A DNA stretch of 64,000 bases from Natrialba swarupiae. Lineage in GTDB: Archaea; Halobacteriota; Halobacteria; Halobacteriales; Natrialbaceae. Under the pieces are notes generated by a model. It had not been told where the DNA came from. It was given only the letters and a program-made list of their open reading frames with translations, and ran no database searches. Position 1 is the first letter of the stretch; the number at the start of each line of letters is the position of its first letter. The stretch lies in NCBI RefSeq assembly GCF_008245225.1, contig NZ_VTAW01000014.1, positions 1-64,000 on the forward strand, read 5' to 3'. Below are positions 1 to 64,000 of this stretch, one piece after another. Both the position numbers and the translations under genes were made by a program.

Positions 1-53
1 TTAAAGTGACTATTCCTGATAGTAGTGACCACACTGTGATAGGTCGGAGCTAA

Positions 54-248
54 TTTCGAAACCGTGCAACGGGCTATCGTTTTATAGACGAATTTTTCGA
101 TGAAGTTTCACCGGGTGTTGGTATACTTGTTTCTTCAAAGCTGGAAGGTAAGTCATGGGATGATACTCAATTGACGGATACTCCCTATGGTCCAAGGGTA
201 CACTACTACCGTACCGGGGATGGTATTGACTTCAAAGAGATTAAATGA
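54..248 (+). pseudogene. C-terminal fragment of an unidentified protein
   Basis: An open frame runs from just after a TAA at 51-53 to the TGA at 246-248, about 64 codons with coding-like composition; it includes DEFFDEVSPGVGIL and ends with HYYRTGDGIDFKEIK. There is no start codon in a sensible place, and the same frame continues upstream of the TAA to the window edge. Either a nonsense mutation interrupts the gene or only its tail survives. It converges on the next gene, with 9 bases between the two stops. The family is not recognised. Confidence 0.35.
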
Positions 249-257
249 CTGATTCAA

Positions 258-896
258 TCAGATATGAATGACGATCGATTCATCAGAATATGTTATAACT
301 CTGGAACCATTGACAATTTGGAGTTCGATGTTGGGATGGGTAGTTAGCTGCTGTTTGATTGCAGTAGTGTACTGCTGGATATCTCGAAAATCAGTATCGG
401 AAAGGTGTTCGCCAATACGGGTTCCTGCATCACGAAGTTCTTTATTCGACAGACTGCCATCTTGCAGGAGCGACCAGAGGAGATTATGGAAAACCGACTC
501 CAACACCTCCTGTTCTTCAGCAGTGCCTGACTGATTGATTTGTGAAGCTGCCGTTTTAATATCTGGAGTTTTAAATTCGATCTGCACTGCGAACTCAGCT
601 GGGATCTCCTGTTGGGGTTGACGATCAGGAGAAGCTAGCGCCTCGGATGCAGTAAGTAACTCTTGTTTGTCTAGGGACTCGGCCTTTTTGGCTGCAGATA
701 TCGTCCTCTCTTCGATCCTGGCATGTTTGTACAGGCCTCGATGGATACGAACAACATACTCTTCCTCGCGAAGACGTTTCAACCGCTGGCTGATGTACGA
801 TTTATCTCGAGAAAGTTCGTCAGCTAAATAACGTGGTGTACATCGCCCTTCTCGAAGTTTTGCAAGGACCTGACGATCTGTCGCATTCAATTCCAT
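258..896 (-). CDS. Winged-helix transcriptional regulator
   Basis: A 212-residue protein whose first 65 residues form a MarR/ArsR-like winged helix: helices around RQVLAKLREG, then TPRYLADELSRDKSYISQRL as the helix-turn-helix, then a wing ending in RIHRGLYK. The remainder (residues 70-212) is an acidic domain not recognised, perhaps for sensing or dimerisation. The N-terminal half matches a common haloarchaeal plan of DNA-binding head plus unknown tail. The start is the ATG at 894-896; just upstream on its own strand lie two near-identical 20-base palindromes (919-983) that would overlap its promoter, so autoregulation is the simplest reading. DNA binding is well supported by motif; the ligand and targets are unknown. 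Confidence 0.75.
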   Translation of the reverse strand: MELNATDRQVLAKLREGRCTPRYLADELSRDKSYISQRLKRLREEEYVVRIHRGLYKHARIEERTISAAKKAESLDKQELLTASEALASPDRQPQQEIPAEFAVQIEFKTPDIKTAASQINQSGTAEEQEVLESVFHNLLWSLLQDGSLSNKELRDAGTRIGEHLSDTDFRDIQQYTTAIKQQLTTHPNIELQIVNGSRVITYSDESIVIHI

Positions 897-918
897 ACGG
901 TGATGGCTTACAACGAGA

Positions 919-983
919 TAACAACTAATTAGTTGTTAGATTTTCGGATTGCGATGAGGTATCTAATGACTAATTAGTTGTTA
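919..983. promoter_or_regulatory. Tandem palindromic operator of the upstream regulator
   Basis: TAACAACTAATTAGTTGTTA at 919-938 is a perfect 20-base palindrome. A second copy at 964-983 (TAATGACTAATTAGTTGTTA) matches it at 18 of 20 positions. Their centres are 45 bases apart, about four helical turns, so two dimers would sit on the same face. The sites lie 23-87 bases upstream of the regulator start at 896, where its promoter must be. Confidence 0.7.
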
Positions 984-1162
984 GATATCTATACTATCAC
1001 CCTCTTCCGCGACGACAACTATACCCGGGCACCGCCTAGTTGACGGCCTTTTCACCACTCTATTCATTCTCCATACACTCTGGGGACCTAGCAGACTCTC
1101 ATAGCATCAGTTCTCAAATAGACCAGTTTCGAGTAGTGTTACAGGTATCGTTTCTGCCCAAC

Positions 1163-1203
1163 TTAACCAACAAAACTTTGCATCAAGGACATGTGTTGGT
1201 TAA
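1163..1203. promoter_or_regulatory. Spaced inverted-repeat operator, copy 1
   Basis: TTAACCAACA (1163-1172) and TGTTGGTTAA (1194-1203) are perfect inverted arms whose starts are 31 bases apart. The same arms with the same 31-base offset occur at 46107-46147 and 57019-57059, each time directly in front of a member, or relic, of the same small gene family. Confidence 0.75.
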
Positions 1204-1217
1204 CAGGAGGATCGCTG

Positions 1218-1541
1218 ATGCCCTACGAACCACCAACCCCACCGGCTGACCTCTCTACGGAGTTCGTCAACAGCCTCAACGAGTCCTCCCCGGACCGGCT
1301 CCAGGACATTGCCCGCTACGCCGAAGCGTTGGCCGAATACAAGGTGCGCGAAGCCCGTCTCGAGGAAGAGTCTGCTGAGGACGACATTGACGACCGACCA
1401 GACGATCTTCCGGAGGACGTCCCGATGAAGGCCACGATCACGATCAAAGAGATCAACGACAATCGCTACTACTACTGGCAGTGGAGAGAAGGAGACACGG
1501 TGACCTCGAAGTACAAAGGACCGGTCAACCCGGACGAATGA
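1218..1541 (+). CDS. Small conserved haloarchaeal protein, DUF6788-like, copy 1
   Basis: A 107-residue acidic protein, close paralogue of the product of 56681-57004: both begin M-(P/S)-YEPPTPPA, share a helical middle with ALAEYK(V/E)REARLE, and end in a basic, aromatic C-terminus containing ITIKEINDNRYYYWQWREGD. That tail resembles the DUF6788 pattern, in which a short domain with YYYW precedes a Lys/Gly-rich end. The start at 1218 is set by the paralogue and by an AGGAGG seven bases upstream (1205-1210), an unusually good Shine-Dalgarno site for this window. The spaced operator at 1163-1203 sits just before it, and a PadR-type relic follows on the same strand. The function is unknown; the context suggests a small regulated partner of a PadR repressor. 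Confidence 0.75.
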   Translation: MPYEPPTPPADLSTEFVNSLNESSPDRLQDIARYAEALAEYKVREARLEEESAEDDIDDRPDDLPEDVPMKATITIKEINDNRYYYWQWREGDTVTSKYKGPVNPDE

Positions 1542-1591
1542 ATTCGACTGGGACGACACCCACTCTACGTTTCCTCCGTAACTGGGCATAA

Positions 1592-1843
1592 GTGGCAGGG
1601 GAAAGAACGAGCAACCAGAACCGACTCGTCGAGGATCCGAACGTCGTCCGCGAAACGGTCCCCAAGGACTACTACGAGACAGTGCTCCATCACGGCCAGC
1701 TCTACCCGAATCTCGACACACTGGTTGACAAAGACTTCGTCGAGAAGAGACAGGCCAATATCGCACAACCATCTGGTCACCTGTCGGAGCGCTCTTCTGG
1801 ACTCGAGGAAGTTGTGCCCACCAACGGTTGCAGCGTGGTGTAA
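1592..1843 (+). pseudogene. PadR-family regulator relic
   Basis: Residues from 1670 to about 1768 read YYETVLHHGQLYPNLDTLVD and onward, which aligns with the middle of the intact PadR protein at 45151-45432 (YYEKEIHHGRLYPNLDTLAD). The DNA-binding helix before it and the C-terminal helix after it are missing or unreadable, so this is a remnant. It lies directly after the small operator-controlled gene on the same strand, the same order seen at 45-46 kb, so the pair was probably inherited together. Confidence 0.65.
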
Positions 1844-1862
1844 CACCCCATGACTTACCTGT

Positions 1863-2290
1863 GTGCCGGCATGCGGATGCATGATGGCAGCACCAGATGT
1901 TCACCAGCCGCTGTCGGCGATCGGATGTGAGGCGTGCAAGTCTGCCGTCCAGTCTGACGGGCAGCAAGACGTAGCGTTTCTCCTCCTGGATCAGCTGACG
2001 ATCCCTGTCCTCAGCTGTGATAGACACCTCAAGCAGTTCTCGTCAGTCTGTGGATTAGCGTCCGGGGACACAGCCGATCTCCTGCATCATCGACCAGCCG
2101 GCGGAGTATCGTGTCCCGGTTGCCGTCTCGCGCCGTACAATTCGTCACACCCCATGATCAGGTCCAGGATGGGGTTCTCATCCCGATGGCGTGTCCGGAG
2201 CATCAGTCAAAGATCGTTCAGCGGTTCCATACAGGGCTTCAGACGCAACAGCAGTTGAGAACTGATCTCGATACCACTTCCTCCCTGTAA
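1863..2290 (+). pseudogene. Small cysteine-rich (zinc-binding) haloarchaeal protein, frameshifted
   Basis: The frame opening at 1863 (GTG; an ATG at 1881 is the alternative) encodes a Cys-rich protein with GCEACKSAVQSDGQQDVAFL, then CDRHLKQFSSVCG, then GGVSCPGCRLAPYNSSHPMI. At about 2160 the sense moves to another frame, which continues VQDGVLIPMACPEHQSKIVQ and stops at 2288-2290. A one-base deletion restores a protein of about 140 residues with paired cysteines (CxxC, CxxH-like and CPxC pairs), expected to bind zinc. As read the gene is broken; sequencing error in a G-rich run is possible. From 2291 to 2516 nothing is recognisable. Confidence 0.6.
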
Positions 2291-2516
2291 GTCGTTGGAG
2301 TTGGTGCCACCGGAATATATCGACGGTATTTCCGAGGCTACCTCTGTTCTTGCCTTTCCAGTAAAACAGCGTACTGTCCGGTAACTGGTGGGACAGGCCA
2401 TGATGAATACAGACCAAGAGTTACCGAAGCGACTATCGATATGTCCGAATTATGACTAAATTCGCCTGCTGACTATAGAGCATAGGTTCAGCACAGGAGA
2501 CAGTATACCCTTCTTG

Positions 2517-3191
2517 TTAGTCCCGAGTTAGCGACCGGAGGATCAAGACGAGGCCTGTGAGTTCGGTAACCCCCACCACGGCCAACACCCCTGCATCGGA
2601 TGCCTCCGAGAACGTATCAACCATGATAGCCCCGACAAAGGATCCGACAGTCAACAGTAGTACTCCGGCAGCAAGCAGCAACATTGGACGGCTGTTGTAT
2701 CGTCGGTAGCCTCGATATGCCTGTGTAGCGACGAACCCGCCGATGACTGCTGCGAGTCCGTTAACTCCGTCTTCTGCGGTTGTCGGATCCACAACCGTTC
2801 TTTCGACGGCAATGATTGGTGTAAGGAATACAAAAATCCCTCCAAGCATTACTGCTCCCAGGATGCGGACATCTGCGTGTTCAGGTCGTCCATAGACCGC
2901 GTAGAGGATAAATCCTAATCCGACGATTTGAATCGTAACTGCAGCAGTATCCGTGAGGGGAGACACTGCACCCGCCGTTGGGAAGACAATCCTCGCGAAC
3001 GTATGCACCGCAAACGCCAATGCGATGCCGGCCGCCAGGAACAGTGCTGGCCGGTCACCCGATTGTCGATATCCCTGGGACGCAACATATGTGACCCAAA
3101 TCCCAATAATGATCGTCGCCATTGCAAGACTCATTGCGAGTAGTCCCGCCGCGAGCGAGCCGCCTTCTACGGTGAGTTCTGACCCATTCAT
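2517..3191 (-). CDS. Multi-pass membrane protein, DUF7521-like
   Basis: A 224-residue protein with about seven hydrophobic segments, for example AAGLLAMSLAMATIIIGIWV, a segment ending in GIALAFAVHTFAR, and MLLLAAGVLLLTVGSFVGAI. Each pair of helices is joined by basic loops such as YRQSGDRP and YRRYNSRP, a repeat that suggests two related halves. Haloarchaeal genomes often carry such a protein directly after a winged-helix gene (DUF7521 type), and here its ATG overlaps the stop of the regulator upstream by four bases (3188-3191), so they are cotranscribed and translationally coupled. It probably sits in the cytoplasmic membrane and may signal to the regulator; no enzymatic motif is visible. 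Confidence 0.7.
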   Translation of the reverse strand: MNGSELTVEGGSLAAGLLAMSLAMATIIIGIWVTYVASQGYRQSGDRPALFLAAGIALAFAVHTFARIVFPTAGAVSPLTDTAAVTIQIVGLGFILYAVYGRPEHADVRILGAVMLGGIFVFLTPIIAVERTVVDPTTAEDGVNGLAAVIGGFVATQAYRGYRRYNSRPMLLLAAGVLLLTVGSFVGAIMVDTFSEASDAGVLAVVGVTELTGLVLILRSLTRD

Positions 3192-3544
3192 CGGAGTCCC
3201 TCGTAGAGGTTAGTGAAGCGTTCAATCGCGTCCTCATCAGTACGATCAACTGATACCTCATAGCTACCATCCGTCAGTTCGATCGTTAGCCGTTCGAGCC
3301 TGGCAGAGAATAGACGATGGTGATGGCCGTCTGGATCTAATTTCTGTTCAGATTCAAGCAGATTATGCTCTTGGAGACGTTCAACACGGCGATAGACTGT
3401 TGGCGAGGATGCGTTACACCGGTCAACCAATTCTGCAGCCGACAGTGGCTGTGTACTTGTTTCTGCAAGGATCGAACGGGTATACTCGTCCTCTAATAAC
3501 TCGCCGACCGTTTCGGCGGTCATGCCATCTCTATCCTCTGCCAT
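3188..3544 (-). CDS. Winged-helix regulator coupled to a membrane protein
   Basis: A 118-residue ArsR-like protein. LLEDEYTRSILAETSTQPLS opens the DNA-binding fold, followed by AELVDRCNASSPTVYRRVER as the helix-turn-helix, and a wing around LDPDGHHHRLFSAR. The start at 3544 (MAEDRDG) is preferred because the frame upstream is not conserved-looking; the ATG at 3523 is the alternative. It shares a four-base overlap with the downstream membrane protein gene, a standard haloarchaeal pairing. It probably controls its own operon. Confidence 0.75.
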   Translation of the reverse strand: MAEDRDGMTAETVGELLEDEYTRSILAETSTQPLSAAELVDRCNASSPTVYRRVERLQEHNLLESEQKLDPDGHHHRLFSARLERLTIELTDGSYEVSVDRTDEDAIERFTNLYEGLR

Positions 3545-3696
3545 CCTTCGAGTTAGTGTTGTTTCGGTGTCGGAAAATACCTCGGTCCCGAGGTTCTGGC
3601 TCAGAAGCCGTGGCTTCCGTATCAGTATCCACCACAGAGACGAACCACTCCTGACAGCAATAGAAGTAACAGTTCTACTGAAACGATACACAGGAC

Positions 3697-4119
3697 TCAC
3701 ATCAACTGATGCTTCTGGTAAATATAAACGATCGTGATCACCCAGAGAAACGCAGTGTATCCATACACGGCATCACCACCTGGGTTGACAGATCCGAACT
3801 GATACGTTGCTATCAAATACGTCATCAGCCCACCTCCGATCGGTGTGCCGAGATACAGACTCAAACTCGGTTTCCACGGAATCTCCGCACTTCTGATCGA
3901 CGTAATCTCCTTATACAGTATCCCGAAGGTGACTATCGACGTCAGTAGAAGCATCAGCACCGACGAAAAAAGGATTCCGAAGCCGAAATCTGAACTGGGT
4001 GTCCCGACGACTGCTGACCAGACGACGGTGCTGAAGAACATCGGGGCCATAATAGCGTATCCCACGATCAAGTTCCGGCGGGCAGAACCGCTACTTAGGA
4101 ACTTCAACGTCTCACTCAT
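3697..4119 (-). CDS. Small four-helix membrane protein
   Basis: A 140-residue protein starting MSETLKFLSSGSARRNL, with four hydrophobic stretches (NLIVGYAIMAPMFFSTVVW, GFGILFSSVLMLLLTSIVTF, SLYLGTPIGGGLMTYLIATY, and GYTAFLWVITIVYIY). The start at 4119 is chosen because it gives a clean N-terminus; the in-frame region further upstream overlaps the neighbour. It lies 7 bases after the DUF4870-like gene, so the two form an operon of membrane proteins. It contains no motif tied to a function. Confidence 0.6.
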   Translation of the reverse strand: MSETLKFLSSGSARRNLIVGYAIMAPMFFSTVVWSAVVGTPSSDFGFGILFSSVLMLLLTSIVTFGILYKEITSIRSAEIPWKPSLSLYLGTPIGGGLMTYLIATYQFGSVNPGGDAVYGYTAFLWVITIVYIYQKHQLM

Positions 4120-4126
4120 GATGGTA

Positions 4127-4519
4127 CTACTGGATTGGGGAGTTGATGACCGTAGGAGCAAGCGGATACTCCCATTCATCGCCACGGATTGCTTTGACTG
4201 TCGCCCAGAGACAGAAGATGATATTGAGAAACGCTACTGTAACGCCGATTGCAGCACCAATAATTACGAAAACATCGGAGATGGCTCCGAGTCCAAACGC
4301 TAGCACAACCGCCACGAGGCCCATTCCGAAAGCGAATACGTGCCAATTCACGGCGTTTTGAGCGTTCGCGCGCGTGAAGGACGCAGTCGAAACCAGATAG
4401 ACGAGTCCTGGTCCGACGAACCCGAAGAACATCCCCAAGACGTGGACCAGAATCCCAGCGATTGTTGTTCGATTAGCGTCCGGTGGCGATCCATCAGTGG
4501 CCGAAAGGGTACGAGCCAT
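4127..4519 (-). CDS. DUF4870-type (Tic20-like) membrane protein
   Basis: A 130-residue protein with three to four transmembrane helices in the DUF4870 arrangement: a first helix around ILVHVLGMFFGFVGPGLVYL, then a polar loop FTRANAQNAVNWHVF (the family hallmark, where aromatic and Asn residues follow a short amphipathic helix), then two further helices. It shares an operon with 3697-4119. DUF4870 proteins are small integral membrane proteins of unknown role. It is divergent from the ABC transporter genes that start at 4620. Confidence 0.7.
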   Translation of the reverse strand: MARTLSATDGSPPDANRTTIAGILVHVLGMFFGFVGPGLVYLVSTASFTRANAQNAVNWHVFAFGMGLVAVVLAFGLGAISDVFVIIGAAIGVTVAFLNIIFCLWATVKAIRGDEWEYPLAPTVINSPIQ

Positions 4520-4619
4520 AGTTGAGTGTCATCTCTTGGTATAATGAACGGGGAGTTCCACCTTCTCGTTCAGAAGTCCTGATTGGGTGACTATTCACTC
4601 ACCCCTCGTTGAGCCAGTG

Positions 4620-5615
4620 ATGGCAGGAATTGAGATTACCGGTCTAACGAAACGGTATGGGGAGCACACCGCCATTGACTCCGTTAATTTGGTTGTTGAG
4701 AAAGGGGAGGTCTTCGGTTTTCTCGGGCCAAATGGTGCCGGGAAATCGACGACGATCAATCAGTTACTGGGTTTTGCCCACCCCAGTGAGGGTAGTGCAT
4801 CCGTCCTTGGCCACGATGCGACGGAGGAGCTGATGGCTGTCCGCGAGCAGATCGGAATCCTCCCTGAGGGATACGATCTGTATCCTCGACTCACCGGTCT
4901 CGAACATCTCCAGTTCGCTATCGACTCGAAAGACGGTACTGATGATCCAGCGGCGTTACTTGATCGCGTCGGCCTCGATTACGAGGATGGACAGCGACGT
5001 GTCGGGGAGTACTCGAAAGGAATGAAACAGCGGCTTGCGCTGGCGATGGCGCTTGCAGGCGATCCGGACCTTCTCTTGCTTGACGAACCGTCGTCGGGTC
5101 TCGATCCGACGGGTGTCCGCCGGCTCCAGGAAATCGTTCGTGAAGAGCAAGCGGCTGGGACAACCGTGTTCTTCTCTTCGCACGTGCTGGGACACGTAGA
5201 AGCCGTCTGTGATCGGGTCGGCATCATGCGTGACGGCCAGTTAGTCGCAGTGGATACGATTGCAGGGCTCCGTGAGACCGCGAATGCGACCGACCGACTT
5301 AAACTGACGCTCGATCCTGTTCCAGATGTCGATTTCACATCCATTCCGGGCGTCGTCACCGCTGAAATCGAGGAGCCGGTCGTGGATATCGCGTGTGTAG
5401 CTCCCAAAGCGAAGGGAACCGCCGTCATTCGCGCCGCCGGTGCTGGCTCGACGCTCCTCGATATCCGCACGGAGGAACCGTCACTCGCAGATCTCTTCGA
5501 AGCGTACACAACCAGCGAGACGATCCCAAGTAGTGATTCGTCTGGGAGCAATTCGCCGTCAGATAACTCTGGGACCAGCCCTGCCCAGCAGACAATTGAG
5601 GAGGGAGCAGAATGA
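4620..5615 (+). CDS. ABC transporter ATP-binding subunit
   Basis: A 331-residue ATPase. Walker A is GPNGAGKST near residue 36, the signature stretch is EYSKGMKQRLALAMALAG near 130, and Walker B is LLLLDEPSSGLDP near 150, followed by the H-loop SSHVLGHVE. A C-terminal extension after residue 220 ends in a low-complexity Ser/Asn tail. The start at 4620 (MAGIEITGLTKRYG) fits the family; the frame begins 33 bases earlier but adds only an unlikely leader. It overlaps the permease gene by four bases (5612-5615). It is an exporter-type subunit (CcmA/NosF-like), energising the membrane partner; the substrate cannot be inferred. Confidence 0.9.
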   Translation: MAGIEITGLTKRYGEHTAIDSVNLVVEKGEVFGFLGPNGAGKSTTINQLLGFAHPSEGSASVLGHDATEELMAVREQIGILPEGYDLYPRLTGLEHLQFAIDSKDGTDDPAALLDRVGLDYEDGQRRVGEYSKGMKQRLALAMALAGDPDLLLLDEPSSGLDPTGVRRLQEIVREEQAAGTTVFFSSHVLGHVEAVCDRVGIMRDGQLVAVDTIAGLRETANATDRLKLTLDPVPDVDFTSIPGVVTAEIEEPVVDIACVAPKAKGTAVIRAAGAGSTLLDIRTEEPSLADLFEAYTTSETIPSSDSSGSNSPSDNSGTSPAQQTIEEGAE

Positions 5616-6505
5616 GCCTCCGACTGGTCGTCAATAAGGAGTTTCGAGATGTACGTCGTTCCCGAATGTTATGGAGTATCCTTGGACTCGGGGTCGGGTT
5701 CATGGTGCTCTTGATGATGATCGTGCACCTAGCAGCTTCGGAAAGTCCCACCGGAACGGAATTCATCGAGTTTTTTGCTGGCATTGGCGGTCAACTGATC
5801 TTCCCAATTCTGGCGCTCATCGTCGGATATATGGCATTGGTCGGCGAGCGGCAGTCGGGGAGTATTCGTATCCTTCACGGCCTCCCACATAGCCGACGAG
5901 AGATCCTTATTGGGAAATTTATCGGGCGAGCCGGGGTTATTGCCGCAGCCGTGATCGGGAGTTTCGTGGCTGTCACTGCACTTAGTGTCCTCCTACTCGA
6001 CTCCGTCGCAGTCGTCAATCTCGTGCTTGTGGCAGGTGCAACGACGTTGTTTGCAGTGACGTTCGTCGGGATTGCTGTCGGTATCTCAGCATCGACTGAG
6101 AGCCGAGGACGAGCGATGGCCGGTGCTATCGGAGCCTACTTCCTGTTCGCGGTGATCTGGGAACCACTGGTTGCCGGCATTCACTACCTGATCGAAGGCA
6201 GCCTCGTAGGGTACCAAGCGCCAGCATGGTACTTCCTGTTGCGGCGTCTCTCACCTGCCTTCGCCTTCACAGACCTGGTGTCGGCGATTCTAGATACGCA
6301 CGTACCGGCGCTGTTCTCGTGGCCAGTCGAGCAGATTCCGGCAGAGGAATTCGAGCAAGAAGGAACATTGCTGCTGTCGAATCGAGTTGCAGGCGAGTTG
6401 CCGTTCTATCTGGAAGGATGGTTTGCAGCCGTTGTGCTCTGTGCGTGGATCGCGCTCGCACTCGGGGTAGGCAATCGGTTGTTCCGATCCGCGGATCTCG
6501 CATAA
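5612..6505 (+). CDS. ABC-2-type transporter permease (NosY-like)
   Basis: A 297-residue membrane protein with six hydrophobic helices. After a basic cytosolic start (MSLRLVVNKEFRDVRRSR) and first helix comes GFMVLLMMIVHLA, then ALIVGYMALVGERQSGSIRI, whose GERQSGSI sequence is the typical cytosolic coupling helix of ABC-2 exporters. A large loop between helices 5 and 6 carries FSWPVEQIPAEEFEQ. Start and stop overlap with the ATPase gene show that the two are made together. It is typical of two-gene haloarchaeal exporters related to NosY or to multidrug transport. The substrate is unknown. Confidence 0.85.
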   Translation: MSLRLVVNKEFRDVRRSRMLWSILGLGVGFMVLLMMIVHLAASESPTGTEFIEFFAGIGGQLIFPILALIVGYMALVGERQSGSIRILHGLPHSRREILIGKFIGRAGVIAAAVIGSFVAVTALSVLLLDSVAVVNLVLVAGATTLFAVTFVGIAVGISASTESRGRAMAGAIGAYFLFAVIWEPLVAGIHYLIEGSLVGYQAPAWYFLLRRLSPAFAFTDLVSAILDTHVPALFSWPVEQIPAEEFEQEGTLLLSNRVAGELPFYLEGWFAAVVLCAWIALALGVGNRLFRSADLA

Positions 6506-6576
6506 CATACCTGACACTCTTCATTTACCCTCTCCCGACCAGTCCACAGTTCCACTGGCCAATTCATTCATTCTGA

Positions 6577-6738
6577 ATATTGTGAAGTAAATGATAGCCA
6601 ACTGCTGACTTCACTCTCTGTATTCATCATGACAAAGTTCACCATATTTCTTCCCAGACATTTGTTGAGACGCCGCAACCAGTAGATCTCGAAACAGCGG
6701 TCACACAGACAATCGAGTCGGAGCTTGCGATGGACTAA
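6577..6738 (+). other. Short coding-like remnant
   Basis: Downstream of the permease a frame ending at TAA 6736-6738 reads PQPVDLETAVTQTIESELAM and looks like the C-terminus of a real protein, but no start or upstream homology can be seen. The rest of 6506-6774 holds nothing recognisable. Confidence 0.2.
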
Positions 6739-6774
6739 GACTGGGGAGGTGCACAGACCTGAAAGAGAAAAGAG

Positions 6775-7002
6775 TCAGGTTTCCGGGTGATCGTAGCGAT
6801 GGAACCGATACTTGCCTGTCCGCATTACCCAGTACCGTCCGTCAAACTCGAGCAGATCGTTGTCGCTCTCCGCTTTTGAGAGCAGCTCTGAGATACCCGT
6901 GTCGGTGATGCCGCGATCATGTGCTAGGTCCGTGATATCCTCGATGGTGGCTCCCGGGTTCTCCGCCACAACGTCCAGAATTCGGTCGTATTCTGCTGGC
7001 AT
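6775..7002 (-). CDS. Small winged-helix protein
   Basis: A 75-residue protein (MPAEYDRILDVVAENPGATI at the N-terminus) forming one winged helix: EDITDLAHDRGITDTGISEL is the recognition region and YWVMRTGKYRFH the wing. It is the last of three tiny leftward genes (7169-7321, 7006-7158, 6775-7002) separated by 10 and 3 bases, so they form one transcript. Such a mix of winged helix and zinc ribbons is seen repeatedly in haloarchaea. The role is regulatory by fold; targets are unknown. Confidence 0.6.
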   Translation of the reverse strand: MPAEYDRILDVVAENPGATIEDITDLAHDRGITDTGISELLSKAESDNDLLEFDGRYWVMRTGKYRFHRYDHPET

Positions 7003-7005
7003 GTG

Positions 7006-7158
7006 TCAGGAGATCCGGTGCTCGACGATCGCCTCTGATTCACAGGCGGGACAGGTCTCGGTATCACTATCGACAGTGGTTCCGCAGCGCCGGCACTCGT
7101 AGACGACTTCTGTCTGGGATGTCCGGGCCAGCAACCGATTCATATCGTCAAATAGCAT
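7006..7158 (-). CDS. 50-residue zinc-ribbon protein
   Basis: The frame from ATG 7158 to TGA 7006-7008 encodes 50 residues with YECRRCGTTVD and TCPACESEAIVEHR: two CxxC pairs about 14 residues apart, a rubredoxin-like zinc ribbon. A second ATG at 7143 (MNRLLARTSQ) could also serve. Placed between two other tiny genes on the same strand with almost no gaps. It resembles the rubrerythrin-like zinc-ribbon proteins (DUF7129 type) of haloarchaea, though the exact family is uncertain. Confidence 0.6.
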   Translation of the reverse strand: MLFDDMNRLLARTSQTEVVYECRRCGTTVDSDTETCPACESEAIVEHRIS

Positions 7159-7168
7159 AGAATCGCGG

Positions 7169-7321
7169 TTATTGTGGGTTCACGACGTCTCGGCACTCCG
7201 GACACTCGGCGTATACTGCCGGTCCCGTTTCTGTTTCGTACTCGAGGATCACGTCGATCGTCGCGATCTCAGCATGGCAGAACGGGCATGTACCGAGAGA
7301 TGGTGGGTTCGCCGTGGACAT
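7169..7321 (-). CDS. DUF7837-type putative zinc-binding protein
   Basis: A 50-residue frame starting at ATG 7321 contains LGTCPFCHAEIATID near the N-terminus and VYAECPECRDVVNPQ at the C-terminus. This is the familiar haloarchaeal pattern of DUF7837: two CPxC knuckles bridged by a beta hairpin (ILEYETETGP). It heads the three-gene leftward operon. A TATA-like TTATATG on its strand near 7419-7426 would put transcription start about 70-75 bases before it. From 7322 to 7594 there is no gene, only this promoter. Confidence 0.65.
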   Translation of the reverse strand: MSTANPPSLGTCPFCHAEIATIDVILEYETETGPAVYAECPECRDVVNPQ

Positions 7322-7594
7322 GAGTTACTGAAAGTGGTGTGAAAGGGGGGAGCGCGTGTGACTGCGACAGGGTATGGTGTGTCCGCCCCTCTACAATCAG
7401 TATTGAACCCAGAGCAACATATAAGCAACCCAACCGCAGTGGAACTGAAACCACCGGTATCAGAACGCGAGGGGCCGTACTCTTGGCATATGGCGGGTTA
7501 GCCGTCGCCAGTGCCTCGTCGGGCGATCGAAAGACCGTCACGACAGCGGACGCTGCAAGACCTACTGTCACGATTGCCACTGGTAAGGGCAGCG

Positions 7595-8815
7595 TTACTG
7601 TAGTACTTCAGCTGGTGACGGTAGCTCAGCAGCGTCCCGTTCGACGATTGCCATAACATCCGTGGCGACGAACTCACGGTTTCGTTCTCTTTCCTCGACC
7701 TGAATTAGCACGTCGCCGTCGACGAGCCTGTCGACAGCCGTGTTTGCAGCCGGGTACGACATATCGATTCGTTCTGCAGCCATCGGAACTGTGAGATACG
7801 GCTGTTCGAATAGCACCCCGATGAGTCGCTGCACCGACTCCGGTGCGGATTTGTACGCCTCCTGATACGCCTCGTACTGATCGAGCAGGAGTTTGGCCCG
7901 ACCGAGTACCTCCTCGGCCTGATCACACATTCCCGAAACGAAAAACTGGATCCACTCCTCCCACGCTCCTTCTTCACTGACCGCCAGTAGTCGATCGGTG
8001 TACTCCTCCCGGTTTGCTTTGATGTACGAACTCATATAGAACAGCGGCTTCGTGAGCGCATCGGAGGCAACGAGCATGAGAATCGCGAGCAATCGTCCGA
8101 CTCGCCCGTTCCCGTCTTTGAACGGATGAATCGTCTCGATCTGATAGTGAACGAGCGCTATGTCGACGATGTCCGGGAACCGAGACGGCGTCTGCACGTA
8201 AGCAAGCAGTGCCTCCATCATCGACTCGACCATCTCGGCTTTCGGTGGGACGAAGCGAATCGACTGCTGCCACGGTTCGGTCGACTCCTCGATCCACGCG
8301 TAATCGGGGCGAAACTCTCCGGGCAACGGATCGTCCTCATCACTCTGGCCGGTTTCCATGACGGTTCGATGGAGTTCCAACAGCAGATCGAGAGTGATGT
8401 TCTCCCTCGAGCGCCCGCTCTCGAGCAATCGCTCGCTCACCGATTGCAGTGCTTCGACGTAGTTCATCGCTTCTTGTACGTCTCGGCTGCGTGCAGACAC
8501 GTCACCACCGGCAGTCGCCCGATACATGTCGGTCGTCGTCACCTGCGTTCCTTCGATCTGCGAGGACTGTTCGGCTTCTTTGTAGAGCAGGGGTTTGAAA
8601 ACGGTATCCGCTTCCTGAACCTGCCCTCTGAACCCATCCAATCGTCCGAGCGCATGCATCGCTCGCTCGGCGAGCTGTATCGTTTCGTCCGAGAGCGTGA
8701 GCTCCGGGGGGAGATCGTCGGGGCGATAGAATTTCCCGAAGGGAACGCCCCGATCAGTCCGCACCGGCATGTAAACGCCGGGAGCGTCTGTCGGCAGATC
8801 GTACCCCCGTTTCAT
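7595..8815 (-). CDS. Fic family protein (putative AMPylator)
   Basis: A 406-residue Fic-domain protein. The Fic core motif HPFKDGNGRVGR (residues about 228-240) matches HxFxxGNGRxxR with the catalytic His and the anion-binding GNGR intact. Upstream near residue 83, SSQIEGT fits the (S/T)xxxE(G/N) inhibitory helix of class II Fic proteins, so activity is probably self-inhibited. The C-terminal 100 residues hold a winged helix (RLIGVLFEQPYLTVPMAAER and following). Fic enzymes transfer nucleotide monophosphates to proteins; targets are unknown here. It is followed upstream by an AAA-type ATPase gene on the same strand, 178 bases away, so coregulation is possible. Many archaeal Fic genes of this size are lone genes or part of toxin-like modules. 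Confidence 0.85.
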   Translation of the reverse strand: MKRGYDLPTDAPGVYMPVRTDRGVPFGKFYRPDDLPPELTLSDETIQLAERAMHALGRLDGFRGQVQEADTVFKPLLYKEAEQSSQIEGTQVTTTDMYRATAGGDVSARSRDVQEAMNYVEALQSVSERLLESGRSRENITLDLLLELHRTVMETGQSDEDDPLPGEFRPDYAWIEESTEPWQQSIRFVPPKAEMVESMMEALLAYVQTPSRFPDIVDIALVHYQIETIHPFKDGNGRVGRLLAILMLVASDALTKPLFYMSSYIKANREEYTDRLLAVSEEGAWEEWIQFFVSGMCDQAEEVLGRAKLLLDQYEAYQEAYKSAPESVQRLIGVLFEQPYLTVPMAAERIDMSYPAANTAVDRLVDGDVLIQVEERERNREFVATDVMAIVERDAAELPSPAEVLQ

Positions 8816-8993
8816 TGTACATTGATTTCGACAGCGTTGCTAAATAGATTCGGGGATCGCTTTCACAAGACTACTCTAGTCAAAGTGATTCCGGAAACGG
8901 TTTGCTAAGGCCAGTGTGTTCAAACTCGAGTCGATCTGTCTAGCTAATACAGCACGGAAACAAACTCTGGAAGCGGAATCGCTGAATCAGGCG

Positions 8994-10373
8994 CTACGGT
9001 CGCTCAGTGGTGACCAGGTCGGACAGGTCGAAGAGACGAACGTCATCCCGCGTTTCAGCGACGTGGTTGAGATCATCAGTGTATCCCGAACGGCTGAACA
9101 GTACGTACAGCGGCTCCCCGTCAGCGGGTCGGTTTGACCACTGCACTTCGGCTGCTGTCCGTTTGAGGTCGGACAGGACGCCTTCACTGACGGGGGTGGA
9201 GGTGAACTTACACTCTCCAGCGACAAGTCCCTCCGCTGTCAAGCCGAGGACGTCCAGTTCGTGTTCCTTGAACCACCACTGTCCGACGTCTCGGAACTGT
9301 CGGTCGACGAGAGTTGGGAGTGCTCGCTGGCAGAGCCGTTCGAACAGCGAACTCACGTAATCCGCGAGTTCTGGCTCGACAAGCTCTTCATATGCGTTCT
9401 CACCGAGCATCCGAAGCTGATCCTGATTGCCGTAGACGAATCGGAACCAGAACCGGAACAGCGGTGCAGCAATTCGATACCGGCCACGTTTCGACGAGGT
9501 CGGCGATTCAGTTACGGGAATGTGTCGCTCGACGAGGCGGAGCCGGCGAAGCTTCTGAAGGTACGTGCTTAGTGAGCTCGACTCCACGCCGGCCATACCT
9601 GCGATTTCGTTTGGAGTTCGGCGGCCATGGGCGAGTGCGCGGAGAATGCTGAAGTAGGTGTTTGGCTGTCGGAGTTCGGTTCGGAGAAGGAACTCTGGCT
9701 CGGAGTACAAGAGTCCTCGTTCCGAGAGGATCGACTGCTGGACGTTCTGCTCTAACTCTTGGTCAGTATCGATTGTCTGGAGATAGTACGGTGTCCCACC
9801 GTATATCGACCACGCGGTGATAGCGGTTTCAGGGTCGTACCCCGGGAAGAACTGGCGTGCGTCAGCGACGGAGAGTGGTTTGAGGTCGATCGTTTCCGTT
9901 CGTCGCCCATATAACGGCGCACTCCCCGAGAGTACCTTCTCTTCCATGACGCTAATCGAGGACCCGACGAGCACGAGGGTCATTCCAGTCTCCTGTAACT
10001 CCATATCCCAGACCCGTTGTAGCCGGGAGGGGAGCGACTCATCCTGGTCGATGAGGAACGGGAACTCGTCAATGACGACAACAGCGTCTTGGTCACCAAG
10101 TGCCTCGAGGAGTGCTTCCCAGTCCCGGCGAACGTTTCGCAGTGAAGGGAATTGTGCAGTCGCTGTGTCCACGAACTGCTCGAGCTGGTTTTGTGCGGTA
10201 GACTCGACTGCTTGGTAGTAGACGGCGTCGTCCCGATCAGCGATGGACTGACGGACCAGTTCACTCTTCCCCAGACGGCGGCGTCCGTAGATCACGACGA
10301 AATCTGCCGTCTCGGACTCGTAGCAGTCCGTGAGTTGATCGAGTTCGACCTCCCGATCAACGAATTGCTCCAT
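8994..10373 (-). CDS. DUF234-type archaeal ATPase with nuclease-like C-terminus
   Basis: A 459-residue protein of the archaeal AAA ATPase family. Walker A is GRRRLGKSEL (residues 30-39), Walker B is AVVVIDEFPF near 100, and arginine-rich sensor regions follow. Residues 255-300 carry a winged-helix segment. The C-terminal DUF234 part keeps a nuclease-like pattern: ELDVLGL near 370 then GECKF near 383, which matches E-x-D and (E/Q)xK of the PD-(D/E)XK fold. Two tandem palindromes (10409-10436) stand just before the start at 10373. The family is common in archaeal accessory DNA, of uncertain role, with a defence or mobile-element link suggested by its nuclease residues. Confidence 0.8.
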   Translation of the reverse strand: MEQFVDREVELDQLTDCYESETADFVVIYGRRRLGKSELVRQSIADRDDAVYYQAVESTAQNQLEQFVDTATAQFPSLRNVRRDWEALLEALGDQDAVVVIDEFPFLIDQDESLPSRLQRVWDMELQETGMTLVLVGSSISVMEEKVLSGSAPLYGRRTETIDLKPLSVADARQFFPGYDPETAITAWSIYGGTPYYLQTIDTDQELEQNVQQSILSERGLLYSEPEFLLRTELRQPNTYFSILRALAHGRRTPNEIAGMAGVESSSLSTYLQKLRRLRLVERHIPVTESPTSSKRGRYRIAAPLFRFWFRFVYGNQDQLRMLGENAYEELVEPELADYVSSLFERLCQRALPTLVDRQFRDVGQWWFKEHELDVLGLTAEGLVAGECKFTSTPVSEGVLSDLKRTAAEVQWSNRPADGEPLYVLFSRSGYTDDLNHVAETRDDVRLFDLSDLVTTERP

Positions 10374-10408
10374 ACACCTGATCGAACCTGCTTCTCAATA
10401 GAACTCAC

Positions 10409-10436
10409 GATTTCGGAAATCGCAATTTCGGAAATC
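10409..10436. promoter_or_regulatory. Two tandem 13-base palindromes before the ATPase gene
   Basis: GATTTCGGAAATC (10409-10421) is a perfect 6-1-6 palindrome and AATTTCGGAAATC (10424-10436) repeats it with one change. Their centres are 15 bases apart. They lie 36-63 bases upstream of the ATG at 10373, in the promoter position for a leaderless or short-leader transcript, so they are likely repressor sites. Confidence 0.55.
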
Positions 10437-10654
10437 TGTTTTCCTTTCCTTAGAGGAGAGTCGACCACGTCGGAACAGAAGAGACTCAGCCTCCTCTCCC
10501 TTTGCGAAGTGTAAATGGATGTGTCTGCTCTCCCCAAGTGCGGAAGATGAGACAGCAGGCATCGGGGTGTGTGAACCAGCCGACCGTGACCCACGGCACC
10601 GCTCAAGGCCACTTGCCGTTGGTGTTGCGGGAGTGTCCGACTAATCCACGGGAA

Positions 10655-10678
10655 GTCACGGGCCACCGCGCCCGTGAC
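10655..10678. repeat. Hairpin of a probable IS200/IS605-type right end
   Basis: GTCACGGGC (10655-10663) and GCCCGTGAC (10670-10678) pair perfectly, and CGTTCAC follows. The hairpin at 11276-11298 is followed by GGTTCAC, and TnpB elements in this window end in comparable GC-rich stems. The stretch 10437-10774 has no intact gene; it may be the 3' remnant of a TnpB element. Confidence 0.35.
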
Positions 10679-10774
10679 CGTTCACAAGGTTAGTGTCCAG
10701 AACAATCAGTGACGGTGAAACGAAAGACAGGGAACAGCCATGAACTACTTGAGATAATATTATCATTTTCAGCC

Positions 10775-11092
10775 ATGGTCACGTTTCCACCGGGAGAGTC
10801 GCAAGACGTCTGCGCTATTTGCCGAGAGCCGTTCGAAGAATACGATCCAGAGTTTGCTCAGAATTATGCAAACCTCGTCTGCGAAGCATGCGATAAGAAG
10901 GCTGTTACAAAACACGGATCACGTGACAGGACAAAGCCAGCAAGCGAGACTCACGGAAATCCCGTGTATATTGATGGACAGAAGTGTTGGCGTCGTTATC
11001 GGTTTGGCGGATACATTACTCGTCTAGACGAGCACGACTGTGATACAATCGAAGAATTTCATCAGAAACATAGAGAAGAATTTTCCGATTAG
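10775..11092 (+). CDS. Conserved haloarchaeal zinc-binding protein
   Basis: A 105-residue protein with an N-terminal zinc ribbon: CAICREPFEEY, then LVCEACDKKAV, giving two CxxC pairs about 25 residues apart. The C-terminal half, with DGQKCWRRYRFGGYITRLDE, is aromatic and basic then acidic, a combination typical of small haloarchaeal proteins. The ATG at 10775 follows the AT-rich GAGATAATATTATC, a plausible promoter. No function is known; by fold it may bind nucleic acid or protein. Confidence 0.6.
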   Translation: MVTFPPGESQDVCAICREPFEEYDPEFAQNYANLVCEACDKKAVTKHGSRDRTKPASETHGNPVYIDGQKCWRRYRFGGYITRLDEHDCDTIEEFHQKHREEFSD

Positions 11093-11275
11093 TTATAGTC
11101 GTATCGTGGTAGCTCATCACTCCGGTTTCAGTTCTCGATCAATTCCGTGGTACTTACATTCTCGCTGGAACGTTCGGTCAAACTGGACGTTTCGGATGGG
11201 AATCAGGCAACACCCACACCGAGGACAAGACTTGAAGCGGCCTGCTTACGAATCTACAGGCGGAGTAGGCCGGCT

Positions 11276-11298
11276 GCCTCGGGGCTTGACCCCGAGGC
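11276..11298. repeat. GC-rich hairpin, probable IS200/IS605-type right end
   Basis: GCCTCGGGG (11276-11284), a five-base loop, and CCCCGAGGC (11290-11298) form a perfect stem followed by GGTTCAC. Upstream (11170-11275) a frame reads SDGNQATPTPRTRL and RSRPAASGLDP, which looks like a TnpB tail. The 11093-11353 interval is therefore best seen as the last part of a lost element, with no intact gene. Confidence 0.4.
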
Positions 11299-11353
11299 GG
11301 TTCACACGACGGGGAAGACGGGACAGACCAGACGCAGCGTCGTCGGAAATGCA

Positions 11354-11680
11354 CTACTCCGGGTTTGGTTGCTCAAATGCCTCGGTGTCGACAGCATCCC
11401 AGTCAACTCCATACGGATAGGGAAGAATTTCCGTCCAGACCATGAGATATCCCTGTTCGCCCGGTTCGATCCAGTGTAGCTTCTCAACAATGACCTCTTC
11501 CCCATCGATGACTTCCGGTGCTGCATCACGATATGGAACGGCTCGGCTATCATCAAGCAATTTCAGAAGATCCTCCTCGACCACGCCAGTTGAGTCGAAC
11601 GTCTCGATCGTTCCGTCTTCAGCGACGGTGGCGACGTGTTCCTCCGTTTCGAGGTCGAGAATGTCGATAGTTCGGACCAT
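11354..11680 (-). CDS. Hypothetical acidic protein
   Basis: A 108-residue protein beginning MVRTIDILDLETEEHVATVA and ending EAFEQPNPE. It has alternating short beta-strand-like segments (VIDGEEVIVEKLHWIEPGE, YLMVWTEILPYPYGVDW) and acidic patches; no catalytic motif is visible. It stands alone: a likely relic lies after it and about 370 bases before it (11681-12049) hold no gene that can be recognised. The family is unknown. Confidence that it is a real gene rests on composition and length. Confidence 0.5.
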   Translation of the reverse strand: MVRTIDILDLETEEHVATVAEDGTIETFDSTGVVEEDLLKLLDDSRAVPYRDAAPEVIDGEEVIVEKLHWIEPGEQGYLMVWTEILPYPYGVDWDAVDTEAFEQPNPE

Positions 11681-12049
11681 TTCCCCTTGGCTCCTACTGC
11701 GCGCTACATCGTGACAAGGACATTAACCGTTCTGATTTTCAGTAGCATTTAGGTCCATTACTCACAGAAGGAGTTGATGGGGTCAGAGATTCTGGAAAGA
11801 GCGTGACCAGGAGCTGAGTGACCGATTGTGGTCTCCAGTGACAGTTGTTGTCTTCAGAACATCCTTCGATTTCTGTCCGATAGTCTGACCACCGACAACC
11901 ACTCGAGGAACACACCTACCGGTAACCAACCCGCATACACCCGCGTACGTCCTGTGAGTTAGGTTTCTGAGAGAGTTACGAAGTCCCTCTCGAGGTCACA
12001 TCTCCACCACTGTCCCCGGTCATCCGAGGACACCAGCTGTCACCGGCTT

Positions 12050-12922
12050 CTATGCATCACCCCCCGTTTCGCCAGGAATCTCAGCATCTGCAGGAAGGAT
12101 CAACCGTCGCTCGGTGTACTTGAGGCCGTTCTTGCGCTCCGTTCGCTTCCGAACAGCGAGGCGGTGCTTCGAAAGATCCAGCATGGCGTCGATTACCCGC
12201 GAGACCAATTTCTTCGCGTAACTCTCGCTGATACCGGTTTCTTGCCGACGAATCCAATGCTTGAGATCACTCGCCTTGACGTACTCGGCGATCTCTCGGC
12301 AGCCGTTCTCCCAGGGGTTGTCACCGACACTGTCGTCGACCCGTGCCTGCCAGAGCTTCGCCGCCAATCGTGTCGGCACCGTATTCGCAGCTGCACGGCG
12401 CATCTCGTCGTGCATCCTGGCGAGTTGCTGAATCGGCAGCAAGTCACCGTAGGCGAGCGAGACGTTTCCCCGGTCGAGCGGGTCCGCACTCTCAGGAAGT
12501 CGGAAGTACGTCTCACCATCGTCCTTGGTGAGCCGCTCGAGGCGGCCATCGGGAACCTCGACGTCGTGTTCGTCGACGGTCTCTTCACGCAGGTGGGCAC
12601 CTTTCTCGAGTTCGCGGGATTGCAGTTCCGTCACCCGCTCCTTGTTCGCGCTCGCCTTGTTCAGCGCTGCTGCAGTCGCTCTCTCGAGGCGCTCACACGC
12701 TTTCTCGGTCTCGTCGAGGTGTTCGTCGTGCTGGTCGAGTCGGCGCTCGAGATCGGCAATGCGTTCGTCTTTCCGGTCGAGTTGGGTCTCGAGATCTGCG
12801 ATACGCTCGTCTTTGCGCTCTACCGCTTGCTCGAGGTCGCCGATCCGCTGTTCGAGGGCTTCGAGGCGATCGGCGAGGGGGTCTGGAAGCTGTTCGCTCG
12901 GTGTGGTAGCGGATGAAGTCAT
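12050..12922 (-). CDS. Coiled-coil protein of plasmid or viral type
   Basis: A 290-residue protein starting MTSSATTPSEQLPDPL. Residues 20-105 are heptad-rich coiled coil, built of near-repeats: RLEALEQRIGDLEQAVERKD, then ERIADLETQLDRKD, then ERIADLERRLDQHD. After this comes a region with LARMHDEMRRAAANTVPTRL and a basic C-terminus (KRTERKNGLKYTERRLILPA) that could contact DNA. It is the last of a leftward five-gene cassette starting at 15930. Proteins of this plan are typical of haloarchaeal plasmids and proviruses. A DNA-organising role is an inference. Confidence 0.6.
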   Translation of the reverse strand: MTSSATTPSEQLPDPLADRLEALEQRIGDLEQAVERKDERIADLETQLDRKDERIADLERRLDQHDEHLDETEKACERLERATAAALNKASANKERVTELQSRELEKGAHLREETVDEHDVEVPDGRLERLTKDDGETYFRLPESADPLDRGNVSLAYGDLLPIQQLARMHDEMRRAAANTVPTRLAAKLWQARVDDSVGDNPWENGCREIAEYVKASDLKHWIRRQETGISESYAKKLVSRVIDAMLDLSKHRLAVRKRTERKNGLKYTERRLILPADAEIPGETGGDA

Positions 12923-13043
12923 CGGTCTCGGTGTGGGAATCGGACAGGAAGCTGGTGAGCAATCGCTGCTGTAGGGTTCTGGGACAGGGGCCCGAGCCCG
13001 GGTCAACGATGGCTACCGGGCTCGTGACGTACCTCTGCTGTTC

Positions 13044-14096
13044 TCAGTGGCCGGCAGCCGGGTGGGTGTCGTCTTCGATATCGTCGTCATCGATCGGCTC
13101 GTACTCGCAGTCCTTGCCGACGGGTTCGAACCCGGGGACGTAGCTGAAGTGCTTGCCCGGTTCCCGTCGGAGCAACCACGGGAAGTCGCCGCGGTTTTCT
13201 CGGACACGGTACTGGAGATCCCACTCGTGGAGGTCTGCGGCGGGTTTGGCGACTTTTGGAGCGGGGAGTTCCCCTCGCTCGAGGTCTTCGAGTTCGAGGA
13301 CGCGGACCTCGAGCTGGCGGGCGAGTTCCTCGGCGCGAGTGGTCAGCTCGGTCGTATGGCAGAGGACAGGCATGGCTCGGCAGGCGAAGGCGACCGTACA
13401 GAGTCTGAAGATCGTCCCCGGCGTGATGGTGCCGCTCTGCCAGTCCTTGCACTGGGCGACGATCCAGTCGGTCGGTTCCTGCTGTTTCTCCTCGCGAAGG
13501 GCGACGACGTCGATCTCGAGGCTGAAGAGCGTCTGGCGGGTTTCGGCGCGGTAGCCCCAGCGCCGGAGCGCCCGCTGGAGCTGGTACTCGAGCCAGCGGC
13601 CATCACCGTGGCCCCGTCCGTCGACGTGGTCGTAGCCGGCGTCGGTTCTGATGTCGTCGAAGTCGGTCGTGACCTCGCTCTCGTCGTCGACGTCCGGCAG
13701 CAGATCTCGGACTGCCGTGATGCTCTCGAGGGCGGTTTCGAACTTGTCTTCGGGGGAGTCACTGTAGCGGTACTCGTCGGGGTGTTCGTTCCGCGCACAC
13801 TGCAGGAGACGACCGAGCCGGCGTTCAATCTGGGTGAGGGCGTCCTCGTAGTCGTCGAACTCGTCGGGTTCGCGCTGGTAGTTGGTTTCGGCACCTGGCT
13901 CTGGGCCGGGAAGGATTTCCCGGGCTTCTTCAAGCGGGCGTTTGGTCGTATGGAGCAGGCGGCGGACGGTGTGTCGCTCCTCTGCCGAGAGGTCGTGCTC
14001 GAAGGCGGTTGATTCGCGAAGCGATTCGACGGCTCTGATGAGCGGGATCAGCTGTTCGTAGTACTCGTTCGGGATAGGCGTCTCGTCAGTTGTCAT
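13044..14096 (-). CDS. Mrr-like restriction endonuclease domain protein
   Basis: A 350-residue protein. Its N-terminal 130 residues are acidic and helical without known motif. Residues about 165-260 form a Mrr-type PD-(D/E)XK nuclease: DGRWLEYQLQRALRRWGY opens the fold, LEIDVVAL supplies the metal-binding Asp, and DWIVAQCKDW supplies the QxK pair common in Mrr enzymes. The C-terminus contains DFPWLLRREPGKHFSYVPG. Mrr enzymes cleave modified DNA. It sits in the leftward cassette between the coiled-coil and unknown genes, so it may act on viral or plasmid DNA rather than as a lone type IV enzyme. Confidence 0.75.
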   Translation of the reverse strand: MTTDETPIPNEYYEQLIPLIRAVESLRESTAFEHDLSAEERHTVRRLLHTTKRPLEEAREILPGPEPGAETNYQREPDEFDDYEDALTQIERRLGRLLQCARNEHPDEYRYSDSPEDKFETALESITAVRDLLPDVDDESEVTTDFDDIRTDAGYDHVDGRGHGDGRWLEYQLQRALRRWGYRAETRQTLFSLEIDVVALREEKQQEPTDWIVAQCKDWQSGTITPGTIFRLCTVAFACRAMPVLCHTTELTTRAEELARQLEVRVLELEDLERGELPAPKVAKPAADLHEWDLQYRVRENRGDFPWLLRREPGKHFSYVPGFEPVGKDCEYEPIDDDDIEDDTHPAAGH

Positions 14097-14174
14097 GGAT
14101 CTGGCGGTGGGTGGTGGCGGTGTAGTCGATCGTCGATTCGGCTGTGGTCGGCGTCGTGACCGTAGACTGGCAGC

Positions 14175-14906
14175 TCATGGTGACTGTGAGTCCGAGTCCG
14201 GCTCCAAATTTGACTCGAGAGTGCCAATCGGGCTCGTGGTGAAGTGCTTCCGGGTAAGCGGTGTTTCAGCGAGGGTCGTCAGCGTGGGTTGGCCCTGCTG
14301 CTGGATGTGATGGTACAGGCCGTCTCTTGTGACTGCCTGCCAGTCATCGGCGTCTAACTCTCGATAGCGGAGTTCATCGTCGACGGCGACGACGACCCCC
14401 TGTTCGGTTGTGGCAGTCGCATCGAAGACGAGTGCCGGCGGGTCAGATCGGTGCCACTGTCCCCGGAGTTGTTCGAGGAGTGCCTTGAGCGCCGGAGGAT
14501 CGGTTGGGGTAGGGGCCTGGGCTTCAGTTGGGGCACGGATTGCGACGTCTTCGACGGTAGAGCGACCGCACGGTCGCCAGCCTGTCCCCTCCCACTCGAG
14601 TTTCCGATAGCTCCACTCCCCGTCTTCGCTCTTGGGTTCGAAGACGAGGCGGCGAGGCGGTGTCCCATCAGGATCCCACTGGAGTGTGATCGCGTCGGAC
14701 TCCCTCGTGGCAGAGGCTGCCTGCTGGTGTCGGAGCGCGAAAAGCACCGGGTTGAGCGCTGAGCGAGCGTTGTGCAGTTGCTGGAGTGCGTCCGCCTGGC
14801 GAGAGGTCGCAATGTCGGTGGTGGTCGACAGCTCCTCGATCAGCTGGTGGATGTCGGTGTCGATCTCCTCGAGGGCGGTGATGAACTCCTGCAGGTCGTC
14901 GCTCAT
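14175..14906 (-). CDS. Hypothetical protein of the leftward cassette
   Basis: A 243-residue acidic protein. The first 60 residues form an amphipathic helix pair (FITALEEIDTDIHQLIEELS and LQQLHNARSALNPVLFALRH), after which beta-rich segments include RRLVFEPKSEDGEWSYRKLE and a C-terminal half with LVFDATATTEQGVVVAVDDE. Its start codon overlaps the stop of the gene upstream by four bases (14903-14906), so both are cotranslated. The family is unknown. The high GC content and long antisense open frames of this region show strong coding bias. Confidence 0.6.
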   Translation of the reverse strand: MSDDLQEFITALEEIDTDIHQLIEELSTTTDIATSRQADALQQLHNARSALNPVLFALRHQQAASATRESDAITLQWDPDGTPPRRLVFEPKSEDGEWSYRKLEWEGTGWRPCGRSTVEDVAIRAPTEAQAPTPTDPPALKALLEQLRGQWHRSDPPALVFDATATTEQGVVVAVDDELRYRELDADDWQAVTRDGLYHHIQQQGQPTLTTLAETPLTRKHFTTSPIGTLESNLEPDSDSQSP

Positions 14907-15664
14907 TGCGTCTCACCCCGCTGTTTCAGGAGTTCGTCGACGGTGTGGGGTCGTTTGGTGAGTTCGGCTGGGCGGTCGGCGTCGGCGTTATCGAGGTGTA
15001 TCGTGAGCTCCGAAATCGGCTCCCGACCGGTTTCACGCCACTCACCCTTGCGGATTTCGTGGGTAATTCGCCAGGCTTCGCCGCCGGTATCTGGGACGAT
15101 CGTGATTCGACGCCGTCGGTTGTTGATCGTCGTATACTCGAGGACAAGCTCGAGATCGTGGTCGGAGTCGGGGGCAGTATCGTGGCCGCCGTCGGTCGCG
15201 AGTCGAGGGTCGTCGTCGGCGTCGACGAGCAGGAGCCCATCCCGGTCGTCGATGGTCGCGAGGTCGTAGACGCGCACCTCGTCGTTTGGATCGACCTCGA
15301 GTTCGTCGGTGACGTCGGGGCCAGCCGCGATACGAGCGCCATCGTATCGTGTACACAGCGTATACTCGGCGAGTGGATCGGTGGTCTCGGACGGCGGGAC
15401 GATCGCGACCCCGTCCTTGTGGGTGATGGCGTGGACAGTTGTGGAAGGCCAGTGCTGGCTGTCGATGGCTGCCGTCGAGATCGTGACTGTGTGGTCGGCG
15501 CTGACGGTGTAGGTCCCGCGGTAGCCGTCGCCCGTTTGGGTGACGTATTTCGAGGGCGAGGTGGTCTGGTCGAGGTTTGATTCGTGTGGGGGCGTCCGGC
15601 AGTCGTTGCAGAGGCGACGGTTGGTCATTTCCTTCCCGCAGCGGAGGCACGTGTCCCCGCTCAT
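14903..15664 (-). CDS. Zinc-ribbon protein of the leftward cassette
   Basis: A 253-residue protein with an N-terminal zinc ribbon (CLRCGKEMTNRRLCNDC, residues 5-21), followed by a beta-rich body rich in Asp and Thr (ITIVPDTGGEAWRITHEIRK). It overlaps the gene on either side by four bases (15661-15664 and 14903-14906), forming a tight operon. The zinc ribbon is a common device for nucleic-acid contact. No more specific identity can be given; it is likely a haloarchaeal mobile-element protein. Confidence 0.65.
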   Translation of the reverse strand: MSGDTCLRCGKEMTNRRLCNDCRTPPHESNLDQTTSPSKYVTQTGDGYRGTYTVSADHTVTISTAAIDSQHWPSTTVHAITHKDGVAIVPPSETTDPLAEYTLCTRYDGARIAAGPDVTDELEVDPNDEVRVYDLATIDDRDGLLLVDADDDPRLATDGGHDTAPDSDHDLELVLEYTTINNRRRRITIVPDTGGEAWRITHEIRKGEWRETGREPISELTIHLDNADADRPAELTKRPHTVDELLKQRGETQ

Positions 15665-15930
15665 TCGCGGTCACCTCCGGTCGGCTCGAGGAGGACTGCG
15701 TCCTCGCCGGCGACAATGATCTCGTCGTCGGTGGTTTCGGCGTGGCGTTTAGGTGTTTCTGCGGGGAACTGTATGGATGGGCGAGTCTGGGGTGTACAAC
15801 CTCTCGTCCGTTCGCCCGCGGTCTGACGCGGGTGCGTTTTCTTGGTGGTGTTCTCGTGGCCAGTCGATCGGCCAGCTGTACCATCGTCTAGTGGGCAATA
15901 TTCATTGCCCCGTGGGCTTTCATTTCGCAT
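15661..15930 (-). CDS. Small first gene of the leftward cassette
   Basis: An 89-residue protein starting MRNESPRGNEYCPLDDGTAG at 15930 and ending AVLLEPTGGDRE. It is polar, Thr/Arg-rich in its middle and acidic at the end. It overlaps the zinc-ribbon gene by four bases. The frame is open to 15981, but the ATG at 15930 gives a better N-terminus. A hairpin (15983-16001) and a 17-base palindrome (16048-16064) lie upstream. No family is recognised; the translation coupling supports its reality. Confidence 0.45.
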   Translation of the reverse strand: MRNESPRGNEYCPLDDGTAGRSTGHENTTKKTHPRQTAGERTRGCTPQTRPSIQFPAETPKRHAETTDDEIIVAGEDAVLLEPTGGDRE

Positions 15931-15982
15931 GGTCGGAAGCCTCGTGCAGAGGGTGACCCGACCCCGGCGTGTCTCCAGCACG

Positions 15983-16001
15983 CTGGACCTTTCAGGTCCA
16001 G
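15983..16001. repeat. Hairpin upstream of the leftward cassette
   Basis: CTGGACCT and AGGTCCAG are perfect arms with loop TTC (15983-16001). It would lie in the 5' region of the leftward transcript and could be a leader stem or a rightward terminator; there is no T-run after it. Confidence 0.4.
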
Positions 16002-16047
16002 AAGGGCCAGGTCAACAGCCACTTGACACTGACTACTAATATAATTT

Positions 16048-16064
16048 ACTGACGAGTCGTCAGT
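16048..16064. promoter_or_regulatory. 17-base palindromic operator between divergent genes
   Basis: ACTGACGAGTCGTCAGT is a perfect palindrome (arms of eight bases about one central G). It lies between the leftward cassette (15930) and the rightward repressor gene (16130), beside AT-rich TATA-like sequences (TAATATAATT at 16037-16046 and CACTATAAC near 16071). It is the natural binding site of the neighbouring phiH1-like repressor. Confidence 0.6.
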
Positions 16065-16129
16065 GGATAGCACTATAACACAAGCAATTATGCACGAGTA
16101 GCCAGAAAGCACGCATAACCAGTATTCGT

Positions 16130-16426
16130 ATGTCTATTGCTTCCAACTCCACAAATGAGATGCGCCAAGAAGCCGAGTGGATGGTCCCGTCGGACGATAA
16201 AATCCTTGAACTTATTCGTGAGTATGGGAATCTAACCCCAACAGCAATCGAAGATCTCGGTGGCCCTAGCGCTGGCCACGCCCGAAATCGATGTCCTGTG
16301 CTTGCTAAATATGGGTTGCTAGAACGGATCTCTCGTGGACTCTATGGAATCACTGAGGAGGGGGAAGCTTACCTCAATGAGGAGCTCGACGCGAGCGAAC
16401 TCGAGCCGACTGAGGACTCTGAGTAA
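16130..16426 (+). CDS. PhiH1-repressor-like winged-helix protein
   Basis: A 98-residue protein whose core, from EWMVPSDDKILELIREYGNL through GHARNRCPVLAKYGLLERIS to GLYGITEEGEAYL, matches the short winged-helix repressors related to the phage phiH1 repressor that are widespread in haloarchaeal genomes. The ATG at 16130 opens the frame; an internal ATG at 16160 (MRQEAEWM) is also possible. It faces the leftward five-gene cassette across a palindrome at 16048-16064. In phage phiH the repressor keeps lytic genes off; by analogy this one probably silences the cassette. The match by pattern is good; its role is inferred. Confidence 0.75.
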   Translation: MSIASNSTNEMRQEAEWMVPSDDKILELIREYGNLTPTAIEDLGGPSAGHARNRCPVLAKYGLLERISRGLYGITEEGEAYLNEELDASELEPTEDSE

Positions 16427-16762
16427 GATATCTACTCAGAACGCAGTTACCCGGATGGTGAACACAGAGTCTATATCTCGTACTATCTGGGAATGATCGT
16501 ATCTACGGTCAGGATGAAAGATATGGCCAGCATCCTCAGTATCGTTCTTGGCCGGCTATTTTGATTATACACACGATTGAGCCATACTCGTGTGCATATT
16601 CGGGAAACTGAATTTCGCGACGTGCGACCCCTGGATTAAATTCATCCAGAGCCTGTATCTCTGTAGACTATCGAGATTTCAGTCTCCCATGAGCTTTAGA
16701 TGAATGGAATCGGGAGTTAGTCAGTCATAAGGATTATTACTATCTTGTTACTGTTATCCTCT
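16427..16762. other. Promoter-side interval of the restriction-modification gene
   Basis: 336 bases with no open frame of note. GATTATACACAC near 16562-16573 and GGATTATTACTATC near 16732-16745 are AT-rich and the second stands about 25 bases before the start at 16763, so it is the better TATA candidate. Confidence 0.3.
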
Positions 16763-19700
16763 ATGTCTATTCGAGATCTTTCGTCCGACGATCATGAAGA
16801 ACTCGAGCAGGTAGTTGAAGATCTATACACCGTATTTCAAAGAGACTCTATCGAATTAGACGAAGTTGATGACTTAGTAGAACATCAATTGGTCTTCGAG
16901 TACTTGGATGATTTGAGGCAAGATCCTCCTGCACAGCCTGAATCAGCTCTCAAGGACAAACTGGTCAATAGTGCCTCGATCCTCGGTCGATCTCTGTTTG
17001 GCCGGATGAGTCCGGAGATTACTATTGATGCCGACCGAGGTATTGTTGACTACAAACTTGAAGCAGATGGAATGCCAATTTTACTAGAAATCAAACCGCC
17101 ATTCAAAGCCAACCGACGGGAAGGGTCCACTGAGGAAATTGATAAGGTCGATCTCGATTGGAAAGATCACGAGGAGCAGATAAAACGTTATAGGACGGAC
17201 AACGAATATCTTATTTTCACTGACCTGAATAAGTGGTATTTTTTCAGTAAACAGCGTAAGGGTGGTCCGATTACAGATGAGCCATATGAACTTGAGGAGG
17301 TATATGAAGGACTAGGTCAAGTTGGAAATTTCCGCGAATACCTTGAGCGAGTTCAGCATCAAGCAGAACGAGGTCAATTGGGCGAGGACTTCTTCGATAG
17401 TTTGGACTCCTGGACAAATGAACTCCAATCACTGGAATTCCAAGACTGGTGTAATGAACGTGAACAGACAGAAGGAGTGATTAAATTCATAAATAAATTC
17501 ATATTTATACAAACATTGGACGATCACTTTTTAATCGACTTCAATTGGATTGAGAAACGATGGAAGCAGAAGAAACGAGATTGGGAAAGTATCGGTAAGA
17601 ATCGAGTATTGGAAGAATTTCTCAACGAAGTTAACCAGTGGTTTTATGCGTATTATGATACAGAACTTTTCGAGGAAAATCTGTTAAACGATTACCTCGA
17701 GCAAAGTGATGAGAACATTGAAGAACTTTATCGACGGCTACCACGTGTCCTTGGCCTTGAAAAGTGGCAAAAAAGTGCAATTGGTTACAGGGGGATCACG
17801 AATTTCCCATACCGGCAAATAGACGAAGACATCTTTGGACGTGCCTATGAGCGGTATCTCGCAGAACGTCGTGAGGAGGAGGGTATCTACTACACCCGAA
17901 AGCACGTTACCCAATATATGGTTGAAGAAGTGGTTGGCAAGCATATTGATGAACATGTTGACGAGTTCCGATCTGCGATCGAAGAGGAGGACTTTGACCG
18001 AGCAAAAAATGCACTTAATGAATTTATTGATTTTAAGGTTGTGGACCCTTCGTGTGGTTCCGGCTCATTCCTGATCAAAGCGGTTGACGCCATATGGGAG
18101 TGCTACCAGGAGATTATCGAGATTCTTGATAATCAAGAGTACCTTCAGTTTGAAGGGACTTTAGAGATTACCGATGAACAACGGACGAACGCCGAAGCAA
18201 TAAACGAACTGTACCGTATTCTCAATTATGATAGCGAACGGGACCTGATTTCAAAGGTTCTACTTCGTCATATTTACGGCGTTGATAAAGATGCAGACGC
18301 ACTGTCCGTTGCAAAGGTGAATATCTGGTTGGAGAGTATTAAGATGCTCTCAGATGACTTCCGTTATGATCAGATTCCGGATGGGGGTGGCTATGTACTC
18401 CCCAATATGGAGATTAACCTCCAGCACGGCGATTCGCTGATTGGGTTACCGTTTGATAAAGCCAGTTACGAGTTGGTGAATGAGCACAATGATAAGCTCC
18501 AGGAATTGTCTGATCTGCGCGAACATTATATCGACGACCATATGCGTGAGAATGCCGCGACAGAATTAGTTAATCTGCAAAATGATCTAAGAAAAGACCT
18601 CGACCGTACGTTTGAAGACTTCACAGAGTCAAACTCTGATCTAGATTCTAACGTAGCTGATGAGACAATCCCCTTCCATTGGCCACTCGGGTTTTTTCAC
18701 GCCTACATCGATGACGATGGAACGCCTTCGGAATCCCCCGGATTCAATTGTGTAGTCGGAAACCCCCCCTATGTGAACGCGATCAACCGAGGACGATACT
18801 TTTCCGATCCCGAAGACGACTTCTGGAGGTGGGCATTCAACTCTGCTGATCGTGCCTTCGATCTATATTTACCCTTTATCGAACAGGGTCTGAATCTCGC
18901 AGTTGAGGGAGGAAGTGTCTCATTTATTGTACCGAATAAGCATTTGGCGATCCCCTATGCGGAGGCTTTCAGAGATTTCATCGTGGAGGAGGACAACTAT
19001 CTTCGAAAAATCACGGATGTATCCCAGCTCGATGTTTTTGAAGACCCAAGTGTATACCCAGTTATTCCTCATTACGAGAAAAATGCTCTTGGGTCTGAGG
19101 CGACTGTTACCCTCAACAAACCACCAAGTCAGGAACTGCTTGGGGATGAGGAGTATAACTTTATCCACGATCATGGTACGTTAGATAAGCTTGATGAGAA
19201 TATTTGGAGTTTCCTCTTGTTACGAGATACATCACTATTTTGGAACATTTTTGAAGGGTGTGAACAACTTCGATCTGAAGGGACTGTACAGGCGTCAAGC
19301 ACTACGAGCGAGTCAGAAGAGTTCACTATCGCTCTTAGTGAAGATGAACCAAACGAGAATAAAAAGAAGTTCATTAAGACTGGTGGAGTCGATCCTTTCG
19401 TCTCCACGTGGGAGTTTGAGGAGGTACGCCACCGTGGCCAGGATTACGAACAGCCAGTATTAGATACGAATCATGAGATTATTACAGATCTTCGACGGGA
19501 CCAGTACAACAGTCCCAAACTCGTCTTTGCGAAGGTATCAGACCAAATTGAGGCATTCCCAGATGTTGATGGGAATTATGCCTCAGTGGATACGAACTTC
19601 TTCTACAACAGTAATGAAGAGATAACATATTATGCTGGGCTTCTGAATAGTTATATCTCGAATTTCTTGTATACTGGTCTATTCGGCGCACTCCGTATGA

Positions 19701-20491
19701 GTGATGGGGACTTCCAGTTCCAAGCGCCCCAGCTGCAATTAATTCCGGTTCCTTCCCCAGAGACTGTCGAAGATGAGGACATCCGTACCGTCTTAGATAT
19801 TGTCGGTCGACTCATGGACCGAAAACATCATCGTGAGCGATTAACCACTATTTGGACAAAACAAGCCGAAAACCTCAGTGACACCAATCGATCGTTAGCA
19901 GAGATTCTTGAACAGGATAAAGAGTTTATCCAGCAGGGGAACTTCGATTTAGCATGGACAAGCGATGTGGGATTCTATCCTGACGAAGAACAGGATGCAC
20001 TCAGTGCCGAGTTCGATAAGTTTGTTGTTAAGGGAGGCGATGACAATAGAACACTCAAAATCTATGGTCGTGAAGACAGGACTGATGAGGAATTATATAC
20101 AATCGAGTTTAGAGATCGCAACCTGTGCGATCATGTCCTTCTATCCATGCGAATCAACTTGTTCGATACTCGAAAACACGTCGACACACTTGATGACATT
20201 TTGGAGAAGACCCAGGTCCCGATCATTCGCCGAGATAGCGCACAAACAACACCAAACATCTTAGATCAAGTAGAACGGCGGTTCCTTGACGCTGCCCAGT
20301 CGAACTACTCGAATGTCGATCCAGATCCAAATCTCTTGACTCTCGAAAACCAAATTGACGAATTAGAGATGAAACTCAATGTTATAGTCTTCAAGCTTTA
20401 CAACGTTGACAAAGATGAGGCAAGCAACGTTCTTGATGATTTAAACACTCCTATCAAAAAGAAAGATGAGTTAATAAATCAAGGGTGGTAA
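16763..20491 (+). CDS. Type IIG restriction-modification enzyme (Eco57I/TaqI-type)
   Basis: A 1242-residue protein combining cleavage, methylation and target recognition. An N-terminal PD-(D/E)XK region includes DYKLEADGMPILLEIKPPF (residues about 97-115, Asp then ExK). The methyltransferase part has motif I DPSCGSGSFLIKAVD near 428 and catalytic NPPY (VVGNPPYVNAIN) near 668, marking an N6-adenine type enzyme. The last 300 residues contain a TaqI-like target recognition region (APQLQLIPVP) and a helical tail. The start at 16763 (MSIRDLSS) is chosen over one six codons earlier. It is self-sufficient as restriction system; it has lower GC than the genes before it, suggesting transfer. It opens the defence-like island. 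Confidence 0.85.
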   Translation: MSIRDLSSDDHEELEQVVEDLYTVFQRDSIELDEVDDLVEHQLVFEYLDDLRQDPPAQPESALKDKLVNSASILGRSLFGRMSPEITIDADRGIVDYKLEADGMPILLEIKPPFKANRREGSTEEIDKVDLDWKDHEEQIKRYRTDNEYLIFTDLNKWYFFSKQRKGGPITDEPYELEEVYEGLGQVGNFREYLERVQHQAERGQLGEDFFDSLDSWTNELQSLEFQDWCNEREQTEGVIKFINKFIFIQTLDDHFLIDFNWIEKRWKQKKRDWESIGKNRVLEEFLNEVNQWFYAYYDTELFEENLLNDYLEQSDENIEELYRRLPRVLGLEKWQKSAIGYRGITNFPYRQIDEDIFGRAYERYLAERREEEGIYYTRKHVTQYMVEEVVGKHIDEHVDEFRSAIEEEDFDRAKNALNEFIDFKVVDPSCGSGSFLIKAVDAIWECYQEIIEILDNQEYLQFEGTLEITDEQRTNAEAINELYRILNYDSERDLISKVLLRHIYGVDKDADALSVAKVNIWLESIKMLSDDFRYDQIPDGGGYVLPNMEINLQHGDSLIGLPFDKASYELVNEHNDKLQELSDLREHYIDDHMRENAATELVNLQNDLRKDLDRTFEDFTESNSDLDSNVADETIPFHWPLGFFHAYIDDDGTPSESPGFNCVVGNPPYVNAINRGRYFSDPEDDFWRWAFNSADRAFDLYLPFIEQGLNLAVEGGSVSFIVPNKHLAIPYAEAFRDFIVEEDNYLRKITDVSQLDVFEDPSVYPVIPHYEKNALGSEATVTLNKPPSQELLGDEEYNFIHDHGTLDKLDENIWSFLLLRDTSLFWNIFEGCEQLRSEGTVQASSTTSESEEFTIALSEDEPNENKKKFIKTGGVDPFVSTWEFEEVRHRGQDYEQPVLDTNHEIITDLRRDQYNSPKLVFAKVSDQIEAFPDVDGNYASVDTNFFYNSNEEITYYAGLLNSYISNFLYTGLFGALRMSDGDFQFQAPQLQLIPVPSPETVEDEDIRTVLDIVGRLMDRKHHRERLTTIWTKQAENLSDTNRSLAEILEQDKEFIQQGNFDLAWTSDVGFYPDEEQDALSAEFDKFVVKGGDDNRTLKIYGREDRTDEELYTIEFRDRNLCDHVLLSMRINLFDTRKHVDTLDDILEKTQVPIIRRDSAQTTPNILDQVERRFLDAAQSNYSNVDPDPNLLTLENQIDELEMKLNVIVFKLYNVDKDEASNVLDDLNTPIKKKDELINQGW

Positions 20492-20842
20492 CTCACTCGA
20501 GTTGGCGAATAACATCTGAAACTGGAGATCGCGCTGATCCGTTATCTCGGTTGCGAAATTAAATGCTCACTCTACTTTCTCCGATCCTTCGTGCTCTCGA
20601 GCAAGTAACGAGAGACCGCAGACGATCAGCAGATCACCTTGAGGATGGTACATGGCACTAAATTTGCCGGCTTCACTCATAACCCCTCACAAAAGTGGAC
20701 TTCCGTTTCGTGTGCTTCAACTGGAGATCTGCGAAGGTGGGGATGGGGCGCTGTAATTTTTTGGCGCTGTCCCCTTGGGGACACCCACTGCCCACCCCAT
20801 TCCGACACCTACTCTTTCCAACCACAACCACCCACAACAAAG
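20492..20842. other. Intergenic interval
   Basis: 350 bases, partly open in one frame that extends into the next gene but without coding character. No repeat or RNA is evident. Confidence 0.3.
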
Positions 20843-21538
20843 ATGCCTCGAGCGGGTCCACTCAAACAGATCCTCCGGACACTCACGGTCGCCGAACTCC
20901 GCTCTCTGCGCCGCACCCACTGCCCACAGGTCACCGAGTATGACGGCAACAAAACCGCTTTCGTCGACCGGCTCCGCAACTCACTGAAACGCTCGATTGA
21001 CGAGGGGGACCTCACGTATGAAGACCTCGTCGAGTTCCTTCGCAACGAGTTCGAATCCAACAGCCCCGAACGAGCCACGACCTGCATTCGCCACACTTTA
21101 GAAGACCTCACGATCTCCCCGTGTGCCGGCTACAGGGACGGTCGCGCCGTCAGGGAACGCTGGATCAGCTCAGAATGCTACCAGGAGCTCCAGTACGAAC
21201 TCGCGGACCTGCCGTACGAGATCACGCAGGAGGCAACGTTCGCCCGCAATAGTATCGATCTGCTCGTCAGCCACGCCCACGACGATCGCAACTACCTCAT
21301 CGAGGTCAAACTCGCGGGCAACTACAACAGCCGCGAACGCTTGCTCTCCCAGCTGCGCAAGTACCGGAAGAAGGTGCCGTACCTCCGCCGGTCGTTCGTA
21401 CTCATGGTTGCCCAACAGGAACGCGATCTGCCCACGAACAAGGAGTCGGTCAAGCACGTGATTCAGGAGGCCGAAAACGAACCCCAAACCGAGGTTGTCG
21501 TCAGATCGCCGGCTGGGCTCGAGTACAGCGCCAGATAG
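20843..21538 (+). CDS. PD-(D/E)XK nuclease with SAP-like head
   Basis: A 231-residue protein. The N-terminus (LRTLTVAELRSLRRTHCPQV and a following basic helix) resembles a SAP-type or helical DNA-binding head. Residues 130-190 show the nuclease pattern: NSIDLLVSHAHDDRNYLIEV with Asp near 139 and EVK near 153-155, then a helix with QLRKYRKKVPYLRRSFVLMV. The start at 20843 (MPRAGPLKQIL) is chosen because the upstream in-frame stretch is not protein-like. It lies between a restriction enzyme and a TcmP gene, in keeping with a defence role. Substrate unknown. Confidence 0.7.
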   Translation: MPRAGPLKQILRTLTVAELRSLRRTHCPQVTEYDGNKTAFVDRLRNSLKRSIDEGDLTYEDLVEFLRNEFESNSPERATTCIRHTLEDLTISPCAGYRDGRAVRERWISSECYQELQYELADLPYEITQEATFARNSIDLLVSHAHDDRNYLIEVKLAGNYNSRERLLSQLRKYRKKVPYLRRSFVLMVAQQERDLPTNKESVKHVIQEAENEPQTEVVVRSPAGLEYSAR

Positions 21539-21678
21539 CCTATGCTATTCAGCAGGACGTTCTGAGATCCATCCCCTATTTGAGGAACATACAGAACGTA
21601 ATAACTACCTCGTTATTATACGGATATCAGTCACCAAGCCCGAACATTCATGTCACTATGGTCTATAGTTATATCAAC

Positions 21679-22548
21679 ATGTCAAACCATTTCTCCGGCG
21701 GGGACCTCAAAACTGCGGCAAAACTCGTGATATTAGAGGAATATCTAGATGTGTATACGACGATTCTAGATTCTAATTGGGAGTGGGGCGGTCTATGGTA
21801 TGTTGACACACACTCTGGCACAGGAAAAACGCACATTGATGAAAAGGGGATAGATATCGATGGATCAGCTATTCGGGCGATAGAAGATTATCAAGAATCG
21901 TTTGACAAATTCTACTTATACGAATTAGATGAAGATCATTTCCACACTCTGCATGAAACACTAGCTAAGAGATTTGACCTCACCTTTGACGTAGGACCAG
22001 TAGACACACCTGATGAAGATTTCTTAGTTGCTCGCTGTGATGATCCTTACATTCGTATTATGCAAATGGATTCTAACGAAGGAGTGAGTTTCTTGGCAGA
22101 CCATGCCAATAATAGGGCACATTGGTTCACTTTCATTGACCCAAAGGGACTAACAGCTAAACGGTCCACCCTTGACACCTTACTTGATAGAGGGAATGTA
22201 GATATATTGTTGAATTATCAGACAACGGGTGTTATGAGAAGTGCTGCGGCTGAGCATGCCCATGGGGCAGTTAGGCGAACAATGGGTGACGATGACTGGC
22301 CTGAAGCAGGTTCAAGAGAAGAATATGTACAGATATATAAGGAGAAACTCGAAGAAAACAAAGAAATTCAGCCTGTTCTAACGAAGGGGCTTGAATCTCC
22401 AGATGATAAGCGGTGTAGGTTTGATTTGATTTTCGCCTGCACAAATGATGGTGCCCGTAGTGCTATGGAATCGATCATGGACCAAGATACTCTTTGGGAG
22501 AAAGCTCATGATGAGTTTGGCCAGTCAGGATTAGGCGACTTCTTTTAG
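21679..22548 (+). CDS. TcmP-like (three-Cys-motif partner) protein
   Basis: A 289-residue protein matching the TcmP pattern: N-terminal AAKLVILEEYLDVYTTIL, then WYVDTHSGTGKT (in place of the DxFAGxG glycine loop of a methyltransferase-like Rossmann fold), and FIDPKGLTAKRSTL near residue 153, in the position of motif IV. TcmP proteins are named for standing beside proteins with a CxxxCxxC radical SAM motif, and here two such genes follow. Starts at 21658 (MVYSYINM) or 21679 are both possible; the latter is used here. The stop is 3 bases from that of the convergent radical SAM gene (22552). It is likely an enzyme acting with them; the substrate is unknown. Confidence 0.75.
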   Translation: MSNHFSGGDLKTAAKLVILEEYLDVYTTILDSNWEWGGLWYVDTHSGTGKTHIDEKGIDIDGSAIRAIEDYQESFDKFYLYELDEDHFHTLHETLAKRFDLTFDVGPVDTPDEDFLVARCDDPYIRIMQMDSNEGVSFLADHANNRAHWFTFIDPKGLTAKRSTLDTLLDRGNVDILLNYQTTGVMRSAAAEHAHGAVRRTMGDDDWPEAGSREEYVQIYKEKLEENKEIQPVLTKGLESPDDKRCRFDLIFACTNDGARSAMESIMDQDTLWEKAHDEFGQSGLGDFF

Positions 22549-22551
22549 GCT

Positions 22552-23601
22552 TTAAGACCTCGCATGCGGGATGTGTGGAGTTCGTGAATTTGGCGTCTCA
22601 CGTTCCGCAAACTTCTCCGGCGATTGGCGATCTCGCCAAGATTGCAGCCACACTTGCTCCTCGTCAGAAACATGCTTGATCAACTGTTTATCCGGCCAGA
22701 GATGTATCGGTAATCCCAGTTCTTCGCCGATTTTCTGAACCCATCGAAGGTGGTTCGTCGCATACTCGGCCCACCGATCCCGGTCTCGTAACAGATCCAG
22801 ATCTGCCGCTAGCTTCTCTTCCCCTGCATCTCGAGCAGCTTGTACTGTCATTTCGAAGTTCCCACCACGAGGATTGATTGGTTCGTGGAATACAACGGCA
22901 GGGTCGCACTCAGCGATGCGCTCCAGTTGTTTGCGAAGATCGGCCTTGTCCTGCGTTGGATAGGTCGGACTCATACTGACGAACGTCTGGACGCCGTTCT
23001 CGTTGAACTTCTCGAGCCCACGAAGCCGGTGCTCGGGGGCCGGTGCACTCGGCTCGATCGCACCCACCTGGTCGGCATCCATACAGGGAATCGAGGATCC
23101 GATCGTGACGTGCTTCCCAGCGTCTTCAAAGACATCAAGATCCTGTAGGGCAAGAATTGGGTTACGAGTAAGAACCCGTGTATACTTTTCGTGGCCCGTG
23201 AGAGCAGCCACGACGTTCCGCGTAATCTCACCAGCACGACCATCCATGTAGCAATCAGTAGAGAAGGAAACTCCGACGACACCCCGACCACGCTCTGTTT
23301 CCCGCCAGGACCGCTTTCGATCTAGGTGGTCATCTAACCGCTCGCCGAGCCCCTCGCGATAGAGGACATATTTTCCCCACTCCTTCTGCCCATTCTCGAC
23401 ATCGACTTCCTCTTTGAGCATATCTGGCCGCGTCCGAATATTCGGCGTCGACGGCACGTAGCAGAACTTACACCCATGCCGACACCCAGTTGCCACATTG
23501 ACAACGTAGTCACAGAGATGCTTGCTGTTGAGGCCCGATTCACTGAGGATCGCTTTTGTCGGGTCTTCTCCCGTCCGGACCTCGTCGTGACCACCAGACA
23601 T
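22552..23601 (-). CDS. Radical SAM protein 1 of a divergent pair
   Basis: A 349-residue protein. The iron-sulfur motif CRHGCKFC (within GCRHGCKFCYVPSTP, residues about 40-54) is CxxxCxxC as in radical SAM enzymes that bind a 4Fe-4S cluster and S-adenosylmethionine. Further blocks: VGVSFSTDCYMDGRAGEITR, TRVLTRNPILALQDLDVFED, VTIGSSIPCMD, and FHEPINPRGGNFEM near the end, resembling the spore photoproduct lyase-like/Gp37-Gp68 (DUF5131) group. The start is the ATG at 23601. It is divergent from a paralogue starting at 23744, with 142 bases between, and convergent with TcmP. The reaction is not known. Confidence 0.8.
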   Translation of the reverse strand: MSGGHDEVRTGEDPTKAILSESGLNSKHLCDYVVNVATGCRHGCKFCYVPSTPNIRTRPDMLKEEVDVENGQKEWGKYVLYREGLGERLDDHLDRKRSWRETERGRGVVGVSFSTDCYMDGRAGEITRNVVAALTGHEKYTRVLTRNPILALQDLDVFEDAGKHVTIGSSIPCMDADQVGAIEPSAPAPEHRLRGLEKFNENGVQTFVSMSPTYPTQDKADLRKQLERIAECDPAVVFHEPINPRGGNFEMTVQAARDAGEEKLAADLDLLRDRDRWAEYATNHLRWVQKIGEELGLPIHLWPDKQLIKHVSDEEQVWLQSWRDRQSPEKFAERETPNSRTPHIPHARS

Positions 23602-23743
23602 AGTTATCTTATCTTGTTTACTTTGCTTGACGTACAAAATTGTTGCCCCCTACTCACCAACTACTAGCTCCACTTTCACTTTCACCATACGTGGCTCATC
23701 TCTTTTGAGATCCAGCAAGAAGAACAGCCAAGAGGCGATTGCC

Positions 23744-25087
23744 ATGGAGTTCAGCTGGGAGACTGGCGACAGCTGGTTCGAACGCACCTATGCCGTCTCA
23801 CACAACGATGAGGCGATCGAGACGTTCGACAGCCAGCCCACTCTCGACGAGCTCCGAGAAATCGAACGGCAGCATGGTGACCCGACCGATCGGTTAGATC
23901 TGTGGCAAGCAGGCCTACTCTGTACGAACTGCAACACCGAAATCAACGACCGATTCGCTGCTACACCAGCAGGCGATCTCCACTGCTGGGAGTGTGCAAT
24001 GGGTACTGATCACACCGACCAGCACGGCCTCCGCGTCAATACCGATCCGACGAAGACAGTTCTGAGTGAATCCTACCTCCACACCAAGAGCCTCTGTGAC
24101 CACGTGATCAACGTCGCGACCGGCTGCCGGCACGGCTGTGAGTTCTGCTACGTCCCAACTACACCGGCGATTGGCAACCGACACAAGATGCTCGCCGATC
24201 AAGCGGACGTCGACGACCCACAAGGTGACTGGGGTAGTTACCTGCTATACCGCGACGACCTCCCGGAGCGACTCGCCCGTATCCTCGAAGATCGTGACTC
24301 AAGCGATCGAAAACAAACCGACCGCGGTCGGGGTGTCGTTATGCTCTCGAGCGGAACCGACTGCTACCAAGACCGTCGCACCGCCCAGATCACTCGCGGA
24401 GCGGTTACCGAACTTATCACCCACGATATCCCAGTCCGAATCCTGACACGCAGCCCGGCGGTCGTTCGTGATATCGATCTCTTCCAGGCAGCCGGCGACC
24501 GTCTCACAGTGGGTTCGTCGATCCCCTCGTTCGAAGCCCCACTGGTCAACGCGATCGAGCCGAACGCACCGCCGCCGATAAAACGGTGGGAAGCACTCGA
24601 TCGGCTTCAGCAAGCCGGTGTGCCGGTCTTCGCTTCGATGTCCCCCACATATCCGACGATGGACGAAGATGACTTCCACGAGCTACTGAGTTACTTCCGA
24701 GCGTTGGGCGAGATCGTTGTTTTCCACGAGCCAATCAACCCACGAGGGAAGAACTTCCAGCAGTGTCTCGAGGTAGCATCCGACGCTGGCTACGAAGATG
24801 TTGCAAAGGAACTTCGACGGATGCGTGACGACCGGCAGTACTGGGTCGAATACGCACTTGAACAGCTCAACACGGTCCAGCAGGTGGCAACGCGATTCGA
24901 CGGGCTGCAGGTCCACTCATGGCCCGACGATGAACTCATTCGATCGACGAGTGGTCAACTCCGATCACAACTCGAGGCGATGCAACAAGCCGTTTCACCG
25001 GAGTCGTTCGGACCAACAAAGCCAGACACTTCTGCAGCGCAGTCTGAACTCGCAGAGGATCACAAGACGTTCCAACAGCTGATATAG
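23744..25087 (+). CDS. Radical SAM protein 2 with N-terminal zinc ribbon
   Basis: A 447-residue paralogue of radical SAM protein 1 with about 100 extra residues at the front. These include a zinc ribbon with LLCTNCNTEINDRF and LHCWECAMG (two CxxC pairs). The cluster motif CRHGCEFC (GCRHGCEFCYVPTTP) follows, then SSGTDCYQDRRTAQITRGAV, VRILTRSPAVVRDIDLFQAA, LTVGSSIPSFEAP and FHEPINPRGKNFQQ, all shared with the first. The start at 23744 (MEFSWETGDSWF) is used; the longer frame starts in the shared promoter. Two paralogues beside a TcmP gene suggest a heteromeric or sequential radical SAM system. The substrate is unknown. Confidence 0.8.
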   Translation: MEFSWETGDSWFERTYAVSHNDEAIETFDSQPTLDELREIERQHGDPTDRLDLWQAGLLCTNCNTEINDRFAATPAGDLHCWECAMGTDHTDQHGLRVNTDPTKTVLSESYLHTKSLCDHVINVATGCRHGCEFCYVPTTPAIGNRHKMLADQADVDDPQGDWGSYLLYRDDLPERLARILEDRDSSDRKQTDRGRGVVMLSSGTDCYQDRRTAQITRGAVTELITHDIPVRILTRSPAVVRDIDLFQAAGDRLTVGSSIPSFEAPLVNAIEPNAPPPIKRWEALDRLQQAGVPVFASMSPTYPTMDEDDFHELLSYFRALGEIVVFHEPINPRGKNFQQCLEVASDAGYEDVAKELRRMRDDRQYWVEYALEQLNTVQQVATRFDGLQVHSWPDDELIRSTSGQLRSQLEAMQQAVSPESFGPTKPDTSAAQSELAEDHKTFQQLI

Positions 25088-25304
25088 TCTCGAAGACCTG
25101 CTGGGAACAGTTCACTATTGCCAGCCCCACTCAAACAGCTACTTTGTGGCATAATTGTCGTGACTCAACTCTTTACGCCGGACTCGTTCCCGCCACCCGC
25201 CGAATAGGAGAGTGATAGGACCACCTTCGCTGACTGTCTCCAGAATATAGTCAAATCCAATATGTAGTTGGGACCGGCACTGTCTAGATGAGAGTTTGAG
25301 GAAA

Positions 25305-25351
25305 GAGCAGGTGGTGGCGAGAAGTGTTCAATGCGACTCGCCAACCTGCTC
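25305..25351. repeat. Strong intergenic hairpin
   Basis: GAGCAGGTGGTGGCGAG (25305-25321) pairs with CTCGCCAACCTGCTC (25337-25351) with a two-base bulge, 15 paired bases about a 15-base loop. It lies in the gap 25088-25508 between the second radical SAM gene and the nuclease gene. The plus strand also holds a 22-codon frame (25331-25399, beginning MRLANLLRESLDMDTRPE). Neither is explained; the rest of the gap holds the TATA-like TTTATATG near 25411, suited to the following gene. Confidence 0.5.
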
Positions 25352-25508
25352 AGAGAAAGCTTAGACATGGACACCCGGCCAGAATCCCACGTATTTTGAC
25401 TGATTAATTTATATGTCACCATATATCCCCCTCATTTAATTGATGTTAGCTGTCGAGATAATAGAACTCAACTAGGTATTTGTCCCTCTACTGGAAATCG
25501 TAGCATAC

Positions 25509-26846
25509 GTGAAAATGACTGGGATCGTGATTTTTCCTGCTAGCCGCCAAGATGCCTATGATGACTACAAGCGCTCACTCAAGCAGGGACACCCTCTCGA
25601 GGACCTCGAATCGCACCTATCCGATGAGGAACTCGAGGACCTCAGGGCGACGTCGGAAGACGGACGAGCACATCTCTGGGGGAGCTCTGTTGCAGGGAAG
25701 TGGCAAAACGTCGAGCCGGGTGACATCGGATTTGTGTACCGCAAGGGAAAATTCGTCTCTCGTGGCCGTGTCCTCCGCCTGAGTGAGAACCACGAATTAG
25801 CTGCGCACCTCTGGAAGGATGGCGTCGATCATGATCGGTGGGATGCAGACAAGCCGTGGAAGTACCTCACGTTCCTCACCGATATCGAGGAGATCGAGGT
25901 CGACATCGAGGAGTTCAACGAACTCATCGGCTACGACGAAACCTATCGTCCGCAGGGATTCACGAGGGTCTCCGACAACCGACTCGATCGACTCAAAGAC
26001 GAGTATGAGTCTGTTGAGACGGCACTGGCCGAACTCACAGAAGCCGGTGAGAAAGTCCACCATGTCGATGACACGGACGATGAACAGACGACCGATCTTG
26101 CCAGCCGCCTCGAGACGGCCAGTACCAATGGGGACGATCCCGATGAATTCGAAAAACTCGTCGCGAAGGCGTTCACTCGACTGGGGTGTACGACCAACTG
26201 GATCGAAGGCGGCGGTGACACCGATGTCGAGATCGAAGCGCCACGTCATATCGTCGTCGAGGCTAAAACTCGAGGCAGTGGAAAGCTCAATTCGCTCGAA
26301 GCTACCAACATCGATAAACACCGACGTCAGCGTGGGGCTGACCACGCGATCGTCGTCGCACCCGGGTTCACCCCGAAGGTAATCGAGAATGCGACGACAA
26401 ACGAGTTGACGACAATCGCCGTCGACGACCTGATCGAGCTACTGGAGCGCAGAGAGCAGTATGCGATCCCACCTGAGCAGACCCTCGAGCTACTTACCCG
26501 GCCAGGATCCTTCCAGGACGACCGGCTCGATCTTCTCGATGAGAACATCCAGGATCGGGTCAAGGCCGGAGAGACACTTTTGGCGGTCATTCGAGCTCTC
26601 GAACGGGCTGACGGTGTGGTTGAGACCGCAGCCGATGTCCGGTGGATCGTCGTGGGGATGCAAGACTCGGATGACGTTCCCAGTGAACGGGATGTCAAGA
26701 ATGCGCTCCAACTCCTAGGGCATCCAAGCATCGGCGTCGTCGAACAGACCGAGGAGGGATATCGGATTGTAACGAGTTATGAGAATGCAGTCCAACTCGT
26801 CCGCTCGATCGGTGAGGTCGTACAACCTCCAGAAGAAGAAGTATAG
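25509..26846 (+). CDS. Probable PUA/EVE-like plus Mrr-type restriction protein
   Basis: A 445-residue two-part protein. The N-terminal 170 residues (KMTGIVIFPAS, HLWGSSVAGKWQNVEPGDIG, FVYRKGKFVSRGRVLRLSEN, and a proline/tryptophan strand set ending DKPWKYLTFLTDI) have the outline of a PUA/EVE-like modified-base reader. Residues 215-340 form a Mrr-like nuclease: DPDEFEKLVAKAFTRLGCTT, GGGDTDVEIEAP with the catalytic Asp near 235, and HIVVEAKTRGSGK with the ExK. The start may be GTG 25509 or ATG 25515. Such a reader-nuclease combination is typical of type IV restriction. It stands alone between two transcription units; the assignment of the first part is from pattern only. Confidence 0.7.
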   Translation: MKMTGIVIFPASRQDAYDDYKRSLKQGHPLEDLESHLSDEELEDLRATSEDGRAHLWGSSVAGKWQNVEPGDIGFVYRKGKFVSRGRVLRLSENHELAAHLWKDGVDHDRWDADKPWKYLTFLTDIEEIEVDIEEFNELIGYDETYRPQGFTRVSDNRLDRLKDEYESVETALAELTEAGEKVHHVDDTDDEQTTDLASRLETASTNGDDPDEFEKLVAKAFTRLGCTTNWIEGGGDTDVEIEAPRHIVVEAKTRGSGKLNSLEATNIDKHRRQRGADHAIVVAPGFTPKVIENATTNELTTIAVDDLIELLERREQYAIPPEQTLELLTRPGSFQDDRLDLLDENIQDRVKAGETLLAVIRALERADGVVETAADVRWIVVGMQDSDDVPSERDVKNALQLLGHPSIGVVEQTEEGYRIVTSYENAVQLVRSIGEVVQPPEEEV

Positions 26847-27020
26847 GGTGGAGGCCTCCTGATCAATTCCACTCGTGGCGTCCCCGCTAAACCGTTATCC
26901 AGATTGCACCGGTCACTGACAATTGTCATGGCAATACGACCAATCTGGCCGACGAGAGATGATATTTGGACTTATTCCGCTTTTCCCCTGGGACCTCGTG
27001 CTGATGCTTTACAGGAAACA

Positions 27021-27122
27021 TCAGCCGTCGATATACGGATAGGGATTCTCGGGCTGGCCGCGATCAAGAAGTTCGTCTAATGTCTCAACGGAGGAGTCAA
27101 AACCTTTAATTTTTGAAGTCAC
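27021..27122 (-). CDS. Possible 33-residue protein
   Basis: A GTG at 27120-27122 opens a frame of 33 codons ending TGA at 27021-27023, with ETLDELLDRGQPENPYPYID at its end, which has natural coding character. On the plus strand a 50-codon frame (26928-27080) overlaps it and is less convincing. The gap 26847-27318 shows nothing else. It may be a remnant of a larger gene. Confidence 0.3.
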   Translation of the reverse strand: MTSKIKGFDSSVETLDELLDRGQPENPYPYIDG

Positions 27123-27318
27123 ACTTAGTCTATAACGATCCTCATCGTCGCGCTAATCCTAGCGAGAATTTGCTATTTCGTTGGAATCAGTAGAAACGCT
27201 CTGTGCGGATAGTTATGTATCTCAGTTTCTGAAAAGCGAGATCGGTTCACTGAATCAGACCCATTTATGGATATCTCAACAATTGTGTCAGATTATATAT
27301 TTCAGTGAATTATGTCAA

Positions 27319-30300
27319 CTACTCTCTGGTTGGTGTTGAGTTACTGTATAACGAAACGAGAACGGAGTCGAGATTATCAATAGGAAGTGTAGAATTAAAT
27401 TGCGAGAGGTTGCCCTCCCAGATGGGTGACGTATCACTACTAGCATGGCCAGTATACTCCGAGATCCCTTTCCAAAGCGTTGCTTCATCGTACACATCGG
27501 GATCGGAGGGGATGTGTTCAATAACAGACTGAGCGACGACGACAACCAATTTTTCACGCGCTCGAGACATCGCGACGTTCGCCCGATTCAGTGAGAGCAA
27601 AAATTTGTCTTCGACGTTGATGTAGTCGGGATCAGAAACGGTAGCTGACAGGATAATCACGTCCCGTTCGTCACCCTGGTACCGTTCAACGGTATCTGCA
27701 GTGAACAAGTCGTCTCCATCGGCATTGGACGCTTCCGATTCCGAAGGAGTAACAGCAGTCTCAACAGCCCCTCGCTGGGCGTTATGCGGGGCAACGACTC
27801 CTGTAGATTTCCCATTCGGGACAGCCTCGAGGATGCTATCGATGATCGTGATTTCCGCAGGGTTGACCTGCTGTGATTGATCGTCATCGTAGACGATGAG
27901 CGTAATTCCGGGGTCACCAGCGATTGCTAACCGTGCTGGTTCTGCTGCCGTCTGAACGGGTGTGATCGGGTCACGATCAGCAACGGATTGGTAGTCGATG
28001 TTGTCGAGTTCATAGACGTGTGCTTGGAGTAGGTCTGTGATTTCGTCGGGACAGCGCCGGCCATCGGAAAGTCGAGTAATTCCGATCCCAGTGTCAGTTC
28101 GGTCGACGTCGACGTCGACGGTTTGTTTGAGGTCGCCACCAGCCACGTTGTCGTCGCCCGCGAGGAATCGAAGGTAATCGAGCGCCGAGACGTACGCCCC
28201 GGTCACGTGGACCGTCTCTCGAGTTTCATTTTCCCAGTCAGCTTGCTGGACTGGCGGCATTTGTCGGTGGTCCCCGGCGACGAGGACTTGCCCTCCTGCT
28301 TTGAGGTTCGTTCCCGATAAGAGGAACCGGGGGACAGTAAGCATCGACGCTTCGTCGATGGCTAGAACGTCCCATAGGTCGAGCGAAGCGATTTTGTCGG
28401 CGTCGGTCGTGTCCAAGAGCTTCTTGGCGAGTCCCCACGATCGTGTTGGAGTCGCGAAGACGATTGTCTGGCCGGCTTGAGAACCACCGGTCATAGACTC
28501 TGTCTCGGCGGCTCCAAAGTTTGTGAGGCTCGTCTGGCCAGCCGATCCGGCACGGAGACCAAGCCGATTTGCGAGTGTATTGAGTTTATCTTTATCCTCT
28601 GGGTCAGAGTAGTTGAGGTACGTCACTCCTGGTGGCTGCTCGTCAACTGGTGGTTCGTCGCTCGAGAGTCGGACGAGTTCGATATCGTCGTCGGACGTTA
28701 CAGTCGAGCGATACTCGTCGATCACTTCCGCTGTTGCCTCGAGGACCTCGTCGATCGACTTGTTCGACGGACCGACAACTAATGTAGTCAGTGGAGTACC
28801 GCCGTGGGAAGCAGCGATTGCTCGCGTTGCGATCGCTGGCCCCTCCGCTCCACCGGTTTTCCCAGTCCCCGGTGGCCCCTGGAGCAACTGGAACTGATTA
28901 GTTGTCCCCTCGACGAACACAGCCTGCTCATTACTCGGGAGTGTCTCAGGGCCATATTCTACTTCCAACCATTCGAAAGCGGATTCCATATCCGGCTCTG
29001 CAGGGAGAGTTGTCGTCTCCGGCGCTGGATCAGTTTCAAACCGGATCGCTTCAATGACGTCGTGAAGGTTGTTCTTATCTGCGTGTTCGAGGGCTTTCAG
29101 GCAGCGATCGACTGTTACGCCACCTGCTCGCGGATCGAGAAGGAAGCATTGTCCACGTTTAACGAGAACCTTGCTGTCTGAGGCCTCGGCTTCGGTTTCG
29201 TCGGTCGTCCAGTCGTGGTTGAACACCTCGAACGAGCTGCCCGAATAGAAGTTCTTGAACTCAAGTTCCACTTGATCGTTCTCGAGATCTAGGTCGATGA
29301 TCGTTGCCTGCGGGGACTTTCGGATGTCCCGTGGCCTTGTCCGAGGTTGTTTCGACTTTCGTGGGAAGTAGGGAGTAGCGACCACCCAATCCCCGCCTGT
29401 GGTGCCACGTTCTCCTTTCTTCCGGCAGCGCTGCTTAACTTCCTCCCCGTCATCGTCAAATAGGCCCTGATACTCGTACATTAGTTTGCCCGTGACGTGG
29501 AGCAGTTCTGGGTCCTCATCGTCAACCTCTGCCTCTGCGACGATGATCGGGATGGTTCGGCCAGAGAGGATACGTTCTTCTGGTGGTTGGTGCAGAAGAC
29601 CGTCTTGATCATCAGCTGCGGCTTCTTGCTCGAGTAACAGGTAATCGATACAGCCTTTGGCGAGCGGGAGGGAGTCTTCTACGTCTTCCTTTGGATCAGC
29701 GGTAGCAGGTTTAGCCACTGTTTCCTTCGGAGCGTTGGGGCGCGATTGCTCGGTTTTGTGATCTTGCGTGCTAAATTCGAGAACTGGACCATCTGGAGAG
29801 AGGAATTCTGATGGAGAGACTGTAAACGGCTGCTTTTCCACGTAGTAGCTTTTCTTGTCGATACCGCGTTCGACATGCTCGAGAGCGTCAGCAAGATGTC
29901 TACAGAGGGCTTCGATATCTCTGGGTTCGATCTCGCGTTCTTTCAGATTTGCATCGTGATACTGGATTTCGTCGAGGATGGACTCGGCAAGGGCTTCGTT
30001 CCCATCGAAACTGTCTGCCCAGTGGTCGTCGATTCGACCGACAGCTGCCCACAGGAATCCAAGCGGGATTGCAGACCCGGATCGGAGTCGCGTTGAGTAC
30101 GTCCCGTCGTGTTCGCTCGAACTATACGTCTCGTCAGGGTGGATTTCGATACCGGATTGCGTCTCGGTGTACGGAACGTCCTTGTAGAAAAACCGACGTC
30201 CGAATACCTTTTTTAGATTTACGTCGGTCTGGCCATCGGCCCAATCATCTGGTCCAGTAGGCTCTGGTGTGTACGTCCAGTCTGTCCGGGGTTTCGAGTA

Positions 30301-32007
30301 GTCGTATCCGGATGAAAGTTGTTCGAGGGTATGGAGTAAGGACGATGAGGGCGTTTTCATCCCGTAGTGGTTGGTCACGACCGGCTCGACGACAGAGACC
30401 ATCGACTGGTCGATGCTGTCTCTGAGATTCAACAGGGACCGGAAGCGCTGTGCCTCCTCGAGATCGGAGTGACGCTCGAGCAGTTCGACAAGTGCCTCGT
30501 ACTCGGAACTCGAGTACACGTAGAAATGGACAGGTGGAGTGTCTGTCGAATGGATACCGTCTTCAACGCTTTCGACCGACTTCCGAAGGGTGGTAAGTAC
30601 GTTCTTCAGAAGCTTCTTTTCTACCCTGGCTGAGTCTTCTGAATCTTCGGGTGCATCGTCGGCTACGTGCCCGAATCGTTCGGATTCTACCTCTGAACTG
30701 GTTGCTGTAACACGGCCACCGAGTGCCATCAGCCGGTCTCGAAGGTGGTCTTGTTGGACGGTCAGGTAACATCGGATGAGTGTTCCTGACGGGTAGGCGA
30801 TCGACGAATCATCGTAGGGGTCGTCATCGGGGAGGGGCGTATACCCCGTCGAGACGAGTTCTTGAGCGTATTTCGAGGTGTCGACAGCGGTTGAGTTACA
30901 GTTGAGTTCCCCACCGAGGATCTGGGCTCGCTCAACGAGTTTGGATAGGCCCCCGGTAAGATTCGTCTCGAGCAGAAGCGTCTTCCAGAGATGCTTGTCC
31001 TTCGGCTTGACACTGTGATGGTGGGTCATATCCCGTTTATCTGGCGGATAGGCGAGGTCTGCAACATCCCCGACTGTTTCGATTCCGTGTGAGCGGAAGA
31101 CTTGCTGTTGGGCAGGTGGGATTCCCAGCAATCGGATATCCTGTTCTTCGACTGCATCTGTATAGCATGCCTCGCTGTAGGGGCAGCTAATACACCTAGA
31201 ATCGAGAGTGTGATCGACATCCTCGAAATCGGTGTAGTAAGTCCGGTGAAGACTCCCTCCACGTTGGCATAATCTCCTTACATCTGTTTCGCGGGATGAT
31301 CGAGGGAAGGATGGGAGAGCGACTGGCGTAATCTCCTCGAGAGACGTGTTTCTGGTGATAACACCGGTAGAAATTGATTCGATCTCTGATGCTAGATCGG
31401 CAAGTTCGCTTGAAAGAAGCTGATCGAAAAGGATCGAATAGGTAGCTGTTTGAATCTGATGTGCCGTTTTCTCTTCTTTTGCTGCTTTAATATCGTACAG
31501 CCCAACGTGACAGCCGGTTTGTGTTGGCCAGAGGAGGGTAATGTCTGCGTCTCCGACGACTGTCCAGACACCAATGACCCCTTTGAGGCGAAGTTGAGAG
31601 AACGCTATTGGATCCCCATAACTGGGTTTTGGGGTGGCTGAGACTGCTTCTTGGATGTTTTCCTCAAGTGACTCGACGATAGCATCACGTGACCGGTCTT
31701 TGCAGTCGATCAGTGGTGTTGCCAGATATGGCTCGAGCTGATCTTCGACAAGAGTCTCGAAATCTTCGCCTGCTTTTTGCAACAGCGGGTTCAGTGGCTC
31801 AAATGCCTCCCGATACTCTTCGCCGTCATGTGTGGTGGAAGCGTTCTGATCGGTCGACCTAAACGCGAAATAGCGGTTACAACCCTGAAAGGAAATATAC
31901 TCGTTGAGAGCTGATGGGTCGAGACTGTCTGATGGAGTTGGGAGCTTGTCTTGGGGGCACGTTTGTGGATCTATGCCCGCCGAGAGTGTATCAGAGCCTG
32001 TTGACAT
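27319..32007 (-). CDS. Dna2-like fusion: Cas4/RecB-type nuclease with SF1B helicase
   Basis: A 1562-residue protein. The N-terminal 290 residues form a Cas4/RecB-family nuclease with an iron-sulfur cluster. Cys43 (in QGCNRYFAF) with Cys272, Cys275 and Cys281 (CISCPYSEAC) give the C...CxxCx5C set; the catalytic Asp is near 155 (GDADITLLW) and DIK near 172, followed by HQIQTATYSILF. Then comes a helix-hairpin-helix-like segment (LLGIPPAQQQVFRSHGIETV). The helicase has Walker A GPPGTGKT near 1040, DEAS near 1215, GDHRQMPP near 1247, VERYQGDERDVIILS near 1442 and AMSRAREKLVVVV near 1480: the UPF1/Dna2 type. TATA TTATATAC near 32030 makes it leaderless. It would resect or process DNA ends; a defence role is an inference from context. 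Confidence 0.8.
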   Translation of the reverse strand: MSTGSDTLSAGIDPQTCPQDKLPTPSDSLDPSALNEYISFQGCNRYFAFRSTDQNASTTHDGEEYREAFEPLNPLLQKAGEDFETLVEDQLEPYLATPLIDCKDRSRDAIVESLEENIQEAVSATPKPSYGDPIAFSQLRLKGVIGVWTVVGDADITLLWPTQTGCHVGLYDIKAAKEEKTAHQIQTATYSILFDQLLSSELADLASEIESISTGVITRNTSLEEITPVALPSFPRSSRETDVRRLCQRGGSLHRTYYTDFEDVDHTLDSRCISCPYSEACYTDAVEEQDIRLLGIPPAQQQVFRSHGIETVGDVADLAYPPDKRDMTHHHSVKPKDKHLWKTLLLETNLTGGLSKLVERAQILGGELNCNSTAVDTSKYAQELVSTGYTPLPDDDPYDDSSIAYPSGTLIRCYLTVQQDHLRDRLMALGGRVTATSSEVESERFGHVADDAPEDSEDSARVEKKLLKNVLTTLRKSVESVEDGIHSTDTPPVHFYVYSSSEYEALVELLERHSDLEEAQRFRSLLNLRDSIDQSMVSVVEPVVTNHYGMKTPSSSLLHTLEQLSSGYDYSKPRTDWTYTPEPTGPDDWADGQTDVNLKKVFGRRFFYKDVPYTETQSGIEIHPDETYSSSEHDGTYSTRLRSGSAIPLGFLWAAVGRIDDHWADSFDGNEALAESILDEIQYHDANLKEREIEPRDIEALCRHLADALEHVERGIDKKSYYVEKQPFTVSPSEFLSPDGPVLEFSTQDHKTEQSRPNAPKETVAKPATADPKEDVEDSLPLAKGCIDYLLLEQEAAADDQDGLLHQPPEERILSGRTIPIIVAEAEVDDEDPELLHVTGKLMYEYQGLFDDDGEEVKQRCRKKGERGTTGGDWVVATPYFPRKSKQPRTRPRDIRKSPQATIIDLDLENDQVELEFKNFYSGSSFEVFNHDWTTDETEAEASDSKVLVKRGQCFLLDPRAGGVTVDRCLKALEHADKNNLHDVIEAIRFETDPAPETTTLPAEPDMESAFEWLEVEYGPETLPSNEQAVFVEGTTNQFQLLQGPPGTGKTGGAEGPAIATRAIAASHGGTPLTTLVVGPSNKSIDEVLEATAEVIDEYRSTVTSDDDIELVRLSSDEPPVDEQPPGVTYLNYSDPEDKDKLNTLANRLGLRAGSAGQTSLTNFGAAETESMTGGSQAGQTIVFATPTRSWGLAKKLLDTTDADKIASLDLWDVLAIDEASMLTVPRFLLSGTNLKAGGQVLVAGDHRQMPPVQQADWENETRETVHVTGAYVSALDYLRFLAGDDNVAGGDLKQTVDVDVDRTDTGIGITRLSDGRRCPDEITDLLQAHVYELDNIDYQSVADRDPITPVQTAAEPARLAIAGDPGITLIVYDDDQSQQVNPAEITIIDSILEAVPNGKSTGVVAPHNAQRGAVETAVTPSESEASNADGDDLFTADTVERYQGDERDVIILSATVSDPDYINVEDKFLLSLNRANVAMSRAREKLVVVVAQSVIEHIPSDPDVYDEATLWKGISEYTGHASSDTSPIWEGNLSQFNSTLPIDNLDSVLVSLYSNSTPTRE

Positions 32008-32053
32008 CTGACCAAATTAGTGTATCTCTGTATATAATTCTGTTTTTATCAGT

Positions 32054-32640
32054 ATGATTCAACCTTACACCGACCTCCGGCCACTGCCTTCATCGGTATT
32101 CCAAAGAAATCGTTGCCGAAGCCAAGCGCCACGGCTGTACGTACATCGCCTTCGAGGACCTGGAGCAGATTCGAGCACGTATCAGCGACGACAAGAAGTT
32201 CCAGCAGTGGGCGTTCCGCGAACTGTAAGAACAGACCGAATGCAAGGCGGAACTGGCTGGCAGCGTGGTCGAAACAGTCGAAGCATCCTACACTAGCCAA
32301 CAATGCTCGAAGTGTGGCGTTATGCTCGAATAAAACAGAGATGGACAACAGTTCCAGTGTTTTGACTGCTCGTACTCGGCAAACGCCGACTACAACGCGG
32401 TCGTCAGAGTAGTCTGACGGGCAGCAAACGCGAAGCGCTTGCGACGGCGAAAAACGTTGCCTGGAAACTCGCATTCAAACTCCAGCGAGGGCAAAAGTCC
32501 CCCGCTGGGGGGCGTTCTGTCAGTTCGCCCTGAAGTCGGGGACGAAGATCGTAAACGCTACTGGAGTGATGTCCGACGCCTACGTGTCGGAAAAATGAGA
32601 GTCCACCGACAAGCCAACGCCTTAGCCGTTGGTAGCTGAC
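32054..32640 (+). pseudogene. Decayed TnpB (IS200/IS605-type) gene
   Basis: Several frames preserve pieces of TnpB in order: TYIAFEDLEQIRARISDDKK (RuvC-II with Glu), a stop in place of a codon in FREL-stop, EASYTSQQCSKCGVMLE (first zinc knuckle), then FDCSYSANADYNAVVRVV (RuvC-III Asp), and, after another frame change, AKNVAWKLAFKLQRGQKSP. The hairpin CCAACG...CGTTGG at 32614-32632 marks the right end. The N-terminal half is missing and the gene carries multiple stops, so it cannot work. Confidence 0.75.
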
Positions 32641-32646
32641 ATCGCA

Positions 32647-35289
32647 CTAACTAGAGGGTGCCTCTGCGAACTTCCTGTAGTTGTTCCGAATTGTGACCGC
32701 AGTGAGTCCCGCTGCATCGGCAATCTGGTCCTGCGTTACCGAATGATCAGGTGACTCCGTCATCGCCACATAGAACGCAGCCGCGACTTCCGACATTGGA
32801 TTCGATCCGCCGTCTAGCGGGGTTTCGTCGAGTAGTTCACGAACCTGTTCACGGAGTTTGGCGTCATCTTCCCGACCTAACTGGCGAGCCAGATAGGGGA
32901 CGTACTCCGGTGGATCGACAACGAGATCAGATGCATCAAGGGTATCCGAAACAGTCGTTTCCTGAATCAGTCGGTGGAATTTCTGTCGAATGGATTTCGG
33001 GCGCTCGTCGAGCACCTCGGCGATGTCCGCGAGCGGTCGCGGGGTTCCAGTTTCGATCGAAGCGATTCGGATTGCTGCACCGAGCGAACACTCATGAGCT
33101 GCACCAGGGACGACCCCCGCCGCATGCCCCTTTGCGTACAACTCGGCTGCACGGTAGGTTACAGTCGGAGTTAGATGCAGCGACGTCGCAGCTTCGACGA
33201 GAATCGGTGTCAACTCCAGGGCTAACTGTTCCTGATAGTCCCGATCCCGCGGATGGACGTACGTTCTCACAGTGTCGCCGTAGTTGATTCGCTTCGCTAT
33301 CTCAGACTCGTCGATTTCGTCCGTCCCGTCCGCCGGCTCCGACTTAACCGCTGGCTCGTCGTGGGGTTCGAATTTGGGTATATGTGCACCCCGGTCACGG
33401 AGTGCCTCGACAGCCTCCCAGAATGCTTCTCCTTGGGGATACTCCTGCTCGTCCAAAATGATGCCCTCCTCCAGCGCGACGACCTGAAGTGCATTGAGAG
33501 CGATCATACCCTTTCGATAGATCCAGATGTCATCAAGGACACCGAGCCGTGTGCCGGACTCGCTGTGAACCCATGACGGATCATACGAGTAGGTCCCATC
33601 TCCGTGTTCCCGAGTCTGCGTACTTCGCATCTTGATGTCGGACGGGCGGACCTGATTGATTGCGTCGAACACGTCTTGAATATCGTTCGTCGTCTCCAGT
33701 TCGCGGAGTTCTTCACGCCCGCGCTCAGGCCCTCCAGTCGCTCGATCGGGCGTCTCACTACTGATCGACGCGAACTCATCTTCCAGTCGTGTCAGCAACG
33801 ACTCGGCGTTCGTCAACTGCGTCGGGGACCCCTCGAGATGATCACCGGTCATCGCAACGAATCGGTTTCGATCGTAAACCTCCAGTGTCTGGTCACCGGT
33901 TTCGTCGAGAGATCCGGTAAGTGACTTAACGTCTTCTGAAAGACGACCGCTGGCAAAGACGTGCACACCGGTCCCCGAGGTTGAGATTGCAGCGTACGAA
34001 TCGGCTTCGTCGACCAGATCTCGTGCAGCGCGACTTAGATCACCGTTGACCACGACATCATCAAGATCCAGGAACACGACATCGTCGTCGCGGGTAATCG
34101 CGTACGCCAGATGGAGGTCGTGGGGAAGCTTCGACTGCCAACGTACCGCCTCTTGGAAGGACGTCCAGTTCATCGGATTCATCGCGTCAACGTACCGGAG
34201 TGCGTCCCCGGTCTCCCACGGCGCACGCGGGATCTTCCGACCGTCGTCCGTCTGCTTCCAGAGGAGCCACTGATCCCGATCAACCATCTCCTGTGGAAAT
34301 CGCTTGCTCTCGAGGAGATTCCCCTTCCCGCCGTCAGGTAGATCACTGTCATCGCTCGTCTCGTCGGCTCTAGTGATCCTGCCAGATTCACCGTCTTGAT
34401 CACCTACGATACCCGCTGTTTCATCACCGTTATCAGTCTCCGTTGAGCCAGAAGCCACAGAAGCTCGGTTAGTGGTGGGTTGACCAGATCCACCTCGGGT
34501 CGAATCCGCCGCTGGGTCGGAAGAACTCTCCCGCGTTTCCGGCAGCCTATCAAGTTTCTCTTGAGCAGTCTCCTTGAGACTCTGCGCGAGTTCATCACCG
34601 ATATACCGAGCTTCGGTCAGTTCATCGACGGAAGCCTGAGCTACGTCACCGATTCGGTCGAAACCAGCCTGCAACAGGTAGTGGCGGTACCGTATTGCGT
34701 ACTCGTCGAGTTGGACCACGGATCTATCGACATCCGCACGGAAATGGAGTTCGAGGGTTTTTTCTGCCGATTCAGGTGGAACCAGCGCTGCAGCAAGGTC
34801 AGCATAAGCATCCGCTACCTCGGTCCGGTCTGCGTCCACGGACTCGGCGATTTCAGAGATGAAAGTGTCCTCCCACCCACATTGTTCTCGAGCCGTAGCC
34901 TGAATACACCGCGCCACCGTCTCACTGATTTTCGGCGTTTGACGGAGCTGACAGGCGGAAGCCGCCGCGACGTCAGCAGCGCCGTCATATCCAGCCGTTC
35001 GCAGCGCTTCGGCTCGAGTCTCTCCGATTCCTGGTATGTCGTCCAGCAAGGTGTCCGACGTCTGTGAATCAGTATCTCTTGGTCTGGTACCGTTCGAATC
35101 CGGCTCCTGGGGAGTCGAATTCGGGCTCTCTTTGTGGCTTTTGCGAAAGTGCCACGAGTTCCGATATCCTAGGGTTTCCCAGGTGTGATCCGTGTCTTCC
35201 TTACCAGAGATATGGTGAATGACTTGACTTATCGTCCCATCAAACGAACAGCCAGACGCTGGACACAACAGATCGTTGTCGCCCCCCAT
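32647..35289 (-). CDS. Primase-polymerase fused to TFIIB-type cyclin repeats
   Basis: An 880-residue protein. Residues 1-45 form a C2HH-type zinc finger (LLCPASGCSF to HHISGKEDTDH); residues 80-130 and 195-245 are helix-hairpin-helix-like (LLDDIPGIGETRAEALRTAG and LLQAGFDRIGDVAQASVDEL). A linker rich in Ser/Asp follows. Residues 330-490 match a bifunctional primase/polymerase core: VVFLDLDDVVVNG (catalytic Asps near 406) and AISTSGTGVHVFASG. Residues about 690-880 contain two TFB-like cyclin repeats (TYRAAELYAKGHAAGV with LGAAIRIASIETGTPRPLAD, then MSEVAAAFYVAMTESPDH with LTAVTIRNNYRKFAE). It probably primes replication of a plasmid or virus and may contact promoter DNA through the cyclin part. 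Confidence 0.75.
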   Translation of the reverse strand: MGGDNDLLCPASGCSFDGTISQVIHHISGKEDTDHTWETLGYRNSWHFRKSHKESPNSTPQEPDSNGTRPRDTDSQTSDTLLDDIPGIGETRAEALRTAGYDGAADVAAASACQLRQTPKISETVARCIQATAREQCGWEDTFISEIAESVDADRTEVADAYADLAAALVPPESAEKTLELHFRADVDRSVVQLDEYAIRYRHYLLQAGFDRIGDVAQASVDELTEARYIGDELAQSLKETAQEKLDRLPETRESSSDPAADSTRGGSGQPTTNRASVASGSTETDNGDETAGIVGDQDGESGRITRADETSDDSDLPDGGKGNLLESKRFPQEMVDRDQWLLWKQTDDGRKIPRAPWETGDALRYVDAMNPMNWTSFQEAVRWQSKLPHDLHLAYAITRDDDVVFLDLDDVVVNGDLSRAARDLVDEADSYAAISTSGTGVHVFASGRLSEDVKSLTGSLDETGDQTLEVYDRNRFVAMTGDHLEGSPTQLTNAESLLTRLEDEFASISSETPDRATGGPERGREELRELETTNDIQDVFDAINQVRPSDIKMRSTQTREHGDGTYSYDPSWVHSESGTRLGVLDDIWIYRKGMIALNALQVVALEEGIILDEQEYPQGEAFWEAVEALRDRGAHIPKFEPHDEPAVKSEPADGTDEIDESEIAKRINYGDTVRTYVHPRDRDYQEQLALELTPILVEAATSLHLTPTVTYRAAELYAKGHAAGVVPGAAHECSLGAAIRIASIETGTPRPLADIAEVLDERPKSIRQKFHRLIQETTVSDTLDASDLVVDPPEYVPYLARQLGREDDAKLREQVRELLDETPLDGGSNPMSEVAAAFYVAMTESPDHSVTQDQIADAAGLTAVTIRNNYRKFAEAPSS

Positions 35290-35415
35290 TCTGATCTTTC
35301 CAGTATGTCGTTCGTTCGTGAATAATAAAATATCGGCTAGATCACATCATCAATCCCAAGTCGTTTCAAGAGAGACTACTCGTCGGTTAATCGCTGAACC
35401 GCCTTCTCAGCACTA

Positions 35416-36324
35416 TCACTCCCGGAGGTGCTGACAAAGAAACGATGTCTGTCGATCGACAAGGCAGTCGAACGTTGGAGGGGTGTACACGTCGAAGTGA
35501 CCGATGGACAACCGAAGACATTCAACGTCGTTGAGCTTCGCGACGAGCCGCCGGACCGTCCAAGAGGGAATAAGCCGGTCTCGCGTCGCCTCAACGACGA
35601 ACGTCGGACAGGTGACATCTTCCGCCTTTGAGATAGGGCGATAAAACGGGATGGTCGCAGCTACCCGACCGGGGACCTCGTTCCGGAATGTCTCGTCCGC
35701 AGGGACAAGCGCCTCGACCGCGGCTTTCGCGTTGGGCGTATTTAACACCCCAAATCTGTCCTCCTCATTGACGATTGGGACGTAATGGGGAGTTCGCTTG
35801 ACCACCGCTCGCGGGAGATCCCGGAGCGCGCCGACGGTAGCGGGCCGGGCATACGACACACCCCCTCGCCAGAGCATATGAGCGACAGACGCGAGGCCAT
35901 CGCTGAATGGTACCTGTGTGACGACTGCTGTTACGTCTTTGTCTCGTGCCGCGGTCATAATTACGTGTCCGCCACTGAGAGATGTCCCCCAGAGCGCGAG
36001 TCGGCCCCCGTCAACATCTTCTCGAGCGCGAACGTGATTGACAGCCGCCTGCCAGTCTGCGAGTTGTCGGTGAGGACTGACCAGATTTCGCGGTTGGCCG
36101 TCGCTGTCGCCAAAGGTACGGTAGTCGAAGACGAATGCAGCCAGCCCCTGTTGGGCAAACCGCCGTGCGTACGCAGGCAATCGCCACGTTCTCTCACCGC
36201 CGAACCCGTGGGCTAGTACCACAATAGGCGGCTGAGTGTCTTCGTCGGGGAGATAGAGATCACCGCGGCACATCTCGCCACTACTTTGGAATCGAACCGG
36301 TTTCGGGTCGACGGACACGCCCAT
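35416..36324 (-). CDS. Alpha/beta hydrolase under TetR control
   Basis: A 302-residue enzyme with the alpha/beta hydrolase fold. The oxyanion segment is LAHGFGGERTW (residues about 35-46), the nucleophile is Ser in LWGTSLSGGHV, the acidic residue sits in VVEATRDRLIPS and the His in LSIGHFDVYTPP. Substrate is unclear; the nearest look-alikes are dienelactone-hydrolase and acetyl-esterase types. A 22-base operator (36325-36346) touches its start codon and a TATA-like ATATAAAG follows near 36352, so the transcript is leaderless and directly blockable. The adjacent leftward TetR gene and the divergent NrfD gene share the operator type. Confidence 0.8.
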   Translation of the reverse strand: MGVSVDPKPVRFQSSGEMCRGDLYLPDEDTQPPIVVLAHGFGGERTWRLPAYARRFAQQGLAAFVFDYRTFGDSDGQPRNLVSPHRQLADWQAAVNHVRAREDVDGGRLALWGTSLSGGHVIMTAARDKDVTAVVTQVPFSDGLASVAHMLWRGGVSYARPATVGALRDLPRAVVKRTPHYVPIVNEEDRFGVLNTPNAKAAVEALVPADETFRNEVPGRVAATIPFYRPISKAEDVTCPTFVVEATRDRLIPSWTVRRLVAKLNDVECLRLSIGHFDVYTPPTFDCLVDRQTSFLCQHLRE

Positions 36325-36346
36325 ACTGACCGATCGTTCGGTCAGT
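36325..36346. promoter_or_regulatory. TetR operator at the hydrolase promoter
   Basis: ACTGACCGA-TCGT-TCGGTCAGT: perfect nine-base arms about four bases. It begins at the base before the start codon and ends next to the TATA element, so bound repressor would block transcription start. Confidence 0.75.
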
Positions 36347-36555
36347 GACGATATAAAGCCTCCTGTCGGTTTTGTTCAACCATTTATTACACGATAAATC
36401 TCCCGAAGGGAGCGTAGAGAGCCCACTACTTGGGCCTTTCACGGGATAAGCGGGCAACTATTAGATAGAAGATCCGGTGGGTGAATGATAGACACTCACA
36501 AGAACTGATAATAGAGACATCGTCGCAGGGGTGAGGTGACTCGTCGCCAGTGGGA

Positions 36556-37185
36556 CTATTCGTGCTGCTTAATCTCCTCGAGATACGCGTCTGCAGCGTC
36601 GCGAACGGCAGCCATCCATTCGGTGTCTTCTTCGCACGACCGGAGCAGGAGCCCGCCTTCGAAGAAGACAAACAGCACGCTAGCGGTCGCCTCTGGATCG
36701 ACATCGATGAACGTACCGTCCTCGATTCCGTCCTCGATCAGTGCCACGAGGTGGTCCCGCATCACTTCGTCGGTTACCGTGACGTACGTGCGCATTTCCT
36801 GGTCTCGAACCGCCTGCGCGCGCATCTCGAGGATAGTTGCAATGTACCCCGGTGCGAAGACATCCTCGAAGAGGACACCGTCATCGGCCTCGCCCAACAG
36901 TACTATATCCAGCAGCCGAGAAAGGGTCTCCTGAGCATCACCCTCATATTCTTCGACGAGGCGCTCAAGGTACCAAGAGAGAAACTCCTCCGAGAACTGC
37001 ATGAGGAGGTCGTACTTGTCGTCGAAGTGATAATATAACGTCGACTTGCTTAGTGAGGTCCGGTCGGCGATCCGCTGGATTGACACCCCTGCGTAGCCAC
37101 TGTCGCGTAGCACTAGGTACGTCGAACGGAAAATCTCCTCGATGCTCGTGGAGGGGTCGGCGAACGGCTCGTTTACAGCGGTCAT
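36556..37185 (-). CDS. TetR-family transcriptional repressor
   Basis: A 209-residue TetR protein. Residues 10-55 hold the helix-turn-helix: SIQRIADRTSLSKSTLYYHF followed by DDKYDLLMQFSEEF, the canonical family N-terminus. The remaining 150 residues are helical, the ligand and dimer domain (DVFAPGYIATILEMRAQAVR, EDGTFIDVDPEATASVLFVF). The start at 37185 (MTAVNEPFADPSTSI) is chosen because an operator (37186-37207) lies immediately before it, so the protein blocks its own promoter. Matching operators precede the hydrolase and the NrfD gene, which defines a small regulon. The inducer is unknown. Confidence 0.85.
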   Translation of the reverse strand: MTAVNEPFADPSTSIEEIFRSTYLVLRDSGYAGVSIQRIADRTSLSKSTLYYHFDDKYDLLMQFSEEFLSWYLERLVEEYEGDAQETLSRLLDIVLLGEADDGVLFEDVFAPGYIATILEMRAQAVRDQEMRTYVTVTDEVMRDHLVALIEDGIEDGTFIDVDPEATASVLFVFFEGGLLLRSCEEDTEWMAAVRDAADAYLEEIKQHE

Positions 37186-37283
37186 CCTGACCGGTTGTTC
37201 GGTCAGGGGATGCATAAACCCAAGCAAAACGATTAATAGCACACCGAATGTTCGTTCAGGTATGGACCGAACGTTCGGTCAGT
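37186..37283. promoter_or_regulatory. TetR operator cluster between TetR and NrfD genes
   Basis: Three sites of the same design: 37186-37207 (arms CCTGACCG and CGGTCAGG), 37239-37260 (an imperfect site around CCGAATGTTCGTTCAGG), and 37262-37283 with the perfect core GACCGAACGTTCGGTC at 37265-37280. The last two centres are 23 bases apart, about two helical turns. They sit between the leftward TetR gene and the rightward NrfD gene. Confidence 0.7.
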
Positions 37284-37431
37284 CGCGTTGGACACGGGCT
37301 TGTTGTCGAATACACGCAGCGTCTCAATTCGCCCATGTGGCTCAGTTGAGTATGTTGGGAACATGTCTAGTCGAGGCAGGACTCTTTCCGGAAAACCATT
37401 CGGTCCTTGAGCTGGGTATGAGGGTGGACCG

Positions 37432-38796
37432 ATGAGCACGAAACTCCCAACCACCGAGGACATCGTTCAACCAATGCAACAGACGACGAGGTGGTACTAC
37501 CTCACGTTCGCCACGGCTGCAAGTGCTCTGCTCCTGTGGCTCGTTGCGTGGGCCTACCAGCTCCAACAGGGGATGATCGTCACCGGCCTCTCCGACTGGG
37601 GCTCTGGTGGGGGCGTTACATGGGGGTTATACATCGGCGCAATGATCTGGTGGATCGGCATCGCTCACGGAGGAATCATCCTCTCGGCGGCGGTTCGCCT
37701 ACTTGGGATGGACCGCTACATGCCCGTCGCCCGAATCGCCGAAATGTTAACCATCGCGGGTCTCTCCGCGGCGGGGTTTTATGTTCTCATCCACATGGGT
37801 CGACCTGACCGAATGGTCACGAGCATCGTTGGCCACTACCATATTACGGTCAACAACTCGCCGCTGGTGTGGGACATGACCGTCATCACAGCCTACTTTG
37901 TCCTTACCGCGACGTATCTCGGACTGACGCTCCGATACGACATTACACGGCTGCGTGACCAGTTGCCGAGCTTGTTCGAGCCAGTCTACAAAATAATGAC
38001 GATCGGATACTCCGAGAAGGAGGACGAAGTCATCGAGCGGATGGTCTGGTGGATCGCGCTGGCGATTATCATTATGGCACCCCTGCTGCTTCACGGCGGC
38101 GTCATTCCGTGGCTGTTTGCTCTGTTGCCGACCTACCCCGGCTGGTTCGGCGCTATCCAGGGACCGCAGTTCCTCACGATCGCGCTGACGTCGGCGATCA
38201 GCGGTGTGATCCTGGTTTCCTACGCCTTCCGGCGCGCATACGACTGGGACCATATCATCACCGACGACATCTTCCGCGGCCTACTGCTGTGGCTCGGCTT
38301 CTTCTGCCTGCTGTTCCTGTGGCTGCAGCTCCAGCAGATCACCTCCGGCAGTTTCTTCCCGGGCACCGGCCTCGAGCAGGCGACGGCGTCGAAGCTCTCG
38401 CATCCGATGTACGTCGGTCCGATGCTGATGGTGCTTGGCGTGCTGGCGTACATCTTCGCGACGACGTTGCGTCCGTCACTGTTTAGTAAAGGGCGAACGA
38501 TCGTCGCCAGTTTGTTGGTGCTGATCGCCACGCTCGTCGAGAAGACCTATTTCGTCGTCGCCGGCCTCTGGTACCCCACGTTCAGCATCTACGCAGCCAC
38601 GCCCGGCGAGTACTTCCCGAGCCTCATCGAGCTGACCTCGGTGCTGGGCACGATAGGGATGGTGACGCTGCTCTTCCTCGTGCTGGCAAAAGTCGTACCA
38701 GTAATCGAACTCCACGCTATCGAACACCTTCGAACGGAGAGCGGTGAGACGGCCCCCCAAGAACCGAGAGCTAGTGTTCCCTCCGACCGGGAGTAA
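37432..38796 (+). CDS. NrfD/PsrC-like membrane oxidoreductase subunit
   Basis: A 454-residue membrane protein with about ten hydrophobic helices, matching the NrfD/PsrC quinol-interacting subunit: MTVITAYFVLTATYLGLTLR, IALAIIIMAPLLLHGGVIPW, and TFSIYAATPGEYFPSLIELT near the end are family blocks. The N-terminus is cytosolic (STKLPTTEDIVQP). In complete complexes it pairs with iron-sulfur and molybdenum subunits, none of which is encoded here. Its ATG overlaps the TGA of a short upstream frame (37262-37435, starting MDRTFGQSRWTRACC) by four bases, which may be a leader or a remnant. The operators at 37186-37283 imply TetR control. Confidence 0.8.
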   Translation: MSTKLPTTEDIVQPMQQTTRWYYLTFATAASALLLWLVAWAYQLQQGMIVTGLSDWGSGGGVTWGLYIGAMIWWIGIAHGGIILSAAVRLLGMDRYMPVARIAEMLTIAGLSAAGFYVLIHMGRPDRMVTSIVGHYHITVNNSPLVWDMTVITAYFVLTATYLGLTLRYDITRLRDQLPSLFEPVYKIMTIGYSEKEDEVIERMVWWIALAIIIMAPLLLHGGVIPWLFALLPTYPGWFGAIQGPQFLTIALTSAISGVILVSYAFRRAYDWDHIITDDIFRGLLLWLGFFCLLFLWLQLQQITSGSFFPGTGLEQATASKLSHPMYVGPMLMVLGVLAYIFATTLRPSLFSKGRTIVASLLVLIATLVEKTYFVVAGLWYPTFSIYAATPGEYFPSLIELTSVLGTIGMVTLLFLVLAKVVPVIELHAIEHLRTESGETAPQEPRASVPSDRE

Positions 38797-39009
38797 CGGC
38801 GGTCGACAGATCTGTCGCCCGGTGACCGTCGCCGCTTGTGTCCAAACAGAGCAAGCCAGACGGCGACTGTGAGTATTTGCGCCGTGTCGACCTCGAGATT
38901 CGGACTGGACTCTTTCCCGCTCTAGATGGGAATCTTCAATGATAAGACATTAATCAATCTCGAATATAACGAACCATTCTCAATCTATAAGGGTGCACAG
39001 GTCAAACTA

Positions 39010-39549
39010 ATGAGCAAGCCCATGGACGACTGGACTGAAACGATGACCGCTCGCGATCGGATCGAGGACGTTGCTCTCACACTCCGCGAGCCGCGGTCAG
39101 TTAACTGGATCAAAGAGCAAGCAGAAGTTGGCTCCTGGGAAACGGCGAAATCCCATCTCGAGTCACTTGTCGACGCTGGGCAGTTGACTGTCGTTACAGT
39201 CGACGGGGATACGCGCTACAAAATCGATCCGATGCGCGCATATCTCGATCACATCCAGGAGCTCGTTGTCGAGAACACGAAAGACGAACTGCGAGACGAA
39301 CTCGAAGCAATCGCCGCAGAAATTGCAGACTGGAAGCGCGAGTACGACGTCGATTCCCTCGAGGAACTCGAGGCATCGCTCGGCGAGGAACTGCCGCCAG
39401 AGGAGATCCGAGATCGCCGAAAGGTCATCACCTACTGGGAAGAGAATAACCACCACCGACAGCTAATTACGAACGCTCTCGGGTTGTACGACGATCTCTC
39501 GGCACAGAGTCACGCCTCGGATTCCAATCACCCCCAACACGCGGATTAG
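39010..39549 (+). CDS. DUF7342-type winged-helix protein
   Basis: A 179-residue protein whose front (DWTETMTARDRIEDVALTLR, then EPRSVNWIKEQAEVGSWETA and KSHLESLVDAGQL) forms a winged helix of the DUF7342 pattern, followed by a long helical tail (ENTKDELRDELEAIAAEIAD). The start at 39010 (MSKPMDDW) is preferred over an in-frame ATG at 38926 that adds an unlikely leader. The TATA-like ATCTATAAGG near 38985 lies about 25 bases before it. The gene that follows starts one base after its stop; in haloarchaea such pairs usually travel together and may form a toxin-antitoxin-like unit. Confidence 0.75.
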   Translation: MSKPMDDWTETMTARDRIEDVALTLREPRSVNWIKEQAEVGSWETAKSHLESLVDAGQLTVVTVDGDTRYKIDPMRAYLDHIQELVVENTKDELRDELEAIAAEIADWKREYDVDSLEELEASLGEELPPEEIRDRRKVITYWEENNHHRQLITNALGLYDDLSAQSHASDSNHPQHAD

Positions 39550-39550
39550 A

Positions 39551-40003
39551 ATGGGACGGTTCACTAGCGGTGGGAATCCGTACGACAAGCGGCGTGTCTA
39601 CGAGCGAATTCATCAACGACTGAGTACGCAACCGGAGTTCTCTGACGTCCAGTATCTCCCCTCCAAAAACCGACCCCGCGAGATTCATGCTGACGTTGAC
39701 GTTTCGCAGTTTCTCCAGCAGTCGTATCCGTCGACGACCGCTCGAGTCGAAATCGAATTCATGTTTCGGCAAGACTGGAACCACTACTGGATTCAGTGGG
39801 TCGAACCCGAACGTGGCCTTTCCTGCGGGTGGCACCAGGACAATACTCATTCGGACTTGGGTCAGTGTCACTTCCAGATTGATTATCCAGATGGGAGCGT
39901 AGATCGAGAGGAAGCCACGTTTCTAGATGCTCATCCGCTATCAGTCGTCGAAACTCGACTCCAAAGTCTTCCAACAAAGCTTATGACATCCTCCGCGCCG
40001 TGA
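39551..40003 (+). CDS. Partner of the DUF7342 gene, 3' end replaced by an insertion
   Basis: A 150-residue protein (MGRFTSGGNPYDKRRVYERI at its N-terminus). It shows mixed alpha-beta segments such as ARVEIEFMFRQDWNHYWIQW and ends its native part near HPLSVVETRLQSLPTKL. The next codons (MTSSAP and stop) come from the right end of a TnpB element that begins at 39984 with TGACATCCTCC. The true C-terminus is therefore lost and the gene may be truncated. With the regulator before it, it forms a two-gene unit common in haloarchaea; its activity is unknown. Confidence 0.65.
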   Translation: MGRFTSGGNPYDKRRVYERIHQRLSTQPEFSDVQYLPSKNRPREIHADVDVSQFLQQSYPSTTARVEIEFMFRQDWNHYWIQWVEPERGLSCGWHQDNTHSDLGQCHFQIDYPDGSVDREEATFLDAHPLSVVETRLQSLPTKLMTSSAP

Positions 40004-41400
40004 ACGGCGCGGTTTCCTCCGTGGGAGTCTCAGCCGGTCTACGACTCGCCGGAGGCAACATTCCCGTCACGGTGGACGGTACTCGGGTCTGTGCGCTGTT
40101 CTTTGGGACTTTCGTGAGAGCGTGGTGACTCCGACCATTCATGGTCGTCCCACTCGAACCGCACGGGCCGTGCCATCGGCCTGACTACCTGTTCTGTCTG
40201 CTGTCTCAGGAACGTTTCTGACGCCGTGAGGTCGGCGTGTCCCTCGAACCCACACGGGCAGGTGAGTGTGTCCTGATGCCGTGTTGTTCGGTCTGTACCG
40301 CCGCACTGCGGGCACTCTTGACTGGTCCACGCTTCCGACCGGACCTCCACCGAGATTCCGTATTCCTCGGCGGTACAGACCAGTCGCTCGGTGAATTGCT
40401 TGAACGCCCAGAAGTTGTGCGTCTTCGCGTTGGTTTCGACAGACCAGTGCGTTTCGAGCACGTCGGTCAACCCACCGATATACACCGTGTCCACTCCTTC
40501 GGCGTACAGCCGTTCGAGCAAGTCACGACACAACGCTTCCTGAGCGTGGTCGCGGCGGCGAGTCCGTTTCCGGTACAGCCGCCGGATACGCTCGCTACTG
40601 TATTGCCCTTCCCGTAGCTTGGACTGCAACCGGGCGATCTCTCGCGTCGTGTCGCGGAACCTGTGGAACAACTCGTGGCCTTCGTACAGGTATTGTTCGC
40701 CGGTCGTCGTGGTACAGGCGACGAGATTGTTCGCACCGATGTCCAGGGCGGCCTTCTCGTCGGCCAGTGGAGTTGCCTGTTCGTCTGAAGAAACAGTCAC
40801 GGGTTGCGAAGCCCTGAACGTGCTGTCAGTCTCGTCGTACCACAGGTCCAACCGGCCCTGTTTCTCGTAGTCGGGCCAATTCGGGTCGCCAGCGATTTCC
40901 AGCCGGAGACGCCCGGTGTGGTCGTATCGGTCTTTCAACTCACTCCCGACCAGTATCTCGATCCGGGAGCGATCGCCCCATTCGACGGTGTACGACGTGT
41001 TACGAATGACGGTCTTGAGTTGCCGCCCATCGTCCTCATTGCCACGGAATCCCGGCGGTTCCGGGTGTTCCGTAATCGACGTGTTCGACTCATCGTGATA
41101 CGCTTTCTTGTTCTCGAAGAACCCGCGCCACGCTTCGCTGTTCTTTCGTATTACTTGTTGGGCGGTGGACGCACCGAGAACGCCTTTGTATCGGCCTTCG
41201 AGTCGGCCCGTATCGGCGTCCCACACGTCTTCGTCCTTGAAGCCGTCCTCGTCGTTGTACCGCATGAGGCGTTCGTAGTTGACTTCGTTCCAGAGAGCGG
41301 CGGAAGCGTCCAGCAGGTCCCGTAGCAGCTGCTCCCCGGTATCGGAGAGCGGTCGCACGGCAAACGTGTTGGTGCGCTTCATGCCACAATTCTTTCACGT
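39984..41400 (-). mobile_element. IS200/IS605-type (TnpB-only) element
   Basis: The right end is at 39984-40012: TGACATCCTCC followed by a stem CCGCGCC (39993-39999) and GGCGCGG (40006-40012) with loop GTGAAC. The only gene is tnpB (40039-41382, leftward). No TnpA is present, as in IS1341-like elements. The left end lies near 41383-41427 but cannot be fixed by eye. The same terminal sequence (TGACATCCTCC plus a GC stem) appears at 63763. Confidence 0.7.
40039..41382 (-). CDS. tnpB: TnpB RNA-guided nuclease-like protein
   Basis: A 447-residue TnpB. RuvC-I has [18 protein letters not shown] with the Asp near residue 219; RuvC-III has [14 protein letters not shown] with its Asp. The zinc ribbon is [22 protein letters not shown]. 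In the RuvC-II position ([18 protein letters not shown]), however, a Gly takes the place of the usual Glu (in contrast, relics here have FEDLEQ and FENLKH). This raises the question whether the protein cleaves DNA. The C-terminus is extended and polar ([14 protein letters not shown]). TnpB uses an RNA from the element's right end as guide. The start at 41382 fits ([20 protein letters not shown]). Confidence 0.85.
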
Positions 41401-41427
41401 CTTTACGTCAAATAAGTCTTGTGAGAC

Positions 41428-41655
41428 ATGACGACTGAAGCGCCACTAACCTGCTACATCTGTGGGCAGACCAACGACGATTGGATGACAGTTGACATGA
41501 TTGGGTTGTTTGAGGACCAAGAGGCAGCCCGCGAACGCTTCAAAGAAAAGCACGACACGGAACCGGAAAGTTACCTGTTCGTCTGTCCGGCATGTGAAGA
41601 TGAGAATCCCCACCACGCCGAGAACTCTTACGAGAAATACGGGAAATACCAATGA
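41428..41655 (+). CDS. Small zinc-finger protein beside the TnpB element
   Basis: A 75-residue protein with CYICGQTNDDW near the N-terminus and VCPACEDENPHHAENS near the end: two CxxC knuckles separated by 40 residues, with acidic helical middle (EAARERFKEKHDTEPES). Its stop overlaps the start of the next small gene by four bases (41652-41655). It sits just outside the left end of the TnpB element. The family name is not known. Possibly it is an accessory gene that moves with the element. Confidence 0.55.
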   Translation: MTTEAPLTCYICGQTNDDWMTVDMIGLFEDQEAARERFKEKHDTEPESYLFVCPACEDENPHHAENSYEKYGKYQ

Positions 41656-41795
41656 GGCCAGCAATCGACATTTCGCACGGCTTGCACGGACGGCTTAAAG
41701 ACTACGCAGAAGCGAACGATGTGGATCTCTCGGAAGCCTATTCAAAGGTGTTGGAAGCCGGTCTGGAAGCGTTGGAGACTCAAGAACAGCAGTAA
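41652..41795 (+). CDS. 47-residue ribbon-helix-helix-like protein
   Basis: MRPAIDISHGLHGRLKDYAE, then DVDLSEAYSKVLEAGLEALE: a short strand followed by two helices, the plan of an MetJ/Arc-type DNA-binding protein. It overlaps the zinc-finger gene by four bases and is certainly cotranslated with it. A role as antitoxin or element regulator is possible but not shown. Confidence 0.5.
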   Translation: MRPAIDISHGLHGRLKDYAEANDVDLSEAYSKVLEAGLEALETQEQQ

Positions 41796-41826
41796 TACGG
41801 CGGTTTCTCACCGGATCGTACGCGAT

Positions 41827-42294
41827 TCACTCTCGCTGTTGAAAGGTAGAAATCTCTATTGAGTAGGCCCCTTCAAGGAAGCAAGAGAAAATCCCGACTA
41901 CTTGAGTGATAGCTGCGGAGCCGAATGTCCCCCCCTGGATCTGACGTAGCAACGACAGACTGTCGTCCTGCACATGAAAAGTGTACTCAAACTGGTGTAA
42001 GCCTATTGGCTGGAAGTCGTTTGTTAGATAGTCGATGTCATCATAGACGAGAGGCGTATTTGTGAGGGAATTATCGACGCTGGTCTGAAAATCATTATCA
42101 TCAGATAACGCTTCGAGTGCGGCACGAACGTCTGAAACATCGAGTTCTCGCAGGTCTTCGAATCGATAAGCGGCATCATCGACAAGGACGACAGGCCCTT
42201 CAATATCGAGAACGCGAAACTCGCCGATTGGTCTGAGGGAAACTGACTCTGCCTGAATTATAAAAGAGAAGTCGAGATTCGAGTCTTCAGTCAC
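41827..42294 (-). CDS. Hypothetical protein
   Basis: A 155-residue acidic protein (MTEDSNLDFSFIIQAESVSL at its N-terminus). It alternates beta-like strands (FRVLDIEGPVVLVDD, QFEYTFHVQDDSLSLLRQIQ) with short helices. No motif points to an activity. It is 19 bases after a smaller leftward gene (42314-42436), so both share a transcript. Confidence 0.5.
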   Translation of the reverse strand: MTEDSNLDFSFIIQAESVSLRPIGEFRVLDIEGPVVLVDDAAYRFEDLRELDVSDVRAALEALSDDNDFQTSVDNSLTNTPLVYDDIDYLTNDFQPIGLHQFEYTFHVQDDSLSLLRQIQGGTFGSAAITQVVGIFSCFLEGAYSIEISTFQQRE

Positions 42295-42313
42295 ACGTTA
42301 GGGAGCAATTGGA

Positions 42314-42436
42314 CTACTCGACCTGAGCTTCATACTCATCCCAGAGGGTATCAATATCGGTACCCGTCTCATCAGAGATGTGACGCAATAACTGCGCCCG
42401 GTTTTCGAATCGCCGAAGTTGCCCCTTCGCGCTCAT
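42314..42436 (-). CDS. 40-residue hypothetical protein
   Basis: From ATG 42436: MSAKGQLRRFENRAQLLRHI and a tail TDIDTLWDEYEAQVE. It is basic at first, acidic at the end, like a small helical regulator. The same frame is open upstream to 42565, but that part lacks protein-like content. It precedes 41827-42294 in a two-gene unit. Confidence 0.35.
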   Translation of the reverse strand: MSAKGQLRRFENRAQLLRHISDETGTDIDTLWDEYEAQVE

Positions 42437-42887
42437 ACTGGAACATTGACGGCGGTAGAGTAATAAATTGAGGGCTGCTCTTCGTCTGTCGCTCTTTCTT
42501 GGAGTGTCGATGATGAGATGTATCGATAAGTGTTCAAGGATGTCCTTATCGGCAGTTATGTTCAAACACTGCAGGCAGGATTAGTACACCTGTGCTTCTG
42601 ATCCGTTGTTTCCGACTCACCGAGATCGCCTATACGAAACTCGTATCAATGTTTAAACTTCAAATCCTTATCTTACTGTCTAACTATATCCTGCACCGTG
42701 ACAAAACAGCACTAATAGCGAAAGAAAAGCAATCAGAAAGTGCGCAAGGACACTAGGTTAGCCTAATTTCACGGCTTTTCACTTTCACTCTGCTTTTGAA
42801 AGATTTATTGGTATATCTGCCGAACACCAGCATGCCCGCTGTCGAACCACAAACGCCCCTCCTAAACCGGACCCCTTGATCAAATAA
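42437..42887. other. Intergenic interval before the helicase
   Basis: 450 bases with a few short frames and no recognisable gene. AGATTTATTGGTATATCTGC near 42800-42820 is a TATA candidate for the helicase gene, which would then have a leader of about 50 bases. Confidence 0.25.
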
Positions 42888-45119
42888 ATGAGTGTTATCC
42901 AGGCAGTTGCGGAAGAGTTCCGCACGTACGAGCCTCGTGTACTACATCTCAACCGGAAATCACGAATGGAGAACGACACATGGGGAATCAACGATGAAAT
43001 CCCGACGGACAAAATCCTCGCGAACTTCCAACAACACTCCGAACTCCGGCAAGACAACCAACAGCTATGGATCCCGCTCCACGAAGAAAAGAGCGCCGAA
43101 CTGACCGGCGAATACGTTATACTCCGCAAGCACTACGACCGGCCAACGATCTTCTACTTCGACGTCGCCCGCGAGAAGCTTACCCCGGTCCAGACAAACA
43201 CGCTCGGTCGGGTGTACATCGGGTACCGAATTCGGTTCTGGCACCCAGATTACACTCCGCCTGAAACGCCCTCGTTCCTGACCGACATCGATTCAGAAGA
43301 GGGTGGTCTCGATGGCTCTAGAACCGAGATCGCTGCGGACAATCCAGCCAGTGAAGACGAGATGGATCAACTCTACGATGACCTCGTGGAACTCGTCGAA
43401 ACCAACGATGACAGCGAACGGGAAGAACGACGTAAGGAGATACACGATACATCGATCGATCGGTTGGAACGGCAACGTGTCGCCGTATCTGCACTCACTG
43501 CCCGTGGCGCAGTATCTGCAGAACGCGATAAAATGACCCTTCGAATCGAATCGGAAGCGAAAGGGAACAAAGACCTTGATTTGAGAAGGGATTCCGACCT
43601 CCGATACAACGTTGAGGTGGTTGTCGGGAAAGATCGCGAAGAAGATGGACTCCCATTCGACGCCAGGATCGCCGACGTCTTTGAGGACGGGTTTCGGATC
43701 AAGCCCGACTGGGGGACCTCTGATGCTCCCGAGTTCGCTGCTCTTCACCTCAAAGAAGGGGTTGAGGTTTCGATCGTCGAACTTCATGACCCACTCGCGA
43801 ACGAACGGAAACGAGAGGCCATCGACGAGGTCTGGCGAAACAAACAGAAACGAGAAATTATCGGCGGGAGAGCACTGCTGAACTTCGATTCAGCGCTTAC
43901 TGTCGACTTCGACCGAGATCGACTCAATAATTACCAGCAACAGGCAGCAGAAGCGGCTCTTCGATCGAAAGACGTGTTCTGCATACACGGCCCACCAGGA
44001 ACCGGGAAAACACGGACGCTGGCCACCATCATCCGCGAAGCAGTAAAAGACGGGAAACGGGTGCTGGCCTGTGCCCATTCGAACCAGGCGGTAGATAACC
44101 TGTTAGCTACAGATCAACTGTATCAGGCTGATCTAGACGGTGAACTCCGAATTGCTCGAGACGGACACCGCATCACCGATGAGAGGGTTCGTTCACGGTT
44201 CATGGGCCGAAGCAAGCGCCACGCCGACATCGTCGGAGCGACCACCAACCGGGCTGCCAACTTCCGCAAGAACGAGTTTGACCTGTGTGTGATCGACGAG
44301 GCCACTCAGGCAGATATCCCGTCGACACTTATCCCGTTCTATCGCTCAGAGCAGTTGATTCTCGCTGGGGATCACAAGCAGCTGCCACCGCACTGCTCGG
44401 ACGAGGATATGCGGCGAGAGAACATGCACCGTCCGCTGTTCGAGCGGCTACTGGACCTATACGACGAGAACATCTCCGTCACGTTGCGCCGCCAGTACCG
44501 CATGAACGGGACGATCGCCGGCTTCTCGAATCAGGCATTCTACGACGGCAAGCTGGAAGATGCTGACCAAAACGCGGGTTGGACAGTCAACGGAATGCCG
44601 CCGATGGTCGGAATCGATATCCGCAGTGAAGAAGACGATCATGGAACAAGCAAGAAAAACCACGAAGAGGCCCAGGCCGCTGTTGGACAGGCGAAGCGCC
44701 TGTTAAACAACGGTGTCGATGCTGATGATATCGGGATCATCGCGATGTACAACGGGCAGGTCACCGCCATCAAGACAGAACTACAGCGACACGAGATCTA
44801 CGGGGTGAAGGTGAGTACAGTCGACTCATTTCAGGGCAGCGAGAAAGAAGCGATCATCGTTTCGTTCGTTCGCAGTAACTCGGATATGGATGCCGGGTTC
44901 TTAGAGTTCAAAAACGAGGGACCGCGCCGGCTCAACGTAGCGCTTACCCGGGCAAAGAAGCGGTGTGTACTCATCGGGAATTGGAAGACGTTGACCACAC
45001 CGAGGAACGGACAGGATCCAGCTGAAAGCTGTGCAGACGTGTATCTCGACTTGTATTCGTATATCCAAGATCACGGCAAGCTGGTCTCGTCACCAGGAAC
45101 GAACGTAGTTACGCACTGA
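42888..45119 (+). CDS. UPF1-like SF1B helicase
   Basis: A 743-residue helicase. Motif I is GPPGTGKTRT near residue 367, motif II VIDEATQADIP near 470, motif III AGDHKQLPPHC near 494, motif V VDSFQGSEKEAIIVSFVRS near 645 and motif VI ALTRAKKRCVLIG near 684: the UPF1/Dna2 class. The 350 residues before the helicase are acidic, with a beta-rich part from FDARIADVFEDGFRIKPD on, perhaps a nucleic-acid-binding domain. No nuclease motif is visible, unlike the Dna2-like gene at 27319. It stands alone, flanked by a convergent PadR gene at 45151. It probably unwinds RNA or DNA in a repair or defence setting. Confidence 0.8.
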   Translation: MSVIQAVAEEFRTYEPRVLHLNRKSRMENDTWGINDEIPTDKILANFQQHSELRQDNQQLWIPLHEEKSAELTGEYVILRKHYDRPTIFYFDVAREKLTPVQTNTLGRVYIGYRIRFWHPDYTPPETPSFLTDIDSEEGGLDGSRTEIAADNPASEDEMDQLYDDLVELVETNDDSEREERRKEIHDTSIDRLERQRVAVSALTARGAVSAERDKMTLRIESEAKGNKDLDLRRDSDLRYNVEVVVGKDREEDGLPFDARIADVFEDGFRIKPDWGTSDAPEFAALHLKEGVEVSIVELHDPLANERKREAIDEVWRNKQKREIIGGRALLNFDSALTVDFDRDRLNNYQQQAAEAALRSKDVFCIHGPPGTGKTRTLATIIREAVKDGKRVLACAHSNQAVDNLLATDQLYQADLDGELRIARDGHRITDERVRSRFMGRSKRHADIVGATTNRAANFRKNEFDLCVIDEATQADIPSTLIPFYRSEQLILAGDHKQLPPHCSDEDMRRENMHRPLFERLLDLYDENISVTLRRQYRMNGTIAGFSNQAFYDGKLEDADQNAGWTVNGMPPMVGIDIRSEEDDHGTSKKNHEEAQAAVGQAKRLLNNGVDADDIGIIAMYNGQVTAIKTELQRHEIYGVKVSTVDSFQGSEKEAIIVSFVRSNSDMDAGFLEFKNEGPRRLNVALTRAKKRCVLIGNWKTLTTPRNGQDPAESCADVYLDLYSYIQDHGKLVSSPGTNVVTH

Positions 45120-45150
45120 CCCCGATCTGCGTAGCCCAACTCTAAGCTGC

Positions 45151-45432
45151 TTAGAGAAGATCGTCGACGTACTTATCCTCCCACTCCCTCCGGGCTTCGA
45201 TCTCACGCTCTCCGCGGCGCGTGACCGAGTACACGTTCGTCCGGCGATCGGCTTCTCCCTTCTCAATGAGTCCTTTGTCGGCGAGTGTATCTAGGTTCGG
45301 GTACAACCGACCGTGGTGGATCTCTTTCTCGTAGTAGTTCTCGAGTTCGTCCTTGATCGCCAACCCGTGAGGCTCGTCAAGGCCCGCCGTTACGGTCAAC
45401 AGGTCACGCTGAAAGCCGGTGAGATCATACAT
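45151..45432 (-). CDS. PadR-family transcriptional regulator
   Basis: A 93-residue PadR protein. MYDLTGFQRDLLTVTAGLDE opens a winged helix, GLAIKDELENYYEKEIHHGR is the recognition helix region, and LYPNLDTLADKGLIEKGEAD with VYSVTRRGEREIE is the wing. The start at 45432 is the standard one for this family. It lies downstream, on the same strand, of a decayed member of the 1218-type gene family with its 31-base-spaced operator (46107-46147). At 1.2-1.8 kb the same family member precedes a PadR relic, so a PadR repressor may read that operator. Confidence 0.8.
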   Translation of the reverse strand: MYDLTGFQRDLLTVTAGLDEPHGLAIKDELENYYEKEIHHGRLYPNLDTLADKGLIEKGEADRRTNVYSVTRRGEREIEARREWEDKYVDDLL

Positions 45433-45540
45433 GTTCGGATGACTATTTTCGAGGTTGATAAAAAGACTACTATAGATTCGATCAGTGCGAGTCCTCGGCA
45501 GCCATCCGTTGGCGTTCGTGCTCATGAGCAAGCACATCGA

Positions 45541-45734
45541 ACGGACCTGAACAGACGCGAATTGCTCGGTCAGTTGGCTCGTCGGTCTCGCCCTATCGGT
45601 TCGTTATCACGGATAACCTCTCGGCGGAGCCAGTTGATGAGGGTTCTCTCGTTACCGAGCGAAACGGCGGTTCGATCTGCTACCTCCCGTACTGGCTCTT
45701 TTTACTCATCTACTGACGCTCTCTGACGAAGCGA
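45541..45734 (-). other. Unexplained coding-like fragment
   Basis: On the minus strand a 47-codon stretch ending at TGA 45570-45572 reads REVADRTAVSLGNERTLINW then LRREVIRDNEPIGRDRR. It has coding character but no start, so it may be a remnant of a DNA-binding protein. Confidence 0.25.
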
Positions 45735-46100
45735 TCACGTTGTCCTGTTTTGCTCCGATTGACAGCAGATACAGACGCTTTCACGGAAAAGCTCCGTCAA
45801 ACTGATCTGGAAATGGACGCTGCCAGGTAATATGGGTTCGTTCATGTGGTTTGCATGGATATAGAGCGTGTCATACAATAGTTCTCGAGCGGTCCATTTC
45901 ACGCGCTCATCTTTGAATAGAAACTGAAATGCGATGTTTCCTGAATCAGGCATGAGATGAAGCAGTCAAAATCACTGCGTAGAGGGTGTGAGTCGTATTC
46001 TATGACACGCTGTGGATATATCGAAACCTCCCCAAACAGCATGTTGACGGCCTCCATAGAGAGGTTCCCGTGGAATCGGTAGTTCGTGGGGACATCGCCC
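45735..46100 (-). pseudogene. Decayed, frame-shifted relative of the operator-controlled gene
   Basis: Behind operator copy 3 the leftward sequence begins ATGTCC... and aligns with the start of the 56681-57004 gene but with shifted frames: GNLSMEAVNMLFGE corresponds to ANLPTEIVNTLNES. The reading then continues in frame through ERVIEY-like sequence and changes frame near 45950, ending with WTARELLYDTLYIHANHMNE. The final stretch does not match the paralogue, so the relic is fused to unrelated DNA. It is not expected to make a working protein. Confidence 0.5.
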
Positions 46101-46106
46101 TCCGTG

Positions 46107-46147
46107 TTAACCAACGACAGCCAATTATCCATAGTTTTGTTGGTTAA
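46107..46147. promoter_or_regulatory. Spaced inverted-repeat operator, copy 3
   Basis: TTAACCAACG (46107-46116) and TGTTGGTTAA (46138-46147) are inverted arms with the same 31-base offset as copies 1 and 2, one arm differing in its last base. Confidence 0.7.
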
Positions 46148-46253
46148 GTGGGAGATAGTTCTCTTACCTCTCTGTTTTCTAGGCTCTCGCCACCGTTGAA
46201 TGGGTCGACCCAATTTCCGATATCTCACGGAACTTGACCACAGTGAGAGCGAT

Positions 46254-46832
46254 TTATAGGAGTTCCTCAACGAGATCCTCGATTTGTTGTTGGTATTCTG
46301 AGATTGTTTGCCACTCATAGAGTTGATCGTAGTACTCGAAGATTTCGAAGACACCGAAAGTCTGCATCCAACTATACTGCTCTTTCTCTCGGTCGGGAGA
46401 ATATGTTCGTTTTAGGATGTGCGTTTTGTCGATATATGACCGCGATTCGATCAAAAGGCCATGTTCGATGAGCGCGCCGCCTTGGTCATGTTCACAGACG
46501 CCAAGGATATGGTGTGAGTCGTCGGCGATAAGCTTGAATTTGAGAATCGGGTGCAAGATAAGGTCGGTCTCGGGAACAAAATCATCCATTCGGTAGGCCA
46601 CGGCGCTGTTGCCTGTTTCTTGATTAATGTGGGCCTTGAGATCGTTTACTCGGTCGACGTCGTCCTCGGCAAAGCTCCCCAGAACGAAAAATCGATTATC
46701 TGCGTCTGCGGCGATATCTGCCCAGTCGGCTCGAAGGTGATTGAGTGCCTCGAACTCCTCCGGCGTTAACGTCCGGTAGTGATGCCGTTGTGCTCGAGCC
46801 TCGAGGTCTGTCTCTGAGGAGCTGTCCGGCAT
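46254..46832 (-). CDS. Possible deoxyribosyltransferase/TIR-like fold protein
   Basis: A 192-residue protein. NRFFVLGSFAEDDVDRVNDL opens with a strand and loop like those of nucleoside 2-deoxyribosyltransferase- or TIR-like Rossmann folds; VAYRMDDFVPETDLILHPIL follows, then HHILGVCEHDQGGALIEHGL, in which GGALIEHG occupies the place of the catalytic Glu segment of that fold. The C-terminal 50 residues are helical. The start is the ATG at 46832. Relatives of this fold degrade NAD or nucleosides in some antiviral systems. The comparison is by eye and the assignment is tentative; a different enzyme or a structural protein is possible. Confidence 0.45.
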   Translation of the reverse strand: MPDSSSETDLEARAQRHHYRTLTPEEFEALNHLRADWADIAADADNRFFVLGSFAEDDVDRVNDLKAHINQETGNSAVAYRMDDFVPETDLILHPILKFKLIADDSHHILGVCEHDQGGALIEHGLLIESRSYIDKTHILKRTYSPDREKEQYSWMQTFGVFEIFEYYDQLYEWQTISEYQQQIEDLVEELL

Positions 46833-46870
46833 TGCTAACTCGTTCGCACGCGCATATTAAAACCCTTTCG

Positions 46871-46896
46871 ACCACAACGGTCTAAACCAATGTGGT
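46871..46896. repeat. Inverted repeat in a divergent promoter region
   Basis: ACCACA (46871-46876) and TGTGGT (46891-46896), arms with a 20-base offset, lie between the leftward gene ending its transcript start at 46832 and the rightward small gene at 46938. A TATA-like ATTTATGC follows at 46909. Confidence 0.4.
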
Positions 46897-46937
46897 TATC
46901 GCCGAAGCATTTATGCCGCCGGCGACTATACGCTAGC

Positions 46938-47054
46938 GTGAACACAAGCAAGACAACCAGTACCGATCGATACCGGTCGAAGTTCCCATCCCAGACCGGT
47001 ATTCCGTTGATCCCGTCCTACATCAAGGAGGGGAATACGACCACACAGCGATAG
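46938..47054 (+). CDS. 38-residue protein before a regulator
   Basis: A GTG at 46938 opens MNTSKTTSTDRYRSKFPSQT and continues GIPLIPSYIKEGNTTTQR to a stop at 47052-47054. It ends 42 bases before the start of the regulator at 47097 on the same strand. The TATA-like element near 46909 sits about 25 bases before it, so the transcript may be leaderless. It may be a real microprotein or a leader for the downstream gene; no relatives are recognised. Confidence 0.35.
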   Translation: MNTSKTTSTDRYRSKFPSQTGIPLIPSYIKEGNTTTQR

Positions 47055-47096
47055 CTACAGCAGGCTTCCAATCGACTGTAGCTGTCTACCCCAACC

Positions 47097-48200
47097 ATGG
47101 CATACGACACAACGCATCGGGAGCAGCCCGATACAACCGATGCAATCGACAGTACGGTAGAAAACCAGCGACAGCGCCTCAATGTTGCTACGCAGGAGAC
47201 GCGGTTCGTCCTGATACAGAATATTCTCTCTCATCCGCAGCAGCTTCCCACGCTCAAAGAGCTGGACTACGTGAATCCCAGCAAGAGCAAGAGCACTATT
47301 CGTGAACATCTTGAGGTGCTGATCGAGCACGGTCTTGTTGAAGAGCGTACGCTTCCGAAGGGTGAACGCAAGCGCGATCTCCCATGGCGCTTCTACGGCC
47401 TCACTGATGTTGGTCGCGACTTGTTGGAAGAGATGGGGCTGCTTGGAGCTGAGGGTACGTTGCAGGATATGTATGAGATGCTGGAAACAACGGATGAGAT
47501 CGACAAGTATGCTCAGGCTCCTCGTCCTGAGGGTGACAGTGAAGACGAGGATCTAACTGGTAGTGGTGCTCTCGCTGCCTATATTCGGGATCAGAAGGGA
47601 GATCTCCCGAGCGTTGCGGATCAGATCGCTGTTGCTACTGTCTTGTACGAAGAAGGAATTGGACCAGATTCAAAGGGCTTGACTCGAAATGAGATCGCAG
47701 AACAGTTGACTTTCGACCATTCGTTCAGTACAGCTCTTAACCATCTCGTGGACCTTGACATCCTCGAGGAATTCCAGCCGCCTGGCCCATCGACGTATGC
47801 GATCAGTGAACGGCGAGACAAGATCATCAATGGAGAGGTAGAGAAGACAGTTGAAGAAGAGATCGAACGTCTCATTGATGATATGGTCGACCGACTTGAT
47901 AGTCCCATTCGACCTGGTAACGACGAGTATGCTGGTGACTCTGTAATTCGTGCAGATGGTGGTTACCGGACGCTTCGATTTATTCTGGCCGAAGAGTTCG
48001 ACATCCAACCAGACATGGTTGAATCCCACCTCCGCGAAGGGGACCAGTTGTCGAAACTGAATAGGGCTGTTGACGCGATTGAAGAGAGCGAACTGGACAA
48101 GGGTGATGACTACGGTCGAGTCGTTTTCCGCCGTGCTCCTTACCGCTATCGGCTTTCCGAGTTTGCAATGTCTCTTGCGGAAGAAGGCGTGAGTTCGTGA
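47097..48200 (+). CDS. Winged-helix regulatory protein with three DNA-binding-like segments
   Basis: A 367-residue protein. Its front (NQRQRLNVATQETRFVLIQN, then LKELDYVNPSKSKSTIREHL and LEVLIEHGLVEERTLPKGER) is a winged helix used by many haloarchaeal plasmid proteins. A second segment, DSKGLTRNEIAEQLTFDHSF and onward, is helix-turn-helix-like. A third, ADGGYRTLRFILAEEFDIQP, lies near the C-terminus. The middle is acidic and coiled (GEVEKTVEEEIERLIDDMVD). It could act as a plasmid-type regulator; its target is unknown. Confidence 0.65.
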   Translation: MAYDTTHREQPDTTDAIDSTVENQRQRLNVATQETRFVLIQNILSHPQQLPTLKELDYVNPSKSKSTIREHLEVLIEHGLVEERTLPKGERKRDLPWRFYGLTDVGRDLLEEMGLLGAEGTLQDMYEMLETTDEIDKYAQAPRPEGDSEDEDLTGSGALAAYIRDQKGDLPSVADQIAVATVLYEEGIGPDSKGLTRNEIAEQLTFDHSFSTALNHLVDLDILEEFQPPGPSTYAISERRDKIINGEVEKTVEEEIERLIDDMVDRLDSPIRPGNDEYAGDSVIRADGGYRTLRFILAEEFDIQPDMVESHLREGDQLSKLNRAVDAIEESELDKGDDYGRVVFRRAPYRYRLSEFAMSLAEEGVSS

Positions 48201-48293
48201 GGCACAGATTTTCTCTCTTGTATATTAAGTTTTTAGTACTTTTCTGTTTAACTATCTGGTTAACTATTCTGTTGACTGAATTGATAACTCATC

Positions 48294-48788
48294 TTACGAC
48301 AGATCGTTTCCACAGTTCGGACAGAAGTTCTCATCGCCGTCCAACAGGCCTAGGCATTCGACACAGATACGGTTACTCGGCGATGTAGTGATGTCTTCGA
48401 GAAAGTCCATTGCTGTCTGTGCTTCGGCTCCTGGTCCGTACCCGTCCGCATATCCTGGAAGGGTTGATGCCCACTGGACGGTTCCCTCCTCATCAATGAC
48501 GGCGACGTTGCCGGCGATGTCGAGTGTCCCGTAGCGTTTGAATGCTTCCGACGGCGTCTGTTCGATGACCGCATTCAGCGAACGATTGCGCTTGAGATCG
48601 CGCTCGTAGACCTCTTCAGGTGTGAGACGCCGTACTTCACCGGGGAAGTCGGGAATCGGATCATGCTGTTCATCGATCCGATCGATCTCGACGGTAATGT
48701 CGTGGTCGTCATGAAGTTGCGCTAGCAGACGTATCGCGTGGTTGTGCATCTCTCGTATCTCCGCGTCTGCGTAGTAGCGTATCTTCAT
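48294..48788 (-). CDS. Protein with thioredoxin-like body and zinc ribbon
   Basis: A 164-residue protein. The front (MKIRYYADAEIREMHNHAIR) and a mixed alpha-beta body resemble a thioredoxin-like fold without catalytic cysteines, and the C-terminal CVECLGLLDGDENFCPNCG is a classic CxxC...CxxC zinc ribbon. It overlaps the upstream gene by four bases (48785-48788), so both are made together. Function unknown. Confidence 0.6.
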   Translation of the reverse strand: MKIRYYADAEIREMHNHAIRLLAQLHDDHDITVEIDRIDEQHDPIPDFPGEVRRLTPEEVYERDLKRNRSLNAVIEQTPSEAFKRYGTLDIAGNVAVIDEEGTVQWASTLPGYADGYGPGAEAQTAMDFLEDITTSPSNRICVECLGLLDGDENFCPNCGNDLS

Positions 48789-49150
48789 GATTCGGAGTCG
48801 TCATCTTCTGCACTCGCAATACGGTCGGCGAGACTCTCTGCAAACCAGTCGTTCGAAATATCAGTGGCATGATTGATCATTTCTTGATGATCCATGTCGG
48901 TGTTGTCGAACGACTCGTAGACCCGCCATCGTTCCGCAGGCGAGTCGAACACGAGTACGTGCGTCACTCCTTCCATATTCAGGAGAAACGCTTCGATCGT
49001 TCCCGGTGTCGAGCCGGGAAACCCCATTGCACCGTGGATTTTCGGATGGTTGCTTTCGCCAATCCGCTTCACGATGTCATCCGTGATCGGCTGATCCGGT
49101 AGCGACGAGAGAAATGAAGACGTCGTTTCGGAACCCGAATTGTCGGCCAT
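48785..49150 (-). CDS. Hypothetical acidic protein
   Basis: A 121-residue protein (MADNSGSETTSSFLSSLPDQ start at 49150). It is built of short strands and helices (EAFLLNMEGVTHVLVFDSPA, ERWRVYESFDNTDMDHQEMI) and ends acidic. The upstream in-frame extension is less protein-like. It shares a transcript with the zinc-ribbon protein and faces a divergent gene at 49310. The fold resembles the small haloarchaeal proteins beside restriction genes, but no name is known. Confidence 0.5.
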   Translation of the reverse strand: MADNSGSETTSSFLSSLPDQPITDDIVKRIGESNHPKIHGAMGFPGSTPGTIEAFLLNMEGVTHVLVFDSPAERWRVYESFDNTDMDHQEMINHATDISNDWFAESLADRIASAEDDDSES

Positions 49151-49309
49151 ACCGAGCGTTCGTGGAGGGATCTCTTGAATCCACGTCAGTCGATACAGTT
49201 GTCGTTCGGTAGGAATGTGCCACAACGAAGGCGAACGAATGAGAATCGAATGTTGACGAAGCCGGTTTGTCCCTCACGGTTTAGTAACATCCTCCCCGAG
49301 AGGTACCGT

Positions 49310-50311
49310 ATGGCTCCGTTCAGCGTCTCGTGGCACACGCTTCTCGAGGAACTCGACGAGCTCCCGGAGGGAGATACGTTGCTTACGCCGCTATCACACG
49401 ACCGCTTTCGCGTTACTGACATCCAGGAACAGCGGGTCGTCATCGAGTTCCTCGACCATGAGATCGACGAGACACGACCACTCCAGCGTGACCAGTTCGA
49501 AACATTCTATCGACGAATCACTGAGGAATCGGGAGGGTTCGAACTCGACCGACTCCCGCCGGACGCCGATCCGTATCCGGCAGTCCTCAGTCTTCATCCG
49601 CGATTCGAAATCAACGAAGATCAGGGCGTAATCGTCGAGAAAGAAGGTGCCAAAACAAGCCAGCTGCTCGACACTGAGGACGTATCCGAGCCCGACGAGC
49701 AAGAGCGGACCGAACCAGATCTGGACGTGTACGCCGACGCATTGTTGCTCGTCGACGCACTCGAACGTCACGAAGTAGACGTCCTCGAAGAGATGGACAC
49801 GGATGCGCTGGTCAATCTCTACACGTTGCTGTCCGATGTCCAGCGTAATGCGAACGATCTCCGTCAGGATGTTGCGGACGTACTGTTACAGCGACTTCAT
49901 CACGATCGACCGGTCAGCGGACCATTTGGTTCCGTTCAGCGGACGACGAGACGCAATCGAACGCTAAAAGACGACGAGGTGGTACTCGAAACGCTCGAAG
50001 AAGCCGGAATCGACCGCGGTCGGGTACTTAGTGTGGATCGAAATAAAGTCGACGACGCACTAGACGTCACTGAACTCTCCGAGAGCGATGTCTACGAGGT
50101 TGAAGAAAGCGAATATGTTCGCAAGGCGGAGGTCGACGAAGAACAAAAAGAGAGTCGCCTTCAGGGCCTCAAAGACCAACTCGCAGCCACGGAGGGAGAA
50201 GAGGCCGAGGAACTCCGACAGGAGATCGAGGATCTGGAAGCTCGTATCGATGAGTTGACTGAGTTCAAGTCCGGTCAGGCCTACCACACCCAGGCAGGGG
50301 GTGGGCCATGA
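49310..50311 (+). CDS. Large acidic protein with helical C-terminus
   Basis: A 333-residue protein starting MAPFSVSWHTLLEELDELPE at 49310; the in-frame upstream ATG at 49175 overlaps the divergent promoter and is unlikely. A beta-rich front (HDRFRVTDIQEQRVVIEFLD) is followed by a helical core with YADALLLVDALERHEVDVLE and an acidic coiled-coil tail (EEAEELRQEIEDLEARIDEL). Its stop overlaps the following CcbP-like gene by four bases. No catalytic motif is seen. It may be a partner of the calcium-binding protein. Confidence 0.55.
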   Translation: MAPFSVSWHTLLEELDELPEGDTLLTPLSHDRFRVTDIQEQRVVIEFLDHEIDETRPLQRDQFETFYRRITEESGGFELDRLPPDADPYPAVLSLHPRFEINEDQGVIVEKEGAKTSQLLDTEDVSEPDEQERTEPDLDVYADALLLVDALERHEVDVLEEMDTDALVNLYTLLSDVQRNANDLRQDVADVLLQRLHHDRPVSGPFGSVQRTTRRNRTLKDDEVVLETLEEAGIDRGRVLSVDRNKVDDALDVTELSESDVYEVEESEYVRKAEVDEEQKESRLQGLKDQLAATEGEEAEELRQEIEDLEARIDELTEFKSGQAYHTQAGGGP

Positions 50312-50672
50312 CACAAACAGACCGAAATGAAGAACGCGAAGAGCGAATCAAGACGAGGATTACCGTCTATACATATAGCCCCGAAGAGGCGGCGATGGGC
50401 TGGTATGCGTATCTGGGTGATCTCCTCGATTTCCCTTTTGAAGCTCGCTGTGTCCAACAACGAGAAGAATCCCCGCTAAGGAAGGCGAAACGGTGCGTGT
50501 AGTGAGTATGTCATCGACGGAACCAACTCTCAGTCAGATATTCGTGACGGTCGAATGGATGGGTCGAGAACTCGGCGTCCCACTGGAGCAATTGGGGCTA
50601 GTTGATCCCAACGAGGACACTAAGCAAGCCAGTCAACTGCCCCGCGCACGGTGGCGCGGGGCTTGTCAGTGA
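50308..50672 (+). pseudogene. CcbP-type calcium-binding protein, frameshifted and 3' truncated
   Basis: The front (REERIKTRITVYTYSPEEAA, then MGWYAYLGDLLDFPFEARCV) matches the CcbP family of small calcium-binding proteins. Near 50475 a one-base loss closes the frame at 50500-50502; reading on in another frame gives KEGETVRVVSMSSTE and FVTVEWMGRELGVPLEQLG, the rest of the family pattern. The last codons after about 50630 come from the right end of a TnpB element, whose stem is at 50639-50662. So the gene suffered both a frameshift and an insertion. It is coupled to the gene before it by a four-base overlap. Confidence 0.75.
50639..50662. repeat. Hairpin of the TnpB relic right end
   Basis: GCCCCGCGC (50639-50647) and GCGCGGGGC (50654-50662) are perfect arms about a six-base loop. 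The stem abuts the 3' end of the CcbP relic and lies 30 bases from the TnpB relic's C-terminus at 50692. Confidence 0.7.
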
Positions 50673-50691
50673 ACTCGGCCTCTGCCGACGG

Positions 50692-51408
50692 TTAGTCCGA
50701 CGGGACAAATCCCCGGTTCGGTGTCACCGTTCCTGACTTCAGGGCGAGTTGACTGTCGCCCGTCCGCCGAGACGACTGTAGGCCCCGACGGACAAACCGC
50801 CACCCAACATTCTTCGCACCGACGTAATCTGCATTCTGAGTCGCACCGCAGGACTCACACTCAAACTCCGCCTGTCGCACTCGGTTCCCCTCGCTCGTAT
50901 GCCCACACTCGGGACACCGCCGACTCGTATTCTTCGAGTCTACAAACCCGACGCTAATCCCGTCGGCTTCAGCCTTGTACTCCACGAGATCAACGAGTTG
51001 CCGGTGCGCCCACCGGTGGAACTCTTTCACTGGCGGCGCACGTTCTCGAATGTGTTTTAGATTCTCGAACGCGATGTATTCGCAGTTGTGCGTACGTGCT
51101 TCTTCGAGAATCTGGTTAGCGACTTGGTGAAGTTCGTCACGAAGATACCGTGATTCCCTTCCGCTCATCTGCTGAATCGTCCGATGAGCAGATTATGTAC
51201 CGGTCTGCTGAAGGGTGCTGTGAATCCGCTCGAACTCTCGGTGCTGGTGTCGAAGTTCCCTCCCCGACGCGAAGTATGTCGTGCTGGTGGTGGCAATGTT
51301 GATGATGCCGAGGTCAACGCCGAGAACTGTCCTGTCCTCGTCGTCATCCTGTTTTTCGACCTGTTTCTCGGGCTTCAGTTTGCGAAACCCGAGGAGGATG
51401 TCACACAC
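50692..51408 (-). pseudogene. Frameshifted TnpB (IS200/IS605-type) relic
   Basis: Two overlapping frames together rebuild the second half of a TnpB. The upstream frame (51193-51408) holds RuvC-I VLGVDLGIINIATTSTTYFA; the other (50692-51168) holds RuvC-II CEYIAFENLKHIRE with Glu, the zinc ribbon CPECGHTSEGN...CESCG, and RuvC-III NADYVGAKNVGW. A frameshift near 51180 separates them and the N-terminal third is missing; a short fragment in another frame (51410-51500) may be the rest. The family tail LALKSGTVTPNRGFVPSD is intact. It has no working enzyme, but its right end may still be usable in trans. Confidence 0.8.
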
Positions 51409-51503
51409 GAAAAGACTTTTCGTAGAGCAGTACGTGTTCGAACAACGCCAGCCAGTTCATTCCAGGCCCCCTTGCTACACCTTGAAAGCAGTGGCTCAAC
51501 TCT

Positions 51504-53495
51504 ATGATTATGGAGAATATCATAGGTTGTACGACGAACACTACGATACGCCCTGACTCGCAACAGGGTGATGCGGAGCGGGAGGGCAACACTCTCAAAG
51601 AAGTCATCCACTACATTCCTGACGGCACATCAATACCGGAAGAAATGTGGGCGAACCGGCACCGGAACATTCTCTTACTGATAGCTGTCCAAGTACCTCT
51701 CCTCTTAGTACTCGGTGTCTACGAAGGGACTGAATCCATCACTGGCGCAGAGATCCCAGCAATTCCAATATGGATGCTCGGCGGCTTCTTGATTGTCATT
51801 ATTGGTACGACGTTGCTTTCAACATGGGGTCGCCTAGGGCGGAGGCAGCGAACCACACTTGCAGCATTCAGCGCAATGACCGTCTCTATGGCGCTGGTGA
51901 AGTTCTCAGGCGGATACATCGAAGCACACTTCCATTTCTTTGTCTTCCTCGCGGTACTCGCTCTGTACGAAGACTGGCTCCCGTTCGCGGTCGGAATGGG
52001 ATACGTCGCGATCGGCCACGGAGGCTTCAGCCTCATTGATTCAAGTCTGGTCTATAACCATCCTGCAGCAATCGAAAACCCGATTATTTGGGGAGGCATT
52101 CACGCCGTGTTTATCACTGGGCTCGCGGGCGCGCTTATAGTGAACTGGTACTCGATCGAGAAATCTCGCGAAGAGGCTCAACATCAACTCGAACTAGTTG
52201 CCGAACAGAAGGCAGAGATCAGAAATGCCGAAGAGGCAAAAGCCGAGGCCGAGAAAGCGAAAGCTGAAGCAGAGGACGCAAAAGTAGAAGCAGAGAAAGC
52301 GAAAGCGGAGGCCGAAAAACGCCAGGAAGAAGTCGAGCAACTCAATCGGCATTTAGAGACGAAAGCAAGCGAGTACAGCAAGGAAATGAATCGGGCTGCC
52401 GATGGCGATCTTACCGCGCGGTTGAACGCTGACAGTGAAAGCGAGGCAATGGAGCAGATAGCTACTGCGTTCAACGAAATGATGGACGAGATCGAGGCGA
52501 CGATGGAGGAGATCCAGTCGTTCGCCGAGGAAGTCTCAGATGCAAGTGAGGAGACGATGGCCGGAGTGAACAAAGCAGAAGAACTCAGCGAAGACGTGAC
52601 AAAGTCGATCGCGGAGATCGCCAATGGCGCGGACGATCAGCGCGAAATGCTCGAGGAAGTGTCCGGAGAGATGAACAATCTCTCTGCGACTATCGAAGAG
52701 GTCGCCTCTTCCGCAGCAACCGTCGTTGATACGTCACGAGAGACAGCAAACATTGCAGAGACTGGTGAAGAGACTGCTCACGACGCTATTGAGAGCGTCG
52801 ATGAGTCCCAGGAAGCTATCAATTCCACTGTGGAAAGAGTACAGGAACTCGACGAACAGATGAAAGATATCGGTGAGATTGTTGACCTCATCGGCGATAT
52901 CGCAGAACAGACCAACCTTCTCGCCCTGAACGCTAATATCGAAGCCGCACGAGCAGGAAACCGCGACGAAGCGAATAACGGGTTCACCGTGGTTGCTAAC
53001 GAAGTCAAACAGCTAGCCGAAGAGACTCAGGAATCCGCACGGGCGATTGAAGAGATCATCGCCGGCACGCAGGAACAAACCGAACAAACCGTTGCGGAAG
53101 CCCGTACCGCTGAGGAATACATGGAGGACACCGCCGATGCGGTCCAAGATGCAGTTGATGCGTTCACCGACGTTGCTGAAAACACAGAGCAAACCGCCGA
53201 TGGTGTCCGCGAGATCAGTAAGGCGACTGACGACCAAGCCGCAAGCACTGAAGAAACCGTCTCGATGGTCGAGGATGTGGCGAGCATCAGCCAAACAACA
53301 GCAGAAGAAGCGAGCGGCGTCTCAGCGGCCGCGGATGAACAACTCTCTGCGATGTCACGAGTGACCAGCGAAACGGGACCACTCGCCGATAATGCTGACC
53401 AGCTCCAGCAACTCTTTCGGAAGTTCGAAGTCAGTGCCCAGTTGCCCACTCAGTCTGCAACACCGACAGTTGGCAAGCCCGACAAAGATGGTTGA
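51504..53495 (+). CDS. Methyl-accepting chemotaxis protein
   Basis: A 663-residue transducer. The N-terminal 200 residues contain about six membrane helices ([37 protein letters not shown], then [20 protein letters not shown], the conserved block of this 6-TM sensor domain). A coiled HAMP-like and Glu/Ala-rich stalk (repeats of [12 protein letters not shown]) joins it to the cytoplasmic hairpin with the signalling tip [20 protein letters not shown] near residue 470, the site that contacts CheA and CheW. It ends in a variable tail ([14 protein letters not shown]). The start lies in sequence once upstream of a TnpB gene, so its promoter may have been disturbed. The signal is unknown. Confidence 0.9.
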
Positions 53496-53610
53496 TGAAC
53501 TACTTCGACGGTCTCGCGTCGCCGGCCCATAGCTCGATCCTCCCGTCGATCTCACCCATGATAGCAGCTGAATTCAGAACTACTGCTAAGAATTACTGGA
53601 GATAGACAAC
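53496..53610. other. Short intergenic interval
   Basis: 115 bases with no gene, between the transducer and the PolB relic. Confidence 0.3.
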
Positions 53611-53613
53611 TCT

Positions 53614-53661
53614 GGAACACAGGTATTAGAGGTATGCTCTTGAACACAGGTATTAGAGGTA
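53614..53661 (+). repeat. 27-base tandem duplication
   Basis: GAACACAGGTATTAGAGGTAT occurs at 53614-53634 and again at 53641-53661, a period of 27 bases (nine codons), inside the frame of the PolB relic. It reads NTGIRG twice. Confidence 0.75.
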
Positions 53662-54117
53662 TCGAGGCCCGCCAGCGATCGACACCACTGTTCATCGAGG
53701 ACGTTCAGCGGTCATGTCTCGAAAAATTCGCCACAACTCGTTCTCCAGAGGTTGTTCTTCGTCGTCTCGGGAAGGCAATCGAGAGACTTCACGCGGAAGA
53801 GGTCCCGGTAAAGGAGCTCGTCGAACGGAATCGGGTTTCCAAACCACTCGAATCCTATACGCAGACCACACGGAACGTGGCGGCACTGAAACGTGCCTGC
53901 GACCAGGACCTTACGGTCCATCCAGGACAGGATATTGAGTACGTAGTCATTGACGATGAGAAGTCTTCGTGGAATCGTGTCGCCCTAGCTCATGAAGAGA
54001 GAGACCTACGACGCCTCGTACTACGAGACGCAGCTCGTCCGAGCTGTCGAAAGCATACTTTCCCCTCTTGATTGGGATCGTAAGGACATTCGACGAGAGT
54101 ATGATGGTGATATGTAG
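53614..54117 (+). pseudogene. polB: C-terminal relic of a family B DNA polymerase
   Basis: The frame reads GIEARQRSTPLFIEDVQRSC, VKELVERNRVSKPLESYTQT, and HPGQDIEYVVIDDEKSSWNR, the palm-to-thumb end of haloarchaeal plasmid-type PolB. Near 53998 the frame shifts, after which DASYYETQLVRAVESILSPL and WDRKDIRREYDGDM finish the family's C-terminus at TAG 54115-54117. The exonuclease and fingers are absent, so at least three quarters of the gene are gone. It sits beside the origin, as in other haloarchaeal plasmids where polB and orc are neighbours. It was probably an active polymerase of the replicon's ancestor. Confidence 0.75.
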
Positions 54118-54150
54118 TCGATATTACGGACTGGACCTGACGAACCCTCT

Positions 54151-54816
54151 CCCCCCTTTTTCGAGTTGTAAGTCACTGAGGTACAAGCTTTTCAATACAC
54201 CAAATAGCAAAAGTTGAATTGAGGAAATAGGTTAGAGACGCTCTGTAAGGACGCTATTCGCAAAAAGATCACGAGCGTGCTTGGTGTGGTATCTGAGATT
54301 CCGATCATCTACAAAATGTTAGATGATCTAATCTCATAGCCTAGTACGGATACGGTTAGCAGACATACAACATAAACTTTGCTACTTCTAGATAGACATT
54401 AGAGGAACCAAATATCAGGCCATCTATTGCGTGTATCCGCTACAATCAGCAGTTCAATTGTCTCTTTTCCTGTTTACCCCTCCCCACCCTCACGGATTTA
54501 CAACTCGAAAAAGGGGGGAGGGGGTAGAGCATCCGAGATCAACGAACTGGCTCCAGTGACTCTCGTATTTGTCGATTGGTATTACTGGTATTCCTGAACT
54601 GGTCCTGCAAGTGTCGCTCTTTCATGACAACTCTGGATCTTACAACTCGAAAACGGGGTGTGTGAGATAAATCTTGTAACCATCATTCATGTAACTCAGA
54701 TCATGTCTTTCCTTTGATTTGACTTATTTGTACTTACAACTCGAAAACGGGGGGAGTTGGATAACCAACTTGGTTTGCTACCGCACCTCAAACTCTTACA
54801 ACTCGAAAACGGGGGG
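54151..54816. other. Replication origin: ORB-like boxes around an AT-rich region
   Basis: Copies of a G-ended box, TTACAACTCGAAAAC followed by G4-6 (some with A for C), stand at 54498-54518, 54640-54660, 54734-54754 and 54796-54816 in one direction, and at 54151-54171 in the opposite direction. The inverted pair flanks an AT-rich stretch (54172-54497), the expected duplex-unwinding element; within it GATCATCTA (54303-54311) and TAGATGATC (54320-54328) form a perfect hairpin. Haloarchaeal origins have this layout of Orc1/Cdc6 boxes with G-strings next to the initiator gene. A degenerate copy is at about 54895. Confidence 0.85.
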
Positions 54817-54948
54817 CGATAGATTACGAAGACGGTATTTACCCCACTCCGGGAATGCATGGTTGTAGTCGTTAGATTGCCTGTTTTCGATCGGTTACAA
54901 CTCCACAAGGGTCCACATTTTTATACCCGGAGTTCGAGAGGATTCATA

Positions 54949-56424
54949 ATGGGACGAGAGGGACGTAGAGCACAATCGAATCATCCTGAGGATGAGATGG
55001 ATGATGAATCATCGACGGATCAGGATGCAGACTCCCCTGATACGTCACAAATGACATTCGGAAAGGGCTCGGATCCCACTGATTCGTCTCAAGAAACTAC
55101 GAACGACGACAGTGGCGGCATCTCAATTCGGGACCGACTACAAACCGAGTCGTCCGGTGGAGTCTTCGCGAATAAAGACCTTGTCCGGTCAGATACCATC
55201 ATCGACGAGGATCGTATCGTTGGTCGTGATGACCAACTGGGCCGTGTCGTCGACAACCTAAAACCGGTTCTTCAGGATGAAGGGATCCCTGATATGCTCC
55301 TGAGCGGACCATCTGGGACGGGCAAGTCGTTGATCATTCATGCAGTCTGCAAACAGATCGTTGAACTGTGTGAATCACAAGACAAGACCTTCGGCGTTCT
55401 TTCTATTAACTGCGAAGGACCGAAGACTGCAGATCGGGCTGTCTATCGGTTAGTTAAAGCTGCTGCCGACGATCTCGGTGTTGAACCTGGAGTTCCCCAA
55501 ACCGGCGTTTCAACGGATCAGAAACTCGAGCGACTCTACGAACTAATGCGAGAGCATTACGAGGGAGTGATCTTCATTCTTGATGAGATTGACATGCTTG
55601 AAGGACCGTATCAGGAAGCAGAATACAATTCTCTCATCTACCAACTTTCACGAGCGCGTAAACTCGCTGACTTTGATGGTCCTATCTCGCTTACAGCCAT
55701 CACAAACTATGCTGATTTCATGAAGGAACTCAATAGCCGTGCTCAGAGCTCTTACAATCCTGACGATATTTTCTTTGATGATTATGATGCGAACCAGCTA
55801 CGCAGCATTCTCAAAATGCGCAGGGATGCTTTCGAGCCAGACGCACTAGCGGGTGATGTCATTCCTCTTGTTGCTGCATTGGGGTCTCACACGCACGGAG
55901 ATGCTCGAAAAGCGATCGATCTCCTTCGATGGGCTGGTGAGTTGGCTGAGCGACGTGGCGGTAATACAGTTACAGAGAATGACGTTCGGGAAGCTCAAGA
56001 AAAATATACTGAAAATCGCAGACTCCGACATATTAGCGGAATTTCAACTCAAAAGAAACTCGCTATCTACGCTGTCGCGGCTACCGGTCATTACACAAAA
56101 GAACGGCTTGAGTGGATTCCCGCTGGACCTGCTTTCAAGACATACCAGTTTATAGCCGATACAATGGATATGGATCAGTACAGTCGTGAGACCTTCGTCA
56201 ACCATGTCACTGAGCAGAGTACATACGGTGTACTAGAATTTGATCGACGAGGAAAGGGTCGAGGAAGAGGCGTTCATATGTATTTTTCACTCTCCGAGGA
56301 TCCAGAAACGATTATGGAAACAATCCGTGAGGATTCACGATTCGAAGATCTAGCTCACGAAAATGCGACCATTGGTGCTGTAGTCTCCGAGCGATTGACC
56401 CGATTCCGAAACCAAAATTACTGA
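54949..56424 (+). CDS. orc: Orc1/Cdc6 replication initiator
   Basis: A 491-residue AAA+ initiator. An acidic, disordered N-terminal 60 residues (DEMDDESSTDQDADSPDT) precede the core: Walker A GPSGTGKSLIIH near 118, Walker B VIFILDEIDML near 207, sensor 1 TAITNYADF, and sensor 2 in the HGDARKAIDLLRWAGELAER helix. The last 100 residues form the winged helix (GISTQKKLAIYAVAAT, YQFIADTMDMDQYSRE, GRGRGVHMYFSL) that contacts origin boxes. ATG 54949 follows the TATA-like TTTATACC near 54920, so it is leaderless. The flanking ORB boxes mark it as the local initiator. Confidence 0.9.
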   Translation: MGREGRRAQSNHPEDEMDDESSTDQDADSPDTSQMTFGKGSDPTDSSQETTNDDSGGISIRDRLQTESSGGVFANKDLVRSDTIIDEDRIVGRDDQLGRVVDNLKPVLQDEGIPDMLLSGPSGTGKSLIIHAVCKQIVELCESQDKTFGVLSINCEGPKTADRAVYRLVKAAADDLGVEPGVPQTGVSTDQKLERLYELMREHYEGVIFILDEIDMLEGPYQEAEYNSLIYQLSRARKLADFDGPISLTAITNYADFMKELNSRAQSSYNPDDIFFDDYDANQLRSILKMRRDAFEPDALAGDVIPLVAALGSHTHGDARKAIDLLRWAGELAERRGGNTVTENDVREAQEKYTENRRLRHISGISTQKKLAIYAVAATGHYTKERLEWIPAGPAFKTYQFIADTMDMDQYSRETFVNHVTEQSTYGVLEFDRRGKGRGRGVHMYFSLSEDPETIMETIREDSRFEDLAHENATIGAVVSERLTRFRNQNY

Positions 56425-56492
56425 CTTCCAGATACGGAGGTCACATTCACGTCGAGTATGTGAGTAATTCCTTTGCACTGTATTCTCTGCAC

Positions 56493-56595
56493 TTACAACT
56501 CGAAAACGGGGGGTTCGACTTGGGGGTTAGGAATTACAACTCGAAAACGGGGGGTTCGACTTGGGGGTTAGGAATTACAACTCGAAAACGGGGGG
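56493..56595. repeat. Downstream cluster of three origin boxes in 41-base repeats
   Basis: Boxes of TTACAACTCGAAAAC plus G5-6 at 56493-56513, 56534-56554 and 56575-56595. The unit of 41 bases (box plus TTCGACTTGGGGGTTAGGAA) is repeated twice perfectly and a third time in part. All point the same way as those before the initiator gene. Confidence 0.85.
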
Positions 56596-56680
56596 TGGCA
56601 ATTGATTTTCTCGCTCTTTTCTCCCTTGGTGAAGTCCTCACTAAGAACTGACAGCATCGTGAGGGCCAGTCTGCTTGAGA

Positions 56681-57004
56681 TCACTCGTCTGGATTGACCG
56701 GACCTTTGTATTTGGAAGTCACCTTATCACCTTCTCGCCACTGCCAGTAGTAGTAGCGATTGTCGTTGATTTCCTTGATCGTGATCGTTGCTTTGGCCGG
56801 TACGTCGTCCGGGAGATCGTCTGGTCGCTCTTCGACCTCTTCTTGATCTGCCGACTCCTCGAGACGGGCCTCTCGTTCCTTGTACTCGGCGAGCGCTTCA
56901 GCGTACGTCGCAACGTCTCGAAGCTGCTCCGGGTCCGATTCGTTGAGCGTGTTGACGATCTCCGTCGGGAGGTTCGCCGGTGGGGTCGGGGGTTCGTAGG
57001 ACAT
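56681..57004 (-). CDS. Small conserved haloarchaeal protein, DUF6788-like, copy 2
   Basis: A 107-residue protein almost identical in plan to that of 1218-1541: MSYEPPTPPANLPTEIVNTL, a coiled acidic middle with AEYKEREARLEESADQEEVE, and the C-terminal ITIKEINDNRYYYWQWREGD. The start at 57004 fits the paralogue. The operator (57019-57059) lies 15 bases before it, so it is controlled in the same way as copy 1. It lies next to the origin boxes and no PadR gene follows here. Function unknown. Confidence 0.75.
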   Translation of the reverse strand: MSYEPPTPPANLPTEIVNTLNESDPEQLRDVATYAEALAEYKEREARLEESADQEEVEERPDDLPDDVPAKATITIKEINDNRYYYWQWREGDKVTSKYKGPVNPDE

Positions 57005-57018
57005 CGGCTACTCTCGTG

Positions 57019-57059
57019 TTAACCAACACTGCCTACGAATCCATAGTTTTGTTGGTTAA
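57019..57059. promoter_or_regulatory. Spaced inverted-repeat operator, copy 2
   Basis: TTAACCAACA (57019-57028) and TGTTGGTTAA (57050-57059), arms with the 31-base offset, immediately before the DUF6788-like gene, on the leftward strand. Confidence 0.75.
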
Positions 57060-57142
57060 GACGATAGAGACGGTTCTCGCGATTGCTGGCTGTAACACTA
57101 CTCGAAACTTCTTTATAAACATATTTCGCATTATGTTATACC

Positions 57143-58066
57143 GTGCTCCGGCGCATCGAACTCGAGGTCCTCGCCACGGTCGACCGCGGCGACACGATCT
57201 CCGAACTCGCGACGAAGCTCGATCACAGCAAGAGTTACCTCTCCCGTGCCGTCGCCGACCTCGTTGAGAAGGGGCTCGTCTACACAAAACGCGACGGCCG
57301 ACAAAAACGAGTCGTTCCGTCGGATGCTCGCGCCGTCGAACTCTACCAGGACCTCGTTCGCCAGCACTCCCACATCGACTTCCCCGAGCTACTGACCGGC
57401 AAGACACTCGAGGTGCTGTACTACCTCGACCAGCCGCGAACTGTCTCTGAGATTGCCGACCGGAGCGACAACTACCGCAACACAGTCAACCGGGTCCTCA
57501 AGCGGTTTCGCGACCGGGGTCTCGTCGGCGCGGACGATGGTCGATACAAGTTCAACGCCGACTTCGACCGCCTCCACGAGTTCGCACGCGAACTCGCACA
57601 CCATCTACATCGCCAACGCCTCGAACCCGTCGTCCCGAAGGGCACGATTCTCTGGGAGGACTACGACGAATTTCTCGCTCAGACCGAGACGGAGATCGAC
57701 ACGGAGACGTTCCACGAAACCGGCCTCGGTCGGTTCGCGGCCTTCGACCTCCAGTTCCTGCTCACCAGCCACCGCTACTACGTCTACTCCGAGGAGCTCG
57801 ACGCAGTCTCGCCGCCGGAGCTCTGCTGTCACACGCTGTTGATCGACGACGGCAGCCGCCATCGCTCGTACTGCCTCCTCCTGCTCAGCCACGTCGACGT
57901 CGACGAGGCGGACCTCCGAGAGCAGGCGGCGAAGTATGACCTCGAAGACGAAATCGACGCCTTACTGCGCTACCTCAAGACGCACGGCGAGGTCGACAAC
58001 GAACAGCTCCCGGAGTGGGACGGGTTCCAGGAGCTGGCGGCTGACTACGAGGTGCCACTACCATGA
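57143..58066 (+). CDS. MarR-like transcriptional regulator paired with a nucleotidyltransferase
   Basis: A 307-residue protein starting GTG 57143 (MLRRIELEVLATVDRGDTIS) with two winged helices: one at the front (ATKLDHSKSYLSRAVADLVE) and a second in the middle (IADRSDNYRNTVNRVLKRFR, then RGLVGADDGRYKFN). The C-terminal 130 residues (DEFLAQTETEIDTETFHETG, CCHTLLIDDGSRHRSYCLLL) are alpha-beta. Its stop overlaps the nucleotidyltransferase gene by four bases. TTTATAAAC near 57111-57119 is the TATA candidate. Such regulator-nucleotidyltransferase pairs recur in haloarchaea and may act like a toxin-antitoxin unit. Confidence 0.75.
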   Translation: MLRRIELEVLATVDRGDTISELATKLDHSKSYLSRAVADLVEKGLVYTKRDGRQKRVVPSDARAVELYQDLVRQHSHIDFPELLTGKTLEVLYYLDQPRTVSEIADRSDNYRNTVNRVLKRFRDRGLVGADDGRYKFNADFDRLHEFARELAHHLHRQRLEPVVPKGTILWEDYDEFLAQTETEIDTETFHETGLGRFAAFDLQFLLTSHRYYVYSEELDAVSPPELCCHTLLIDDGSRHRSYCLLLLSHVDVDEADLREQAAKYDLEDEIDALLRYLKTHGEVDNEQLPEWDGFQELAADYEVPLP

Positions 58067-58329
58067 GACCAACATTCGGACGCGAGTATATCGAGAACGA
58101 ATTCCAGCGAATCGCGGATGGCCTATCTGAACCGCTCACGGTCTACCTGATCGGTGGTGGTGCGATGTCGCTGCGCGACCTCAAGGGAGCGACGAAAGAT
58201 ATCGACCTGGTCGTTCCAGATGGCGATGCGTACGGCCAGCTGTGGGCCGTCCTGATGGATCTCGGGTACGCGGAGGAGGAGTGTCATAGAAAGAGTTGCA
58301 TGGCGTTCCCGTCGCTACTCCGAGACTAG
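58063..58329 (+). CDS. DUF6036-type nucleotidyltransferase, C-terminally truncated
   Basis: An 88-residue frame with the nucleotidyltransferase core near its front: YLIGGGAMSLRDLKGATKDI and DLVVPDGDAYGQLW. The GG...DID-type arrangement provides the two metal-binding Asps (KDIDLVV). Full-length members run to about 200 residues, with a third acidic residue and a helical half; here the frame ends at CMAFPSLLRD, so it is probably cut short. It shares translation with the regulator before it (58063-58066). Whether a short product works is unclear. Confidence 0.7.
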   Translation: MRPTFGREYIENEFQRIADGLSEPLTVYLIGGGAMSLRDLKGATKDIDLVVPDGDAYGQLWAVLMDLGYAEEECHRKSCMAFPSLLRD

Positions 58330-58369
58330 TCTATCCGTTCGCTGTATCTATAAAGGGATCTTCAACCGG

Positions 58370-58651
58370 TTACGAATGATAAGTCTCTTCGACTTTCAGT
58401 TTGGAATCACCTACCTTTACTCGATAATCTTCAATGTTGAAAAGAATAGAAACGTCTTCATCACTAGAAACTAGCTTATCGAGGGCATCAGGATCAACGT
58501 AGTCATGTAATCTAATACCACAAGCCGTTGGAAGAGTTTCTGGGTCAACCCCCTCAAATGTTGCTAGAGCTTTGGCTATTACGATGCTCGGTTTTGAGTC
58601 TATATTTTCATCTTGCAGGTTAACCTCAATAGTCTCATTAGAATCCCCCAT
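58370..58651 (-). CDS. HalOD1-type output domain protein
   Basis: A 93-residue protein starting MGDSNETIEVNLQDENIDSK at 58651 that matches the haloarchaeal output domain HalOD1: KPSIVIAKALATFEGVDPET, then PTACGIRLHDYVDPDALDKL, and a short beta tail (VKVGDSKLKVEETYHS). An in-frame ATG at 58753 would add 34 residues of uncertain value. HalOD1 proteins are small, often free-standing, and linked to signal transduction by domain context; the role is unknown. It is convergent with the nucleotidyltransferase gene. Confidence 0.75.
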   Translation of the reverse strand: MGDSNETIEVNLQDENIDSKPSIVIAKALATFEGVDPETLPTACGIRLHDYVDPDALDKLVSSDEDVSILFNIEDYRVKVGDSKLKVEETYHS

Positions 58652-58982
58652 GAATAGGGTTATCAATAGAAGACGATTGTTTGTTCTGGTACAATCATCG
58701 AAATCGAGGAATTGATCGGTGTGAGTTACACTTGCTGGTTGATGAGAAACCATAGAGATAGTATGCGAACTGGCTATCTCACTAACTTATGAATAATTGA
58801 GTGAAATAATTTAACGACGGGTATCACGGCGTCATCTACTGGCTACGACAACCAAAGCCAGCCAATCCCTCGATAGACGTCGTCCTCCCACAAGAATATC
58901 TAGCTGATAGGGATTATCGTAGCCAACCGGTGCGTTCGAAACCCGTTCCTTTGACCGTGTCTTGCTTCTTCCAGGGAGAACT

Positions 58983-59507
58983 ATGGACTCCTCCGATACT
59001 CCCTATGAGCACAGCAAGATTCTTCGTTGAGCATGGGAGTACGGGAAGTTCGATCAGAGAGGCCAATCGGACTGGAATGATCTAGGATTCTGGTGGTTGA
59101 GTGTCTCGTATGACCCGTACCAGAAGTGGATCAAACTAACCGAGACGTCCGACGGGCGGACGATGCTCCAACTCGGAAAACAGGTCAACGGCACTGAGCA
59201 CGTTCTCGCTCCAGTCCAAACCGAGCACTCTCGGAATCGGGGTAAGGTTCACAGCTTAGCTTACGAGGTTGATTCAGCAGATACCTCCGCTGCCGAATGG
59301 GCAGATATCGAAAAGGCGTGGCTTGAAACCGGGGTGCAGAGTACTTCGGTTATCTTCAAGCTCGTTGCAACCCCGAGCGGGGATCTCGATCTTTCGTTGG
59401 GAAAGTACAAGGAGAACAGCGACCACAGCGAATTCATCACTGTATCTACCGAGTTCAACCGCAATCTCAAAGAGAACCTCCACGACCTCGCCAACCTTCT
59501 GGGTTGA
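58983..59507 (+). pseudogene. Unknown protein gene with an in-frame TGA
   Basis: From ATG 58983 the frame reads MDSSDTPYEHSKILR, then TGA (59028-59030), then AWEYGKFDQRGQSDWNDLGF and WWLSVSYDPYQKWIKLTETS, all in one frame to the stop at 59505-59507. The body contains KVHSLAYEVDSADTSAAEWA, SSVIF-like strands and EFITVSTEFNRNLKENLHDL. The coding sense on both sides of the TGA suggests a nonsense mutation or sequencing error, giving an original protein of about 174 residues. A TTG at 59097 could start a 136-residue product. It ends 63 bases before the GmrSD gene on the same strand, so it may have been its partner. No family is recognised. Confidence 0.55.
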
Positions 59508-59570
59508 CCTCACTCGGGCTGAAAACTCGCCCACAACGGTAAATGGAAGGACTACAAACAGCAGTCAATA

Positions 59571-62012
59571 ATGTCGGACAAAGCTGACGATTTGTATGAT
59601 AAATATATCGACTACGATGGCAGAGATCTCGACACTCGGAATGTCGGTGATGGGAAAGTAATTCGGCCGATTACGGCCGAGAACTTCGAGATGGAGAAAC
59701 AGACTCTGGGCGAGGTTCTCACCGATCAGAAGTTCAACGTACCAGAGTACCAGCGACTGTACTCGTGGAAGAACATCCACCACGAACAGTATTGGTCGGA
59801 CATCGAGCAGTTCGTTAATGCCGACCTGGTCACTGACCGACGCGAGGTGTCTGACGTGTTCTTCAGTTCGATGTACTTCGCGGTCAACGACGACAAACAG
59901 GTGTACGAGGTCATCGACGGCCAACAGCGGCTGACGACGACACACCTGCTGTTGCGCGTCCTTATGGAGCACCTCGAGGATGTCGACACAGCTTCTATCG
60001 AGGACGATACTCTGGCGAAATTTCGGGACTACGGGATCGGACGAATCACCGATATCCTCTATGTAGAGGAATCGTTCGGGAAACGTGAGCCCCGCCTCAC
60101 GCTGAACAAACACGACGCTGAATTTTTCAAAGCTCTCATGATGGGCCCGTCCGCCCAGGTGGATTACCTCAAGAATGAAGCCGACTTCAGCATTCACGGG
60201 AACAACAGTGACGCAGTGCAAGTCTCGGAATGCCTGGACCGGTTCGGCACTACGGACGGCGAACTCGCGGACTTAGATACGGATTCCCTCTCATCGGGGG
60301 CGTTCTTCAAGCTATACCGCTCACATCGGCGGTTGTTGAACGCCTACGAGTTCTATGACGAGAAGATTAGCGACGTCGTCGCCGACGCTGAGACGCCAGA
60401 TGAGACGGTGCGAGCGCTTGTGAACGTCCTCAATTACGTCTACAACTCCTACCATGTCGGGGAATACCTGATTCGAGAGGCGGAATCGGACTTCCGGATG
60501 CAGATTTTCGAGATTTTGAATGACCGTGGCGTCGATCTGACGAAGATTGACCGTATCAGGGCCGCAGTCGTGAACGCCTTCTTCGATACCGACGTGAAAG
60601 ACGAGTACGTCGACAAGTGGGAAGACATCGTGGTGGCGTTTGCAACTGATGATGATGCCATCGACGACTACCTCTCTATCTATCTGAGTATCGTCGACGA
60701 TGGCATCGACAGGATTGGTGACGCGAGTGCCGAACTGACCAACGCCTTCGACACTCGGAACATCGACTCGGATGTCGTCCCGCGCCTCCGAAATCTCGAT
60801 GAAGCGAAGGCTTTCCTCGACTACGCACACGACCTTGTCGGCTACTATCAAGATATCACAACCACGGAGCTCGCCGCTACCGACCTTGAGTTAGCCAGCC
60901 ACCGAGAGCAGTGTCGGGAAATCCTTGTTCGCCTCAATAACCAACAGATGGACCAGTGGCGGCCATTCGTCCTGGCGCTCTACTATCACACCAATCCTGA
61001 ATCGGAGCATGATGCAGCACAGTTTTACCGCGTATTAGAGACCATCGAGAAGCTCAACCTTCGACGCCTCCTTATTTCTGAACGACCAAGTATTTTCCGC
61101 GAGGTCTTCATTGCGGCCGTCGAAGAGTTCAACCTTGCACCAACCGCCGACGCCACTCCAGATAGTGTGTACGAGGCTTCTCGAGAGCATCTCATCACCG
61201 AGATGCGTTCCTCTACACCAACGCTGTTTGGCGATCGGTTCATCGATACTGTCGTTCAGACTCAGTCCTGGAGTACCGGAACGGCGCGACTGCTCTTCGG
61301 GAAGATCGCTCAGGATCACTTCGACGACGGTAGTCATGCCGTCGAGCGAGACCTGAATATGGGGAACATCCATCTCGAACACGTCCTACCGCAGACTCCC
61401 GTCAGCGACCCAGACGACCCTACGTGGCTTCGCGAGTTTTTCAAACTCGATTCGGAGCCGGATATCGAGATTGCGTCAGAGATCAAGCGCTATATCGAGC
61501 TGGTGCAGCGCTCGGATCTCGATGAAGAGGAGGAGCGACTGAAAGACAACATCTCGGAGTTCATCACACAGGGGTTCATCGACGATATCGGGAACTTCCT
61601 CCTACTCCGTGATTCCGATAATATCGGAGCGAGCAACCGGCCACTCGCCGAGAAGGTGACGAAGTACTACACCGAGATCGACGGTTTCGCGAGTATCTAC
61701 CCCAATCGGTATTTCACAGCCGAATATGGCAACGTCGATCGCGAACCCCTTGACAAACTCCGTGAGCAGCACGATGGCGGTGATGTTTCGAATGTGGACG
61801 CCGATGTAGTGGCGTATTTTAATTCCTTCTGGACTTATGAGACTCTACAGGATCGACGGATCGAGCTCCTGCTGGATATTTTGACGACGCTTGGATTCGA
61901 TTCGTTTGAAGACGAGTTCGGGATTGAATCCGACCAAACCGAGGTACGTCAAGAAATTCGAGAGAAGACTGACCAAGAGTTCGAGAAACGTCTGTCCGTC
62001 CGATCTCTTTGA
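59571..62012 (+). CDS. GmrSD-type DUF262/DUF1524 restriction protein
   Basis: An 813-residue protein. The DUF262 part has FNVPEYQRLYSWKNIHHEQY near residue 55 and VYEVIDGQQRLTTTHLLLRV near 110, the DGQQR nucleotide motif. The C-terminal DUF1524 part carries the HNH-type motif NIHLEHVLPQTPVSD near 600 and GNFLLLRDSDNIGASNRPLA later. GmrSD enzymes are NTP-dependent nucleases that cut DNA with modified cytosine (glucosylated hydroxymethylcytosine). Both halves are joined in one chain, so it may work alone. The coding strand shows no frameshift. Confidence 0.85.
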   Translation: MSDKADDLYDKYIDYDGRDLDTRNVGDGKVIRPITAENFEMEKQTLGEVLTDQKFNVPEYQRLYSWKNIHHEQYWSDIEQFVNADLVTDRREVSDVFFSSMYFAVNDDKQVYEVIDGQQRLTTTHLLLRVLMEHLEDVDTASIEDDTLAKFRDYGIGRITDILYVEESFGKREPRLTLNKHDAEFFKALMMGPSAQVDYLKNEADFSIHGNNSDAVQVSECLDRFGTTDGELADLDTDSLSSGAFFKLYRSHRRLLNAYEFYDEKISDVVADAETPDETVRALVNVLNYVYNSYHVGEYLIREAESDFRMQIFEILNDRGVDLTKIDRIRAAVVNAFFDTDVKDEYVDKWEDIVVAFATDDDAIDDYLSIYLSIVDDGIDRIGDASAELTNAFDTRNIDSDVVPRLRNLDEAKAFLDYAHDLVGYYQDITTTELAATDLELASHREQCREILVRLNNQQMDQWRPFVLALYYHTNPESEHDAAQFYRVLETIEKLNLRRLLISERPSIFREVFIAAVEEFNLAPTADATPDSVYEASREHLITEMRSSTPTLFGDRFIDTVVQTQSWSTGTARLLFGKIAQDHFDDGSHAVERDLNMGNIHLEHVLPQTPVSDPDDPTWLREFFKLDSEPDIEIASEIKRYIELVQRSDLDEEEERLKDNISEFITQGFIDDIGNFLLLRDSDNIGASNRPLAEKVTKYYTEIDGFASIYPNRYFTAEYGNVDREPLDKLREQHDGGDVSNVDADVVAYFNSFWTYETLQDRRIELLLDILTTLGFDSFEDEFGIESDQTEVRQEIREKTDQEFEKRLSVRSL

Positions 62013-62123
62013 TCTCTCTAAGAAGTCAGCTTTGTGAGGACCTGTAGAACCCTTCTCAACGGACTCTCTTTCCAGCTTCGCCATCCTCACAGAAGGTACC
62101 GACCACTCTTTGCCGATCCTATA

Positions 62124-62551
62124 GAAACGAACGAAACGAATGGAACGAAGAGAATGAGCTAAACGAGGGTGATGAAATGAATTCTCCAAACGAACCGGTT
62201 TGTCCATGATTGGTCCGTGGTGGAAACGAACAAAACGAACACAACGAAGGTAGTGATTGAAACGAAAGGGTGTAGTTCAACGAGCGGAACGAACAGTTGG
62301 TTTTATTATCGTAGTAATCCACTCAGCGAGTGAAACAATCTCACCGAACGCACCGAACTAAACGAACAAAACGAACGTAACGAAGGTAGTGATTGAAACG
62401 AAAGAATACAGTTCAACGATCGGAACGAACAGTTGGTTTTATCATCGTAGTAATCCTCTCGGCGAGTGAAACAACTTCACCGAACGCACCGAACTAAACG
62501 AATTAAATGAACGAAACGAACAAAACGAACACAACGAGAGAAACGAGGGCA
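62124..62551. repeat. Iteron-rich partition (centromere-like) region
   Basis: AACGAA-type units occur in blocks at about 62124-62160, 62224-62268, 62360-62404 and 62496-62551, spaced by helical-scale intervals (for example GAACGAAACGAA and CAAAACGAAC). A 136-base unit is tandemly repeated: 62231-62366 and 62367-62502, differing at a handful of bases. The repeats run on into the start of the ParA frame and again into the partner gene (63430-63535), where (AACGAA)n encodes Asn-Glu/Thr-rich stretches. This fits an iterated binding site for the small partner protein. Confidence 0.7.
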
Positions 62552-63370
62552 ATGACCGACACCAATACCGCACGAATCACGGTGGCGAATCAGAAGGGAG
62601 GCGCGGGGAAGACAACAGACGTCATTCATACTGGCGGTGCACTCTCCGCCCGAGGCCACGACGTCCTCCTGGTCGACATCGACTACCACGGGGGACTCAC
62701 CTGCTCGCTTGGCTACAACGATCTGTACTACGACACCGACCGCACAACGCTGTTCGACGTCCTCGACTTCGACCAGATGGAGTCGGTGAGCGATATCATC
62801 GTTAAGCACGAGGAATTCGACATCCTCCCCGCGAGCGAGAAGCTCGCGAACAACAAGAATATCCAGACGCTCCTTGAAGCGCCAAAGAGTCGAGAGCGGT
62901 TGGGGATGACACTCGACGAACTCGAGAGAGACTACGACTACATCGTCGTTGACACGCCCCCATCCTTGAATGTCCTTACCGATAACGCTCTGGTCGCGAC
63001 TGGCAACGTCGTCATCCCTGTCATTCCCGAGAAACTCAACGCGAACAGTCTCCAAATTTTCGCGAAGCAGTTGAGTTCTCTCGAACAGGCGTACGGAGAC
63101 ATCAATCGGCTCGCGATTGTTTGCAACCGTGTCGAGCAGAATGCCGAACATCGTAAAACTATCGAGGAGATCAAATCGGCGTATTCACTGCCTGTTTTTG
63201 AGATCCCAAAGCGGACCGACCTCTCCCAGTCGATTGGCGAAGGAGTGTCCGTCTTCGGCTTCGGCAAGGAGAACCAGCGCGTCGAGGATGCACGCGACTT
63301 GTTCAACGAGATTGCCGACCTGTTCGACGAGACGTTCGAGAAGACCGCACCTGTGGAGGTGGAGGCATGA
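62552..63370 (+). CDS. parA: ParA-family partition ATPase
   Basis: A 272-residue ParA. The deviant Walker A is KGGAGKTTDVIHTGGAL near residue 15, preceded by TVANQ; DIDYHGGLTC is the second ATP segment (Asp kept, but the usual Asp-Pro-Gln is replaced by Asp-Tyr-His), and DTPPSLNVLTDNAL is the switch II region. The start at 62552 (MTDTNTARITVANQ) is chosen; an in-frame ATG at 62507 adds 15 residues of repeat-coded Asn/Thr/Glu (MNETNKTNTTRETRA). It overlaps the partner gene by four bases. It drives segregation of the replicon together with the iterons. Confidence 0.85.
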   Translation: MTDTNTARITVANQKGGAGKTTDVIHTGGALSARGHDVLLVDIDYHGGLTCSLGYNDLYYDTDRTTLFDVLDFDQMESVSDIIVKHEEFDILPASEKLANNKNIQTLLEAPKSRERLGMTLDELERDYDYIVVDTPPSLNVLTDNALVATGNVVIPVIPEKLNANSLQIFAKQLSSLEQAYGDINRLAIVCNRVEQNAEHRKTIEEIKSAYSLPVFEIPKRTDLSQSIGEGVSVFGFGKENQRVEDARDLFNEIADLFDETFEKTAPVEVEA

Positions 63371-63765
63371 GCAACGGCTGGGGTGATGCGTCCGGCATCG
63401 AGGGCAACTACGAAGAGGAAGCAAATAAAGACGAGTCCAACGAAACCAGTGGAGCGAGTGAAACGGTGGAAACCAGTTCATCGACCGAAACGACCTCAAC
63501 GAGAGAAACGAGCGAAACGAATAAAACGAAGACAAATATCAAGGACGAGTGGAACGGGCGAACGATCTACATTCCGGACGATGTCCTCAATGAGATGGAG
63601 GATACCTACCTCGAGACCCAGTTGAAGCTCCGAAAGGCAGGCCAGGACGAATTCAAGAAAAATCGTCACTTCTACCCACTTCTTGTACAGTTCGGTGCTG
63701 AGGCACTTTCTGATACAGAAGCTGAGGAAATTCAAACCCAACTTTCGGAACTTGGTGACGATTGA
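63367..63765 (+). CDS. Small partition partner protein (ParB-like role)
   Basis: A 132-residue protein. The first 60 residues are Ser/Thr/Glu-rich and repeat-coded (SNETSGASETVETSSSTETT and following). The C-terminal half (WNGRTIYIPDDVLNEMEDTY and FKKNRHFYPLLVQFGAEAL) resembles a ribbon-helix-helix-type DNA-binding head as in small haloarchaeal ParA partners. Coupled to parA by a four-base overlap. Its stop codon (63763-63765) lies in the first three bases of a TnpB-type element end (TGACATCCTCC), so a few native C-terminal residues may have been lost. Binding of the AACGAA iterons is the expected role. Confidence 0.7.
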   Translation: MSNGWGDASGIEGNYEEEANKDESNETSGASETVETSSSTETTSTRETSETNKTKTNIKDEWNGRTIYIPDDVLNEMEDTYLETQLKLRKAGQDEFKKNRHFYPLLVQFGAEALSDTEAEEIQTQLSELGDD

Positions 63766-64000
63766 CATCCTCCTCCGCGTTCACGCGGAGGAATCCCGAG
63801 CGGACGGAAATCAAAGATTTCCGGACATCGCGGAATCTTCGATTCCGCTCAGCGGTGGGAGTTTCAGGTTCGCAACCAAGGACGCCGCCACTTCTCGGGA
63901 ACCCGTTTAACCCAGTCGTCGTGGTCGGTGGCTGACTGGCGGTGCCAAACCGCCGTTACTCCTATCCTTGGCGTCGTCGGCGTTCGTGGTTGTTTTTGCC
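63763..64000 (-). mobile_element. Right end of an IS200/IS605-type element running off the window
   Basis: TGACATCCTCC followed by the stem CCTCCGCG (63772-63779) and CGCGGAGG (63784-63791) matches the right end of the element at 39984, which begins with the same 11 bases. Further stems such as GAAATCAAAGATTTC (63808-63822) follow. A leftward tnpB is expected beyond 64000; the tail (63910-64000, leftward frame) is not clear enough to call. Confidence 0.6.

Follow-up and report, generated by a model that had tools for sequence, protein, structure and literature searches.

Primases usually locate their start sites via helicases or dedicated origin-binding domains. In the core of TFIIB (human numbering is used for TFIIB and TFB positions), V283 and R286 read the upstream BRE, and G153 and R154 read the downstream BRE (BREd). 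R169 and K188 contact TBP; the R169E exchange is reported to prevent association of TFIIB with TBP and TATA DNA, and R169E/K188E to weaken TBP binding more than R169E does (PMC6004067). AEP PrimPol proteins are defined by the motifs hhhDhD (I), sxH (II) and hE (III), and proteins have been described in which primase and PriCT are joined to an HTH (ColE2 Rep, RepE/RepS) or to lambda O (PMC5862659). Like these, the protein analyzed here combines an AEP core with a C-terminal DNA-recognition module and has no helicase in the same chain; unlike them, its recognition module is a TFB core and its PrimPol is NrS-1-like. As far as the open-access literature searched shows, primase and TFB core are each known, while their union and the conservation of a TFB core without its TBP contacts are new; no earlier report of a primase-TFB fusion was found in this literature.

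The fusion gene is located in the window, i.e. the whole stretch of 64,000 nucleotides of Natrialba swarupiae DNA that was analyzed, on a contig of 115,855 bases. Its open reading frame codes for 880 amino acids, is intact and without interruption, and is organized as follows:

32647–35289, minus strand: fusion gene, encoding finger, HHH, HHH, PrimPol, conserved tail and TFB core
35179–35265, minus strand: C2H2-like finger, residues 9–37, with C9, C14, H25/H26 and H35
34888–35049, minus strand: HHH_5, residues 81–134, Pfam E 3.8e-14
34561–34674, minus strand: HHH_2, residues 206–243, Pfam E 2.7e-6
33715–34314, minus strand: PrimPol core, residues 326–525, with NrS-1 and PHROG primase matches
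34060–34068, minus strand: catalytic DxD, residues 408–410, corresponding to D78/D80 of NrS-1 and invariant in the alignment
33340–33714, minus strand: conserved primase-region tail, residues 526–650, 76% identical to the second fusion (L001)
32650–33219, minus strand: TFB core with two cyclin repeats, residues 691–880
32677–32697, minus strand: BRE-reading recognition helix VTIRNNY, residues 865–871 (human 283–289)

All the parts that the initial annotation had placed in this one protein, a zinc finger, two HHH segments, a PrimPol with FLDLDD and two TFB-type repeats, are present. The finger was assigned by inspection since Pfam gave no match; its ligand residues also occur in the homolog from the archaeon SHR40 described below, and it is not the zinc ribbon of TFB. 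A RecQ-like helicase (L007:1–2022) carries an N-terminal double HHH segment as in the fusion protein, with 35% identity, which we attribute to a shared DNA-binding module only, rejecting closer kinship.

Residues 339–489 of the PrimPol core match the NrS-1 primase in the PDB (phmmer E ~1e-14); by profile the core is matched with E 3e-26, and it also matches PHROG primases (E 2.5e-28). Alignment to the primase-polymerase of phage NrS-1 (PDB 6A9W, 7RR3) recovers all three PrimPol motifs, the relevant segments of the fusion protein being FLDLDD (D408, D410), STSGTGVH (S436, S438, H443), LEVY (E470) and R476. NrS-1 residues D72, D78, D80, S108, S110, G111, G113, H115, E139 and R145 are all matched, whereas P109 is replaced by Thr and Y146 by Phe; in the SHR40 homolog the position of R145 is held by His. 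Judged from these motifs, the primase joined to the TFB core is a PrimPol proper of the NrS-1-like type with its catalytic motifs intact. Where the helicase stands in NrS-1, the fusion protein instead has the TFB core, and it additionally possesses the N-terminal finger and the HHH segments. Family-profile searches over residues 526–880 matched no helicase family, and the helicase of this locus is a separate gene. Between the PrimPol and TFB cores lies a conserved segment of ~110 amino acids (about residues 540–650), a tail common to the haloarchaeal PrimPol clade that occupies the place of the PriCT/helix-bundle domain and found no match in a Pfam search; the structure model of the region comprising PrimPol and tail is of low confidence (pLDDT 40).

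The C-terminal part is a TFB core by both sequence and predicted structure. Pfam places TFIIB repeats on two stretches (E 9e-11), the NCBIfam TFIIB profile matches residues 698–876 (E 8e-20) starting at profile position 132 of 312, and the sequence finds 1AIS_B/1D3U_B in the PDB with E 1.7e-13. The AlphaFold model of residues 681–880 (pLDDT 85.3) shows the cyclin fold that the initial annotation had proposed; its best PDB match in Foldseek is 1AIS_B, the TFB core of Pyrococcus woesei (E 1.8e-8, TM 0.79), with other TFIIBs and 1D3U_B also among the best matches. The two cyclin repeats and the recognition helix in repeat 2 are common to the fusion protein and archaeal TFB/TFIIB cores (PDB 1AIS, 1D3U), whereas the zinc ribbon and reader of TFB are absent, the core being preceded by the primase region instead, and the TBP and BREd contacts are lost.

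This loss became apparent when the cores of both fusions were aligned with those of 30 other TFBs, a set that included eight TFBs of the same genome, TFBs of plasmids and viruses, and that of P. woesei. Repeat 2 of both fusions retains T270-Q271, and the recognition helix retains the V283, T284, I285, R286, N287 and Y289 positions. In repeat 1, which has lost most positions that other TFBs conserve, neither fusion retains R143, R154, S155, Y165, R169, R193 or R196. The R169 position is Ile in both (Arg in 25 of the 30 other TFBs), the R154 position is Ala in both (Arg in 28/30), the R193 position is Gln in one and Lys in the other (Arg in 26/30), and the TBP-contacting K188 position is Pro and Lys, respectively. 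By these residues, the core has kept one of its surfaces for reading DNA but not the surface for TBP. Since R154 and R169 are lost, a canonical TBP-dependent promoter complex is unlikely, as is recruitment of RNA polymerase by the usual route since the zinc ribbon is absent. Thus, of the proposal that a TFB part which touches DNA and TBP is joined to the primase, the genuine core and the BRE helix (V283/R286) stand, whereas action together with TBP is not supported, its contact R169 and the BREd contact R154 being replaced.

The only other full fusion is encoded by Halobacteriaceae archaeon SHR40, a member of another family of the order (L001:7995–10631, on the same contig as G290:C20). It is 55% identical over the full length, and this second full-length member in another genome rules out chance or mis-assembly as the source of the fusion. 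Identity between the two amounts to 67% in the PrimPol, 76% in the tail and 64% and 53% in the TFB repeats, versus 12–14% in the linkers. Differences at the three codon positions are 0.32/0.13/0.69 and 0.35/0.23/0.57 in the TFB repeats and 0.69/0.64/0.62 in the linker, so that third positions dominate in the repeats but not in the linker. Together, these identities and codon differences indicate that purifying selection is acting on the domains, including the TFB core, and not on the linkers. In a phylogenetic tree the fused TFBs group together; the branch leading to this clade measures 3.85 changes per site and its tips are short, which points to strong divergence from other TFBs followed by constraint.

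The fusion is rare, with two cases among 392 sampled genomes of the order. No further one was found in 146 genomes of the SHR40 family and 345 of the phylum (overlapping samples), nor in PLSDB plasmids or GenBank phages, searches that very divergent cases could escape. Searching IMG/VR with the complete protein and with the PrimPol profile yielded no viral homologs, and the TFB open reading frames of the 15 viral TFB loci that were fetched, with 306–355 amino acids, are too short to hold the fusion.

The nearest PrimPols, with about 38–50% identity, are either linked to a helicase, free-standing or joined to a T4SS coupling protein. Haloarchaeal plasmid PrimPol-helicases (e.g. L002, L023 and L025) are about 42–50% identical to the fusion protein in PrimPol and conserved tail and then continue into a helicase domain, whereas the window protein continues into the TFB core. 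Two of the nearest relatives, plasmid PrimPol-helicases, lie on plasmids of 8.9 kb and 14.6 kb, where they may serve as replication protein. In another haloarchaeon, a conjugation coupling protein of the TrwB/TraG type ends in a fused PrimPol domain (L067:9758–12748), and on megaplasmids more distantly related haloarchaeal PrimPols that stand alone are encoded immediately downstream of genes for conjugal transfer or TraM recognition (L127:3296–9248, L128:4635–9236), which suggests that the latter are conjugation-associated primases. On plasmids of several haloarchaeal genera, a PrimPol gene, a full TFB gene directly after it and a second PrimPol gene form a cluster (L024:3971–8929, L064:8477–13240, L137:3157–8127). 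Since these clusters share 94–97% DNA identity and represent one plasmid lineage, the adjacency is weak as independent evidence. Recent capture of such a neighboring plasmid TFB is ruled out, as in the tree a very long branch separates the fused TFB from those of L024 and L064.

Downstream of the fusion gene, a second gene on the same strand is separated from it by a transposon remnant:

27319–32007, minus strand: nuclease-helicase, 1562 aa, with a Cas4/RecB/TM0106-type nuclease region and an IGHMBP2-like SF1 helicase
32054–32640, plus strand: decayed TnpB (IS605 OrfB) remnant, detected in a tblastn search that used the TnpB encoded in the window as query (E 4.8e-8), with in-frame stops

Relatives of the nuclease-helicase are rare (4/60 other genomes), and a homolog lies ~2.4 kb from the SHR40 fusion gene. 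The window also encodes Fic (7595–8815), a type IIG restriction enzyme (16745–20491), Mrr (25509–26846) and GmrSD (59571–62012), a stretch rich in defence genes, as well as Orc1/Cdc6 (54859–56424) and ParA (62507–63370). With Orc1/Cdc6, ParA, restriction genes and GmrSD, the contig has the appearance of accessory, perhaps plasmid, DNA and looks like a replicon of its own; since it has its own Orc1/Cdc6 and ParA, the fusion protein need not be its main initiator. Positions 12050–15884 have a high G+C content (0.63), a strong AT skew and long overlapping open reading frames on both strands, some with coiled-coil. In SHR40, two divergent TFB genes stand beside a gene for a 1185-aa tubulin/FtsZ-like protein (L061:6101–12498). 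Neither iterons nor another origin signature were found near either fusion gene, the upstream regions of the two genes share no convincing motif, and in an empty-site comparison the window flanks were not syntenic in three congeners.

Taken together, we tentatively favor, at somewhat less than even confidence, a mobile-element primase whose TBP-independent TFB core provides recognition of a DNA site, a task that falls to the C-terminal domain in ColE2 Rep-like and primase-lambda O proteins. We favor it since proteins built alike but with other recognition domains have been described (PMC5862659). The PrimPol motifs, the TFB fold, the retained recognition helix along with the lost TBP and BREd contacts, the conservation of the domains versus the variable linkers, and the plasmid- and conjugation-linked relatives lend it support. 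Against it stand the lack of iterons or an origin signature near either gene, the contig's own Orc1/Cdc6 and ParA, the His at the NrS-1 R145 position in SHR40, the PrimPol-region model with its pLDDT of 40, and the location of both loci among defence-type genes. According to this model, the protein would be a PrimPol of haloarchaeal mobile DNA in which the TFB core fills the C-terminal place held by a helicase in the nearest relatives. The BRE-reading helix-turn-helix of the second cyclin repeat would probably dock the enzyme, without the help of TBP, on duplex DNA that is purine-rich and BRE-like, and the finger and HHH segments would hold DNA beside the docked TFB core. The PrimPol core would then make primers on single-stranded DNA close by, which a separate helicase, for instance the adjacent nuclease-helicase, would have opened. 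What we infer for this protein is DNA binding and its target, primer synthesis, which helicase it works with, and that it helps to copy or establish a mobile element.

The main alternative, a serious one although we regard it as rather unlikely, is that the primase-TFB protein and the nuclease-helicase act together against invading DNA: promoter-like DNA would be marked by the TFB core and then copied or tagged by the PrimPol. Both fusion genes have the rare nuclease-helicase no more than 2.5 kb away, the window flank carries the type IIG restriction-modification enzyme, Mrr and GmrSD, the SHR40 contig encodes Druantia/DISARM/Mokosh-like helicases, and a Thermus PrimPol has been linked to defence against environmental DNA (PMC7693054). 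However, the fusion protein matches no PADLOC model, relatives of the nuclease-helicase at other loci lack a neighboring PrimPol or TFB, the two fusion loci differ in gene order, and accessory DNA collects defence genes anyway. A further serious, though improbable, alternative is that the protein serves in conjugation by priming the complementary strand in the recipient, its TFB core recognizing a transfer-origin or early promoter site: one relative is indeed fused to a TrwB/TraG coupling protein and stand-alone relatives directly follow conjugal transfer genes, but no conjugation genes were recognized in the annotated parts of the window and the SHR40 fusion gene is adjoined only by a HerA-like fragment. 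TBP-dependent assembly at TATA/BRE promoters that brings the primase there is very improbable, since, despite the retained TFB fold and BRE helix, R169 is Ile and R154 is Ala in both members, human TFIIB R169E prevents TBP-TATA association (PMC6004067) and the zinc ribbon is absent.

Replication may start at promoter-like sites, as the initial annotation suggested, and it is conceivable, if rather unlikely, that the core of a basal transcription factor has been converted into a module that targets a primase independently of TBP, with BRE-like sites being where DNA synthesis is primed. If true, TFB would have acquired a new use, the guidance of a primase by the core of a general transcription factor, and in Archaea the recognition of promoters and the priming of replication would be directly linked at the molecular level. 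The old idea of a common ancestry of promoter and origin recognition would become testable in one protein, and the fusion provides a naturally occurring TFB core that lacks the TBP contacts. Parts of a transcription factor may have been reused to steer the copying of DNA.
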